Below, piece after piece: positions 1-64,000 of a stretch of DNA of 64,000 bases; the stretch's first letter is position 1, and the number at the start of each line of letters is the position of its first letter. The notes beneath the pieces are model-generated. The model made no database searches. It had not been told where the DNA came from and saw only the letters and a list, made by a program, of their open reading frames with translations. The translations under genes and the position numbers were made by a program. The DNA is from Acorus gramineus (lineage: Eukaryota > Streptophyta > Magnoliopsida > Acorales > Acoraceae), in assembly GCA_030737835.1 (NCBI GenBank), contig JAUJYN010000040.1, positions 910,810 to 974,809 on the forward strand, in the 5' to 3' direction.

Positions 1-208
1 GCGGTGGGCACGGAGGGAGTGTTGGAGGTTGAGGTTGGGGCCGAAGAGGCTGTGGGTGTCGGGGTTGAGGCTACAAAGGCCGGGGGCACTGGTGCGGAGG
101 AGGCCGATGAGAGGGGGATGATGAGGAGGGAGACGACGACGAAATGGACGATTCCGATGAGGCGGAGGTGGAGGTTCCTGGAGCCACACGAGCCATGGTA
201 TTCTCCTA
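1..208 (+). pseudogene. Acidic exon remnant, possibly 5' part of a broken PMD gene
   Basis: Read in frame 1 and then, after a frameshift near 105-113, in frame 3, this segment encodes a glycine- and glutamate-rich stretch followed by a strongly acidic run (Asp/Glu from about 111 to 190). It ends at a candidate donor site (CCATG followed by gtattctcc). Acidic exons precede the PMD core in the intact PMD gene at 35288-37366 of this window. The next plausible acceptor, ttgtctcag, lies at 11098-11106 beyond the large retrotransposon and opens a PMD-like exon. That these two pieces belonged to one gene is an inference; the frameshift and the window edge make it weak. Confidence 0.25.
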
Positions 209-669
209 AGTCCTTTTTGCATGCTATCTCTTTTTTATATGCTTAATGGTTTTGGGGTATGTCTAGGGGTAGTGTAGATATATAAGAAATGGTGTATAGT
301 AAGAGATTTGATCACGGTGGGATTTTGGAGAGCATGGCATGAGAAGGGGTAGACTTTCATACATATTTATTTATGCATGCATACATATATAAAAAAGAGG
401 AGGAATGGCAAAAAAAGAGTATATTGCATGTGTATTTAGTGACCTTGTATGCATATGTTTTTAACCATGGTGGGGTAAGAGGGGGGGGGGGGATGGGATA
501 AAATAGTAATTGATGTGCATATAATAGACGACCACGATGGGATTTTGGTGAGCATGTTATGGAAAGGGGGTGACCTTTATACATATTTATTTTACTATGG
601 ATGTATAAGAGGAGTCATGGTGAAAGAAAATAAGATATGTGATCATATGAAGAAATCCTATAGCAAGGG
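209..669. other. Intron-like flank of the retrotransposon, no gene seen
   Basis: AT-rich sequence with short TATA-like words and a G run at 480-492. No coding signal is convincing. Two imperfectly matching stretches (about 303-350 and 530-580) both contain gatgggattttg-like or gtgggattttgg-like sequence followed by AGCATG and related words, which suggests a small local duplication. The last five bases, AAGGG (665-669), are the left copy of the target-site duplication of the element that starts at 670. Confidence 0.4.
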
Positions 670-3214
670 TGTTATGTCTGTCTCATTTGGAGCCATTTCA
701 GTTAAGTCTTGGTCACATCTAGGTCATTCAGGGCCTTTTCTTTTTTCGATCGGAGTCGCTAAAATTTTAGCTTTTAGGCACCTGCGGGAGTTGGAGTACT
801 CTGATTGAAAATCTAATTGCATATTATGGGTCCTGGTACTGTTTCGTACTACCCATAAAAATTTCATCGAATTCCGGTAACGTTTTGAAAAATATGCAGT
901 TCCGAACCGTATCCGGGTTTTGAGAGTTCCTGGTTGGTCAAATAGTGTGAGATATTTTAGGGATGTGGTGACCCTTGGTAACCTTACCCCCACCTTGATT
1001 GGGGATGAAGAAACCATTGGTTATTTGATATGTGAGTGGGTGAGCCTAACCCTAACCTCACCCCCCCCTTAAGGTCATCCCTAGGCAGTATTTGGGCATG
1101 AAAATGACTTTTTTGCCCTCTCTCTCTCCCCCTCTCTCCCATTTCGTGGAACACCTTCTCTCCCTCTCTTGGTATCTTTTTTTCTCTTCTTTGTGTGTGA
1201 AGAAGGAGGAGGAAGAAGCAATTGAAGAAAAAGATGAACAAGAAGCACAAGAAAGAGTGAGAAAGGGTGAGTATGTGTTGTTGTTGTTGTTGTTGTTGTT
1301 TCTCTTCTCTCTATCCCCATCTCATGCCACTTTGAACCCCTGTTTTCTGCCATGATGGGCTTGAGGAGATGCTGATGAGGTGGTGGTAGTGGTGGTGGTG
1401 GCTGAGGTGGTCGTGGGTGTGTCGAGAACCCCGCATCTCCCCATTTCCCTCCCCTTGTTTTGGTAAGGCAGCACTCTATATTTTAAAGATCTCAGTGCAT
1501 CTAGTATTTAGAGACACATTTTTATGATTATGTCTTCATATGATATGATCATCTATGTGTCTAGATGTTATATATGAAATTTGGCCTCATTATGATATCT
1601 GTGGTGTAAGTTAGAACCTGTTTTGCATGGCCTGTCCAGATTCACGTAGGAATTGACCTGCTTTTGGAAATAATTTATTTCGGGCTTGTAGAGGCAAATT
1701 TAGGTTCTAATGTCTTCATGGATTATGATCCCAGCATATCAGAGAATGTGCATGTTTTATTTCATAATTTGTGGAAGTGTATTGGGTGCTGTGGAGATCA
1801 ATTAGTAGGGCTGCTTGCAGCAGGTTTGGCAGTTTTGTTTGGTTGAGTGTCAAGGAGTTGTTTGCATGTGTCTTGTGTGATAATATGGAAGCATCAGGGG
1901 TTAGGGTCTTCATGAAGTAGGCTTATATGTCTGATAGGAGGTTCCATAATTTAATTATGGATCATTGGTTGTGTTTTGTAGATCTCGTAGACCGGACACG
2001 CGACGATCCGGGTATCGGTGAGTGGTTTGATCCAACCCTTCGGGAAGCGTTGGATGCACGTAGTCGTGCGTCGCGCATCCGTTGGGCACCCTGACTAAAC
2101 TACTTAATTAGATAAGTAGTATGATCATGTCTAACTCATAATGTGTTAGATATCTTGCATGCTAGACTTATATTGCATGTATTGTATCCATGTATAAATG
2201 ATTGTGTTGCATGCGCCCCTCTAGTATGGGCATGTATTTCTGTAGTGTGTATGGATGTATAGAATATGGCATGCCTTAGGTAGTATTATAATACTACTCC
2301 CACCATATTAATTGGAATATCCAGCATGATTAAGTCTGGGTTAATAACGGGCACCTGCCTAATATTCCCTTGCGATAAGACTCGAGAGCGTGGTGTAGTT
2401 GTTGCGCCCATGCTAATGGGGCAAGGCTATGACCAACTTCATGAGATGATGATCTCTCTCGCCCTCTCCCTCTGCACGAACTGAGTAAGTAGATGCGATT
2501 TCCTACTCGACTCAGGTTCGTTTGGAATATTGGCATGCACCTGTTAAGTGCGCGAGATTTGCACTTGACCCTTACCTTTTAAGTTGGTGATATCCAACGC
2601 ATGCTTAAGTTAGGCCTTGTGTGCTTATGTGATTAATGGCCATGTATGCATGTTGTATGATTTATTATGATGTAAATCCATGTTAGGGAGTATCCCTATA
2701 ATTATTTGATAGGTTATCGTGCATGTAGTTTATGTACATAACTAAGATATAATTCTCTTGGATATATATGCGCATGTTAAAACTGATTAGGCCTATCTGA
2801 AATAGGCGTGGGTATGACCCGTTGTCGGGTTGTACCTTATTAGTTAGAGCGCTAGCGATGTAATCGCCCCCGTGCATCCGAGCGATGCACTCGTTTGGAA
2901 TTCAGGAGAATTCATTATCTTATCGGTTTTGTTAAGCCGATAGTTGTGGCATTAAGCTAGGCCTACCCGTGCTAGGCGAGTATAAGAACCGCCTGTTGGG
3001 TTATGTGCCTTGGGATTATTTCTACGTGAGAGCAGAGGCAACCCCCCTCTTGTGTCTGAGCGACGCAACCTTGTCGGAGTGCAATAGTATTCGATATCAC
3101 TGATATGTGATTATCGAGAGTAGTTGTTTTTGCATTGGGTTCTCTTTGCAAACATGGAGTGTTTCCTCCCAATGTCGTCTGTGTTGAAGCGGCCCGGGTT
3201 GTAGCTGTCCTAAC

Positions 3215-3480
3215 AGAGGGCTCCCATCCGTAGGTACCACCGATGCGTTCGGAAGCGTACTGATCGTGGGAGTATACCAGGTAGAGGCTACCCGGGAGAG
3301 GGCTAACGAATGTTATTGCGAGCGTGAAATCGTTCTCCCCTTCGTTGGATCCGATGTAGAAACTCCCCGGCTTTGGAAAAGCTCTCCTGACAAAGGGCTC
3401 CCATCAGTAGGTACCACCGATGCGTTCGGAAGTGTACTGATCGTGGGAGTATACCAGGTAGAGGCTACGTGGGGAAAGGG
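3215..3480 (+). repeat. LTR subrepeat, 177-bp period
   Basis: The block beginning GGGCTCCCATC and running through TACCAGGTAGAGGCTAC occurs at about 3219 and again 177 bp later at about 3396. The same pair, with the same spacing, is in the 3' LTR (about 9739 and 9916). A reverse-complement relative lies at about 12300-12400 in the minus-strand LTR, which shows that the two elements share this module. Confidence 0.8.
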
Positions 3481-3682
3481 CTACCGGTGGACCAAGGGTG
3501 TAGAGCAGTCTAAATCTCTTCCAAAAGTCCTATGTCACCCCTAAAGGGTGAGGGTGAGGATGAGGTGAAGACACATCGCCGCGCGACCCATTCGTTGTTC
3601 GTCCGTTCCCATAGTTGTTGGGTCCTGTTGCGTATCGATGTTCAAAGACATCGTTGGGCAGTTATCCCGATGTAGATGATCC

Positions 3683-3912
3683 AGTAGCATTGTGTAGACC
3701 AGTAATTTCGGGTCTCTTCGACCAACGGTATGGTCTCTCCCCAAGAGACCCAAGAGTCTCCCTCTGGGAGTGAGGGTGAGGGTGAGGTTGGTGATTCAAT
3801 AGTGTTGTGTGGACCAGTAATTCCGCGTCTCTTCGACCAACGGTATGGTCTCTCCCCAAAAGTCCCAAGAGTCTTCCTCCGGGAGTGAGGGTGAGGGTGA
3901 GGTTGGTCACGC
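3683..3912 (+). repeat. LTR subrepeat, 115-bp period
   Basis: Two tandem copies of a unit containing GACCAGTAATT, a CTCTTCGACCAACGGTAT block and an AGGGTGAGGGTGAGGTTGG tail sit 115 bp apart. The same pair is in the 3' LTR (about 10202-10432). Confidence 0.8.
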
Positions 3913-4446
3913 CGCCGCGTGACCCTGTTGTCCATGGGTTTCCACCCATGTTTTTCGTTGAAAGAAAATTGTGTTAGCATTGAACTGTTGTAATGGTGAT
4001 TGGTTTCCAGCCACTCACTGAGCTTGTAGCTCACCCCTCGCATACTATTTCTTTTCAGGGGCAGTGTTGGGCGTGGAGCTGGAGCTTCCCTGTGGCGTGG
4101 TCTTATGGGCGTGGAGCGTTCTTCCAGCGGGTGGCGAGTGCGAGGCTGTCAGCAGTCCTAGAGTTATTTTATGTATTGTAAATCATGCATGTGGCACATG
4201 TTGTATTTTATTTGGACTAGACTTGGCTCTCACAGGACAGTGATTGTGTATTCGAGTCTGTAATATTGTTATTGGTTTACAGACATTGTTGATATCTTAT
4301 ACTTCCATTTTTCAGTCAGTTATCATTATCATTGCTTTGCCACTTTGTATGTTGTTGTTAGAGTCTTTGTTGACCTCAGGTATTGATAGTTGATATTTCA
4401 TTATTGCCACGTCTCGGGGACGACCGCTCTTGGGCATGATAAAAAG

Positions 4447-4459
4447 TTGGTATCAGAGC
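4447..4459 (+). other. Primer-binding site, initiator Met-tRNA
   Basis: TTGGTATCAGAGC lies five bases after the 5' LTR. This is the standard plant retrotransposon sequence complementary to the 3' end of initiator methionine tRNA, where minus-strand DNA synthesis starts. Confidence 0.93.
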
Positions 4460-4556
4460 CTGGTCCTGTCAGAGCCTAAGTCTAGTCGTATAGATGATGA
4501 GTCGTAGGATTGTCATCCGAGTACTCTTGTTTTAGAAGTTACCTTAGGTTGCTAAC

Positions 4557-7110
4557 ATGCCTCCTCGCATCCGTTGACGTGGACGTGACCCCCCTGGAGC
4601 CACCCTTAAGTTGTTGACTGGGTCGACTGAACAGGGTCAGTTGTTGGATCCCTTGTTGCGGGATTAAGGCTTGGGTAGGAGATTCTAGCCTAGTAGTGTG
4701 ATAATGATGAATTGGTTGCAATTTCTAAGGTATGGATTGCGTCTCGAAAATGGAGCTTCTTTCCCGTGCATCGATATTGCTAGTAACCATGGAGTTCGCG
4801 TGCAACGCCAGTTTCAAGTTTTGAGGATGTAGCATATTGCTCATTAAGGGGTGATGTCTTCTTCCAGCCTTCCTACTCAGGATTAAGGGGCCTTGCGGGG
4901 TCATCGTTGAGACCCGGGCTAGGGTACTCCGTGTTCCTTGTTTGGTTGTCGGGATATCCTATATCGGGACCTCATGGTGCCCTCCCAAGGTTCTTTTCCC
5001 AGTCAGGGAATACCTTTGAAGCATCTATTAGATGATTGATTTTTCCTCTCACTTGGAAGGTGTTGTAGCGAGTGGTGATGCGTACGATCGGGATTGGGTA
5101 CATCCTATTGCAGCTTGGTGGGCGATTGCTTGTGGACTGGGTTCCATAGTGGCATCTGGAGTCGCTTCGATATATCATTGTGCGTTGTAGCTGCCCGGTT
5201 GAGGCCAGAGCCCTGTGAGGTGCTCCCAGATACTATGCTTGTTGGTGCGCCCATATGGCAGAGATAGTGGGCTTGGGAGGCTACCAGGTAGAGGCCACAC
5301 CAGGAGAGTGCTACTGGATGATGTCGAGAGCGTGGACTCCCTGTGATGAATCTGCCCATTGAGTGCATGATGCTGGAGTTCCAATGGTTGTAGTAGGGCG
5401 ACCTGTCGGTGGCGACATGTGAAGCACAGTTCGCGATACTATCGCGTTTTGCCCCCACATGGGTCGTAAACGAGGAGACGCGATGCTAGCGTTCGTGATG
5501 GGACTCAACCGCCCTATCAGATAGATGACGTCGCATAGGCATTGTCGAGGTTCGACGACCCCTTATTGCGTGTCTTGTGGATTAAGTGCGGTTGAGTGGC
5601 TTACCAAGCGTGTAAGTGTCATCATGAGCGCCAGCCATGCTCGTGGAGTAGAATCTGGACTTAATTGTTCGAGGTGTTGTTTTGATCTTCCTGTGAGGGT
5701 TGAAGATCAGGTACCCCTTGCTGTGAATTGATGATCTATTTGACCAGCTCTGGGAGCGGGTGTCTACTGTTAGATTGATCTTCGCACAAGGGTACCACAA
5801 GTTGGAGATCCGGGAGTTGGACATTCTGTAGATGGCCTTTCGTGAACATTTCAGGCACTACGAGTTTTAAGTACTGTTGTCGGGGTTGACGAATGCGCCG
5901 GATGCCTTCGTGGATCTCAAAAGTTTTATTGGGCCTCCATGGACTACTTTGAGGTAGTCTTCGTTGAAATTGCTAGTAGCAAGATGTGAAAGTGATGGGT
6001 AACCTTGTTTCTCCTGGTTGGCATGCCCTCAGGCAAAGTTCGAGAATCATCATCGCGTTGGAAAGCGTCAATCCATAGAGATTCCTCAGTGGACGGGGGA
6101 GTGGGTTATCTGGGATTGTTGCGGACTCGCTAATGTCACGTTCGGGTCACGACGCCGTCTAGGTGATCATTGACCGACTGACTAAGTCCGCGCTTCCCTC
6201 CCTAATCCGACTGATTGAGTCTCTGGACTCCTTGACGTGGGTTTCCACCTTCGCAATTGTTCGTCTTCATGGCACTCCGGTCGGCGCTATTTCAGGTTGA
6301 GACGCGAGGGTTACTTTGAGGTTGTGGCGCAGCCTTGGCAGGCTTTGGCGCGAGCCTCCATCTAAGTGCAGCGTTTCATCGCCGATGAATGGTCAAGCAA
6401 GAGGATGATTCAGACCTTGGAGGACATGCTAAGTGCCTGCGTGCTCGATGGTAAGGGCAGTTGGGTAAGGCACCACCCATTTGTTGGGGTATGCCTGCAA
6501 GACGACTGCCATTCGAGCATCCAGATGGACCTGAAAAGGCACTCTACAGGCGCAGTTTTATACCTCCCTTGTGTTGGGACGGTTGAGGAGCGCCAGTTGG
6601 AGGGGCCACAAGTTATTTATTTGACCTTGCAGTGGCCAGGTTGATTCATGTGTGCATCTGCACCTACCAGAACCCATAGAAGGGCTACGCAGGTCATCGT
6701 CACCAGAAGCTTACCTTCGGGTTTGGCGACCATGTTTTCCTGAAGGTGTCCCAGTTTAAGGGTATTCAATGTTTCGACGTTCGGGGCAAGCTGAGTTGGC
6801 CCTTCATCGGACCGTTTCTCGACATTGAGTGGATTGGGGAGGTGGCTCGTCATGTAGCCTTTCCCCCACAAGTGGTTCATGCCCATGACGTCGTCCTTGT
6901 TTCATGGCTGTGGCGTTATGTTCACGATCATGCTCAGTCATTCCGTTCGACCAACTCATCCTCGAGCTGGATTTGTCGTTTGTGAAGCAGTGGATCGAGG
7001 TCAAGGACGAGCATAAGAAGTGGCTCCACGCTAAGACCGTTCCTTTGATTACAGTGTGTCGGTAGCGCCAGTCTGGTGCATGGACCACTTGGGAGCAAAA
7101 GGTCTATGCG
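4557..7110 (+). pseudogene. Decayed gag-pol of the Tekay-like element
   Basis: The region starts at an ATG that opens MPPR, as does the gag of the minus-strand relative at 11547. It is riddled with stops and frameshifts, but domains can be read by eye in order. A reverse transcriptase piece near 5832-5960 has HYEF, then LTNAP, as in the RT palm region. The integrase core near 6150-6470 has the IIDRLTKSA motif and later IVRLHGTPV and RMIQTLEDML. The integrase C-terminal GPY/F module near 6715-6860 has GDHVFLKV and FIGPF. A chromodomain-like end near 6985-7110 has the TTWE signature. The polyprotein would have made the particle, protease, RT/RNase H and a chromatin-targeted integrase. No stretch is long enough to work now. 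Confidence 0.88.
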
Positions 7111-7173
7111 TGATACTTGCTATATTCGGTCTTCCCTTTGGGTTTCCTTAAATTTCAAGGACTAAATTTCCTC

Positions 7174-7185
7174 AAGGGGGGAGAA
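7174..7185 (+). other. Polypurine tract
   Basis: The purine run AAGGGGGGAGAA directly precedes the TGTTATG start of the 3' LTR, the expected place for the plus-strand primer of reverse transcription. Confidence 0.85.
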
Positions 7186-10100
7186 TGTTATGCCTATGTC
7201 ATTTGGAGCCATTTCGGTTAAGCCTTGGTCACATCTGGGTCATTCAGAGCCTTTTTTTTTTCAATCGGAGTCGCTAAAATTTTGGCTTTTAGCCACCTGC
7301 GGGAGTTGGAGTACTCTGATTAGAAATCTAATTGCATATTATGGGTCCTGGTACTGTTTCGTACTACCCATAAAAATTTCATCGAATTCCGGTAATATTT
7401 TGAAAAATATGCAGTTCTGAACCGTATCCGGGTTTTGAGAGTTCTTGGTTAGTCGAAGAGTGTGAGATATTTTAGGGATGTGGTGACCCTTGGTAACCTT
7501 ACCCCCACCTTGCTTGAGGATGAAGAAACCATTGGTTATTTGATACGTGAGTGGGTGAGCCTAACCCTAACCTCACCCCCCCTTAAGGTCACCCCTAGGC
7601 ACTATTTGGGTATGAAAATGATTTTTTTTCCCTCTCTCTCTCTCCCCCTCTCTCCCATTTCGTGCAACACCTTCTCTCCCTCTCTTGGTCTCTTTTTTTC
7701 TCCTCTTTGTGTGTGAAGAAGGAGGAGGAAGAAGCAATTGAAGGAAAAGATGAAGAAGAAGTACAAGAAAGAGTGAGAAAGGGTGAGTATGTGTTGTTGT
7801 TGTTGTTGTTGTTGTTGTTTCTCTTCTCTCCATCCCCATCTCAAGCCCCTTTGCACCCCTGTTTTCTGCCATGAAGGGCTTGAGGAGATGCTGATGAGGT
7901 GGTGGTAGTGGTGGTGGTGGTTGAGGTGGTTGTGGGTGTGTCGAGAACCCCGCATCTCCCCATTTCCCTCCCCCTGTTTTGGTAAGGCAGCACTCTGTAT
8001 TTTAAAGATCTCAGTGCATCTAGTATTTAGAGACACATTTTTAGGATTATGTCTTCATATGATATGATCATTTATGTGTCTAGATGTTATATATGAAATT
8101 TGGGCTCATTATGATATCTGTGGTGTAAGTTAGAATCTGTTGTGCATGGCCTGTCCAGATTCGCGTAGGAATTGACCTGCTTCTGGAAATAATTTATTTC
8201 GGGCTTGTAGAGGCAAAATTAGGTTCTAATGTCTTCATGGATTATGATCCCAGCATATCAGAGAATGTGCACGTTTTATTTCATAATTTGTGGAAGTGTA
8301 TTGGGTGCTGTGGAGATCAATTAGTAGGGCTGCTTGCAGCAGGTTTGGCAGTTTTGTTTGGTTGAGTGTCAAGGAGTTGTTTGCATGTGTCTTGTGTGAT
8401 AATATGGAAGCTTCAGGGGTTAGGGTCTTCATGAAGTAGGCTTATATGTCTGATAGGAGGTTCCATAATTTAATTATGGATCATTGGTTGTGTTTTGTAG
8501 ATCTCGTAGACCGGACGCGTGATGATCCGGGTATCGGTGAGTGGTTTGATCCAACCCTTAGGGAAGTGTTAGATGCACGTAGTCATCCGTCGCGCATCCG
8601 TTGGGCACCCTGACTAAACTACTTAATTAGATAAGTAGTATGGTCATGTCTAACTCATAATTTGTTAGATATCTTGCATGCTAGGCTTATATTGCATGTA
8701 TTGTATCCATGTATAAATGATTGTGTTGCATGCGCCCCTCTAGTATGAGCATGTATTTCTGTAGTGTGTATGGATGTATAGAATATGGCATGCCTTAGGT
8801 AGTATTATAATACTACTCCCACCATATTAATTGGAATATCAAGCATGATTAAGTCTGGGTTAATAACGGGCACCTGCCTAATATTCCCTTGCGATAAGAC
8901 TCGAGAGCGTGGTGTAGTTGTTGCGCCCATGCTAATGGGGCAAGGCTATGACCAACTTCATGAGATGATGATCTCTCTCGCCCTCTCCCTCTGCACGAAC
9001 TGAGTAAGTAGATGCGATTTCCTACTCGACTCAGGTTCGTTTGGAATATTGGCATGCACCTGTTAAGTGCGCGAGATTTGCACTTGACCCTTACCTTTTA
9101 AGTTGGTGATATCCAACGCATGCTTAAGTTAGGCCTTGTGTGCTTATGTGATTAATGGCCATGTATGCATGTTGTATGATTTATTATGATGTAAATCCAT
9201 GTTAGGGAGTATCCCTATAATTATTTGATAGGTTATCGTGCATGTAGTTTATGTACATAACTAAGATATAATTCTCTTGGATATATATGCGCATGTTAAA
9301 ACTGATTAGGCCTATCTGAAATAGGCGTGGGTATGACCCGTTGTCGCGTTGTACCTTATTAGTTAGAGCGCTAGCGATGTAATCGCCCCCGTGCATCCGA
9401 GCGATGCACTCGTTTGGAATTCAGGAGAATTCATTATCTTATCGATTTTGTTAAGCCGGTAGTTGTGGCATTAAGCTAGGCCTACCCGTGCTAGGCGAGT
9501 ATATGAACCGCCTGTTGGGCTATGTGCCTTGGGATTATTTCTGCGTGAGAGCAGAGGCAACTTCCCCCCTTGTGTCCGAGCGACGCAACCGTGTGGGAGT
9601 GCAATAGTATTCGATATCATCGATATGTGATTATCGAGAGTAGTTGTTTTTGCATTGGGTTCGCTTTGCAAACATGGAGTGTTTCCTCCCAATGTCGTCT
9701 GTGTTGAAGCAGCTCGGGTTGTAGCCGTCCTAACAGAGGGCTCCCATCCGTACGTACCACCGATGCGTTCGGAAGCGTACTGATCGTAGGAGTATACCAG
9801 GTAGAGGCTACCCGGGAGAGGGCTAACGAATGTTATTGCGAGCGTGAAACCGTTCTCCCCTTCGTCGGATCCGATGTAGGAACTCCCCGACATTGGAAAA
9901 GCTGTCTTGACAGAGGGCTCCCATCCGTAGGTACCACCGATGCGTTCAGAAGCGTACTGATCATGGGAGTATACCAGGTAGAGGCTACGTGGGGAAAGGG
10001 CTACCGGTGGACCAAGGGTGTAGAGCAGTTTAAGTCTCTTCCAAAAGTCCTATGTCACCCCTAAAGGGTGGGGGTGAGGATGAGGTGAAGACACGTCGCC

Positions 10101-10960
10101 GCGTGATCCATTCGTTGTTCGTCCGTTCCCATAGTTATTGGGTCCGGTTGCGTATCGATGTTCAAAGACATCGTTGGGCAGTTATCCCGATGTAGATGAT
10201 CCAGTAGCGTTGTGTAGACCAGTAATTCCGGGTCTCTTCAACCAACGGTATGGTCTCTCCTCAAGAGACCCAAGAGTCTCCCTCCGAGAGTAAGGGTGAG
10301 GGTGAGGTTGGTGATTCAGTAGTGCTGTGTGGACCAGTAATTCTGTGTCTCTTCGACCAACGGTATTGTCTCTCCTCAAAAGTCCCAAGAGTCTTCCTCC
10401 GGGAGTGAGGGTGAGGGTGAGGTTGGTCACGCCGCCGCGTGACCCTGTTATCCATGGGTTTTCACCCATGTTTTTCGTTGAAAGGAAATTGTGTTAGCAT
10501 TGAACTGTTGTAATGGTGATTGGTTTTCAGCCACTCACTGAGCTTGTAGCTCACCCCTCGCATACTGTTTCTTTTCAGGGGCAGTGTTGGGCGTGGGGCT
10601 GGAGCTTCCCTGTGGCGTGGTCTTATGGGCTTTGAGCGTTCTTCCAGTAGGTGGCGAGTGCGAGGCTGTCAGCAGTCCTAGAGTTATTTTATGTATTGTA
10701 AATCATGCATGTGGACATGTTGTATTTTATTTGGACTAGACTTGGCTCTCACAGGACAGTAATTGTGTATTCGAGTCTGTAATATTGTTATTGGTTTACA
10801 GACATTGTTGATATCTTATGCTTTCGCTTTTCAGTCAGTTATTATTATCTTTGCTTTGCCACCTTGTGTGTTGTTGTTGGAGTCTTTGTTGACCTCAGGT
10901 ATTGATAGCTGATATTTCATTATTGCCACGTCTCGGGGACGGCCACCCTGGGGCGTGACA
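7186..10960 (+). repeat. 3' LTR (3.77 kb)
   Basis: Right long terminal repeat, ending GGGGCGTGACA and followed by the AAGGG duplication. It differs from the 5' LTR only by scattered substitutions and small indels as far as I can see, although the internal coding region is far more decayed. Confidence 0.93.
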
Positions 10961-11106
10961 AAGGGAGACTGAGTTTTCTTTTAGGCTCATATATTTCATG
11001 CTTTTATTTTATTTTTGGTATGTTTGAATATCTTTCTAAGCATGGTTTAAAATGAAAATTTTGTTTAGGATTCTCACCCTTTGGACCCTTTCTTTTGTTG
11101 TCTCAG

Positions 11107-11454
11107 CGGCCGAATCGCATTCGAGTTTTATGGCACGAGACCAAGAGGTGGTATGATGCTCTAAGGCTGGAGGAGAGGAGCCTAGTGGATGGAGCGGGCT
11201 TTCACTCCTTTTTGATCGAGCCGTTCCATGTCCACCGCCCTTATTTGGGGGCGTTGGCGGACAAGTGGGATCTGGAGAGCTGCGCCTTCATCCTCCCTAC
11301 AGGTGCAATGATGCCGACATTGGAGGACATTCAGCGGATCACTGGTCTTCCAGTTTCAGGAGAGGCGGTGATCACGGCTACATGTGCCGATTACAAGGCT
11401 CTCTTCCAAGAGTTGATTGGAGAGTGGGAGTTCATGTCCTGGCCCAATAGCTGA
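11107..11454 (+). pseudogene. Plant mobile domain (PMD) exon fragment, truncated
   Basis: An open frame follows a polypyrimidine-AG acceptor (ttgttgtctcag). It encodes a helical stretch around WHETKRWYDAL, then the signature of the PMD family (PF10536): a hydrophobic run, CAFILPTGAMMPTLEDIQ, then ITGLPVSGEAV. This matches the T-L-x-D-V/I-x-x-x-x-G-L/I-P-V pattern also seen at 35.8 kb in the other PMD gene. PMD proteins occur as host genes (MAIN/MAIL type) and as cargo of transposons. The frame ends where minus-strand retrotransposon gag sequence begins, so only about 115 residues remain. Its 5' partner may be the acidic segment at 1-208. I infer a broken gene or transposon copy, not a working protein. 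Confidence 0.72.
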
Positions 11455-11668
11455 GGACCCTCCAGTAGACTCCTCGCCTCTGGTAGGTTCGGAAACCTCC
11501 AAGGCCCGAGGGGGACCACGTCCACGCATCCCTCTACGAGGAGGCATATCAGCAACCTAAGAAACAGACACTATGATCAGAATACTCATACAGAAATCCT
11601 AGGACTCATCTCTAAGAAGAAAAAAAAAACAATTGGCTCTAACAGGACCAGGCTCTGATACCAACTTT

Positions 11669-14228
11669 TGTCACGCCCCAGGGCGGCCGTCCCCGATACG
11701 TGGCAAATATATATAATATCAGCAGTCCATACAGGAGATCAATAAAAGACTCTAAACAACATCGAAGATGATACACAATCAATAATGTAGCTGACATAAT
11801 ATATATACTTATAGCGGAAGCTTAAACAACTGAGTCTGTAATTCAAAAACATATTACAGACCAGAATACATAATCAACTGTCATGTGAGAGCCAATATAA
11901 ACAAAGACATCCATATACAAGTGTTGTGCCCAAGCACGGATAACAATACATACAAGCAAAAGAAGGGGATGCTGATGGCCTCTCACTCGCAGAACCCAAA
12001 ACGTGAACGCTGCTCCGTTACTGATGTGATGCCTCAGGGAGCTCCTCCTTCAGATCCGACTCAGTAACAACTGGAGGAAAAGAATATGCGAGGGGTGAGC
12101 CACACGCTCAGTGAATGGCACAATCTATGCAACACAACTCATATTAACCTTAAAATAATTAAAGTCCCTAAACGGGAGTAACTGTACAAGCTAGTGGGTC
12201 GTAGCATCGCCGACCCACCCCACCCTCACCCTCACCCTTTAGAGGTGACATAGGCCTTTTGGGACAGATTAGACTGCTCCACACCCTTGGTCCACCGGTA
12301 GCCCTTTCCCCGGGTAGCCTCTACCTGGTATACTCCCATGGTCGGTACATTCCCGAATGCATCGGTAGTACCTACCGATGGGAGCCCTCTGTCAGGACAG
12401 CTTTTCCCAACCCGGTTAGTTCCTACTCGGATCCAACGAAGGGGAAAGAGCAACCTACTCTCACGGATACGATCCTCTTGGATCCGTCGACAATGATTAC
12501 TAACACTACTAAGGTAATGAATTCTCAAGAATTCCTCCAGGGCGCATAACTAAGATGCGGGGAAACATATATTATAATAACAAGGTTATAATATTTGCTA
12601 AGGCATGCTTATACTAACATAATCTCATTTTGATTTAATTAAATTAGACTAAATGGGAAACATGCATAGATCAAGGCTTTTCAAGCATGGGACACGGTGT
12701 CTAGGCATGTATGGGCCTCTATACATGATACATGGATGTATATCCCTAGCATACAATGTCTAACATGGCATGGTTACATCATAGCAAAACATGCATTAAC
12801 ATAGGTTTTCATTCACACAAGTTAATATGCAGTTATGGTGCCCCAGGGGAGGGCAATGCACGCCTACGTGCATCGAACGCCTCCCTACTGGGTTGGATTG
12901 ACCCACTCACCGCAACCCCGGTCGTTGCGTGGCCGTTCGCCAAGATCTGCAAGACATGGGCATTCAATATGGTGAGTAAACTACACAAATATACATGAAA
13001 TTTACTAGAAATGCCAAATACTCGGACAGGCATGCATACGGGCTCGCACGTATGCGAGCACGCACGTACGCACGCGAGTCCGAGTGCCCCGACTCCTACC
13101 CGAACCCTCGGGCAGCCACACGCATGGCCCCCCACACGCGTACGCACGCATACGCACGCGCCCCAGCACCCTTGGCGCACTGCCTCGCGCCTGCCCGCGC
13201 GCCCAGACGTGCTGTCGCGCACGCACGCACGCTCGGGCGCGCCCGCACGCACTGCGCGTCCTGCCCGCGCGCCCTCGCGCGCACTGCGCGCCCGCCAGCG
13301 CGCCCGACTGCGCGCGCCAGCTCTCCTCTACGCACGCAGACGCGCGCGCGCCCAACCTCCCCCCACCCCCTCCTCAGCCCTCCCACACCCCTTACCACAT
13401 ATGCATAGCATGCTTGAACACTTCAAAGCCCTAACAATCATCTAAAACAAAGCTAAGGGAGGAGGACAACTTACCAAAAGGAGAGGAAGAAAAAGGGGGG
13501 TACTCAGGTGCCCTTTGCGCACCAAACCACCGTTACCGCCACCACCAACACCACCACCTTCTCAGCCACTCTCCAAGCATTTGATGGCTGAAATCAGGGG
13601 TGGGGAGGGAAGGCATGAGAGGGAGTTAGAGAGAAGGGAAAACAAGAACAAACAACACACAAAGTTTGTACACACACATACCTTCTCTTCTCTTTTCTAG
13701 GTCTTTCTTCTTTTACTACTCTATTTAGAACAAACAAGGAAGAGGGGGTGAAGGAGAGAGTGAGAGAGAGATGGAGATGGAAGGGGACGCCCACAACTAG
13801 GTACACACTCACACTCACATTTATTTAAGAAAAAGTGGGTTGGTGAGGCTTGACTTTGAGTCAACCCAACCAAACAAAAAAACAAAAGCCCTTGACCTAG
13901 TCAATGGTCAACTTTGACTTGGTCCAAGTCTTCTTGACTTGGTCAAAGTCACCCATTGACAATCCAAAATCGGTCAAAACCCGGATACAATTCGGAACTG
14001 CCAAATTTTCTAAAACGTTACCGGAATACGATAAAATTTTTATGAGTGGCTTGAAATGGCACCAGGACTCATAATGTGCAGTTAGATTTTCAATCGGAGT
14101 TCTCGAACTCACGCAGATAGCTAAAAGTCCAAAATTTTAGCGGCTCCGATCGAAAAAAGAAAAATTGGAAAACTGCCAGAAATGACCCAAAGGCGACCAA
14201 AAGGCTAAAAAGTGACACATATATAACA
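11669..14228 (-). repeat. Minus-strand LTR (2.56 kb)
   Basis: On the minus strand this LTR starts TGTTATATATGTG and ends GGGGCGTGACA, then AAAGTTGGTATCAGAGC. Its ends and several internal blocks resemble the LTRs of the 670-10960 element, for example the segment with the TGATTGAAAATC-like word and the CCGGTAACG word near its start and the subrepeat module near 12300. It lacks other parts and carries a GC-rich insert (13011-13365). Confidence 0.8.
13011..13365. other. CpG-rich, purine-pyrimidine alternating tract inside the LTR
   Basis: About 350 bp packed with CGCACG, GCGCGC and TACGCACG words, in sharp contrast to AT-rich surroundings. All six frames are open by composition here, giving arginine-, alanine- and cysteine-rich frames up to about 144 residues that I do not take as genes. 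Alternating purine-pyrimidine sequence of this kind can adopt Z-DNA. CpG survival is odd in a silenced plant repeat, where methylated CpG tends to decay to TpG. Confidence 0.75.
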
Positions 14229-14870
14229 CCTTGTGAGATTTTTTGGCACAATCGGATGAGTTTTGTTATAATTGTTCTATTTGTTTATGTTTATAATTGA
14301 AATACACAATTGAGATAACTTGGATATGCATCTCATCACAATGTTGCCAGTCTTTTCTGTTATTTCTTATTGAGGTTGCCCTTCCTCCCAATCCTTTTAT
14401 CTAAGATAATAATTGTATTTTTTTCTCTCTTATATCTCTTCTTAGGTGTTACATGTGTCCTGTCCCCCCAACTCTCTTAACTTTTCCTCATATCAAAGGG
14501 GAAAAAGGCCAACCAAAACACATAATTAACTTTTCAGTTTTCAATATGGCAGAGAGCAAATCCTTTTGGCTTCAATTTTTCTACACATTCAATCTTTCGA
14601 TGTCCATATTTTTGGGAATCATTTTCGTTGGTTGTAACTTGTGTCCCCAGTGGATGTGATGTAAATGATACCTGTAATAGTGTGATATTTTTGTTTGTCA
14701 TTTCACTATTCCCATCTTTTTAAGCATGTCGTTTTTTCATTCCAAGTTCTAGGGTTTTGAGCAGATATTTTAGTCTTGTTCTACAAGTTCAATGCACTGC
14801 AGAAGTTAATTTGTAAAATTTGAGGATTTTTATTTGCTGGATTACTGGCATTAATAAGATTTTTTTACAG
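14229..14870. other. No gene seen
   Basis: AT-rich sequence with T-rich runs and no convincing coding or repeat signal. It precedes the hydrolase pseudogene exon and could be remains of its intron. I found no trace of the upstream hydrolase exons here. Confidence 0.4.
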
Positions 14871-15300
14871 GTATGACCATTCTGGCTATGGACAATCTAC
14901 TGGAAAGGTAGATTTTTGAATTTTATTAATTTGCTTGCATGAATAGACTTTTCTTACATTTACCTGCCATTCAATCCATCTGGATTACTCAACAGTGTGA
15001 CATGTCTACATATTCAGTACTAGACTCTTATTAGTTTGCTTTCAAACAGCCCAGTGAGTATAATACATATGCAGACATAGAAGTTGTCTATAAATGTCTC
15101 TAATGGAGCTATTTGGAGTCAGAGATGAGGATCTCAACTTATATGGCCAAATAGTGGGAAGTGGTCCTACACTTCATCTGGCCTCTCGTTTGTCAAACGT
15201 CAGAGTAGTGGTTTTACATAGCCCAATCCTTTCTGGTATGAGAGTCTTGTGGTAGATGAAAAGCTAATTTGTATCGAAAAACTGGTTTGACATTTACAAG
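14871..15300 (+). pseudogene. ABHD17-like alpha/beta-hydrolase pseudogene fragment
   Basis: Two exon remnants remain. Exon 14871-14907, after a TTTTTTTACAG acceptor and before a GT donor, encodes YDHSGYGQSTGK. Exon 15050-15300, after a CAAACAG acceptor, encodes PSEYNTYADIEVVYKCL, then after a break DEDLNLYGQIVGSGPTLHLA, VVVLHSPILSG, and finally NWFDIYK before a GT donor. This order matches the plant ABHD17 (serine hydrolase, depalmitoylase-type) family. The nucleophile elbow, normally GQSVGS, reads GQIVGS: the catalytic serine codon is ATA (Ile) at 15151-15153. There is a stop or frameshift after YKCL, another stop after RVLW, and no N-terminal or C-terminal exons nearby. It is a decayed duplicate rather than a working enzyme. 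Confidence 0.82.
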
Positions 15301-16249
15301 GTAACTTCAGTATTTCAGAACTTTCACTAATTTTGTGGTAGATGACAAGCTAATTTGTATCGAAAAACTTTAATGTGATTGGCTTTGCAAACTCTGTTCT
15401 TATAGCGTAAGTTGATGGGTGACTAATTATCAAAATTTCAAGGTTCAATTCGTCTTAATGAATAAAGATGGCTTGCTTATGGATTATCTTCTCTCCCCTC
15501 CCCCAAAATAAATAATTAAATAAATATTTAGGTTCATGATGACTCTCTGTTCTTTAGTCATCATTTTATTTTGCAGATGTTCTCTATTCCAAGTGTCTAA
15601 TTTGTTCACAAGAGCTTCAGCACAATCCATCTTTCACTAAGGTTATCTGGTCTAATGGATCAAGTGTTTATATCATTATCTATCTCTATGAGGAAATATG
15701 AAGTGTGTGGATGGCCAAAAAAAGAAGAAAGTTGTTTGGTACAAACCTGGTTGGGTCCTAAATTTAAAGGTCTTTGAAGAGGATATTCTGTTGAGAATTT
15801 TTTTCTTGGGATTATTCTCTCATGAGAGTTAGTCTATAGTTTTTTTAGTTAATTTTTTTTCCAGTTTTAGTTGTGGTTTGTTATGTGGATGGTCTTCTAT
15901 AGATTTATGGGTGGGATTATATGTAGAGTTGTGGATATATGTAAAAAATGATCTTTCTTGATGTGCTTTGCATAATTTGTTTCTCTTTGTTATTTAATGG
16001 CTTTCTCATTGTCTTAATTCAATCTAGAAATAGAAAAAAATCAACTTTTGACTTCTGTTGTCTAATGATATTAAACATTGCATATTGAGGGTTTAGAAAG
16101 TCTTTTATGGTTGCAATGACAGAACATCACATAGATCTTTGTGTATATATTGACTATCTGATGTAGGCATTTGTATCATCTAGAATTTCTGTTTTGTTTC
16201 ACTCATTTATCAAATAGGTTTGCATTTAAAAATTTCAGAGGGAAAGATA
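15301..16249. other. No gene seen; small local duplication
   Basis: A stretch of about 38 bp with GTGGTAGATGAAAAGC and TTTGTATCGAAAAAC at 15249-15288 recurs at about 15334-15373, so the pseudogene exon end was partly duplicated. The rest is AT-rich without recognisable genes; later hydrolase exons were not found. Confidence 0.4.
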
Positions 16250-16652
16250 TTTCAATGAAAATTTAACCTTTTCCTGTGAAATATTTCACAGGGGAAGGTC
16301 TGCATTTTTTCTATATTAAATTCATACACTTTTAGCTGCGAAATAATTTCGTAGCAAAAGGTTATATGTGTGCTACAAAATTTGTTTCGTCGCAAAAGGA
16401 GATATTTTTCTGCGACATTATTTCATAGCAACAGAAGACCTTTTGTTGCGAATCCCTTGTCGTAGCAAAAGATTAATCTTTTGCTACGAAAAATGGCATT
16501 TTACAACGCACATAATTTTATCACAAATTGTCACATTTTGCTACGAAATTAAAATTTCGCAGCAAAAGATTTTCCCATACGAGGTTTTGCTATGAAAGTA
16601 GAAGTTTTTGCTATAAAATATTTCGCAGCTAATGTCCTGTTTTCTTATAGTG
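16250..16652. mobile_element. CACTA-type transposon terminal region
   Basis: The segment is filled with direct and inverted copies of TGCTACGAAA and TTTCGTAGCAAAAG-like words and ends in TTTCTTATAGTG, the reverse complement of a CACTATAAGAAA terminus. Arrays of short subterminal repeats next to a CACTA end are typical of the CACTA (En/Spm) superfamily. It abuts the cut end of a retrotransposon gag at 16653. I could not find the matching other end, so element length and target duplication are unknown. Confidence 0.65.
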
Positions 16653-17818
16653 AACTTCTTCATCAGATTGATCCTCATCATATAGCGGGTTATCAATGGG
16701 ATCTGCAAATTCATCGTCTCCCATCTCGTCTGCGTCCACAAATAGTGCTTTTCCTAGACGGTCTCCCTTGTGACAATCGAAAGCTCGATGTCCAATTTCA
16801 CCGCATTTAACGCATTTAAAGCCATGATTAATGGTCGACGCCCTTGGTGGTAAACTGTTCGGGGTTGGCTTAGGTACGCTCCCTGTTTGCGTTGGGATTC
16901 GACTTGTTAGGGGCAAGGTGGTATGTCCTCCTCCACCTAAAAAGGTATAATTCCGTCTACTCAATTGCTTCTCTATTTGCAAGGCTCGTTGATGTGCCTC
17001 CGAAACAGAAAAACAATCAAACAGATTCAAAGTATCTTGAAACTATTGACGCGTGCCTCCAATATAACGAGATACGAATTGATCTTCAGATTTAGTGAGG
17101 TCATTGCGAGCAACCAATAGATAGAATTCTATTGTGTAATCATCAATAGATCGTGTACCCTGTCACAGATTTGAAGGCGTTGGTAAAGCGTCCGCACATA
17201 ATTATGCGGTAGAAACGCCTCACGCATATGTTTCTTTAACTTCTCCCATGTTTCGATCTTCGATTTGCCTCGTCGAGATCGGGTTTGTTTCATCTGTTGC
17301 CACCATGCTGCAGCTCTTCCTCGAAATTGCGTAGCAACCAATGGTACTTGCTTGTCTTCAGGCACTTCTTTGAAATTGAGGACCTCTTCGACGGTATTCA
17401 CCCAATCGAAGAATTCCTCATGCTAAAGACCTCCTTGAAATTCTGGAATATCAATTTTGAGGCCCGTTTGCCATCGATCAGATGTTACCTTAGGAGATCT
17501 TTCCCATCGACGTTGTCCCACTTTCGCAAACGGATTATCGAAATCCCCACCAATAGAATCACCCGCTTCAGATCGCGTGGCTGGAGATCGTGGGGTTGGC
17601 GATCGAGGTCGCGGAGTTGGAGGTCGTTCATGACGTTCCATAAATGCCATCATCACCTCCATCTGTCGCGTGAGTGCTTCAATTCTCTCATCCGTGTGCT
17701 TGTTAGTTGTTGCGATGGCCTGTTGGTGCTCCTCACGATCAGAGGCGTCGCTAAGAGGACGTCTCCTCGACAGAATGTTCGCGCTCTTTTTTTTTTTTGG
17801 ATAAATGAGATGGATCAC
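16653..17818 (-). pseudogene. Ty3/gypsy gag, broken and truncated
   Basis: On the minus strand the gag begins at 17818 shortly after the primer site. An N-terminal part has basic and proline-rich sequence and ends in DIPEF. The capsid-like part (17401-17129) has AAAWWQQMK and WEKLKKHMREAFLP, standard for Ty3/gypsy gag. A zinc knuckle, CVKCGEIGHRAFDC (CX2CX4HX4C), follows near 16795, then an acidic tail. The three parts lie in different frames, so at least two frameshifts are present. Sequence stops at the CACTA end at 16652, so pol is absent. Function would be RNA binding and particle assembly. The lineage within Ty3/gypsy is uncertain. Confidence 0.85.
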
Positions 17819-17842
17819 ACATTACCTCGACGAATCAACGAA

Positions 17843-17855
17843 GCTCTGATACCAA
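17843..17855 (-). other. Primer-binding site, initiator Met-tRNA
   Basis: On the minus strand the sequence TTGGTATCAGAGC follows the LTR by one or two bases and precedes the gag. Confidence 0.88.
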
Positions 17856-17856
17856 C

Positions 17857-18572
17857 TGATGCAGCATGGGATCACGCTCTTCTGCTAATTCGATCGAAGA
17901 TATGAATTCGCAGACTCCAGTGACTCTGTTGATTCTTCAAGCAGAATACCAAGGACGTTAAGCTTCAAAGATCTGTTGATTTCTTTTTAAATACCAGATA
18001 ATTGAAAATTCTATGTAGTTGTTGATCCTCCTAGGATAACAAAATACAATAGAGAAAATAAACAAACTTTAATAATCAATAATCTAAATAATAAAAATGG
18101 TTTACATGCCTATTTATATAAGAGAATCCATAACAGATTGGATCTCAACTGATTATTCAAATCTAAACTAAAAATAACAATTACATCCTTATCTAATCCT
18201 AACTAATATTCAAATTCGAATTCAAATCTTTATTTGAAATTCAAATCTAAATATAGTAAAATCCTAACAAATGCATAAAATCCTAACAAACTCAAAACTG
18301 TCAAAAATAGTAAAAATAACTTTCAACCATCGATTTGACCCCCAAGACGATCTCAGAACACCCCAAAAATTGGCGTGATAGAAAAGCTACTACTCCTGTA
18401 GGGCTCGTCAATACAAACGCATGGACATATTATAATAGCGATTCTGATCTACGGTTTAAAAGTTATGGCTGTTTTAAGTTACGGTGCTCCCGATCGATCA
18501 AGATGTCTTCTCTTTTTCTGGCTCATCTGATCTCGGCCGTCCATGTAATGTGTGGCTATGATGTCTGCATCA
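17857..18572 (-). repeat. 5' LTR of the minus-strand gypsy element (716 bp)
   Basis: On the minus strand it starts TGATGCAGACATC and ends ATGCTGCATCA, so both ends carry the inverted pair TGATGCAG / CTGCATCA. The body resembles the LTRs of the compact element at 46521-48210, including the TCCTCCTAGGATAACAAAATAC segment's shorter words and the AATTCAAAT-rich part. No second LTR is present. Confidence 0.85.
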
Positions 18573-18599
18573 AGAAGTAAAATCATATCTTCACAGTAT

Positions 18600-18790
18600 T
18601 TTTAACAACTTGATTTTTGTTCTTCTGTTGCTTCTAAACTTTGCAGTCTCGCCTTATATGTCCTGGCTTCCTGCATCTCCAGCAATTATCTTTCGGCTTG
18701 ACAGAATTAATAGACCTGCCCTTCCTTGACTTTGATCTACTATGAGATGAACCCTTTTAAAGTTTCTTCCTCGCTTTTCTATGTTCTAGC
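18600..18790 (-). pseudogene. Ty1/copia gag zinc-knuckle fragment
   Basis: On the minus strand the frame reads a basic stretch followed by CWRCRKPGHIRRDC, a CX2CX4HX4C knuckle of the copia gag type, then a stop. It lies right beyond the gypsy LTR, which suggests the gypsy element inserted into an older copia copy. No other copia domain is visible nearby. Confidence 0.7.
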
Positions 18791-19830
18791 ACATGCACAA
18801 ATCCACTAAACCCAAGAATAGGGCAAACGAGGAATTACAAGATGCAATGGTCTTGCAATCTCTCTCTCACAATACCTCTCCTTTCTCTCTTTCAAGATGT
18901 TTGTAGGAGTCTTTTTGTTGCTCTATATTTTTTGTTCTCCACATCCCTCTTTTTCATAGGAGAAAAATATAATAAACTAAAAATCTTAACGGAAAATATC
19001 AACATAAATCTTAAATAAAATCTCAATAGAAATATTAAAAAATCTCCATTGCCTAAATCTGGAATCACACTTTTTATGTGGAATGAAAGAACGAATGGAA
19101 AACACATTTCCCAAAAGAAAAATGAATCTCGTATCTCATTTTGGAGTGTAAATTTCTATTTACGGATTCTTGTGTTTCAAGTATTCTTTGATGATGTCAT
19201 CATATGCACATGTGTCACACTACAGTGAGACCATGTGATGAAAGTTTGTAGGCATAAACAAGTGTCAAAATGACTTGAGAGCGCATATTGCAATTAAGTT
19301 CATGCATTGTAGGGTTGTAGGACTAAATTCATGGTCTAAAAACTCACCTTAACCTCACTCTCACACCATCCATGGACCTCTTGGCCGTTTCAGTCCACCA
19401 CCCATCAATGACCAATCACAAAAGAGTCCAATGATAAATGATGTACGGGACACCCGAGATCAGGGCACATGTTTTCTCTCTCTTGTCCTCGTGCTTTTAC
19501 TTGTTACACATACTACATTCATAATTGTCTTGTGCGCCAAGACAAAATCAAGGGAAGTTAAATGAGGTTTAAATTAATGAATATTAATCATATTTTCTAA
19601 TTTTCTTGGATCAGGGGTAATTAGTAGCGGGATGGGGTAGTGTCTTGTCTCATAGATTTCTCTTCTAATATGGGACACTGATTTATGTATTCTTTTTACT
19701 TTTCCTTGTTTCATGTAATCTGGGCATCGTTCTTCTAATACAAGGACATATGCCTACCATTTCTCTAAAAAATAATACATGTCAGAATTTGGAGCACTGT
19801 GTGTGGAGTCCGAATTGTTTCTCTAGTATT
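18791..19830. other. No gene seen
   Basis: AT-rich, with short frames only. A stretch around 19360-19480 is less AT-rich but shows no domain I recognise. Confidence 0.4.
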
Positions 19831-20121
19831 TTTCTTTTAATAAAAATAGTAAAATATTAAAGATTGTCATTTGTGTAGTCTTCATCTTCTTTTTTGTTGG
19901 GTAATTTAAATATGTATTGCACCAAGAGATCTCACAAAAGGGTGTGGTTAGTCTATGTAAGACTGTACATTGAGCAAAAGAAAAAGACCTCAAAAAGATT
20001 GAATACATGAATGAAGAAGTGACTTCATTTCCATTTTTTGATCTTCGAGATTGTGAGATTTTCTTTTAATAAAAACAAAAAAATATTAAAGATTGTCATT
20101 TGTGTAGTTTTCATCTTTTTT
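19831..20121 (-). repeat. LINE 3' fragment flanked by about 62-bp direct repeats
   Basis: A segment starting TTTCTTTTAATAAAAA and running through AAAGATTGTCATTTGTGTAG to a T run occurs at 19831-19892 and again at 20060-20121. Between them (about 19893-20059) lies a minus-strand copy of the 3' end of the LINE family also found at 22261-22370 and 48795-48950, recognised by the words GGTGTGGTTAGTC and GAGCAAAAG. The repeats may be an unusually long target-site duplication or a local duplication. Confidence 0.65.
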
Positions 20122-21461
20122 GGATGAATTGCTCAAATGTTCCATGACCAACAACCCAATTTTTTTTCTACCCTGCACTTTTTTTATTATCTTTTCCTTA
20201 CCCTTGCAATGTTGTTCTATTTTTTTTTACCCCTAATTGTTTATAATACCTAAAATATTCCTTATAGCTAGATAGAGTTACAGAATGCGGAAATATAATG
20301 TGATATATACAGAAATTATACACATAGTTACAAATATTTAATAGTTATCTACAGCGAGCGTTCAACAAAGGGCTGCAACTTGGGTCGGGTTGAACCCAAA
20401 CCTGAACCTGACGGGTTGAACCCAATTTTTACATAGATTGGGTTGACCAAATCGAGTTCGGGTTGGCCAATTCGGATTGACTCACAAATCGGGTTGGGTT
20501 CGGGTTGGCCTCACTCACAACCTGACCCAACCCGAATCCGTAAACTAATAGTTAAAAAAAAATCATGGCCGTTCATTCTGTAGCTTCTAATTTGCCTAGT
20601 CCAAATTTTAGGTAAGCCTAGCTAATCTTACGGGTTGGGTCAGGTTGGTCCAATTCGAGTAGAAAATCGGGTTGGGTCGGGTTGATCCAATTCGGGTTGG
20701 GTTAGGTTGGGTTGGGTCGGGTTGGTTTATTTAATTACGGGTTGGGTTCGGGTTGGTCCAGTGCGGGTTGAAAATCGAGTTGGGTCGGGTTAGGGTTGAA
20801 TAATTTGGAATTCGAGTTGGGGTCAACCAGAACCCAACACGCCTGAGTTGCAGCCCTAGTTCAACATACACAAAGATAGTTAAACACAAAATGGTTATAG
20901 ATACAATATATTCATGAATTGTAAGTCATGTCATTATCATCTGTAAATACATTCAATGTACACAAAATGGTTATACATGCATTCAGTGTCGTTAAAATAG
21001 ATTTATCAACTATTATTGATCCATATTACCTAGTCAAGCATATGTTTCTTGTAATGAACATGAGGTAACGAGTTGCATGACAGAAGTACTCCTCTACAAA
21101 GTTCAAAATTACTAAGTGTCAATGCAAATAATTATTGAGAATACGAAAAAACTTATCCGCTTCACTAATAATTTCATCTTTGCACTTATGCATGTAGTAG
21201 GTTATGAGAACCAATCGATCATTCTCCTCAGCTTACATAAATAGGAGCTAAAAAGACAAGTTCACACACAGAGAGTGATATATCTATAAATATATACAAA
21301 GTTTTTATAATTAGTTGAACATATTATGTAACCGCATATAATGTGACTATAAACTGAAAAAATAATGTGGGTGTAGCTTAGGTATTAAAGTATAATGTGG
21401 CACTGATCAGGCCTAAAAAAAAAATGAGACCAAATTGCAAGGACATTTGAGCAATTCACCA
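20121..21461. mobile_element. Non-autonomous DNA transposon in a LINE
   Basis: The ends are inverted: TGGATGAATTGCTCAAATGT on the left, and TGGTGAATTGCTCAAATGT on the right read from the opposite strand. LINE sequence continues on both sides of the insertion (CATCTTTTT before, TTTTTTTGTTGGTAATT after), as shown by the uninterrupted homologue at 19880-19905. The T-rich target hides the exact duplication. No transposase is encoded. The superfamily is unclear; a Mutator-like origin is possible. Confidence 0.7.
20370..20860. repeat. Degenerate GGGTTGGGTCGGGTT minisatellite
   Basis: A run of variants of GGGTTGGGTCGGGTTGG, with a reverse-strand block (CCTGACCCAACCCG) near 20521, fills about 490 bp inside the transposon at 20121-21461. 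The variants are degenerate, so it is an old expansion. Confidence 0.75.
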
Positions 21462-23560
21462 TTTTTTTGTTGGTAATTGAAATTTATATTGCACAAAGAG
21501 GTTTCACAATGGAAAAATACTCAAAAAATAATCTAAGTATAAAAAATATTCAAATCAGTCATTTTTAAAAATTCGACTTAAAAAAATCTGTTTTCACAAC
21601 TTGTCATATGAAATGACTTTAATATCACTATATTAAACATTCACACACATTTTTAATTGTTTCATACCCCAATTAAAAAAAATTAGTTAAACAATAGTTT
21701 TTATTTGTGAATGAAGTTTATTTTTATTTTTCTATATTTAAATATACTTTTAAGAGTATTGTTAAAAATTGATAATTTTTAGTTTAAAAAGATTTTTTTG
21801 GATATTTCTAAATTTTTTAATTAATGTTGGGATACTTATGTTTAAAGGTTATACAAAAAAATTATCATGCATGACATTTCTAAAAAAAATTAAAAAAAAA
21901 ATCAATTGAAAGATGATTTCAAAAATTTAGGGATATCCAAAATAATTCTTATAAAATTTACGAACGACAATGTTGACAATATTAATATTTTTTTATCTGA
22001 TGCTCAGAAAATTTTTAAAATATGTAAAATCACTCAAATAAAAATCATGTTTTACGTTAATACTATTTTTAATTAAATGAGGGTGTAAAACATTTTAAAT
22101 AGGGTGAACGGAGTTTAAAAATTGTATTAGACGAGAACATTTGCGTCAATTTTAGTTATAAGATAGTTAAAGAAGAATTTTTTTTTTTTTTATAGAATTC
22201 TTCAAAGTAGTCATTTTGGGAATTTCTTATCTTTGGAAGTTTTTTTTGGGGTATTTTCCCTTTCACAAAGAGGGTGGAGAGTCTATGTTAGATTAAACAT
22301 TGAGCAAAAGTAGAGGACCTTAAAAGGATTGAATGCATGAGTGCAGAAGTGACTCTTTAGTTCCATTTTGATCTTCATTGGGGCGCGACAATACAGTCCG
22401 TCATGGACTGCATTTTGGATTTCAATTGGTAGCAGGGTGGCATAGAAGATGGTGGTTCCTCGTTGTCTATGAGCATTGAGAAGGAGTGAGGTCTGCAGCT
22501 GGTTGGTTGCCCTCATAGGGGATATGGGATATTTTCCATTCTGAAAGCTGTTGAAGACCAGATTTGATAATCCCAACCACGCAGGATTGAATTTTAAGGA
22601 AACGGTGGTATGATGAAAATCGGAGGCAATGCCTATCAACTCCAATGATGTTTATTGATACCAAGAAGATTGGCATATGCCTCAGTTTAATAAAATTGCA
22701 ATATGGTGCCTGGCTTTTCTCAAAAAAAAAAAAAAGTTGACATGAGAGGTGGCTCCTGTGATAAAGGTGCCTAGTGGACATCTCATGGAGAACCATAACC
22801 GCCGCCCCTTTCCATGCTGAGGGAATTCAACAATCCCAATTGATTTTGCACCACAAAGGAGGTGAAGGAGCCCAAGTGATAAGTTTTGAAACTTCAACCA
22901 GAGGTCGAATGCAGGTATCAAAAAAATTGAAAATCCGGTCAATTAGAGTACAATGCCCAGCCTTAAAAGTTGTACCCTGGACTGCATTTTGATGCTGAGG
23001 AGGGTATATAAGCCTCGGGACCGGGTCTTGGAGTTGACTTCTGTTTGGGAGTTTTGTAAATTTTAGATGATTCACATTGCTGAGGTTAAGGTGCGTTGGA
23101 TAATTTCTTTTATTGAAATAAAGGTGTGACGCAGACTCGTCAGGCTGTTGTTGGCAAATTGAGCAGAGAATGGATGTTGGAAGTCCCCTTTGTTCTAGGT
23201 AATCAGAATTATATTGCAAGTTCATTTAGGATGGCTAGCCATGCAGTGAATGCCTGAGTTGCATTCAGGCCAAACCAGTAAGTCCTGCCCTGGTCTGCCA
23301 ACGTGGATACCAGAGATCAAATGGTTAATGTGGCCTGTATTGCTATTTGGACCAAGACTTGTTTTGCAGCATTGGTAAAACCATTGTGTCAGGGGACAGA
23401 CACTGAAGAAAATGAAGCCAATCCTTCAATATAGTCTCTTGGGTCGTGCCCCTCCAATCAGGGATCTATGAGGACGTTTATAGTGTGTCCTGTTGTGATG
23501 ACATAGAGTCCATTATATTGTTGCTTGAACTCACTGTCAGTCTGTCCCTGTCCAATCAGG
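21462..23560 (-). pseudogene. LINE 3' part (RNase H, zf-RVT), minus strand, interrupted
   Basis: On the minus strand, from about 23560, there is degraded reverse-transcriptase end sequence, then a zinc-binding RT-associated domain near 23225-23080 with ILCSICQQQPDESASHLYF. After that comes an RNase H domain: a CKINWDC start near 22850, SINIIGVDRHCL near 22650 and SEWKISHIPYEGNQPAADL near 22520. The 3' end runs to about 21462. Frameshifts separate the parts, and a DNA transposon splits the tail at 21510-22260. This is an L1-type plant LINE. A close relative with the same layout is at 48795-51012. Confidence 0.78.
21510..22260. mobile_element. Small DNA transposon with TTTCACAA duplication
   Basis: TTTCACAA at 21502-21509 recurs at 22261-22268, and the LINE continues across. 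The ends are an imperfect inverted repeat: TGGAAAAATACTCAAAAAA on the left, GGGAAAATACCCCAAAAAA on the right read from the opposite strand. The interior is very AT-rich without coding potential. An 8-bp duplication fits hAT; a ninth similar base would fit Mutator-like elements, so the superfamily stays open. Confidence 0.72.
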
Positions 23561-24209
23561 AGCTTTGAATATCATCTCCTCTAAATGACAATATTACGTC
23601 CAGTTTTTTTTAGTACTATATAAATTCAACCTTCTAGAGGCTCTCCAATACAAACAAAATCAGAGGGCAGATGATCAAAACGATTACGACGCGGACCAGA
23701 CCCAACAGAAATATTTTGATAGATAATCTGTGCATATAGGTTCTTTTCTTTATCTCCTTTCCAGCATTATAATTTCTTTTAAATTTCATTTTTAATGCTA
23801 GTGCTACTAATTTGGAAGGTCCAAATCATTGTTAGTAGATAGATCAAATTTGAAATAGATACCTCTTGATTTAATTCATGAACTTCATAAATTACACATC
23901 TAAAAGATACATGGTGAGAAATCCAATGAATTCTCTCGAGTTTTTGTGCTCACATTGCTTGAAAAGTTGCATAATGTTGATTGCATGCAATTGCAAAATC
24001 TCTGATCCTTTTTCTCTGTATAATTAGAGAAATTATATTGACCAGTATCACAACACAAGGACCAATAACTACATGTTTTTCTCACTACTCGATAAGAGGC
24101 AAGTTCAAAGAAGATATTAAAACACGTAAGTGCCGCAAAACATGTAAAACACGACCTCCATCAATTTCTCAGCAACCATGTAGCCCAGTCAATCCCAAAA
24201 CCCTGATAT

Positions 24210-24240
<31 letters not shown>

Positions 24241-24378
24241 AAAAGAAAAGAAAAAAAAAAGCCATTTCAAACAGCTCCAATGAACTGTAAGGACTCTACC
24301 ATGGGGACACCAAAGTATTTATTTTCGTGACACCATAACAACTACAAAACCCAAGCAATCCCAAAACAGATAATCACT
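23561..24378. other. No gene seen; poly-C/poly-A tract
   Basis: Mostly AT-rich. At about 24211-24260 a run of about 20 C is followed by about 14 A and further A-rich sequence. A short minus-strand frame near 23640-23710 could be another LINE or copia scrap but is too short to assign. Confidence 0.4.
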
Positions 24379-24410
24379 TCAAACCAGATGTGGAGATCCG
24401 GTGGAGAACT

Positions 24411-24752
24411 TCATTCCGTGGTAGTGGAGCCACCGAAGAGGAGACCGTAAACCGCAGAGACCCCAACCAGATAGAAGAGCAAGGCCACCAAGCACCACAT
24501 CACCCACTTGATGACGGCAGCCCACTCCGCCACTGCCGAAGACTTCACCGTCGTCATCACCATCACCATCAACAAACCGATCGCAAGGGCCGCGCAGGCA
24601 ACGGCACCACCACCGGCGGTGGGGTCCACCAGTGGAACCAGGGCTGTCGCAGCTGCGATCTGAACGGTGAAGCACCCCACCTTCAGGCCGGCCTTCCTGA
24701 GGGCTTCGTTCCCGTCATCTTCACCGGATGAATTGATGGACATCTTGGTCAT
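24411..24752 (-). CDS. Small putative membrane protein, 113 aa
   Basis: A single open frame on the minus strand starts MTKMSINSSGEDDG and ends at TAA/TGA-bounded sequence after FGGSTTTE. Three or four hydrophobic segments are visible: about residues 24-43 (VGCFTVQIAAATALVPLV), 48-68 (GGGAVACAALAIGLLMVMVM) and 80-107 (WVMWCLVALLFYLVGVSAVY). The N-terminus is hydrophilic. Base composition is distinctly more GC-rich than its flanks, which supports real coding sequence. Upstream on the minus strand a TTTTATATGG element lies about 90 bp before the start codon. I do not recognise the family. It may be an intact single-exon host gene or a retrocopy; I assign no function beyond probable membrane location. 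Confidence 0.62.
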   Translation of the reverse strand: MTKMSINSSGEDDGNEALRKAGLKVGCFTVQIAAATALVPLVDPTAGGGAVACAALAIGLLMVMVMTTVKSSAVAEWAAVIKWVMWCLVALLFYLVGVSAVYGLLFGGSTTTE

Positions 24753-24831
24753 CTTTTCTGAGGTAGCTAGAATTTTTTTATTTTTTTTAAAAAAGAGAGA
24801 AGCCTAGATACATGGATGCCATAAGTAGTGG

Positions 24832-24846
24832 GGACACCATATAAAA
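24832..24846 (-). promoter_or_regulatory. Candidate TATA box for the 113-aa gene
   Basis: On the minus strand the sequence reads CCCTTTTATATGGTG, about 80-95 bp upstream of the start codon at 24752. It is only a sequence match. Confidence 0.35.
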
Positions 24847-24849
24847 GGG

Positions 24850-26080
24850 AGGTTGAGGGTGAAAGAAGGATAGGAAGTTTCCTAATGGATTATATTAAGT
24901 TTCCTAATGAATTATATTGAAGAATCATATACGTCATGTAGGAAAAAGGCGTCTATTCATATTTCTATTTTAATGTCATAGATAATAAAAGTCAAGCATA
25001 CGTGGGAAAGTCGGTACGTGGGAAAGTTCAGCATACATTTGGTGTATATATATATAGACATATATAATTTCTTTATTGGTATGATGATATATGTTTTAAT
25101 AAAAATATATATGTTTTTATTATAAATTTAATGAATTTATTTTGTGACATTCTAACGAAATGATGTATATATATCTCACTCAAAAAATATCAATACGTAC
25201 TGTCCGCTGGATTGTTCCTATGGATTGCATATAGTAATGCTAGCTCAACCGGATACAATGCATATAAATTTGGACATTTATATTAATATAATGAATTTGG
25301 ACATATATGATGCAATCAAATGTTAATAGTATCATTTTCTTAAAGAATAAAAAGAGTACCCGCTACAAAACAAAGAAAAATTGGATAAAATAATTAGAAT
25401 ACCCTTTACATGTTGAGACAAAATCCAGACTCGCGTGACCCAATAAGAATGTTTGTATGCACACCTCGGAAATCGTTGTACCACCTGTACACTGGCAAAC
25501 ATCTATTGCCGTGCTCAAAGTGTCTCTACTCAACCGTAGAGAATGACTACGGATTTTAATACCTTTAAAATCCACAAACTCAAATCTATAAAAAGGAAGA
25601 AAGATTGAAGAGAAGGACACAAAAATACAAGTCTACAAAACCCCTCTATCAAAAAAATCTACTTTAAACCAAGAGTGCTTTGTAAGATAGAAAGAGAATC
25701 TCATCCCTTCTACATTGGTCCACCACCAAACATGTAAATATTAGCCTCCACCGCGACAATAGTAATTTTATTATAGATGGTTATTTTAGTATAGATAAAC
25801 ATAAAATCATATTTTTAATTGATCGTATTTTTAATTATTTTTATTGAGAAACATAAAAGTGAAATGTTTATTGTTTAATTGAAGATAGATATGTTATGAT
25901 TAAAATATTAATAAGATGTAGATAAAAATTACAAAAAAATTAAAAAATGTTATTTGATGTGGACCCTTTTATTTATAAAAAATGATGACACGTGATCTGA
26001 CCACGCTTATACTATAAGTAGATTAGATAGAATTATGCAATTTTAAAAGAATCTAAAATAATTGTATCTATTTATTTTTA
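24850..26080. other. No gene seen
   Basis: AT-rich intergenic sequence with TATATA runs (25044-25090) and no domain. A less AT-rich island around 25420-25560 has no frame I can assign. Confidence 0.4.
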
Positions 26081-26711
26081 GGGTTAAAGACATCTAAGTC
26101 CCTACAAACATATGAAAACCTATATAAGTCCCTACTAAAATTGAGACAGACGTACGAGTCCCTGAAAACTCAGAAAAACCCAATTATCATCCCTGAGTTA
26201 AATTTCTATCCAAACTTAACAGAATATTCTCAGAATATTCCATTAAATATAATTGTGTAGACATTGAAGTCTTTATAAACAGTCATAAAGACAAATTAAT
26301 CCCTGTAAAAAACAAAATTACCCCTAAAAGACTTTTACATTAAATTGTGTACACATTGCAATCCCTATAAATAATCATAAAAACAAATTAGTGACCGCAA
26401 AAGATAAAATTGTCCCTAAAAAACTTTTACATTTAATTGAATAGACATTACAGTCCTTATAAACAATCGTAAAGACAAATTGATACCTGTAAAGATTTTC
26501 TTTACGATTGTTTATAAGGACTGTAATGTCTATCCAATTAAATGTACAAGTCTTTCAAGGGCAATTTTATTCCGTTAAGTTTGAATAAAAATTTAACGCA
26601 AGGATGATAATTGAGTTTTTTTGAGTTTTGAATGACTAATGTGTCTGTCCCAATTTTAATAAAGACTTATATGAATTTTTCTATGTTTATAGGGACTTAG
26701 ATGTTTTACCC
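26081..26711. mobile_element. Fold-back (long-TIR) MITE with central hairpin
   Basis: The outer about 140 bp are inverted copies: GGGTTAAAGACATCTAAGTCC on the left (26081 on) and GGGTAAAACATCTAAGTCC on the right read from the opposite strand. Inside are three degenerate direct units of about 120 bp, each with AGACATT..GTC..TATAAA and AAAGACAAATTA-like words. The last unit forms a nearly perfect hairpin: the segment from about 26431 (ACATTTAATTG) to 26477 is repeated inverted at about 26500-26547. A GGG end with long inverted repeats suggests a Mutator-like MITE, but the 9-bp flanks (TTATTTTTA and GTTTTTCTT) do not match well. Confidence 0.78.
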
Positions 26712-27401
26712 GTTTTTCTTATATATAATTAATAAGCAAATTTCTGGGTCGATGCATCGTTATTCCTCCCAGTTCCCCAGTTTCACTACCCAAACAAGGT
26801 CACAAGATTTCACCGGTTGAAGGGTTGAAGATAAGATAAGATGCTTGTAGGACATTGTTGGACATTGTTGGTTGTGACGTCAGTCGGGTCCCACTTTTTT
26901 TTGTCGGTTTGATTTGGTCATGCAGTGCCACAAAATCAAAAGGCATAACTGTTCTTTTATTCATCACGAAAGTCTACAATCAAGTCCAGTTGGTGGTGGA
27001 GTAGAGGCTTCCAAATTAAGTAATGAATAACGTATATATAAAAATAACAAGTATTCATGATGAAAGTCTACAATATAATAAAAGAGCACACGCAATCTAA
27101 AAATGTTTTATTGATCTGCTACCATGACACAATTACTTGGTGGATAAAGATTTTTTATAACAAAAAATTTTGAGGACCCGGATTGACTTGCACCAATTCC
27201 AAATTTAAAGTGATAGTATATCAAATGTGATTGGATTACAAGTATTCCTTTGATTGTCCAATATAAATTAATTTATATCCTCAAATCGATAAGTTTTTCG
27301 TACTTGTTTTGTATTTTTTCTTATCCACCAGTTCTTTCGAACATGCATATGTTGCAAAATAGTAATAAACAAAAATTTGTTTGAATAACACAAATTCATA
27401 C
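26712..27401. other. No gene seen
   Basis: AT-rich sequence with two short similar stretches near 26955-26985 and 27058-27075 (both containing ATGAAAGTCTACAAT or a close variant). No coding signal. Confidence 0.4.
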
Positions 27402-27618
27402 CATGTGAAAAATGCTTTGGCATTGGAGGCGACAAAACATGATCATCCAAATTCGGGTATTCGGATCTGAAATCTTCGCTACTCCAATCGTCGGGGACGA
27501 TACGCCAGTGAATGCCCTCCTCAGAATGACCAGAAAGGGAGAAGGTGACTTGCAAAGGTCTTGTGACAGCCAAGTCAGTGAGGAATTCGATCTTGGGTAT
27601 TTGTAAAATAAATTTCAC
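27402..27618 (-). CDS. Possible exon of an unknown gene
   Basis: On the minus strand an open frame starts MKFILQIPKIEFL, continues with a charged stretch around HWRIVPDDWSSEDF and PMPKHFSH, and meets a good donor (CATG then GTATGAATTT). The composition is more protein-like than its neighbourhood, but I recognise no domain and see no certain second exon. It could equally be scrap from the transposon to its right. Confidence 0.25.
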
Positions 27619-27779
27619 ATACCTTATATCTTGGATTACATCCCCATTTTACCCCATTTTATAGTACTGCACCACCCGGCCGGATCTTCTCTCGATCTTC
27701 TGCCAGCAATAATAGTGGGATCGGAGAGGGTATTGGAGGATATCCGATCGATTTTTTCATCCACACCCTTCGAAGCTTT

Positions 27780-28325
27780 AACAATGGCTGCTGTGCGAGA
27801 ATGGAAGTTGTCGATTCACACGACAAGGATATGATGGAGGCCCAAGTCCCCAATGGCATGAGGACCGGCTTCGTCTAGGAGGGGAATTAACCCGAGGATC
27901 GGTGCAGGGCTACAACCGGGACATACGATCTTCTCACAGCGACACTTGCACGCGCTGTCCTTCCTCCTTCACCCCTTGATTCACCTCTTCCTCTACTTCT
28001 ACGGGTTGACTCTAATGCAGGTCAACCCAAATGTTTTTATAATTCTGTGCACCACATTGTATCTGAACGTCGTCCGGGGACTGGATTTGGGACTCTCAGG
28101 TGTGATGTACTGTTACACTCTGACAGAAACCAGGCGGGGAGAGGAAACCTACCATCTCCTTCTGAGACATATATAGCCGCTATCTTCTCTACGCTTCAAG
28201 ACGCTAACAAGGGCTATAAGAGGCAGATGCTCCTCGTCGAAGAGAATTACGGGTGTACAAAGGAAGTGTTGCCCCCGCTTTCGTCCAGCTTGAATCCCCT
28301 CGTGAGTATTTTTGCTGAAGTCTAA
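27780..28325 (+). pseudogene. Putative plant transposon protein (PF04195-like), 5' part, broken
   Basis: Plus-strand frames from about 27784 contain stops, but the stretch near 27946-28180 reads LHALSFLLHPLIHLFLYFYG, then LMQVNPNVFIILCTTLYLNV and YTLTETRRGEETYHLL. This is the layout of the 'putative gypsy type transposon' domain found in large non-coding Ty3/gypsy-related elements of plants (hydrophobic FLxFYGL then QxxPN). At least one stop lies within the domain region. The biochemical role of this family is not known to me. Confidence 0.65.
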
Positions 28326-28453
28326 TAACTATTTTTCCACGTGTGTTAATGTTTCATGTGGGTGCATGATACTCTCACGTGTAAGTCCTTTGGAGACCGT
28401 TTTTGAACTTCCCGCGTACCGAACTGCATACCTCCAGAGGGCACATTTAGGAC

Positions 28454-28894
28454 ATGAGGATAATCTTTTGGGGTGTGGTTGACCTACGGAGGGTTGACTC
28501 TAGAATCCTCTTTTCTGATGTAACTGGGCTGCCCTCGAGATTCAGCGTGTCTAGGGCTCCACGACCATCGGTGATCGACGTGGAGGAAGGCCTAATGGAG
28601 GAAGGGTCGAGTTCTAGCTATGCCTGTCAAATAGATTGTCGGCGGTCTCACTCTCCCATCCATTTACCCAAGAGGGGGAAGAGATTGGTGGACAAGGAGT
28701 CCGACCCTTTGTCATCAACCCCAGAATGTGGGGCTCCGACCGAAAGTCCTGTAAAGGTGGATAGGAGACCTGACCGGTTGCTTTTGGATGCCACAACGAG
28801 AGCCGAGAGGGCAAAGAAGAGCTTGGAAGATACAATGATTGACCTGTCTTCCATAGGGGTGCACCGGGATCAGCTCGCAAGCACCACCTACTAA
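28454..28894 (+). pseudogene. Probable continuation of the same transposon protein
   Basis: An open frame of 146 codons is rich in Ser, Pro, Arg and acidic residues, as are the linker regions of these transposon proteins (SSSSYAC, SPIHLPKRGKR, LLLDATTRAERAKKSLEDTM). It is in the right order and strand to follow the frame ending at 28325, with a plausible intron or break between. No domain is recognised. Confidence 0.4.
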
Positions 28895-28959
28895 TTGCAA
28901 CCGGAGATGAAGAATGGCCAGACACGCTACCATGCCAAGGAGGCCATGGATTATTAAAT

Positions 28960-29294
28960 AGTTAATACACTTGGGTTAATGAGTTGTCTTGGAATATGAA
29001 GGGTCATTATTATAGTCCTGTAATTGTAATCTCCTAGGAAGTTGTAAAGTTTTCTTTAATGTAATCTGTATGAAAAATTTTCAAACATAACTAGGCATAT
29101 GGAAGTCCAAGTCCAGAGACTTATCTTATTAGAGTCTATAAAAGAGTCTGTAATCAACGTTTGGACGTCAAGGAAAATTGAAAAAGAAAAAATCCAATCT
29201 TCTTCTTCTATCCATTGTTCCACACAAAAACAGAACTTTGCACCAGCAACTCATCCCTCTCAAAATATTCACTTTTCACCCTTAAATTCCATCA
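28960..29294 (+). repeat. 5' LTR end of a Ty1/copia element
   Basis: The right edge is set by TTCCATCA followed two bases later by the primer site. A TATA-like CTATAAAAGAG at 29136-29146 is the likely promoter. The left edge is not resolved because no second LTR is present; the start given is a guess. Confidence 0.55.
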
Positions 29295-29296
29295 AA

Positions 29297-29309
29297 TTGG
29301 TATCAGAGC
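29297..29309 (+). other. Primer-binding site, initiator Met-tRNA
   Basis: TTGGTATCAGAGC lies between the copia LTR end and the gag start codon. Confidence 0.88.
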
Positions 29310-29345
29310 AAATCAGGGAAGATAAACTCTGGGTGTCTCATCATC

Positions 29346-29465
29346 ATGGCAGCCAACAATGCTGTAATGAGTTTCTCTCAGCCCACTATGCCAATTTTTG
29401 GAGGAGAAAACTATGATTATTGGAGCACCAAGATGAAGAGACACAACAAGAATCTTGATTTTCCA
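29346..29465 (+). pseudogene. Ty1/copia gag N-terminus, truncated
   Basis: Starting at ATG 29346 the frame reads MAANNAVMSF, then PTMPIFGGENYDYWSTKMK, the standard start of plant copia gag proteins. It degenerates after about 35 residues and ends at a TAG near 29497. The rest of the element is missing; a different sequence with repeated TAGCGAC and CCGTCGC words begins near 29480. Confidence 0.82.
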
Positions 29466-29479
29466 CGACGGACTATCTC

Positions 29480-32400
29480 CGCTGCTATAGGAATTTAGCG
29501 ACAGCCTTTAGCCATAGCACATCCGTCGCTGTTGCACTTTTGGGACGACTTATGGACATGTTGACACATTCCGCGACGCATCATATCCGTCGCAGTTCCT
29601 GAATTAGGAACACACTATATCCGTAACTATTGATTTGCTAATTCATTGTTAGACCTTTTAGCGATGGATTATATCTGTCACCAGATAATTCATCAATAAC
29701 ATATTTTTTATTTATAGTAAAACATCTATATTTAATTTTTTTGAAAAAACATTAGTATAAAATGAACATCCATTTCAATATTTATTACCATTCATCTCAT
29801 ACAAGCCCAAACTAGAGATAATTTCATAAATAAATTTACAAAAAATAAAATTAAAAACTCCAACAACAAAATACTATAATTTAGAACAAATGTTCATCCT
29901 GCTCATTTGACTAACTTATATATGTGGAAAATGTTCTAACAATGATGTTACTTTCTTCTAAAATTTATCCAATTATAGCTTTGATTTTTAATTTCTTCTT
30001 TTTCCTTTCAGTGCTTCTCCAAGTGGTGTCTATATATTTTGAAACAAAATAACAAATAGTCGACCTGTACACAAAAAAGAAAAAATAATAAATCAAACTC
30101 AAGTATATATATTATAAAAAACCTATAATGGTATCCCAAAAAAATTGATATGAAAGAAATAAATCATGACATGGTACTATAATCATGATTAAGCAAAAAG
30201 CTAGCACATTTAGCCCATCAAACATAAACAATATAGTTTCTTTGGGCTGAGATGCACTCTAAAATCATTGAAATTAAACATATTTAATAAATTATGTATT
30301 TTCAGGAGAGATGGAACTACTTATATGGATGGAAGTGATCAAATAAACACAAGTATATAAATAATACGATCTTTGTTGAAAAATAAGATACCATGTTTTT
30401 TCAACCATTGGCATCACTATCACATCAAAAAAAATATTCAAATCTAGGATTTAGTCCCATGATACTGGCAAAATCTGTTGGAGACAAAGACGGAAAAAAA
30501 CTAAGCACATATGCCATTGATGGTTAAGGATTAATTGAAAAGTAAGCTTTGCCTTAAATGAAATGCATTAAATAATTGATTCTAACAACTGCAGAATATG
30601 GGAATGGAAGGTTCTCATCGTTCATTGTATTTAGAGACATGAAATATAATGGGTATGCCTTTATGAAATGGTTCTACTAAATTACACAAATCAGATATGC
30701 TATATGCATTCTGTTCCAGCAGTGAATCACAAGCATGAAATATACACTAAGCAGTGTTTTTATGACTGTTATATATGACAGAAGCTGATATATAAATGGT
30801 TGAAAGTAATATTGCCCAACAAATATTGTATGGAGAATAGGTACATTAGATCCCTGTCATGTAATTATTGAGTGAAAACAGTTGTTGTCATAAGACCATG
30901 CCTATATCTCCTGTAATACCTTATCTCAGATGATTCACTGCAACTCAATTTGAACTGAGAAGAACCATACAGACCTGTAGGATTTAATTAAAAATTAAAT
31001 ATGTCAATGGGGTTTTAGTAAATTAATAAAAAAAACATCTAAACTATCCATACCAAAACCATAAGCTTTGAGTTCATGGGATCCCTGTTATGTAATTATT
31101 GAGTGAAAACAGCTGTTGTCATAAGACTATACCTATATCTTCTGTAATACCTTATCTCAGATGATTCACTACAACTCAATTTGAACTGAGAAGAACTATC
31201 CATACCAAAACCATAAGCTTTGAGTTATTACATGGTCATGGAACACAAGTACTATTACTTCTCTAAGAGTTGGTTATACATGAACTGAAAGATCAAAGGG
31301 CTGGTACAGCCAAAAAGAACATAAACAGTGAGACTGTGGGTTGTTTTTTTGTTGATCCAAATTTGCTCAAACTTGAAATTTAGACCAAGATATAATTTGA
31401 AAACAAAATAGAGGATAACAAGCTTACTGCACTTCTATCTCAAGCTAAAATACATTTTAATTATCATTTTGGTGTTCCTCTCCTCTCTAACAAGTTATTT
31501 TTACCTGAAGAAGTAAACATAATATAGTTCTCAAATGAACACATATGAAGGTAATTGCAAAGAAGACCACATACCTGCAAATAAAAAACATAAGTCATGA
31601 ATTTATATCGGTGAGGACATAACCCACCTAAATAGTAGATGACATTTGCGCTTGGGCCACATCATGTAGATACATTGTGTTAAGGCTTGTTATGAGAGTC
31701 TTATAAATTACTTAGTCTTGTTCTTTTAGCTTGATTTGTTTTCCCTTATTTTTTAAGAAAATGATGCATACCCCAATTTTAGTCCACACATGTTTTAATT
31801 TTTTTTAAAAATAATATACCTCATCAAATGAGGTATTTTATAAAAATAAACTCTATATTCCAATAATTTGTATGGATTAATTTATAAAAAATGTAAAAAA
31901 AATTTAAACATGCATGTAAGCATATGGCGCTGTCAAGATATACAAGATTTAATATGAAAGATCATAATAACATTGGAGATTTGAAAAAAAAAGATATAGT
32001 GATTTTTGTCACCAAACTTTGAATAACCATTCAAAAAAAATAAAAAATTCCATTGTATGTATCACGGAGATAACACTATTCTACACTCTCAAAGGAACCT
32101 AAATATTATATAACTATGGAACAATTTAATTGCAAAAATAAGGGAATGCAATAAACAATGTTAAAGACACAAAATCTCAACTCAGAAATAAACGAAGACA
32201 CAAATCACATAGATCCAATTTGCTTTCATAGTTTAAGAACACCAGATGTGATTGGAAAACAAGCAGATCCAAGCATGTAAGATGTCATAAAAAATAATAA
32301 ATGTGAAAAAGAGGCAAAATGAGCACACCAGATCTAGGGGGAACCCTAGGGGGAGAGGGAGGGGTCGCATAGAGGGAGATGGCAGATCGGAGACTCGAGG

Positions 32401-32620
32401 CTGTGAGGCGGGGTTGCGCGAAGGCAGCGATGGAGAGTCTTCGATGGGGGTCGGGTGTCGGAAACAACTCATCGTGTGTGTGTGTGTGGTGCGGGGGGGG
32501 GGGGGGGGGGTTGGTAAGGGGTGGACGAGGTTGGGAATGCAAAAGTGGGATTCGGTATTTGGGGATACTTTGGTTTTTTTTTATTTTCTTTTTTTATTGT
32601 TTGGTTTTCAGTAGTGGTGT
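29480..32620. other. Unassigned AT-rich transposon-like stretch
   Basis: At the left, repeats of TTAGCGACAG and CATCCGTCGC look like subterminal repeats of a DNA transposon (a degraded CTATAGGAATTTAGCGAC end near 29487). The middle is AT-rich without genes. A GC-rich island at 32320-32520 contains a G run (about 32493-32510) and short arginine/glycine-rich frames that follow composition. I cannot connect the left end to the CACTA end at 32920 with confidence. Confidence 0.4.
30845..31230. repeat. Local duplication of about 140-185 bp
   Basis: The stretch with GATCCCTGTCATGTAATTATT through CTCAATTTGAACTGAGAAGAA at 30848-30966 recurs at 31078-31196, and ACTATCCATACCAAAACCAT occurs at about 31037 and 31195. 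These are diverged direct copies. Confidence 0.7.
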
Positions 32621-32920
32621 CATAGCTTTTATCGAGGAAATATTTCCTGGATAAATATTACGTTTTATCATGAAAATATTTAATCGATAATTATCAAATT
32701 TTACTAATGAAATTCATGATTTTGTCCCGAATTTATATTTTTGTCGACAACACATTTCGTCAATAATAAGTCATTTTTGTCGAGGAAATAGTTCGTTGAA
32801 TATATTTTTACTGCAACAAATTTTTCAAGGAAATATGTCATCGGTAACAATGTTTCCCAACGAAATATTGACTTTTACCAAGGAAAATATTTCCTGGTAA
32901 ATAACATCTCTCTTGTAGTG
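32621..32920. mobile_element. CACTA-type transposon right end
   Basis: The segment contains many GAGGAAATATTTCC and AACGAAATATT words in both orientations and ends CTCTTGTAGTG at 32920, the reverse complement of a CACTACAAGAG end. A diverged relative of this end lies at 51013. The opposite end was not found. The Mutator-like element inserted ten bases to its right. Confidence 0.65.
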
Positions 32921-32938
32921 ATTCAGGCTATACTCCAA

Positions 32939-32966
32939 GGGGGCGTCTATCCCCACACACCATTTA
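32939..32966 (+). repeat. Left terminal inverted repeat
   Basis: A 28-bp end beginning GGGGGCGTCTATCCCC, inverted relative to 43460-43487 with one mismatch at base 7. It is preceded by ATACTCCAA. Confidence 0.92.
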
Positions 32967-33030
32967 ACTCACCCAACCAACCGACTTTATTCACAATCCA
33001 TCACTTAGTTTTTCACTAAACACACTATCC

Positions 33031-33038
33031 TATAAATA
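33031..33038 (+). promoter_or_regulatory. Candidate TATA box for the PMD gene
   Basis: TATAAATA lies 92 bp inside the left end, in an AC-rich stretch followed by a CT-rich leader. Given the long distance to the start codon at 35288, one or more introns in the 5' untranslated region are likely. Confidence 0.45.
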
Positions 33039-35287
33039 TGCCTAAACTGAATATCTAAAGCCACCAACCACCATTTCATTTACCCCAAAACTCTCTCTTC
33101 ATTGTGTTTTCCCCTTCTCTCCTTCATAAAACACTCGACTGCTTCTCCTTGTCAAAAATTCATCATCGTCCCTGTGCCGCCGCCGCCGTCGTCCCGTGCC
33201 GCTGCCGTAGTTGTCCCTGTCCTCTTTCGTCGTCCCCGTCCGCCGATGTGGTTCCCTTGTCTTATCTACTCGGTATGGCCGTATGATCTTTTCTTCTTGC
33301 TCATCCACTCCCTCTAAATATCAACTTATGTTAACTACAATACCTTTCAAAGGATTTGTATGGTGATCCATTGATGATTATCATTGTTGTTAGTTTGTTA
33401 TTGTTCATAGGATAAGAAACTAGGGTTTTCAGAGTTTGGTTTAATGGGAAAAATGTTGTTGAATTGTTGAGTGAAAGTTGGGTGTTTGAGAGCATTTGTT
33501 CCATTACCTAGGTCTAAAAGAAATGTACAATCGAGGTATCGTGAGTCATCCCCTGCATATATCGTCATGAGTTTTTTTTTTTTTTTTTGCATCATACTGT
33601 GTGCTTTCTCTCTCTTTTCACAGCCTTGAATGTGTTGAAATCTTTGTTTGGATGTGAAGACCATCATCATATAAAGCTGTCTTATTATTGCATGATTTGA
33701 AGCAAAATATTTATATTATATGTAATGAATGGATGACCATTGTATGAAGTGCTGAACTCTGAGTCAGTAATAACTTGTTGGTGTTATGTACATGTGTCTG
33801 CGTTCTTGTAGAATAATTTAGAGAACATGAAGAAGCTAAGATGCTTCTTGATGTTTATGTCAGTTGTTAATTGGGATATTGAATGAATTCAATCATCGCT
33901 TAGAGTGAGCAATAATTACAAATTGTTGCTTTGTAAATTGTAACTGTGTATCAAATGTTCTTTGAGAACAATTGGGAAAATAAGAAGAAGCTGATTCGTA
34001 GATCTAATAATGACATAGATCAGTTTATTTCACACTATGAAGATAAGATTATTTCACACTTTAAAGCTAAGATGCATGCTCTCTTGGCATGGTGAGAAAT
34101 TAGGATTGTCATTGTTGTGAAAGAAATTCAGTTTTTCAGGTGTGTTGCGTGAAATAAAAAGAGAGAAAATGTGGGTTGTGAATGAAATTGGGGTTGTCAA
34201 ATAATTCTTTATAATTGGTATGGTTATAGATGGGGACTATCATTGTTGTTGTTGTGAAAGAATAGGGTTTTCAAAGCATTTGTTCTTGTCTAACCATATT
34301 TTATCATTGTGGATAAAAGAACATTGGTTTGTAATGGGACGTATCGAGAAATCATAGATAAAAATAGTAGGTTTATATATGAAATCTAGTCTCCTCATAT
34401 GCCTCTAGTCATCAGTGAGTGAATAGCAAAGAAAGAAAAAATGATTTTTGCATAAGCATGAACTAGGACAAGACAACCTGTTCCTACTAATGGTTTGATT
34501 TGGCTTTTGGGCTCTTTATATTGACATTATTTTTTTCAAGTTCATCTTAAGATTGAGATATTATTCAGTTTATTTTTTTGTATTTTTATCTTTTAATATA
34601 TGGGATTGTTTTTATCAGCATGTCATACATTTGTTAGCTTTGTTTTTAGTAGTATTTCGTGCACTATAAACCAAGTTAGCTTAGCCTATATAATTGTATG
34701 AAACATTGATTGTCATATAATATAATAACAAACCGATTGTATATTGTTATACATTTGAAAATGATGCGCAATGCATGACCACCAGATCTCTCTCTCATAT
34801 CTATACTTTGATTAAACTGCATTCTTTATGTATATTAAATTTAATTAGACTACAATTAGATGAGAAGTTGTATTTCTTTCTGATTAACACTACGTTTGGT
34901 ATAAAAACGTGTTCTTGGGCCTAGCTAGGCATGTCGTGTAAGGGAGGGGTGAGCATAGAAAAGTACATGAGATTAATCTCAGTATATAGTTGATGTATAA
35001 CAAGTATATATATTTATTAATATATATATTTATTAAAATACGCCAACTGTAGTTGACAATGATCACCTAATTATATACTTATAAATCTCCAATCTTTGAA
35101 TATGTTTCATTGTTGACATGGATATCCCGTTCCAATTTGTTGGAAATTTTATTTTTTTAGTTGCTTATTGTTTACTTAAGTCAATATATATGACCATTAT
35201 AACCATGTTTTATCATCGTTGAATGATGTGTTTGTGTAAGCAATCTCTTTGTTCATAGTTGGTAATGGTTTGAAAAAAATACACAGG

Positions 35288-37366
35288 ATGGCTCCTAAAC
35301 GTGTTCCACAAACTGCATCCCTTCGAAGACGTGTTTCAGAAAGATTGGCCAAAGATGCTCCTTCATCGTCAATAGTTCCATATCACGAAGAAGACGTCGC
35401 CCATGATAATGTTCTTGAATCTGAGGATGAGGTAGATGCACAGGAGGTGGCAGTGAGGGAAATTGAAAGACCAGATCCAGATTCTGACATAGATGAACTC
35501 AGTATAAAAGGTCCTTTCCCCGGTGGGCCCCAAACGAATGAACTTTTAGTGGACTATAGACATCATATCGCTTATCGTGTGTGGAATGGCAAGGTATGCA
35601 ATTGAAATTCTTATTTGGTCTATATTGATATGTTATAAAATTCAATGTTAATAATTTCATTTGATATATGATAAATCATATCGTGTAGGGCGATCGTTTA
35701 TTGCGATGTCGCCAACCTGCTAAAACACTCGAGAGTTGGGATTTGGAGAAGGAATCCCTCACATTTACTGATAGGTTGAAAGAAAGTGGGCTATGGCCCT
35801 TGAGAGCGTATTGCTTCAAAACCTTGAACAACCCATTAATTACAGCAATGGTTGAGCGGTGGCACCCCGAGACCAACTCATTTCACCTACCATTTGGGGA
35901 AATGACAGTGACACTTGATGATGTTGCCCAAATAGTTGGCATTCCTGTGATGGGAAAGGCTTTGCATGGGTACACAAACTTGACCATCACTGAAGCATCA
36001 AAGTTAATGAAGGACAATCTTGGTGTGCCACTAGTAAAAGCACAAGATGAGTTACGAGTGTACAATAGTAGTGCAGTTAGACTTGTGTGGTTAAGGGATC
36101 AGTTTGCATATAAGTCGGTTGGGTTGTCTAACGATCATATCGATTGCGCTGTTAGAGCGTACCTGCTCTTCTTGTTAGGATGTACATTGTTTAGTGATAA
36201 GACTGGCATCACTGTCCCTGTTGCATATCTCAATTTTTTGATAGAGATCTCGGATATTAGTTCATACGGATGGGGAGCGGGTGCACTTGCTCAACTCTAT
36301 CGACAACTAGGGATTGCATCTCGTGCAAAAGCGAAGCAAATATGTGGTTATCTCACACTTTTAGAGGTACTCATAGTGTTCAACATTATATGAATTTTTG
36401 TTTGAATGGTTGATTGATGCTAATAATTGTGATTTTTTTCATATTATCTTGTGCTATTTAGGTGTGGATCTACGAGCACCTCCCATTTTTGAGACCAGTG
36501 CCGGATCAAATGTACAATGAGCAAAACCCCCGATCGGATCGATGGAGACGTTACCGTCATGTACCTAGTTTGCAGAAGAATTCAATAGATGTAATTCGGG
36601 AGATCCTCGACATGGCGACAGTTGACCAGGTATTTCTTTTACATAATTTGTGATTTATGGGTAATGATTATATTATAATGGTTGCTCATCACTGTGTGTA
36701 GTTTGATTTCGATCCCTACCACTCTGTTCGTGATCGTAGACCGCTTGAGGAGTACGCCTTCTACAAGGGGTGTTTGTGTGTCCATCGTTTTTTCGAGCCA
36801 TATATGCCAGATCGAGTACTACGCCAACTAGGGCACGTTCAGACTATACCAAAACCACCAATCCGCCCTCTGGGAGTTGTTCGACGATCACGTGGTGCTA
36901 ATAGCTATAGGGCTGATTATGGGGGTTCAGTTGAGCAGCTAGAGCAATGGGAGGATCAGGTCATTAGCACAGCTACGAGGGGAGATCCATTACGTATACC
37001 GTGTGAATCAGTGACTGGGTACATGGAGTGGTTTGAGAGGATGAGTCACAGGTTTGTACAGAACCCTCAAAACAAGAAACTATCGCTCATGATGACCCCT
37101 GATGTCGACGTTAATGCGGTAATGTCTTACATCTAGAATATGCTATTTTTAATTCTGTCATTAGAGACTTGGTATTGAATGCCCTCTGATTTTTCCTATA
37201 GCGTACCATCGCTATTCGCCATCTGGAATTGATTTTGGTTAGGGGAACCACCATTTCGACAGCACAAAGAGTGGCTCGAGAGGTGATTCAGTATCTACAA
37301 GATGGCACACCTCCAGACGATGCAGCGACAACAGCTTGTAGGATGAAGAAAAGGCGGCATGACTGA
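35288..37366 (+). CDS. Plant mobile domain (PMD) protein, five coding exons, 577 aa
   Basis: Exons are 35288-35593, 35689-36366, 36462-36629, 36702-37118 and 37202-37366. All introns are GT-AG, 72-95 bp long, and all fall in phase 0, giving an unbroken 577-residue frame. The start ATG follows an ACACAG acceptor, so an upstream untranslated exon is likely. Residues 1-102 are basic then acidic and disordered-looking. The PMD core starts in exon 2: VERWHPETNSFHLPFGEMTV and DDVAQIVGIPVMGKAL (about 157-194), the hallmark of PF10536, followed by helical segments through about residue 520. The C-terminus is basic (RMKKRRHD). Host relatives (MAIN, MAIL1) act in the nucleus in silencing and genome stability; here the gene lies within a Mutator-like element, so a role in element control or escape from silencing is my inference. 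Confidence 0.88.
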
Positions 37367-37729
37367 CATTGATGCTTGTTTCCTTGAGTATTTTGTGATT
37401 TGAATGCATCATTTTGTACGTACAGGGTTCACCAACAATTAGAATCCTTTAAACAAGTTAAATGTATGTGATGTTCTAGTGTTATCGAATTATTGAGTAA
37501 TTATAAATGTGTGTGAAAGGTTCCAGTTTATTGGAGGGTTTTATGTATGTGAACGAATCAATTATAAATGTGTGTGAAATGCTCACATGTTGTCTTAAAG
37601 TATTCATAAGTGGTGTTAGTTCTCCAAATGGATAATAAAATCCCAAAATGTGCAGGTCAACGTACAAGTTTGTCAGGCAAATAAATCTAGACTTTATACG
37701 CATATCGTCAACCTGTGTGGTCGTTGGGC

Positions 37730-39410
37730 GACGTAAAAGTCCTAAACTTCAGGTCGACAAGTATTTATTGACTGAATGTACAAGTGGGTGACGAATAGTC
37801 AGTCAAACTGGAGATTTTTTAATGTGGATTTTTGAAACACCAGCTTGACAAAAGGTATGTCGATATATTATATAAGAGCTCGACCACTTCTCAGTCGAAC
37901 TGGGGTACAAAATGAGCAGATTAACCCAAAGAACGACCACTTCTCAGTCAACCCGAGCTTTGTTCGTCGACATCCCTTTCGGCGATCCTCGTTCGACAAA
38001 CCCTCTGTCGACCAAATGTATATCCGGATGACAAAAGCTCTGTCGACCTGGAGATTTTATACATTGGAATTTTGAAACACAGGTTCGACAAAAGCTTTGT
38101 CGAAATTCTTCAAATAGTTCGACAAGAAGAAAGTCGAACTGGACGTAAAACGAAGAGATCCTTCAACGGGTCAACGATGACATCTCAGTCAACCCGAGCA
38201 ATGTAAGTCGACTTTCTTTCCGACTATCGTCGTTCGAGAGACCTCTTGTCGACCCTATGTGTTTGAGGACGACTAAAATGCTGTCGACCTGGAGTTTTTT
38301 ACATTGGAATTTTGAAACAAGGGTTCGACAAAATATTTGTCGACCTTCTTGAAATAGGTCGACCACAGCAAAGTCGAACTAGACTTAAAACAAATACCTT
38401 CAACTGAAAAGAACGACGACTTCTCAGTCAACCCGAGTTTCGTACGTCGACTTCACTTTCGCCGACTTGCGTTCGACGGAACTATAGACGAACAGATCTA
38501 TAAGTGAGCGACGTACAGTCTGTCGACCAGAAGATTTGTGACTGTGATATTTTGAAACAGCCGTTCGACAAACGATTTGTCGATATAAAGTGTGACAGGT
38601 CGACTATAGGGAGGTCGAACTGGACTACAAAAATGGAGAGATCATTCGGACCAAAGACCGGCGCCTTCTCAGTCAACCCGAGCAATGTACGTCGACTTTC
38701 CTTCCGACTACCGTCGTTTGACAGACCTCTTGTCGACCCTATGTGTTTGAGGACGACTAAAATGCTGTCGACCTGGAGTTTTTTACATTGGATTTTTGAA
38801 ACACGGGTTCGACAAAATATTTGTCAACCTTCTTGAAATAGGTTGACCACAGCAAAGTCAAACTAGACTTAAAACAAATACCTTCAACCCAAAAGAACGA
38901 CGACTTCTCAGTCAACCCGAGTTTCGTACGTCGACTTCACTTTCGCCGACTTGCATTCGACGGACCTATAGACGAACAGATCTATAAGTGAGCGACGTAC
39001 AGTCTGTCGACCAGAAGATTTGTGACTGTGATATTTTGAAACAGCCGTTCGACAAACGGTTTGTCGATATAAAGTGTGACAGGTCGACTATAGGGAGGTC
39101 GAACTGGACTACAAAAATGGAGAGATCATTCGGACCAAAGACCGGCGCCTTCTCAGTCAACCCGAGCACTGTACGTCGACTTTGATTTCGGCGACCCTGG
39201 TCGACGGACCTTTAGTCGACCTCATGTATAAGTGGGCGACGACCATTCTGTCGACCTGGAGATTTTTTTCAAAGATTTGTGAAACAAATGTTCGACAGCG
39301 GGTTTGTCGATGAGTTTTATACCTACTCGACAGACATCCTGTCGTTCTGATGTGTTAGTAGGCGACTATTAGTCTGTCGACCTGGAGATTTTATAACTGT
39401 GGGTGAATTT
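37730..39410. repeat. Higher-order tandem array rich in GTCGAC, between convergent genes
   Basis: The landmark CTCAGTCAACCCGAG occurs at 37943, 38184, 38423, 38668, 38907 and 39152, a period of 239-245 bp. Units two apart match better than neighbours and are spaced exactly 484 bp (38184 to 38668, 38423 to 38907, 38668 to 39152), so the array is built from A-B dimers. Each unit carries several copies of GTCGAC or near variants and the phrase GTTCGACAAA. The palindromic word is present in both strands equally. The array lies between the stop codons of the two genes and could act as a terminator, transposase-binding or small-RNA region; none of these is shown by sequence alone. Confidence 0.88.
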
Positions 39411-39802
39411 TCAAAATCAATAACTTCAATGTATGTTGTATAAAATGAGAACACAATATGATAGAATATAAGACTATTTTATTTACTGTCTATGGTCATT
39501 TACATCAACACTTTCCCCATATCATTTCACACTTTCTATGCTAGGTACTAACAAGAGATATACATCACCACTGCACTACCTATTACATTGTCTATACAAA
39601 ATGAGCTTCAAGACATTTACATAATCAGTGGACTTCTCCTGTGAACATTGCCTATACAAAACGACATACCCTTATACATTTGCCTATACAAAATGATTCA
39701 CAATGGCAAATTTGTGTAAGTCTTACAAAAAATACGAAAGCTTACACTTTTTGGGTATTATGTGTGCACCATATACATTGAATGGACACATATGCTAGTG
39801 TC

Positions 39803-42430
39803 CTAATTAAGATCAATAACATCTACCACTGCTACATCAGTACCTGCAAGAGCCCTGAATCGATGCATCCTATCTTCGTATGGCATTACCCATGTACTCG
39901 CCGCATCAAGACGAAAACGATCCCACGTTCGGGCAGCTGGAGGTAGTGGAGCGTTTGATTTGAGCTCCAAACCGACGAAGTGACATCCACGAACGTAACC
40001 GATTGAGAGGATCCGATGAGAGCTGATTGGTGGGGGTGGATCTCTTAATGGGAAAAAGGTGAGACATTGAGATTTGGATATATGCACAACCACGACCTTA
40101 TAACATGAAGCTATCACAAACCCCATGTCTGGCATTGACATCCAATGCTCTTTGTCTGCAAAGGTCGATTGACAATGGAGAATGTTCTTCAACTCTTCAA
40201 CTCGACTCAACCCATATAACACCCTCATGTACATATCTGGATGTTGCTCAATCTCCAAAAGGAGATCGTTCCTCACATCTCTCCACCCTTCATTTCCCAT
40301 ACCCAAGAAAGATGCAACAACCCTAAAGCCACAATGACCATCCCCAATGACATCATATATGCTACTGATGAACGGGCTTAGGAATGGTGGGAATTCGGCC
40401 ATGCATTTCTCACCTTCGATGGCTCGATTCCGAAGAACCCTTCCCCTTTGCATAACCATCTTTGGTCGGTTGGGTTGTTTGGGATTTGATGCTTCTGAGG
40501 CTTGCATGGGAATAACTGGATCAACTGAATTTAATCTCTGCACCGACTGAAGGACATACTCAAAGCCACTAGGAGATCGTTTGGTTGATTCTTCCGCAAG
40601 GGCTTTAGCTCTTTTTTTCCCGCTCCTCTTTCGACCCTTTGTGTTCACCTTCACAACGGGCTCTAAAAGGAGAGTGGCAGTTGGGTCACTCAATTTTTTC
40701 AACACTTTCTTGATCTCCTTTTGTTGTATGATGTTTCCATCGGTGAAGCGTTTGAAAAGCATATCAATCTCCAGGCTAATATCGACCTCATCAGCGAAGT
40801 CCTCGATCAATGGTGTAATCCAAAGCTTTCGCCAAAATGGATGAATCTCTGAAATTGGTATGGTACCGCCATCTCGCCTGTATCCCGCGATCATATGGGC
40901 GCAAGGTAATCCACAGCTTGAGTACAAGGCATGATCACATATGCTCTCGCATTGATCTACTCCATCACTTGCACATATCTCCATATGCAACTTTTGAAGG
41001 GCATAAATGGAGACTACACCAACAAGATGTCGGAATAGATACCCTTGAAACATGTGTGGAATCTTTGTAAGACTCTCTTCGAAGGAAGCCCTGATATCAG
41101 AAATCTGCAACTCCAACAAATTGTGGATCATCTGCCACGAGCTCACAAAATTGTGAGTGGATGTTTGCAATGCCCTCTTCAGCTTTGAATGGTGACTTTC
41201 AACGCGGTTAGTTGATGTGTTACCAAGGTGCATTTGCCTATCGATCCAGGCGGTAACAAACCTTTCTCTGTGCTTGTCTAACCAAGTGGCATGAAGGTAT
41301 GACAATACATTTGGATATGCACGGTACTCATCTTCCAGAAGTTGCAATTTTCTATAGAAATCCGCCTCGGTGAATGACTTCATCACATCAGCCCAGGATC
41401 CCATGAATGCGTCCCATGTTTCTACATCAGAAAACTCTTTTCTACAATTTTTCACCACGTTCTTCGTAATGTGAACGCGACACAGGAGATTTACTGTCGA
41501 CGGAAAGACTACAGATATAGCCTTCATCAATCCAAGTTCGTGGTCAGTGATGATTACCTTTGGGGGGGTTGCACCATCAAATATTGAATTGAAGCACCCC
41601 ATCGCCCATGTGTAATTCTCTTCCTTTTCTGCACTCAAATACACAAAAGCAGCAGCAAAAGTCTTGCCTGTCGAAGTGACCCCCACTATCTCCAATAGTG
41701 GCATTCTATATCGGTTCGTCTTGTAAGTGCAGTCAATCATAAACACAATAGGAAATGCTTTCACTAGCTCGACAGATGTAGGATGAGCAAAAAAAATCTC
41801 TGACACGATCTCAACATCCTCTTGTGCTCGATGCCGCTCAATATACCCATGCTCGTAGATTAACTTCATCAATTGTTGCATATGTGTACGACCACAAGTC
41901 TCCTGGACCCTCAATTTTGCCCGAGCATTATATATGTTCTTTATTGAGCTAACATTGGCAGGATCTCTGTTCTTCAGGTGGGTCAGGATATCGCGAGGTC
42001 GCATACCACTCAATGACATCCCCTCTAACACAGTATATTCATCATCCATCAACTTCCCAGCGAATGAGTGACCCTCAAAGTAGGCAATGAGTGGATGATT
42101 ATGTAAACCACATAGAACTCTTAATAACCATCTTCCTGAATTTTCGATGGAGCGCAACTTGAAAGGACAACCACACTTCTTCGTACCAGTTTGGCGGCGC
42201 TTCTTTATTTTTTTCTTCTCGGTGTCTTCCAATCCAGTGTCTTTCTTGCTTGGATGATTGTCAAACTTACCCCCTCTTTCACATATGAGATCCACTCGGG
42301 CTGATCTACGAGAGTCTGCTTGATGCGACCGCCCAATGACTACAATGACTCCGATGTTTCTACCTACTCTTTTAACCCAATCAATTAGCTCCGCTCGATT
42401 GTCAAAGCTCTGAAACAATGACGAATTCAT
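39803..42430 (-). CDS. MULE transposase with C-terminal OTU-like cysteine protease domain, 875 aa
   Basis: One uninterrupted frame on the minus strand. The N-terminus (to about 120) resembles the FAR1/WRKY-GCM1-like DNA-binding region of MULE transposases, with C50, C86, C88 and a CGLHNHPL motif. The MULE transposase core holds the acidic triad candidates D233 (MIDCTYKTN), D296 (IITDHELGLM) and E411 (NRVESHHSKL). A SWIM-type zinc finger follows (C494, C498, then CGLPCAH at 506-512). After a basic linker (about 595-620), residues about 685-825 form an OTU-like protease: D697-G-H-C700 and H817 in GCHFVGLEL. It would cut at the element ends; the protease's substrate is unknown, possibly ubiquitin-like. 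An upstream exon in 42431-42660 cannot be excluded, but the ATG at 42430 gives a full domain set. Confidence 0.9.
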   Translation of the reverse strand: MNSSLFQSFDNRAELIDWVKRVGRNIGVIVVIGRSHQADSRRSARVDLICERGGKFDNHPSKKDTGLEDTEKKKIKKRRQTGTKKCGCPFKLRSIENSGRWLLRVLCGLHNHPLIAYFEGHSFAGKLMDDEYTVLEGMSLSGMRPRDILTHLKNRDPANVSSIKNIYNARAKLRVQETCGRTHMQQLMKLIYEHGYIERHRAQEDVEIVSEIFFAHPTSVELVKAFPIVFMIDCTYKTNRYRMPLLEIVGVTSTGKTFAAAFVYLSAEKEENYTWAMGCFNSIFDGATPPKVIITDHELGLMKAISVVFPSTVNLLCRVHITKNVVKNCRKEFSDVETWDAFMGSWADVMKSFTEADFYRKLQLLEDEYRAYPNVLSYLHATWLDKHRERFVTAWIDRQMHLGNTSTNRVESHHSKLKRALQTSTHNFVSSWQMIHNLLELQISDIRASFEESLTKIPHMFQGYLFRHLVGVVSIYALQKLHMEICASDGVDQCESICDHALYSSCGLPCAHMIAGYRRDGGTIPISEIHPFWRKLWITPLIEDFADEVDISLEIDMLFKRFTDGNIIQQKEIKKVLKKLSDPTATLLLEPVVKVNTKGRKRSGKKRAKALAEESTKRSPSGFEYVLQSVQRLNSVDPVIPMQASEASNPKQPNRPKMVMQRGRVLRNRAIEGEKCMAEFPPFLSPFISSIYDVIGDGHCGFRVVASFLGMGNEGWRDVRNDLLLEIEQHPDMYMRVLYGLSRVEELKNILHCQSTFADKEHWMSMPDMGFVIASCYKVVVVHISKSQCLTFFPLRDPPPPISSHRILSIGYVRGCHFVGLELKSNAPLPPAARTWDRFRLDAASTWVMPYEDRMHRFRALAGTDVAVVDVIDLN

Positions 42431-43459
42431 TTATATTCAGGTGACCAAGAAGTATCAAGAATCGCATATCTACAAATGGTTCTGTTGACATTACCAAGGA
42501 TGTAGAAAAATGCTCGGTGGTGTCAATGTTGGAGATCACCTCATTGGATATGGCCTCCCTCTCCTCTTGCATGGACACCTCAACATCTTCAACAATAGGC
42601 ATTACATACTTTTGCAATTGTAATAAAACATAGGCCGTCATGTACTTGTATTTTTTCAATATAGAAAAAATAAAGATTAGGAGATATAAAGAAAAACCTC
42701 AGTGCCCATACTTCAAATTCCTGTGGTGTGTCTAGATATTGAATATATCAATATAAACCGTGTAACTCCAATTCCTATAAAAACATTTCGTTGAGAAATA
42801 ATTTAATACAAATGGTTAGTAAGGACATAAAATAAATTTAATGACTATAACTATAGCCAACCATCAACAAATAACCCTACAATCACCACCTTCCACACCA
42901 TGACCACAACACCACCACATATCCTTTAACAACAACCATCACCACCACCAACACTACAATGAACTACACATTACACACAAATGAATCACCCTCCAACACC
43001 ATCCCAACTACCACAACCCTACACCCTAAAAATACAGCCATTTTGGAACCCACAAACCCTAAACAAGCATCACCAATGCCAAAACACCATTGGCAACCAA
43101 ATTTTTTTAATAAAAAAGAGGATGAAGCATGGATACTCACCTAAGTGAAGGGTTTGGATTAGGGCATCGATTTATACAATAGAGAATCGTTGGATAGTTT
43201 GTGCAATGTCAATGGGAGGGTCGCCGGAGGGTGAATGGGCTTCCGACCGGTGCCGTCGATGGCGGACGTCGTGGTCGACGGCGAGGAAATGCACGGTGAG
43301 AGAGAGAGGAAATGGGTTTGGGGTTTTTCACTTCATTAGGTTGGTGGGAACAGAGAACTTTATTTTTGGGTTGGTGGGGAGAGGTGGTTGGTGTTTTCAG
43401 TGGCAAAGAATAAGGAGTGCATCTAATTTTTATTTTTATTTTAGGTTGGTGCTAATAGG
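42431..43459 (-). promoter_or_regulatory. 5' region of the transposase gene
   Basis: On the minus strand, a TTGTATAAATCG TATA-like word lies at about 43169-43180 and a strong donor-like CTTAG/GTGAGT at about 43138-43142. Together they suggest a short untranslated exon spliced toward 42430. The stretch 43206-43330 is GC-rich with GTCGACGG-like words. An 85-codon frame at 42402-42659 overlaps the start and could be an alternative first exon. Confidence 0.4.
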
Positions 43460-43487
43460 TAAATGGTGTGTGGGGATAGATGCCCCC
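43460..43487 (-). repeat. Right terminal inverted repeat
   Basis: Mirror of the left end: TAAATGGTGTGTGGGGATAG followed by ATGCCCCC, then the ATACTCCAA duplication. Confidence 0.92.
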
Positions 43488-44129
43488 ATACTCCAATGGC
43501 GGTATGGACGAAACAGCAACATCCACTCCAACTTGTGTCTGTAGGCACCTAGGTTGGACAATGGGTGAGATCCAAGCACAAGCATTGGAACCCATTAGGC
43601 GGGGCTGAGATATATTCTTGGCCTGTGCAACAGTAGATTGCGGCCTACTACACCCCGTCAGCTAGAGGTAGATGATAAAGGGGAGGACGTGGGATTTAAT
43701 TTTTTTTTTTTTTTTAAGATTGGTACCCCAAAGATTTAATCCCTTAACCTCCTTTATGGAAAGGGTGTGCTAACCAATTTTCTTAAAGCTCAATTTGCCA
43801 ACAGTCCCCCTTGAACCCCAACTTCCAACGTGCAACAAAATGGTGGTGGTTATCGATAAGTCGGAACCATCTGCCATCAACCGTCGCCAACTCCTCGGAA
43901 GAAGGAATCGAAGAGATAGTATGGCTTAAAGGACATCGTCATTTCAGTTGCAGTGGATTCACAGTCAGAGAAGACGCTACATCATGCAGCGAAGGAGACA
44001 TAGGAGTTTTAGTGCATCTTCTGATCATAAACAAATGGCATCGATACTAACCTCGGGGCACAACGGACGCAGAAGGTCCACCTCTAACAACTCTTTGGTA
44101 TATCGGAACCAGCCAATCTCTTCTACAGT
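43488..44129. other. No gene seen
   Basis: A T run at about 43698-43715 and short frames. The sequence continues on the other side of the hAT element at 45087 and seems to be part of an older repeat I cannot name. The last eight bases, TCTACAGT, are the hAT duplication. Confidence 0.4.
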
Positions 44130-45078
44130 CAAGGGCGGATCTGGGATTTAAAACAAGGGGGGGCCAGGGACCAAACATTATATTTGAAATAAATTTTTTT
44201 ATTACTACTATCATTTGCTCCCTTTTTTTTATCTTTAGATTCATTAACTATATATAATGCAATACTTTGATTAACCAATTTCTTCACGAATTGTATTTTG
44301 CATCATACTTGAAAAATAAACAAAAGCTCTTTCTGAATTTTAGGGGATATATTCTTAACATTTTCAGGGGCATTTTTAAAAATAAATTCATCCACTTCTT
44401 TGTTATATTATGCAAGAAGTTTTATAAATCCCAACAAAAATATTTTATTAAAGTGTATAACTCATTAATGTATCGATGCATATAAAATTAAAATTGGGGT
44501 TGAAAAATAAAAATATTACTTATACAAAAATTTGAGAATTGAAGATGAACTTAATATTTTTTAATCTCCTAATCTAATCAACAAAAATAAATCAAATCCA
44601 CCAATAGAAAATAAACACATATCAAATACAAAGAATAAAAAATTAAAATTAAACATTCAAAATATGCTTCATTAAAAAAAAATTAAAACATACAACAAAA
44701 AGTACCCGGGGGAGGGTTGAAGTTATTTTTGATGGGGTCCAAGATTTCACAACAGATATGCCAAGTTGGCACACAATTTTTTTTTTTTTTTTCTGTTTTC
44801 GACTGTGGAGAGCGGGGACTGCGGACGTGGGGTATTATGCTTTTTTTTTTTTTTTTTTTCATTTCAATGGGTTCCACTTGATGATTTTTGTTGTACAAAA
44901 CTGACAATCGATTCTTTGTTGGGCTGAGGATTTTTTTTTTTTTTTTTTTGAAATGATAGGCTGGGAATTAATTGATTTATAACAATACACAGAGTAATGC
45001 GTTACATGGAACCATTAATTGATTTACAACTGCATGGGCCACCCTTTTGAAAATCCTTGGGGGCCAGGTCCGCCCCTG
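44130..45078. mobile_element. Non-autonomous hAT element (949 bp)
   Basis: TCTACAGT at 44122-44129 recurs at 45079-45086, a perfect 8-bp duplication. The inverted ends are CAAGGGCGGATCTGG and CAGGGGCGGACCTGG (right end read on the opposite strand), typical of plant hAT elements. The interior is AT-rich with several long T runs and has no transposase. Confidence 0.88.
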
Positions 45079-45086
45079 TCTACAGT

Positions 45087-45533
45087 AATTTCAAATCGTA
45101 TGGGAGTACCGGCGTAGGTCGCAATTCTGGCTAGAGTAATTCAGTCCCAGTGGTCCAGTGGATGGTTAGGAAATCTCAACCAAATAGGAGTAATACCAAA
45201 GGAAGTCGTCGATGGGTTAAAATCGTCGTGCAATCATCGTGCTAGCATTGCAAACTGAGGAGGTGATATTTTATGACCTACGGTCCCCCTATCAGAACCA
45301 CCATCATATCCGCTCCATTGAATTTGAAAACATATATAAAATCCACTGGCGAGATCGCCCATGAAATATGATTTTTATACCGGCCAAAGCATCGCTAATC
45401 GAATATCGAGGTAATGGATTTGTATCCATGACCCTGACAATTTTCTATATAATGTGAACTTCCATCTCCAGCGATTCGCCTAGATTCAAACCTCATCAGG
45501 CGTATATACATCATTCATAGGACGACGAATAGT
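45087..45533. other. No gene seen
   Basis: Continuation of the repeat interrupted by the hAT element. Moderately GC-balanced, with no frame or domain I can assign. Confidence 0.4.
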
Positions 45534-45775
45534 TTTTTTTTTTTTAGGGTAAGTTAGCTTTGTATTGCTACACATTAATCAAGCATATACAAAAACCCAC
45601 AAAAGAAATTTATATACAAGGGTTATCTAGGAGAAACAAGGGAGTTCACAATTGTTGGGAGGGAAGGACTCGTTGAGCTGCTCAGCATCCCTAGCAAGTT
45701 GGAAAAAAACTAGTCCTTAGGAAACACCCATTGTAGGAACTTTAAAATGTACAAAAAAGAGGCCGACATTATTGA

Positions 45776-48410
45776 CACTACTATAATTTTTTACATTGGT
45801 CACAGTTGTTTTGATTATGTTTTAAAAAAAATCGTGATTGTAATAATTATAATTTTTGTGATCTTAAGAAAATATACAATCACAGTTTTTAATTAACCAT
45901 GATTGTTTAATGATTATTTGATCACAATTTTAATTTAAAGAAAAATCACATTTCATATTAAGAAAACCTAACGTGGTCCCCAAATTAAAACCTAATCGAC
46001 CTCACACCTTCCCGTCTGCCTACCCCACCTCCTCTGTCAATCTTCCCCATCCTTCGCCGTTGCCAACCTCACCTCCTCTGCTAACCCTTCACCCTCCTCC
46101 GCGTTGCTCACCCAACCTCCTATGTTGACCCCACCTCCACCGCTGTTATCGCCCTAGCTGCCGCCGTTGCTAAACCTTCCCCCCCTGTCGATGCAGCCAC
46201 TGCCGTTGCCAACCCTTCCCCCTCCGCCGATGACTCTGTAAGTCTCTCTCTCTCTCTCTCTGCCTCTCTCCCTCTCCTCCTCTTCTTATGTTTGGTGCTA
46301 CTGCTCTGGTTGCGTGTGGTTTCTTGAATGTGAAATTGATTTATGTCAACAAATAGTTTAAAACCCATGATTCAAATCTCCATCTCAACCTGTTTTGCCA
46401 TATATCGCACCATTTTTTTTTCAAATATTCTACACTTCTACCTTACTTGGGTGAATATAACACATAAAATCTTCGTATATATTATTTGTACTCTATTCCA
46501 AAGGATACATGATGACCCATTGATGCAGTATAGGGATTACACTATTCTGCTTATCTGATCAACCTTTAGGGATGCGAGATCTGCAGACTTCAATGGCGCC
46601 GTTGATTCATGAAGAATGCTAGGACAATGGGCTTCAACAAGTCTGTTGATTTCTAAAAATACTAGAAACGATGAAAATCATTGTATATGATAATCCTCCT
46701 CGGATAACAAAAATACAATGGAGAAAATAAAATTATATTATAACCAAATTTTAATTAATTATGTGATTACAAGCATATTTGTATAGCAGAAAATCCTTAA
46801 CTAACTAGGATTTTAACAAATCTATTAAATCACAAATTTATTTGACCAAATCCTAACTAAGCAAATTTAAATTTAAATTTAAATTCAAAATTTAAATTCA
46901 AATTCAAATCCTAACTAAAAAATAAAAAAAAATCACATTTGAATGGTATATAAATATTAAGTAAACCTAATTATCCAGAAAATATTTGATAAATCTAACA
47001 AATAAAACTAAAATACTAAAAAGTGCAAATCAACCATAATCCTCCATTTGGTGGTCCTCAACATTGATCAAATGATCGTGCTGCATCATTATCTCCCTTT
47101 TAAGAAAAACTTGTCTTCAAGTTTGATTGAACGATTTGGTGATGAAATCCAAGCAGTTGATGACGTGATCCACTGACATTTGATTCTATGGCTTTAAGGT
47201 CATTCAACAAATGAACTTTTGTATTCTTTCAATCTCCGATGATCGTGGGATTTTGTTTTTTTAAATCTATATTGGATTTGAATGAAATGAAATATGTGGG
47301 GATGGGTGTTTGGAAGGAAAACTTGGGTATGACGGGTTGAATGAAATTTTTTTTTCTATGAAAGGAGAGGTATATGTGGATTGATGGGGGACATACGGGT
47401 TGATTGAGTGTAATGGCGATGGATTTTTTTTTTGGATGTATTTGGAGTGAAATTGGATAAATGAGATGTAAATAGGATATAGGTTCAACAGTGGCAATGG
47501 CTCCGCAACGACAATGACGGAGGCGCACAGCGACTCTCAACAGAAGTGGTGGCTGTGTTTGACGGCAGCAGCGATGACAACTATTCGGTGGTGGCGATGG
47601 CGGCAGCGCTCAACGGCAGCGATGGCTCACAGTGGTGGTCGCAACTTTGTCTCTCATACCAATTGATGCAGCGTAGGGATTACGCTCTTTTGCTGACCCG
47701 ATCAACCTTGAGAGATGTGAGATCTGCAGGCTCCAACGATGTTATTGATATGCAAAGAATGTTAGGACGATGGGCTTCAACAAGTCTGTTAATTCCTAAT
47801 AATACCAGAAATGTTGAAAATATATGTATTTGATAATCCTCCTACGATAAAAATACAATAGAGAAAAAAAATTATATTAACCAAATCTTAATTAATTATA
47901 TGATTACAAGTCTATTTATAGAGCAGAGAATCCTTAACAAACTAAAATCTCAATAAATCTCTCAAATTACAAATTTATTTGACCAAATCCTAACTAAGCA
48001 AATTTGAATTTAAATTCAAATTCAAATCCTAACTTGAAAATAAAAAAATCATATCTGATTGGTATTTGAATATTAACTAATCTTAATTATTTAGAAAAGA
48101 TATGATAAATCTAACAAATAAAACTATAATACTAAAAAGTGCAAATCATCCATAATCCTCCATTTGGTGGTCCTCAACATATATCGAATGGCCATGATCG
48201 TGCTGCATCACCCATGAAGATGCTTTTTTAATTTCTGCATGTTGATCACAGTGTGTATTTATCACTTTTGATCACGCTTCAATTCAAAACCATGATAAAA
48301 AAAATATGATATAAACAATCACACCCTAGTAAATCACGGTTCAAAATCGAAATCAAAAGTCTTTAATCACGATTTTAAATGGGTGATCAATATAAAAAAT
48401 TGTAGTAGTG
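45776..48410. mobile_element. CACTA-like non-autonomous element, host to a nested LTR element
   Basis: The ends are inverted: CACTACTATAATTTTTTACA on the left and CACTACTACAATTTTTTATA on the right read from the opposite strand, followed by GATCAC/GGTCAC-type subterminal words repeated inside. Minus the nested element (46521-48210 plus one CCCAT copy) it is about 940 bp and has no transposase. The 3-bp flanks, TGA and AGT, do not match, so the duplication is unconfirmed. Confidence 0.72.
46521..48210 (-). mobile_element. Compact non-autonomous LTR retrotransposon (1.69 kb)
   Basis: LTRs at 46521-47088 and 47664-48210 have TGATGCAG..CTGCATCA ends and enclose only 575 bp. CCCAT at 46516-46520 recurs at 48211-48215, a perfect 5-bp duplication. 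On the minus strand a degenerate Met-tRNA primer site (TTGGTATGAGAGAC) follows the 47664-48210 LTR, and a purine tract (AAAAGGGAGATAA) precedes the other. It codes for nothing recognisable and must rely on proteins from a relative, plausibly the gypsy family whose LTR is at 17857-18572 and has the same ends. Confidence 0.9.
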
Positions 48411-49131
48411 AGTTTTGAAAAATTTGGCACCTTCAACATCCAATCTTACTTGCGCTAATTCTTTCCAAAGACAATCGGCTGGGATCAATTGCTCCCCATC
48501 TGTAGTTCTTCAAGAAGCAAGGATGTCTGCTGGCTGGTTGCTCTCCTTATGGATGTGATAGGCCTCCCAATGAGAAAGCACAGAGATCTTTTATGTTATT
48601 AACACTCCGCTTGTCGTCCATGGGGACTTGCCCTTCCCTTTCACCCAGGAGATTGCCGTGACAGAGTCCCCTTCGATCTAGAGATTCAACACTCCTCAGA
48701 GAGGGCTAGTTTTAAACCAACAGGTATACCATGTAACTCAAAGGATATTGATGGAGGCCCTGGTTACTTGGGTTGTAGCATCGCCCAAGAATTCACTTTG
48801 TGTAATTTAAATTTGCATTGCACAAAGAGATTTCACAAAGGGTGTGGTTAGTCAATGTTAGACTATACATTATTTAGCAAAAGAAGAGAACTTCAAGAGG
48901 ATTGAATCCATGAGTGCAAAAGTGACTCTTCATTTCCATTTTTATCTTCGTTATGAAGCGACAATACTATCCTCATGGGTTGCGTTTTGGATTTGGATTT
49001 CATTGGTGGTGGGGTGGCTCCTCGTTGTCTATGAGCATTGACAAGGAGCGAGGTGTGCAGGTTGGTTTACCTCATGGGGGGATATTGGACACTTTCCATT
49101 CTCAAAACTATTGAAGACCAGATTTGATAAT

Positions 49132-49980
49132 CCTGAGTGTGTGATTGCCCCCTATTTATAGAGGAGTTGGGATAGTGTTAGGGCTCTGGATTGACCCTTC
49201 TCCATCGAACGGACAAGAATTCATCAACCATTAGTCCAGAGACAAAAGATATATTCCCTGATTTGGTCAATTATGGATTGATATATATGCCCAGATTCCA
49301 TAGGGATTTGGTTGACACAGTCAATGATGACTTGATTTGGTGGTCTATTTGATATTGATGATGATTGAATGCTGATAATTATTATTTAATGCAGTATATT
49401 TAGGTGAATAAGTGAAGACATGATAGAGTAGATACTGACTTGGTCTGTTGCAGTTAGTCGGGTGAGGGTCTTCGGGTCGAACTGGTTTGGGTTAGGGCCG
49501 ATTGGGCCACCGCTGTATCGGGTAGGTCTCAAAGGGACTTGTAACCCGGCCCGTTTTGGGAGGTTCGGGTCATTGCCTTACTGGGCCGGGTTTGATGGGA
49601 TCCTCGATCTGGCCCGCCGAGGGTAACCAGAAAATTAGGGGCCCACACATAATAATAAAATTTTTGTTGTTCGGATAAAATATGAATAAGGTGAGGATAA
49701 AGATTTATAAAAAGTGAAAAAAATGATGACAGCTGATTTAATAATTGATTTATAAGAGATGATGACAATTGATTTAACAGTGAGACCACATATTCTTTTG
49801 GGTTTAATAATCTAGAATAACTTAATTGTAGACGTTGACTGCAATCCATATACCACTTTATACTGGTTAATTCTGGAATACAGATTCTTATCTATTCTAG
49901 TAATCCAAAGATCTATAATGAGGCTATTCCGATTAATTCTTACTTATTCCTGGCCTATTCTCAAATCAAACATGGGCTAA
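49132..49980. mobile_element. Unassigned insertion in the LINE
   Basis: LINE homology to the 22 kb copy is lost here. The left part has CCCCCTATTTATAGAGG (49151-49167), a promoter-like word seen in LTRs, and a GGCCCG-rich part near 49490-49620. The right part (49850-49976) has an AATAGGCC-type end like some MITEs. Two pieces may be joined; no duplication was found. Confidence 0.35.
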
Positions 49981-50192
49981 GATAATGGTGTGAAGAAGAT
50001 CAGAGGCAATACCTATCAACTCAATGATGTTTATTGATTCCAAGTGGACATGAGAAGTCTCACCTGTGATAAAGGTACCTAGTTGATCTCTCAAGAAAGC
50101 CATAACCGTCCCTTCCCATGCTGAGGGAATTGAACCATCCCAATTGATTTTGCACCACAAAGAAGGTGGAGCAGCCCAAGTGATATGTCTGT

Positions 50193-50470
50193 TGAGTATG
50201 TGAAAAACTCATTTTTTCTACAAAAACCCTAATTGAATATTTGGTCGACTTAGACATCGGAGAACAGGTCACCCCCTCCCCATTTTTGACGTTTAAGGTC
50301 TCAGAGCACCGGCGATCAACATCATCTAGTAGGACGAGAGTGGAGGAGACAGATCTTATAACCTAGATCCGGTTCATTGATTTTGTCCCCTCCAAGTTCT
50401 GTAACTTGATTTCAACCACTCCATCCACTGAGAGAAGTTCGTCAAGAAAGGTGGTTGTTGGATGTTGACC
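50193..50470. mobile_element. Fragment of a Tat-like gypsy LTR
   Basis: Inserted in the LINE. It reads TTTTTTCTACAAAAACCCTA, GTCGACTTAGACATCGGAG, then CAGGTCACCCCCTCCCC and CTCAGAGCACCGGCGATCAA, the U5-type phrasing I associate with Tat-lineage gypsy LTRs. Ends and duplication are not resolved. Confidence 0.4.
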
Positions 50471-51012
50471 CTCTAGAGGAAGTTTTCTATATTTATGTGG
50501 AATACCCTAGTTGAAATCAAGGTGTGAGGCAGTCTCTGGCTGTTGTTGGCAGAGCAGAGAATGGATGTGGAAGTCCCCTTCGTGCTAGGTAATCGGACCG
50601 TGGGAATTTTATTTAGGATGGCTAGCCATGTAATGAAGCAATGCTTAGATATTTGATAAGATTTCCACAATCAACCATGCCATTAGACTATGGTTCCACT
50701 AGGCCGTAGTATTGAGAATGCCTGAGTAGCATTTGGGCCAAACCAACAAGTCGTCCCTTGGTCCACCAAACTGGATTTCAGAGATTTTGGTCAAGAAATC
50801 AGAGTGAATATGGCCAGCATGGTGGTTTGAACCAAGAATTATTTTGCAACAACAATGAAACCATAGTCGGAGGAGAGAGACGTGAAGAAAAATGAAGCCC
50901 CTCTATGTAGCTAGTGTCTCATACTGTGTCTCTGTTTTGGTGTCTACGAGGACACTTATGGTGTGCCTTTTTTAAATGACATAGTGCTCGGAACATGCAT
51001 TAACTTGTTGCT

Positions 51013-51772
51013 TTACTACAAGAAATATGACTTTTGCCAAGGCCAATTTTCCTTTCTAAAAGTCATCATGTGGTTGGTGATTTACCAACGAAATATTTCC
51101 TTGGTAAATTCCTCGCAGAAAGGCCAACTCTAAGGCCTAGTTTAGTAAAGGAATAAATATTTAGGATAAGTTAACCTAATTTAAGAGAATAAAGGACCAT
51201 TATTTTTATCCACATTTACATTTGGTAATGCTTTTTATTATTCTCATTTTTTATGTTCTTATCCTGAAAATTGTATTTGAATCACATTGTTTAAAATATG
51301 GGATAACTTCAAAAAAAAATTAAAAATAACAATTCTACCTTTACTATTAATTCGGCATTAATATTGTTGATTTCAAAGAGTTGTTTTTGTTTTTGTTTTT
51401 TCTGAGCAAGGACAGTCATAAAAGTTGTCCCTATTTTACAAAATAGGGTTACAAATTGAGATAAAGTTTGTTTCACCTTTTACTTTGAACAAAATATCCC
51501 TATTTTTCTCTCAAAATGTGGACAATATTTTATCCATATTTTATCTATTTTTTCTTATGCCATATGGGATAACACGTGATTTAACCCAATTATTTCCTTA
51601 TCCCAACCTTTTATTCCCATGCCAAACTAGGCCTAAGTGTTTTTACTGAGTCATTAAAACTAAAACTTTATTGACAGAAATAATTGTTGGTGAAAATGCC
51701 CAATTACGAACAAATTCTTTTCTCGGTAAAAGTTCATATTTTTGGAGTAAAAAAGTCACAAAACCAACAAAG
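51013..51772. mobile_element. CACTA-type end, interrupted by a MITE
   Basis: Starts TACTACAAGAAATATGACTT (a CACTA end with its first base changed) and contains CCAACGAAATATTTCCTTGG words like those before 32920. It is split at 51134-51633 by the Tourist-like MITE and ends against the poly(A) of the large LINE. Confidence 0.55.
51134..51633. mobile_element. Tourist-like (PIF/Harbinger) MITE, 500 bp
   Basis: TAA at 51131-51133 recurs at 51634-51636. The inverted ends are GGCCTAGTTTAGTAAAGGAA and GGCCTAGTTTGGCATGGGAA (right end read on the opposite strand). A 3-bp TAA duplication with GGCC ends is typical of Tourist-like elements. No coding capacity. Confidence 0.88.
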
Positions 51773-51934
51773 TTTTTTTTTTTTGCTTGATAAATAAATT
51801 TGTATTTCCTTGCAAAATTTTCAAATGTACAAGAGTACTTTGAAGCATTAGAAGATGAGGGGGGGGGGGGGGGAGGAGAGGATTGAGAGTAGTCCAAGTG
51901 ACTCTGTTACAAAATATGGCAATGGGGACTTGGG

Positions 51935-52192
51935 GGAACACGGGGAACAGAGTTTCATCCTATGCCAAAGAGTAATTCAACTCATCCGGGTGTGCACAGA
52001 GCTGTCGGGCTCTTCTTGGATTAGAATCTTCAGAGACTCCTAATACAGAGGACGGCTGATTGTTGATTATGAGGGCCTAATTAACAACAATGAACAGAGT
52101 TCTATCCTATACCAAAGTATGGTTCAGCCCGTCCGGATTTGCACAGAGCCTTCACGATCCTCTTGGATTAGTTTCTTTAGTGACCCCCAAAA
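51935..52192 (-). repeat. Direct duplication in the LINE 3' region
   Basis: The stretch starting GAACAGAGTTTCATCCTATG (51947) recurs, diverged, from 52092 (GAACAGAGTTCTATCCTATA) through CTTCTTGGATTAG / CCTCTTGGATTAG. Spacing is about 146 bp. Confidence 0.7.
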
Positions 52193-55100
52193 ATTAGGAG
52201 TGCTGAATGTTGATTTTCCCATCGGGGACTGATGATTAGCAAGCAACTCAACTACTCTATTCCCTTCATGATATACGTGAGAGATCTTCCATTCAAGAAA
52301 AGAAGTGGTGATGCTATGCAAGGACCGAATGTCCCTCAGTGCTGTCCAAGGAATGGTACCTTTTCCACTAGCCCAGGCAATGGTTGTAGTCGAATAAGTT
52401 TCACTCCATACTTGTTGAGCCACAACATTTAGCGCCAGCTGGGTTCCCGCAACAACTCCTTTGAGTTCAAGAAGGTTAATTGAACAAGCTCGAATTCTAG
52501 TGGAAGTGGCTTGGACGTAGCCTTCATCAGTGATACAGAGCAGAGAACCAAAGCCAAATCTATCATTTGAGCAGGAGCCATCAGAGTTTGCTTGAACCAT
52601 CCCAGCAGAGGGGGAGCCCAGGTTATTGGAGATGAGAGAACTGGTTTATCCTTAAACAGAGCACCGAAGATTGTTGTAATCCGAGAAGCAAGAGGAGAGT
52701 CCAAGCTTTCCAAGACACATTTCTGGATTCTGGAATTAGTGGCTTGGATTATTCATCGAACCACAAATGGCTTTACTACACCGCTTGTCTTTGAAGATCC
52801 TTGAGTTGCGCTCTATCAAAATTGACCAGAAGGTCTGGGTGAGAAGGAATACTAGAACCGTTCTTTGCGAAGATGTTTTGGCAAGGGAAACGAACCAACT
52901 AACATGGTCCGCTGAGGTGGGAAACTGTTTTCTCCTCAGTCCCAAAGAATTCAGTAGAGCTGCTGAGACATAAGCAAAAAAAGAACAATGGATGAATAGG
53001 TGCTCAACTGATTCTCTTTCAATATTGCATAGACTGTAGGTACTAGACGGTGATAAACCACTAGATTGGAGACAAGCACGAGTGGGAAGCTTGTTCAACA
53101 TGGCCTGCCAGCAGAGAAATGAGTGCTTCTGCACTTGAATAGGATGCCAAAGGTATTGAGACCAAGAACAAGCAGGCGACTGATGCCTGAAGACATTCCA
53201 AGCTGTAGAGGTGCTGACTTGCCCTGATATGTGACCTTTTCACACCAGGATATCTGGACACCTGCCACCCACTTCAAGATTAGTGATGAGATCCCAAACA
53301 TAATCAAAAGAAGCTAGCCATATGGCTGGTTTATCCCAATTGCTATTCAAGATTAGAGAGTACACTGAAGTGGATCTAGGTGAACCCCAAAGAAAAGAAA
53401 TGGATCCATTGAAATGGTGTTTAAGACCAAAGCCTTGTAACCAAGGATCTTCCCAGAGATTGATTGAACATCCATCAAAGATGATATATATGACATCTTT
53501 TTGGATCCAATCCCAAGCCTTTATAATTCTACTCCAAGACCATGAGCAAGAAGGGGGAGGTTGAATAGTCCATATGCTTCCTTTTGAAAGATATCTCTTT
53601 TGCATCTAAAGAGACCAATTGGGAAGGTTTAAACGATGCCAGTTCCCAAAACTGAGTACCGAGGGCCGCTTCATTCCACTCAACAAGGCGTTTAAGTCCT
53701 AGACCACCCTCAAGAATCGGGGAACAGATGGTCAACCATGCAACCTGATGCTGTTTTTGGATACCCCCTTCCCCTGACCAGATGAAACTTTGCATTAATT
53801 TTTGAAGATCCTGGACAATTCTTTTTGGGAGAGCAAATCTAGAGGTCCAATAGTGGCTCTAACTGAGCACAGACTTGATGAGTTCAACTCTACCCGCTTT
53901 AGAAAGCAAGAAGCATGTCCAGGAGTGCACCTTTCTGTGGACTTTATCAATAAGGGGCAAACCCATAGAGTGTGTGAGAGCACCTGTGAAGAGAGGGACA
54001 CCAAGGTAGTGCACCGGGAGATTATGAACAGGTTTCCCCATAATTGATGAGAAATCTGAGTGCCCATCATTAGTGAAGACTTGACTTTTTTCTAGGTTGA
54101 GATGAAGTCTAGAGAACCTAGAGAAGTTCTCAAACATAGAACAGAGAGCAGAGGCTATCTCAACAGTGGCATCCGAAAAGAGAATAAGGTCATCAGCGAA
54201 GTAAAGCTGCGAGACATTGAGTCGAGAGGAAATAATTTTCCAACCCTTCCATTGGCCACTTCATTCTCAATAATAGTGGAGAAGGCCTGCATTACAATAG
54301 CAAACAACCAGTGGGGAGAAAGGATCACATTGACGAAGACCACAAGAGGAGCAGAAGAATCCTTGCGAACTTCCATTTAGTAGCACTGAAAATGAAGCAT
54401 TGATGGATCCATTGCATCCAAGTGTTCGGAAATTCCATGTTCTTCATAATAGCCATTAGGAAATCCCAACGGACACTGTCGAAGGCTTTTTTCAGATCCA
54501 CCTTAGTACAGACCTTTCCATTTGAAGACGGGATGTGGAGATAGCGAGATAGTTCATGGACCAATAGAATGCTGTGAATTATGTTGCAACCTTTAATAAA
54601 TGCAGATTGATTAGAGCTGATCAGATTAGGCAATACACTCTAGATTCGGGTGGCGAGGATCTTAGTTATTGTCTCGGAAACCACATTGCAAAGAGAAATG
54701 GGACGGAAATTCCCAAAGGAATCGGCTAGCTTGGTTTTAGGAACAAGAGCAATGAGGAGTGGTTCATCAATTTGAGTAAATGACCTGAAATAAAGGAGCA
54801 AATAGCAGCCAAAAAGTTATCTTTAATAAGAGGCCTATATACTTGGAAAAAACGGGTAGAGAAATCATCTGGCCTTGCGCTACTGAGTGGCTTGAGAGAA
54901 AAAAGGGTGGCTTTAATTTCATCATCAGAAACAACTACACAGACACCTGATCCGAAGCCGATAGAGAAGACATGGGGGGAAATTGAGGGATCGGGGTTGA
55001 ACACTATGTGTTGAGAAGAGCCTTGAAGAAATCCGCTGCATGAGTCCTGACCGTTAATGGGTCTGAAGAGAAAGAACCATCTTGAAGCTTCACAGTGTGA

Positions 55101-56226
55101 ATTGAGTTCCAGGCAATCAGAGACTTGACCATAGAGTGTAAGAAGTGAGAGTTTCGATCACCATCTAAAAGCCACAATTGATAAGCTTTTTGGCGCAAGA
55201 AGGATTCCTTCACGTGAAGAAGATCCAGGAACACCAACTTGGCTTGAGCTTCAGAGGAAATAAGAGAGGAATTAAGAGGGTCCATCAAAAGAGCATTTTG
55301 AGCAGCCTCAAGGGAAGCATGGCAAGATTGGAGTTGCTACTGAACTGGACCAAACACACAACAGTTCCATTCCTTCAAAATGGCCTTAGTGTGTTGGAGC
55401 TTTTTTACTAGAACAAACATAGAGGAACCATGGAAATCCTTCTGCCAAGCATTGTGAACCAATATCGAGAAATCGGGATGGGATTCCCACATTTGAAAGT
55501 ACTTGAATGGTCTGGGACCAGTAGGAATAGGTGGTTGAACGGTGACCAACAAAGGGCTATGGTCAGATAAACCCGTGCAGAGGACCTGAATGAAAGAGTC
55601 AGGAAAAGAGGAGGTCCATTTGAGGTTAACTAAGGCACGGTCAAGCTTACACGCTGTGCAATTATCCTGGTTATTGGACCAAGAAATAAACCAACCTACA
55701 GAACGGAGTTCATTCAAATGACAGGAATGAATACATTGGTTGAATCGAGCCACGTGCTGAGAGTGGATTGTCCTCCCACCGATCTTTACATAACAGTAAT
55801 GCAATTCATTAAAGTCACCCCCAATGATCCAGGGGGGGTTAGCAGATTGGGATGCTAAGTCTTCAAGGTCGTTCCGTAAGGACATCCTCTCAGAGGAGCT
55901 GTTAGAAGCGTACACCGCTGTGTAGAGGAGAGGAGAGCTCCCATCTACAGGTGTAGCTTTACAGAGAATGAACTGTTCAGTATATGAAATAAGCGCCAGA
56001 TCCAAGAGGTTATCTTGCCATAGAACCCATATACGGCCAGAGGAGAGGGGACAAAGCTTCTTGTACTTGGGAAGGATTTTCCATTGAACTAAGCTAGCCT
56101 TAGATGGTTGAACTTTAATTTCAATCAGACTGATGATAGGGACTGGGTGACGGACCAGAAATTGTGGACATCTAGCTACTTCTCTTTGTTGTTAAGTCCT
56201 TGCACATTCCAAAAGATGCAATCCAT
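52124..56226 (-). pseudogene. LINE ORF2: endonuclease, reverse transcriptase, RNase H
   Basis: The endonuclease begins MDCIFWNVQGLNN near 56226. Its later part (56005-55337) has PPWIIGGDFNEL and TGLSDHSPLLV, the GDFN and SDH motifs of APE-type endonucleases. The RT spans about 55288-53860, with SNQSAFIKGCNI, VDLKKAFDSVRWDFL and the catalytic FADD at 54189-54200. The zinc-binding domain (zf-RVT) near 53134-52900 reads FLCWQAMLNKLPTRACL and CNIERESVEHLFIHC. The RNase H (52600-52124) has NSDGSC, LLELKGVV and HVYHEGNRVVELLA. The protein would nick target DNA and copy its own RNA there. At least six breaks make it non-functional. Confidence 0.88.
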
Positions 56227-56678
56227 TAACAAACCAAAAAGGGGTGGAGAGCTTAAGCAAGACCTAATGGCGTTGATGACCTTGACCAGAGGGTAGGGCC
56301 TGTTTTTGTTTAGTGGATTTTGATTGCTGGGTAGCTTGCAAGGTTGCAACAAAAGGAATAGCCAAACAAGTATCAAGTCTAGTTTTCTTAGGCTTTTTCT
56401 TCCAGACTCGTTGAGTTCCCTTGGCCCCCATACTATCTTTTTTTTCAATTTTGCTGAACTAGGCTCCCCCACTACTAATTTTAATAGCGTGAATTTCCCC
56501 ACTAACCTTAGGTTTAGTGTTACAGGCTCCTGACGATACTTCAAAAATTTCAGGCACTGAATTAGACGATAGAAAAACTTCCAACTGGAGATCCACAAGA
56601 GGGTCTAGAGATTCATCTAGAGCAGGTAGGGCAAGTAGTGAGAGGTCCTCTAATTCAGTGGGGCTAATTCAGTGGGGA

Positions 56679-57850
56679 TTACATGGGAAACAACCTCCAC
56701 AAGGGGTAGGGGGTTCCTACATTCAGAGGGACTGGTGGGAGAGGCTGGTCAACAGAACCCATCATTACTTCAACATCATTAAGCGCGCTGAATTTATTAG
56801 AGGGAAGCACAATGACCTTCTTGGGAGCATAAAGCATCCCGGTTACGGATATTTGAGCATCTGACATCAGTATATAAACTGTTTTCTTAGGAGATTGGAA
56901 TGGGGCTTCCCCTTGGGTAATCTCCTCTGCTTTTTCTTTAACCTTAGGTTGGAGGGCTTGTGTTTGCACGGTAGCTGTTTCCTTACAAACTGAAGGAACT
57001 TTGGCATCCAAATGTGGCTCCGTGGTAGACAAGATAGGAGTTTTCTTATAGCATCGAGTATCATCATGTTTGAATGTCATGCAATACTGGCAAGCACGCG
57101 GTTTCCAGTCGTATTCGACTTGGAAACGTTCCTTGAAGCCTAGAGAGATTTCAATTGAGATGGAATCCGAAAGAGTTTTGGAAGCTTCAACCTCAATGCA
57201 CAGTCAAGCATAGGTGGTTTTGCTGCATCTCAAGGTGGCGGAGTCCATGAATAGGGGAGTCCCAATGAGATTGCCAATTCGGCACAAGCAATCATTGTTC
57301 CATAAGTGCAGAGGCAAGTTGAGAAAGCGAACCCATATTGGAATACTACTCAACCTCTCTTGCTCCATTCGGACATCCAAGGACCATTTCTTGAGGATGA
57401 ATGGACGATGTTCAATTGTCCATGGACCTCCTTCAAGGATCAAGTTGCAACCCTCCTCTAGGTCAAACTTAACAGTAAAGAAGCCATTCCCATGTAGGAG
57501 GAGGGAGAAGTGTCATTTTGGTTTCCATAGTTTACAAAGAAATAGGAATTATGAGTAGTAGACCACGGTCTTACCAAAGATGTATCCCACCACCGCATTC
57601 TCCCAGATATGAATGAGAGGTGCGTATGAGGCCCGGTTGAGGACCGTCACTGGTTCCAATTCGTCCTCACGGGGAGGGACAAAAGACAACGAGTGCTCAA
57701 ACTAACAGGCTCCCCAACTGTAGCCAGGGGAACCTTAAATTGGGGCCGAGCGTGCCCGGGGCCTGCAGAACCACGAGAAGGTGCACGGTAATGGTGAATA
57801 GGGGGGAAATCAGCAGCGAGAGGACTAGAGGCAAGGAGGAACTGGGTCAC
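56679..57850 (-). pseudogene. LINE ORF1 (DUF4283 / zinc-knuckle protein), broken
   Basis: On the minus strand, after a proline-rich start, the frame reads GGPWTIEHRPFILKKW, IPIWVRFLNLPLHLW and GTPLFMDSATL (57443-57204), the DUF4283 pattern. Then ACQYCMTFKHDDTRC, a CCHC knuckle (near 57093-57050), is followed by a long low-complexity tail. Stops lie near 57545 and 57203. This ORF binds the LINE RNA. Confidence 0.82.
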
Positions 57851-57870
57851 GCAAACCGGTCATCACGCAG

Positions 57871-58954
57871 ACAAATGATATGCATGAATGATCAATTCAT
57901 CAACCCATAGTTTGCATGCAAGAATAACATAGTCTCCAATATATAGTTCATACATAAAATAATGTCTCAAAACGTGATGTCATGCTCATGTATTCCATAC
58001 TCAAAATAACAGTTGTATTCATAACATAGGCATGATGCGAATATAATATAAATATAAGTAGTTTTGAAATCTACATAGAAACTAGACCCACTCACCTTTG
58101 ATCCAACAAATAACACTAAAAGTCTAAGTCAACCTAACCAGTCCTGAAACGATACAAGTCAATAGCAATATGTGCAAACAGTATGGAACCTAATGGAACC
58201 CGTACACACTAAAACCGACGGCTCCCACAGGGGCCGTCCGAAACATGCCCAACAGCTCTCATTGGAGCCGTCCTGAGGCAGAAGCATGAAACCCTAGGTT
58301 TTTTTTTTATATATAAAAGAATGCCCTAGTACTTTCTATCATTGAAAACCCTACGCGAGTCGTTCAAAACGATATGAAACAGTAAGTATTCATATCTAAG
58401 AAATCCAATCATGCGTACGACGATCCGATTAAATAAACCAATAACTCGTTTAAAACATCTTTGAAAAATCCTAGATCCATCATAGATGAAAATCAATATA
58501 TATATATATATATAACAATGTAAAAGCGTTTAGGAGATAGGCCAAAGATCGTATGAATAAAAATTGGTTCAAAACCCTAATTCATGGAAAATGGAAAAAT
58601 ATCGATGAAACGTTAAAAATACTCAATACACCCAAGGATCTGAATATACTTTACAAAATCCTTTGAAAATCACGACAAGTAACGTATTATTATACCTAAC
58701 ATGATATCCTATTATTTTTAACCTTAGACCCTTTAAGGATTTATAAAACATATATAAGAACGATTAAAAACTTATCCAAAAATCTTTGAAAACCATCAAC
58801 TTATTATATGAAGAAACAATAACATGGATCTTATGATAAAACTCCAAAATAATCATGAAAACACATATAGGTTCAGGTCTAGGCAATTAAGGGTTAAAAC
58901 GAGACTTTAAACAATTCATAACATGATTCTATGTTAAATAACCAAACCTAGGCA

Positions 58955-59011
<57 letters not shown>

Positions 59012-60414
59012 CTATTCGTTTAACATAAAAGACATGTAATTTACTTTGAAAACTTCACGATTTCATAGATAAAACATAGGGACCCAAAAATCACACAACT
59101 ACATCAAAATCTATGAAAACTCAAGAAGAAAAGATAAAGAAATCCATAAACTTGAATCTACACATGCGAGACCTAATAGCATCATCAAAACCTTGTAAAA
59201 CATCACAAAACATCATGATATCATAGGGACCCAAAATCTCATGAAAAACTTTAAGAATCAAGAAGAAAACTCATTCTAATCAAGAAGAAAACTCATTCTA
59301 ATCAAACTGGTTAGCTGTTACATCAATCATTGCATACTCAAAACTCTTCATAAATCAAGGGTAGTACTCACAAGAAATTGCGGATAGAACCCCTTTCCGA
59401 GCTCCGCAATGATTTTGCCAAAATCGTCAAGGGAAAAACTTTTAAAATTTCTAGGGTTTCAATGCAAGGAGAGAGGAAAAGAGATTTATAAGCCTCTCAA
59501 ACACGTGGGGAAACAATTACGACGCCAATAATTTGCATTAATCCTGATTGATGCACCTGTTCTTTCCAAAATCAGATCCTATTTTCAAAAAATACGATTT
59601 TTTCAAATCAACGGTTCCTATTGCATCCGTCGCCAAGGTTCCCGACAGCTCCACTAGGATCCGTCACCCAGGTGCCCGACAGCTCTACTAGGATCCGTTG
59701 CCCATGTGCCGGACAGCACCTATAAGATCCGTCAGACAGTCTGACACCCTATTACGGTTTGGTCCATAACTTGATCTATACACATCTGATTTACGATCCA
59801 TAAGAAGCGTTGGAAAGCCAACGAAACGAGAAATCTAACCATGCTAAATTATTAGAAATTTGGAATACTAAACATACCATAAAAAAAAGGTTAATTACGG
59901 CCTAAAAGTCAGAGTCGCTACATAGAATGTGGTCAACCCCGGTCCGGACGGGGATAGAGGGAATCCGTCTAGGAATATTTCAGGCGTGAAGAGTAGGGCT
60001 AAAGAATGTGTGCGTATATATGTAGTGATGCAGAATTGATACTAAGATTACTACAGTATAAAAGCCCGAAGCCTCCTTAGCTTCATAGAAATCTCATCAC
60101 AAATTCGAATGTTGAACTCGTAATATGATCCTATACAAATTTGCAAGGTATTTAGGGAGGGGGTGCAAGCAACAGAACGCCTCATGAGAAAAGCAGCAAG
60201 ATATAAAATAGCTCGAACGACAGGATGTTTGATGGATGGCCAGGTTCATATATGGGTTACGTTACACCCAATCTACAAGCACTACACAGTTTTATAGAAG
60301 AGGTTAAAAACATACCTATATTTTTTAGAATGTACAGGATGTACTCAATGATTTTGGAAGTATAAATATATATGAGTAGGCCTTTACACCCAAAAAAAAT
60401 ACCAATCATATACG
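57871..60414. other. Long AT-rich stretch, repeat-derived, no gene
   Basis: No coding signal. Three phrases of the type GATCCGTCRCCCAGGTGCC followed by CGACAGCTC repeat at about 59624-59720. At 59920-59990 there is AGAGTCGCTACATAGAATG and CCCCGGTCCGGACGGGGATA, reminiscent of the edges of some gypsy LTRs, but no paired repeat is present. The region is probably decayed LTR sequence. Confidence 0.4.
58957..59009. repeat. (AT)n microsatellite
   Basis: An uninterrupted AT run of about 53 bp; a shorter one lies at about 58496-58513. Confidence 0.9.
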
Positions 60415-61343
60415 TGTTAGGATATTGTTCTAAAAACCATGAGTTATATAATAAACTTCAGCTTTCGATTACTGAGATGATTTTAGCATTTTATTGAGAA
60501 TCATTGTTGGTTGGCAAATATTTGTATTATATTGTGTTTGTTTTAGTCCTTTAGTCTGCACTGCAGATAATCTGGTGTGTAGAGTTTGGCTTACACACAG
60601 AAGATCGGATTATCAGATCCTTGTAGATTGTAAATTGATATTCACAATCTTAAAAGGACTTTGATAATCCAGATAAGGGTTGTAGTACAAGTTATCTTAC
60701 TTAGTCTATCTTGATTATGGGAAACCGACTCATATGTTTTGGGTGATTGTACTAATGCACTTTGTATATTGAACATTACTAGGTTTTGAGTAATTAACTT
60801 TTGTACTAACTAAATAAAATGATTTACACCACATGTTTATTATGATTACTTATATTCTTAATCCTAAAGTAGTTCTTAGACATGTGCATTTATTACTTGT
60901 CATTTTGATTCACTAAAAGTGAGATTCTCTCATGGATCAATAGGCTTGGTGAGTTTGGTGACAATATTACTTGTATGATGGATATTTGCTATTGATGGAA
61001 TCCACGCCTCTTATAAGTTTGATCATGTTTAACCCGGCCGGTGGATTTTATTATCCTACATGTCAAATAAGTTAAACAAAAGATCTCAAAGAAAATAAAA
61101 TGTGAAATAATATTATCAATAATAATTATTTCATAACGAGTATTGAAATTTTCACATGAGGATATATTAAGCATATAATAAAAAAGAGCTCGAAATATAA
61201 TTTTGATATTAGTGTATTGGATATGATCATGATTCTTTAGTGGACTGGATTATGACTTATGGGCTCATGGAGTTTAACTTTGGGTTGAGTTATAGTGATC
61301 AGGCCCATAGGATCTAATTTACCCTAGTCTATATTTATGTGGC

Positions 61344-61380
<37 letters not shown>

Positions 61381-61686
61381 AAGATAATTGATTTGATCCG
61401 CCAAAATCAAACCCAACCCCTAGAATTCATTTAGGAACTCCAGATCTAGAAAACGTGAGGAAGGGAGAGGGGGGGGGGGAGAGAGAGAGAGAGAATGAAG
61501 GGATTCGCGGTAGCTATTCGAAACAAGAAGGAGCCCACACTCTGTTGCGATCTACAAGCATTGGAAAGACATAAGGCAAAAGATATGAAGGTTCCAATCA
61601 ACCGATCCACCATCGTATATCGAATCCGTTCTTCAAGAGAGAGAACTCATATCAAAGTTCTTCGAGAGGTAACTCTAATTTCCACA
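60415..61686 (+). repeat. Possible copia-type LTR
   Basis: Starts TGTTAGGATATTGTTC and ends CTCTAATTTCCACA, a phrasing common at the ends of copia LTRs, with a (CT)n tract in between where a leader would begin. No primer site follows and the flanks ATACG and TTGTG do not match, so the limits are tentative. A 65-codon frame at 61495 (MKGFAVAIRNKKEPT) follows composition and is not claimed as a gene. Confidence 0.35.
61347..61377. repeat. (CT)n microsatellite
   Basis: About 31 bp of CT repeat. A G run followed by (GA)n lies at about 61469-61494 on the same strand, so the two could pair as a loose hairpin. Confidence 0.9.
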
Positions 61687-62777
61687 TTGTGAAGTTTGCA
61701 TAAAAAATATTTAATAAATTTTTTTTGTTATCTGTTCTATACCTATATCAACGGATCTTGGTCGGCATTCATTTTCCTCAACAATAAATACCAAAGACCA
61801 AACATTCCTTTTTTAATATTAGATTCTGATCCTTATAAGACATATGCTTAATTCTTTATTTTTCATAAAAAGAAAATAAAATGTTATTCCTTTTCTTCAT
61901 GATCCACCAAGAAGCTCTGATCCTACTTTGTGGGAATTCAATAAAACCCAAAATCCTATATCTGAACCACAAGTCTTCTACCTCCAAAAATCTCTCTTTT
62001 GACTTTCCCCATCATAATAATTGGAATTGTGTATGGGTCCTTAATAGGTTTTTACAAGTAAATTGAATCTGTAATCTCTCTAATACTAGTATAATTGAAC
62101 AAGCATAAAGGCATGTTGTTTAACCTGATCATTATTAAATCACAATTTAATAGGTATAATTAACATCACTCATTCTTTATTTGACAGTTAACAATGCCTA
62201 ATGATATGATTTATGTAGACCCACCTAAAAAGAATTTCCAGCATATTAATCTATTGAGGAGTCTAAAATACTTTTTGCTCACATTAGGCACCCATATTTT
62301 GAGCTGAAACACTCCCAAGCAGAAGATATCACAGTCCTAGGGCACATATTTTATGCCTTCTCAAACTGTCAATATTTTTTTTGGGCGTTGTTAGACACGG
62401 TCCTTTTTTCAAATCCCGCATGCAATCTCTCTCCGATGGAAGAAACAGAAACATTTGGAAAGCCAAGGAGGGTGGCTTGCTCTCTAATGGAAAATCCATT
62501 AGCTCCAAATGACTGTTGTCTGTTTGGCATATCTATTTCAAACGATGATCAAAACAAACAATGTCCGAAATTTGGATTAGGAGAGGAAAGTTAAACATTA
62601 TATTGTTTCCAATCCATCAAATAAACCTAAAACAGACATTGGTATACAATAAACTCCAATCAGTTTATATTTCTCCCAAATAAACTATGCTACAACATCC
62701 TTGCATATCAATCACCAAAAAAAAAATCCTCGCATACCAATTAAGACATTGAAAACAATCCAACTTGGTCCAAGTGT
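61687..62777. other. No gene seen
   Basis: AT-rich intergenic sequence with short frames only. It lies downstream of the 3' end of the gene at 62778-63081. Confidence 0.45.
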
Positions 62778-63081
62778 TTAGTTCTTCTTGGCTTCCTTTT
62801 CAGCTTTTCTCCTCGCCCGCCGTTCTCTAGAGCTCACTATAGGCCTGTATCCACCGCTGCTATCAGGTTCTGAATCTTCTATATCTCTCAAGGATTTCTG
62901 GAGTAAGAAATATAAATCACATTTTCTCCGAAGCAAATAATATCTTTTGAAGCAATACATCACTGAGTGAAGGGGGAGCTGTTTATACCTCTCGGAGCTC
63001 GCCGAAGCTTACGACGTAAAATGTGGCTGCTGCAGCAGCCACGATCCCCAGTATAGGAAGAGCTATCTGTGATGGATCCAT
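62778..63081 (-). CDS. Small conserved single-pass membrane protein, 70 aa, two exons
   Basis: On the minus strand exon 1 is 63081-62989 and exon 2 is 62897-62778, joined in phase 0 across a 91-bp GT-AG intron (donor GAG/GTATAAAC, acceptor TTACTCCAG). The product starts MDPSQIALPILGIVAAAAAT, a short N-terminal tail plus one hydrophobic segment (about residues 6-25). It then has FGELREKSLRDIEDSEPD, an acidic stretch, and a basic end, SSRERRARRKAEKEAKKN. This layout matches a small uncharacterised protein that I recall as conserved among plants; the membrane location follows from the hydrophobic segment. Frame, splice sites and lack of breaks make it the clearest ordinary host gene here. Confidence 0.82.
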
Positions 63082-63519
63082 GAAATCTCCCTCTCTATCT
63101 TTCTCCCCCTCCCACCCACCACTTTTAGTTTGGTTGGTTATGAGAAGGATCACAATCTAACATTATCCACATCTATTTGTACGCATCAAAAATATGTTGG
63201 AAATTCTGCAGCTAGCCTAGTAGATCTCAACCGTCTAAACAATGGATCCATTAAAAATCTTGCACCTATGACTCTAGACTGAAGGAAATTTCCATGGAAA
63301 ATGATACGTCCAGCCCCGTAACAAACCCATCCATGGTCCACTTAAGTTTTTCTTTTTAAATCATACATTCTCCCACTAAATTAATAATTTTATATAAAAT
63401 GAAATATAATACATTAATATATTTTTTTCTTTCAAAAAATGAGAGTATAGGACTGGTAGAGGTTTTTCAAAATGTATTTCATGTGTCTTGTAAGTTGGGT
63501 CTTTACTTGTAATTTTGTG
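63082..63519. other. Upstream region of the 70-aa gene
   Basis: Contains a CT-rich stretch (63087-63115) that is probably the leader of the minus-strand gene, then AT-rich sequence. No TATA box stands out on the minus strand close to the start. Confidence 0.4.
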
Positions 63520-64000
63520 TGTTGGGTTTTTAGTCCCACATCGGTTAAAGGGAAACTTATTTGGCACTATATAAAGTAATGTTTACTTTAGGAATGGTAA
63601 GGTGTTATGCACACGGTGTTTTAGCACCGTCTGCACGCGTGTGCGATGGGCGCAATGTGGCGCTTTGTTGGCGCACTTGGCTTATCAGACGCATCGTCGC
63701 TAGGAGCTGGAGCCTTTTCCTTTTGGCTAATCGGAGGGTGGAGATTGTTCCATCAGATGCAATCTGGACCGTCTGAATGATGGACTCATCAGCTGCGATG
63801 TGCACCGTTGGATCGATCAAGAATCGGTTACGCTGATCAAGGGGTGCCATTGGGAAGGGTGCATCGGATGCTGATCGATCTGGACGGTCAATCTTGTAAC
63901 TAAAGATTCAACGGTCCAGATTGAAGGTGGTTAAGTTTCATGGGATGCCTTGAAATGGTGCTCCTATGTCTATTAATAGACATGAATTTCAATCATTCAA
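63520..64000 (+). repeat. Probable start of an LTR running off the window
   Basis: Begins TGTTGGGTTTTTAGTCCCACATCGG, written here as TGTTGGG at 63520 and AGTCCCACATCGG at 63532-63544, with CTATATAAAG at 63568-63577. Many plant LTR elements open with this TCCCACATCG word. The sequence to the window end has no gene; it shows repeated GATCTGGACGGTC / CGGTCCAGATTG words (about 63873-63930). Confidence 0.5.
63532..63577 (+). promoter_or_regulatory. USE-like element plus TATA box
   Basis: AGTCCCACATCGG fits the plant U-snRNA upstream sequence element RTCCCACATCG. A TATATAAA box starts about 26 bp after it, close to the spacing of Pol III-type plant snRNA promoters. No snRNA sequence follows, so a similar word in an LTR promoter is the more likely reading. 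Confidence 0.45.

Follow-up and report, generated by a model that had tools for sequence, protein, structure and literature searches.

Introduction

VANC21 and VANC6 are transposon-encoded proteins reported to recognise 8–9-bp motifs that accumulate as tandem repeats in the noncoding parts of their elements, and to bring about a loss of methylation throughout the element (Hosaka 2017; Sasaki 2023); VANC target motifs have been described within introns and in the region upstream of a gene (Hosaka 2017). Proteins with a plant mobile domain (PMD) are described as enigmatic in a 2021 review (PMC8616336), which gives the function of the domain as unknown. The domain was first described in a rice Mutator-like element (MULE) (Ikeda 2017, citing Babu 2006) and has also been reported from Gypsy retrotransposons. 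MULE-encoded PMD-C proteins of grasses and Amborella are transposase fusions for which an anti-silencing use has been suggested (Ikeda 2017), a suggestion that the 2021 review repeats for TE-encoded PMDs. In Arabidopsis, the host proteins MAIN and MAIL1 promote silencing (PMC8616336; Ikeda 2017), and MAIN, MAIL1 and PP7L have been tied to the DOWN motif (Nicolau 2020; Jarry 2023). For other transposons, ubiquitin editing on chromatin or repair proteins has been suggested (Ginger paper, PMC2836005).

Here we analysed a 64,000-nucleotide stretch of Acorus gramineus DNA (contig JAUJYN010000040.1, positions 910,810 to 974,809, forward strand; hereafter the window) that contains a MULE-type element. 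Acorus is sister to all other monocots. We consider it probable that the second gene of this element is a VANC-like anti-silencing factor built from a plant mobile domain.

Results

An intact-looking MULE with two convergent genes

The element spans positions 32939–43487 of the window (~10.5 kb). Its features, with splice models of both genes taken from inspection of the sequence, are as follows.

32930..32938, no strand: left 9-bp target site duplication, ATACTCCAA (sequence)
32939..32966, plus strand: left terminal inverted repeat, 28 bp, 27/28 identical to the right one (sequence)
33030..35287, plus strand: probable promoter of the PMD gene plus its 5' untranslated leader, which includes a long intron (by inspection only)
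35288..37366, plus strand: PMD gene, five exons, 577 aa (exon model by inspection; Pfam PF10536, E = 3.2e-69; Acorus relatives)
35288-35593, 35689-36366, 36462-36629, 36702-37118 and 37202-37366, plus strand: exons of the PMD gene (by inspection)
37640..39400, no strand: central array of about seven ~240-bp units, rich in GTCGA(C); proposed PMD-binding region
39803..42602, minus strand: transposase gene, 904 aa, with AFT2-like N-terminal fold, MULE core and C-terminal OTU fold (folds predicted)
42602-42495 (exon 1) and 42409-39803 (exon 2), minus strand: exons of the transposase gene (by inspection)
39854..40441, minus strand: OTU-like domain, residues 663-858 as numbered on the first row of alignment A1 (alignment and fold matches)
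43460..43487, minus strand: right terminal inverted repeat, 28 bp (sequence)
43488..43496, no strand: right 9-bp target site duplication, ATACTCCAA (sequence)

The left end, GGGGGCGTCTATCCCCACACACCATTTA (32939-32966), and the right end read on the other strand, GGGGGCATCTATCCCCACACACCATTTA (43487-43460), differ at a single position, and the inverted arms reach 44 nt at 82% identity. The duplicated sequence borders the element immediately on each side and is absent from the remainder of the window on both strands, bearing out the 28-bp inverted ends and perfect 9-bp duplication of the original prediction, which had been made from the letters alone. A 16-base end pattern, allowing up to three mismatches, matched twice in the window, both times at the element ends, a count that is weak on its own because 6 of 100 shuffles equally gave two matches; the case for the ends is carried by their placement, their inverted orientation and the 9-bp duplication. 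A 23-base element-end pattern had no matches in the viral contigs searched. With a MULE/MURA-type transposase, a target duplication of ~9 bp and inverted ends, the element is a MULE.

Each of the two intact genes runs inward from near one end, and TATA-like or CT-rich leader sequence was seen by inspection near the inverted ends in both flanks. The genes had been predicted to be open and convergent; they are convergent and intact, but one has five exons and the other most likely two. The anatomy agrees with the further claim that a PMD gene and an OTU-bearing transposase share one 10.5-kb MULE unit. These results describe an intact-looking, possibly autonomous MULE.

Maize MuDR has two convergent genes, each beginning near one end, and ends of ~200 bp. 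The Acorus element resembles it in the placement of its two genes and differs in having ends of 28 bp and a PMD gene instead of mudrB, whose place in MuDR the PMD gene presumably occupies.

The PMD gene and its Acorus relatives

In the window PMD, the plant mobile domain PF10536 scored 234 bits against a curated cut-off of 34.9 (Pfam), which upholds the predicted PMD gene over the five-exon model. All four introns have GT–AG borders and fall between codons, and the 577-aa frame contains no stop; by inspection, a TATA-like CTATAAATAT lies near 33030 and an AG acceptor immediately precedes the ATG. The PMD is thus carried inside a MULE, as in rice, other grasses and Amborella, but unlike the transposase–PMD fusions of grasses and Amborella it is encoded by one of two separate convergent genes.

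The three best matches to the window PMD, and five among the 120 listed, were Acorus proteins (45–61% identity); many of the non-Acorus matches among those listed are named MAIN-LIKE. We built a tree of the window protein with 126 of the 196 listed PMDs, those of at least 380 aa, which left out the shorter Acorus P0123. The window PMD formed a clade with P0122, P0121, P0126 and P0135, all from Acorus (SH-aLRT 100); this tree and that of the transposases are quick searches with long branches, used for nearest neighbours only. Within the clade, the A. calamus proteins P0121 and P0135 share 99% identity over their aligned parts, several stretches being missing from P0135. Their loci are numbered 705 and 743 on the same chromosome, and the pair points to a recent copying of this PMD gene. 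Viral contigs searched with one peptide pattern for PMD relatives gave 14 pattern matches and no relatives.

Gene capture is a property of MULEs, and two captures of genic PMD-C by them are inferred in Ikeda 2017, so the PMD gene might be a captured host copy (Pack-MULE-like transduplication) that does nothing for the element, and the array an unrelated satellite. The four retained introns are what would be expected of a gene copied from genomic DNA. We nonetheless consider capture unlikely: the gene is full-length, with 577 uninterrupted codons, unlike typical captured fragments; Acorus has several related PMDs (5 among those listed, 4 of them in the clade of the window PMD), which may or may not lie in elements; and the array motif is kept between units.

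Along the protein, P0122 is 70–86% identical to the window PMD in N-terminal 50-residue blocks and 54–70% in later blocks, in contrast to the transposase relative P0001, which is 86–96% identical to the window transposase throughout. PMD thus seems to diverge faster than the transposase, a comparison that is only suggestive in that the proteins come from different loci. VANC has been reported to diverge faster than VANA (Hosaka 2017).

A VANC-like fold predicted for a PMD relative

The predicted model of an annotated Acorus PMD relative, rather than of the window protein itself, has the VANC fold of the DNA-bound domain, and the solved structure that it matches is that of a sequence-specific DNA-binding protein bound to DNA. 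At the level of sequence, Pfam gave no DUF1985 match at E≤1 in the window PMD, and P0121 reached 13.6 bits against DUF1985, under the Pfam cut-off of 35.1 bits. We therefore call PMD VANC-like and do not class it as VANC. A PDB search with the single PMD sequence returned no matches and one with the PMD profile returned a single chance-level match, neither recovering VANC by sequence. The proposed link between PMD and VANC draws on the predicted fold and the weak DUF1985 matches; no statement of it was found in the literature searched, a scope outside which the works likeliest to make one lie. The Acorus element resembles VANDAL21 with its VANC21 in combining a transposase with an accessory protein of, by prediction from the PMD relative, the same fold; it differs from VANDALs in that the accessory protein is a PMD, not by sequence a DUF1985-type VANC. 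No third gene like vanB of VANDALs was seen among window ORFs of at least 100 aa.

A further Pfam family, DUF7745 (PF24924), matched 3 of the 41 PMD relatives in alignment A2 at E≤0.01 (best 3.8e-6) and the window PMD at E=0.025; this family may be the third to have the fold of PMD and VANC.

The window PMD shares its Pfam domain with the host proteins MAIN and MAIL1 (PMD-C), for which sequence-tied gene control via the DOWN motif has been proposed, but it is TE-encoded, and the DOWN instance CATGCAGTTT (MORC1 promoter; the one DOWN sequence compared) is absent from both strands of the window. Since MAIN and MAIL1 promote silencing, a TE-encoded PMD could, counter to an anti-silencing role, act in the other direction or as a decoy. 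As a dominant-negative decoy it would titrate host MAIN/MAIL1/PP7L complexes globally, without binding element DNA. The three host proteins are reported to interact and to be required for TE silencing (PMC8616336; Nicolau 2020), and counter-silencing by TE-encoded PMD has itself been proposed (Ikeda 2017; PMC8616336). A decoy would, however, leave the conserved motif array unexplained, and the fold match of the PMD relative is a protein that binds specific DNA sequences, in complex with DNA; we judge this explanation very improbable. The predicted fold of the relative, together with a repeated array that may serve PMD as a docking site, suggests that the plant gene-silencing protein family and the counter-weapons of transposons may be related.

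A motif-bearing tandem array between the genes

An array was part of the original prediction, and we confirmed a tandem array with ~240-bp units at about 37.7–39.4 kb. It lies between the 3' ends of the two genes, more than 4 kb from either element end. Its 1,761 bp contain 46 TCGA sites; 500 Markov sequences averaged 17 and reached at most 27. The counts per unit are 4, 8, 8, 7, 4, 7 and 5, compared with 0.65–0.96 in shuffled units, and five of the seven units exceed the largest of 500 shuffles while two do not. The motif was picked after viewing the array, and a ranking of 4-mers served as a guard against that: TCGA ranked first among the 59 4-mers with at least 10 occurrences, and still first among the 73 with at least 6 after two near-duplicate units were dropped. 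The 32 array columns with TCGA in any unit have a mean pairwise identity of 0.91, against 0.67 in the other 208, and the wider motif, GTCGA(C), is conserved between units. A short motif is thus enriched in tandem repeats of its own element.

The array is also rich in CpG, with an observed/expected ratio of 1.40, against a mean of 0.62 and a largest value of 1.15 in 235 overlapping, equally long segments from outside it. With the TCGA CpGs removed the ratio is 0.99, high but inside the range of those segments (maximum 1.15). Motifs that contain CpG and persist intact in a transposon are compatible with low germline methylation, but also with recent expansion of the array. A comparison of the array with other parts of the window revealed no long relative; the matches at E≤1 were two short ones, of 28 and 15 bp.

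Like VANDALs, the element has tandem repeats that carry motifs in its noncoding DNA. The motif is a different one (GTCGA, versus YAGTATTAY or AGTTGTMC in VANDALs), and unlike in VANDALs the array lies between the 3' ends of the genes and the transposase has an OTU tail. Alternatively, the transposase might bind the array by means of its AFT2-like domain, or the array might separate the convergent genes as a terminator or insulator, with PMD acting elsewhere. Its central position makes it an unlikely end-recognition site, and of the two folded proteins it is PMD whose solved match binds motif arrays, so this explanation appears rather improbable. We propose that PMD binds the array, since the element has the same two ingredients as the VANC systems, namely the fold (of a PMD relative) and a motif array.

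A MULE transposase with a divergent OTU-like tail

The transposase is encoded on the minus strand by a single ORF of 875 aa, and a better model adds an upstream exon to give 904 aa; the ATG with which the long ORF begins (42430) is then probably intronic. The best match of the transposase is an Acorus gramineus protein (93% identity over 68%) and a second match is 72% identical over 81%. The predicted fold of the tail is an OTU fold with the catalytic Cys and His positions, and D696, C699 and H816 (numbering of the first row of alignment A1) are conserved. The OTU-fused transposase of the original prediction is therefore clear in the fold, but Pfam gave no OTU family in the window transposase at E≤1, and an otubain match appeared in 1 of 27 transposase relatives (E=0.047). 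By predicted fold, the tail is a divergent OTU.

Among the 120 listed transposase matches, 70 have an OTU-cysteine-like motif and 55 of these also a downstream H- or Q-type match, by a loose expression, with many of the remaining matches being partial gene models. Annotated plant proteomes contain many OTU-type MULE relatives, and the OTU part is thus not new. In carrying a ubiquitin- or SUMO-type protease domain in the transposase or element, this MULE is like the Ulp1-bearing Mutator and Ginger1 transposons; it is unlike them in having an OTU-like protease and a transposase of the MULE type. The transposase tree contained the window protein and 92 of the 120 listed matches (600–1200 aa).

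Some Rosaceae OTU-type MULE transposase relatives, namely P0013, P0014, P0015, P0020 and P0055, have AWS and SET (histone methyltransferase) domains, and the Actinidia relatives P0008 and P0011 have an FHA domain. These proteins are possibly domesticated, or gene-model fusions.

Co-occurrence of PMD and transposase in other plants

We compared the genomic placement of relatives drawn from the best 120 of 165, the best 120 of 125 and the best 120 of 395 proteins. In Camellia sinensis, 23 transposase scaffolds and 61 PMD scaffolds among the matches listed had three in common (479423, 1421859 and 883744). With a genome size that we take to be 2.9–3.1 Gb, 0.71–0.76 shared scaffolds are expected (P 0.035–0.041); scaffolds were told apart by length only, and chromosome-scale records were left out before counting. 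A 1.5-Mb cut, chosen after seeing the data, gives P of about 0.001. The Camellia co-occurrence is not used as a basis for our case. Co-matches on chromosome-scale records (e.g. Rhododendron vialii, Rosa rugosa and Glycine soja) are uninformative. Among the matches listed, Tripterygium had 12 transposases and no PMDs and Mercurialis 10 PMDs and no transposases, which argues against an obligate pair. No PMD domain appeared in the precomputed Pfam lists of the 120 listed transposase matches (lengths to about 1,530 aa); the length limits of the PMD listings were too low to show transposase–PMD fusions. Evidence for joint travel of the two genes elsewhere is thus mixed.

Proposed mechanism and its implications

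In our model, the PMD protein would bind the motif repeated in the array of its own element and would there remove or block silent chromatin, as VANC21 does on VANDAL21. Local loss of silencing would allow both genes to be expressed from near the element ends, and the MULE core of the transposase would then cut and insert the element. The OTU domain would probably strip ubiquitin from the transposase, sparing it from degradation, or from nearby chromatin or repair proteins; this deubiquitination is the least supported step. The model builds on anatomy, predicted folds and motif conservation, from which we infer binding and desilencing by PMD. That the element may carry its own modifier of silencing had been part of the original prediction, which gains from the VANC-like fold of the relative and from the motif array; the idea itself is not new, an anti-silencing role for TE-encoded PMDs having already been proposed (Ikeda 2017; PMC8616336). 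A fold common to PMD and a DNA-bound anti-silencing protein would turn that published guess into a testable model with a protein, an array and a candidate motif. It would also suggest the VANC strategy beyond Arabidopsis VANDALs, in Acorus, by way of a protein unlike VANC in sequence.

More tentatively, PMD and VANC might form one superfamily of sequence-specific chromatin regulators, exchanged in both directions between transposons and hosts, a possibility that we take seriously without favouring it. The MULE would then be a complete PMD anti-silencing module, with protein and cognate array, and host MAIN and MAIL1 would be the same family in host use. If so, arrays in elements would reveal the DNA motifs of uncharacterised PMD proteins.

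Other features of the window

The window contains several further repeats and one additional coding frame. Positions 737-4443 and 7252-10962 form a direct duplication with ~6.5-kb spacing, 93–96% identical in the listed two-copy pieces; 115-bp tandem pairs lie inside each copy, and inverted pieces are found at 11667-14163. A 284-aa open frame on the minus strand (55337-56191) has an Exo_endo_phos endonuclease domain (E=1.7e-6) and is perhaps LINE-derived. At 26087-26707, nested inverted repeats with 140-nt and 75-nt arms surround a 92-bp tandem repeat, probably representing a foldback element.
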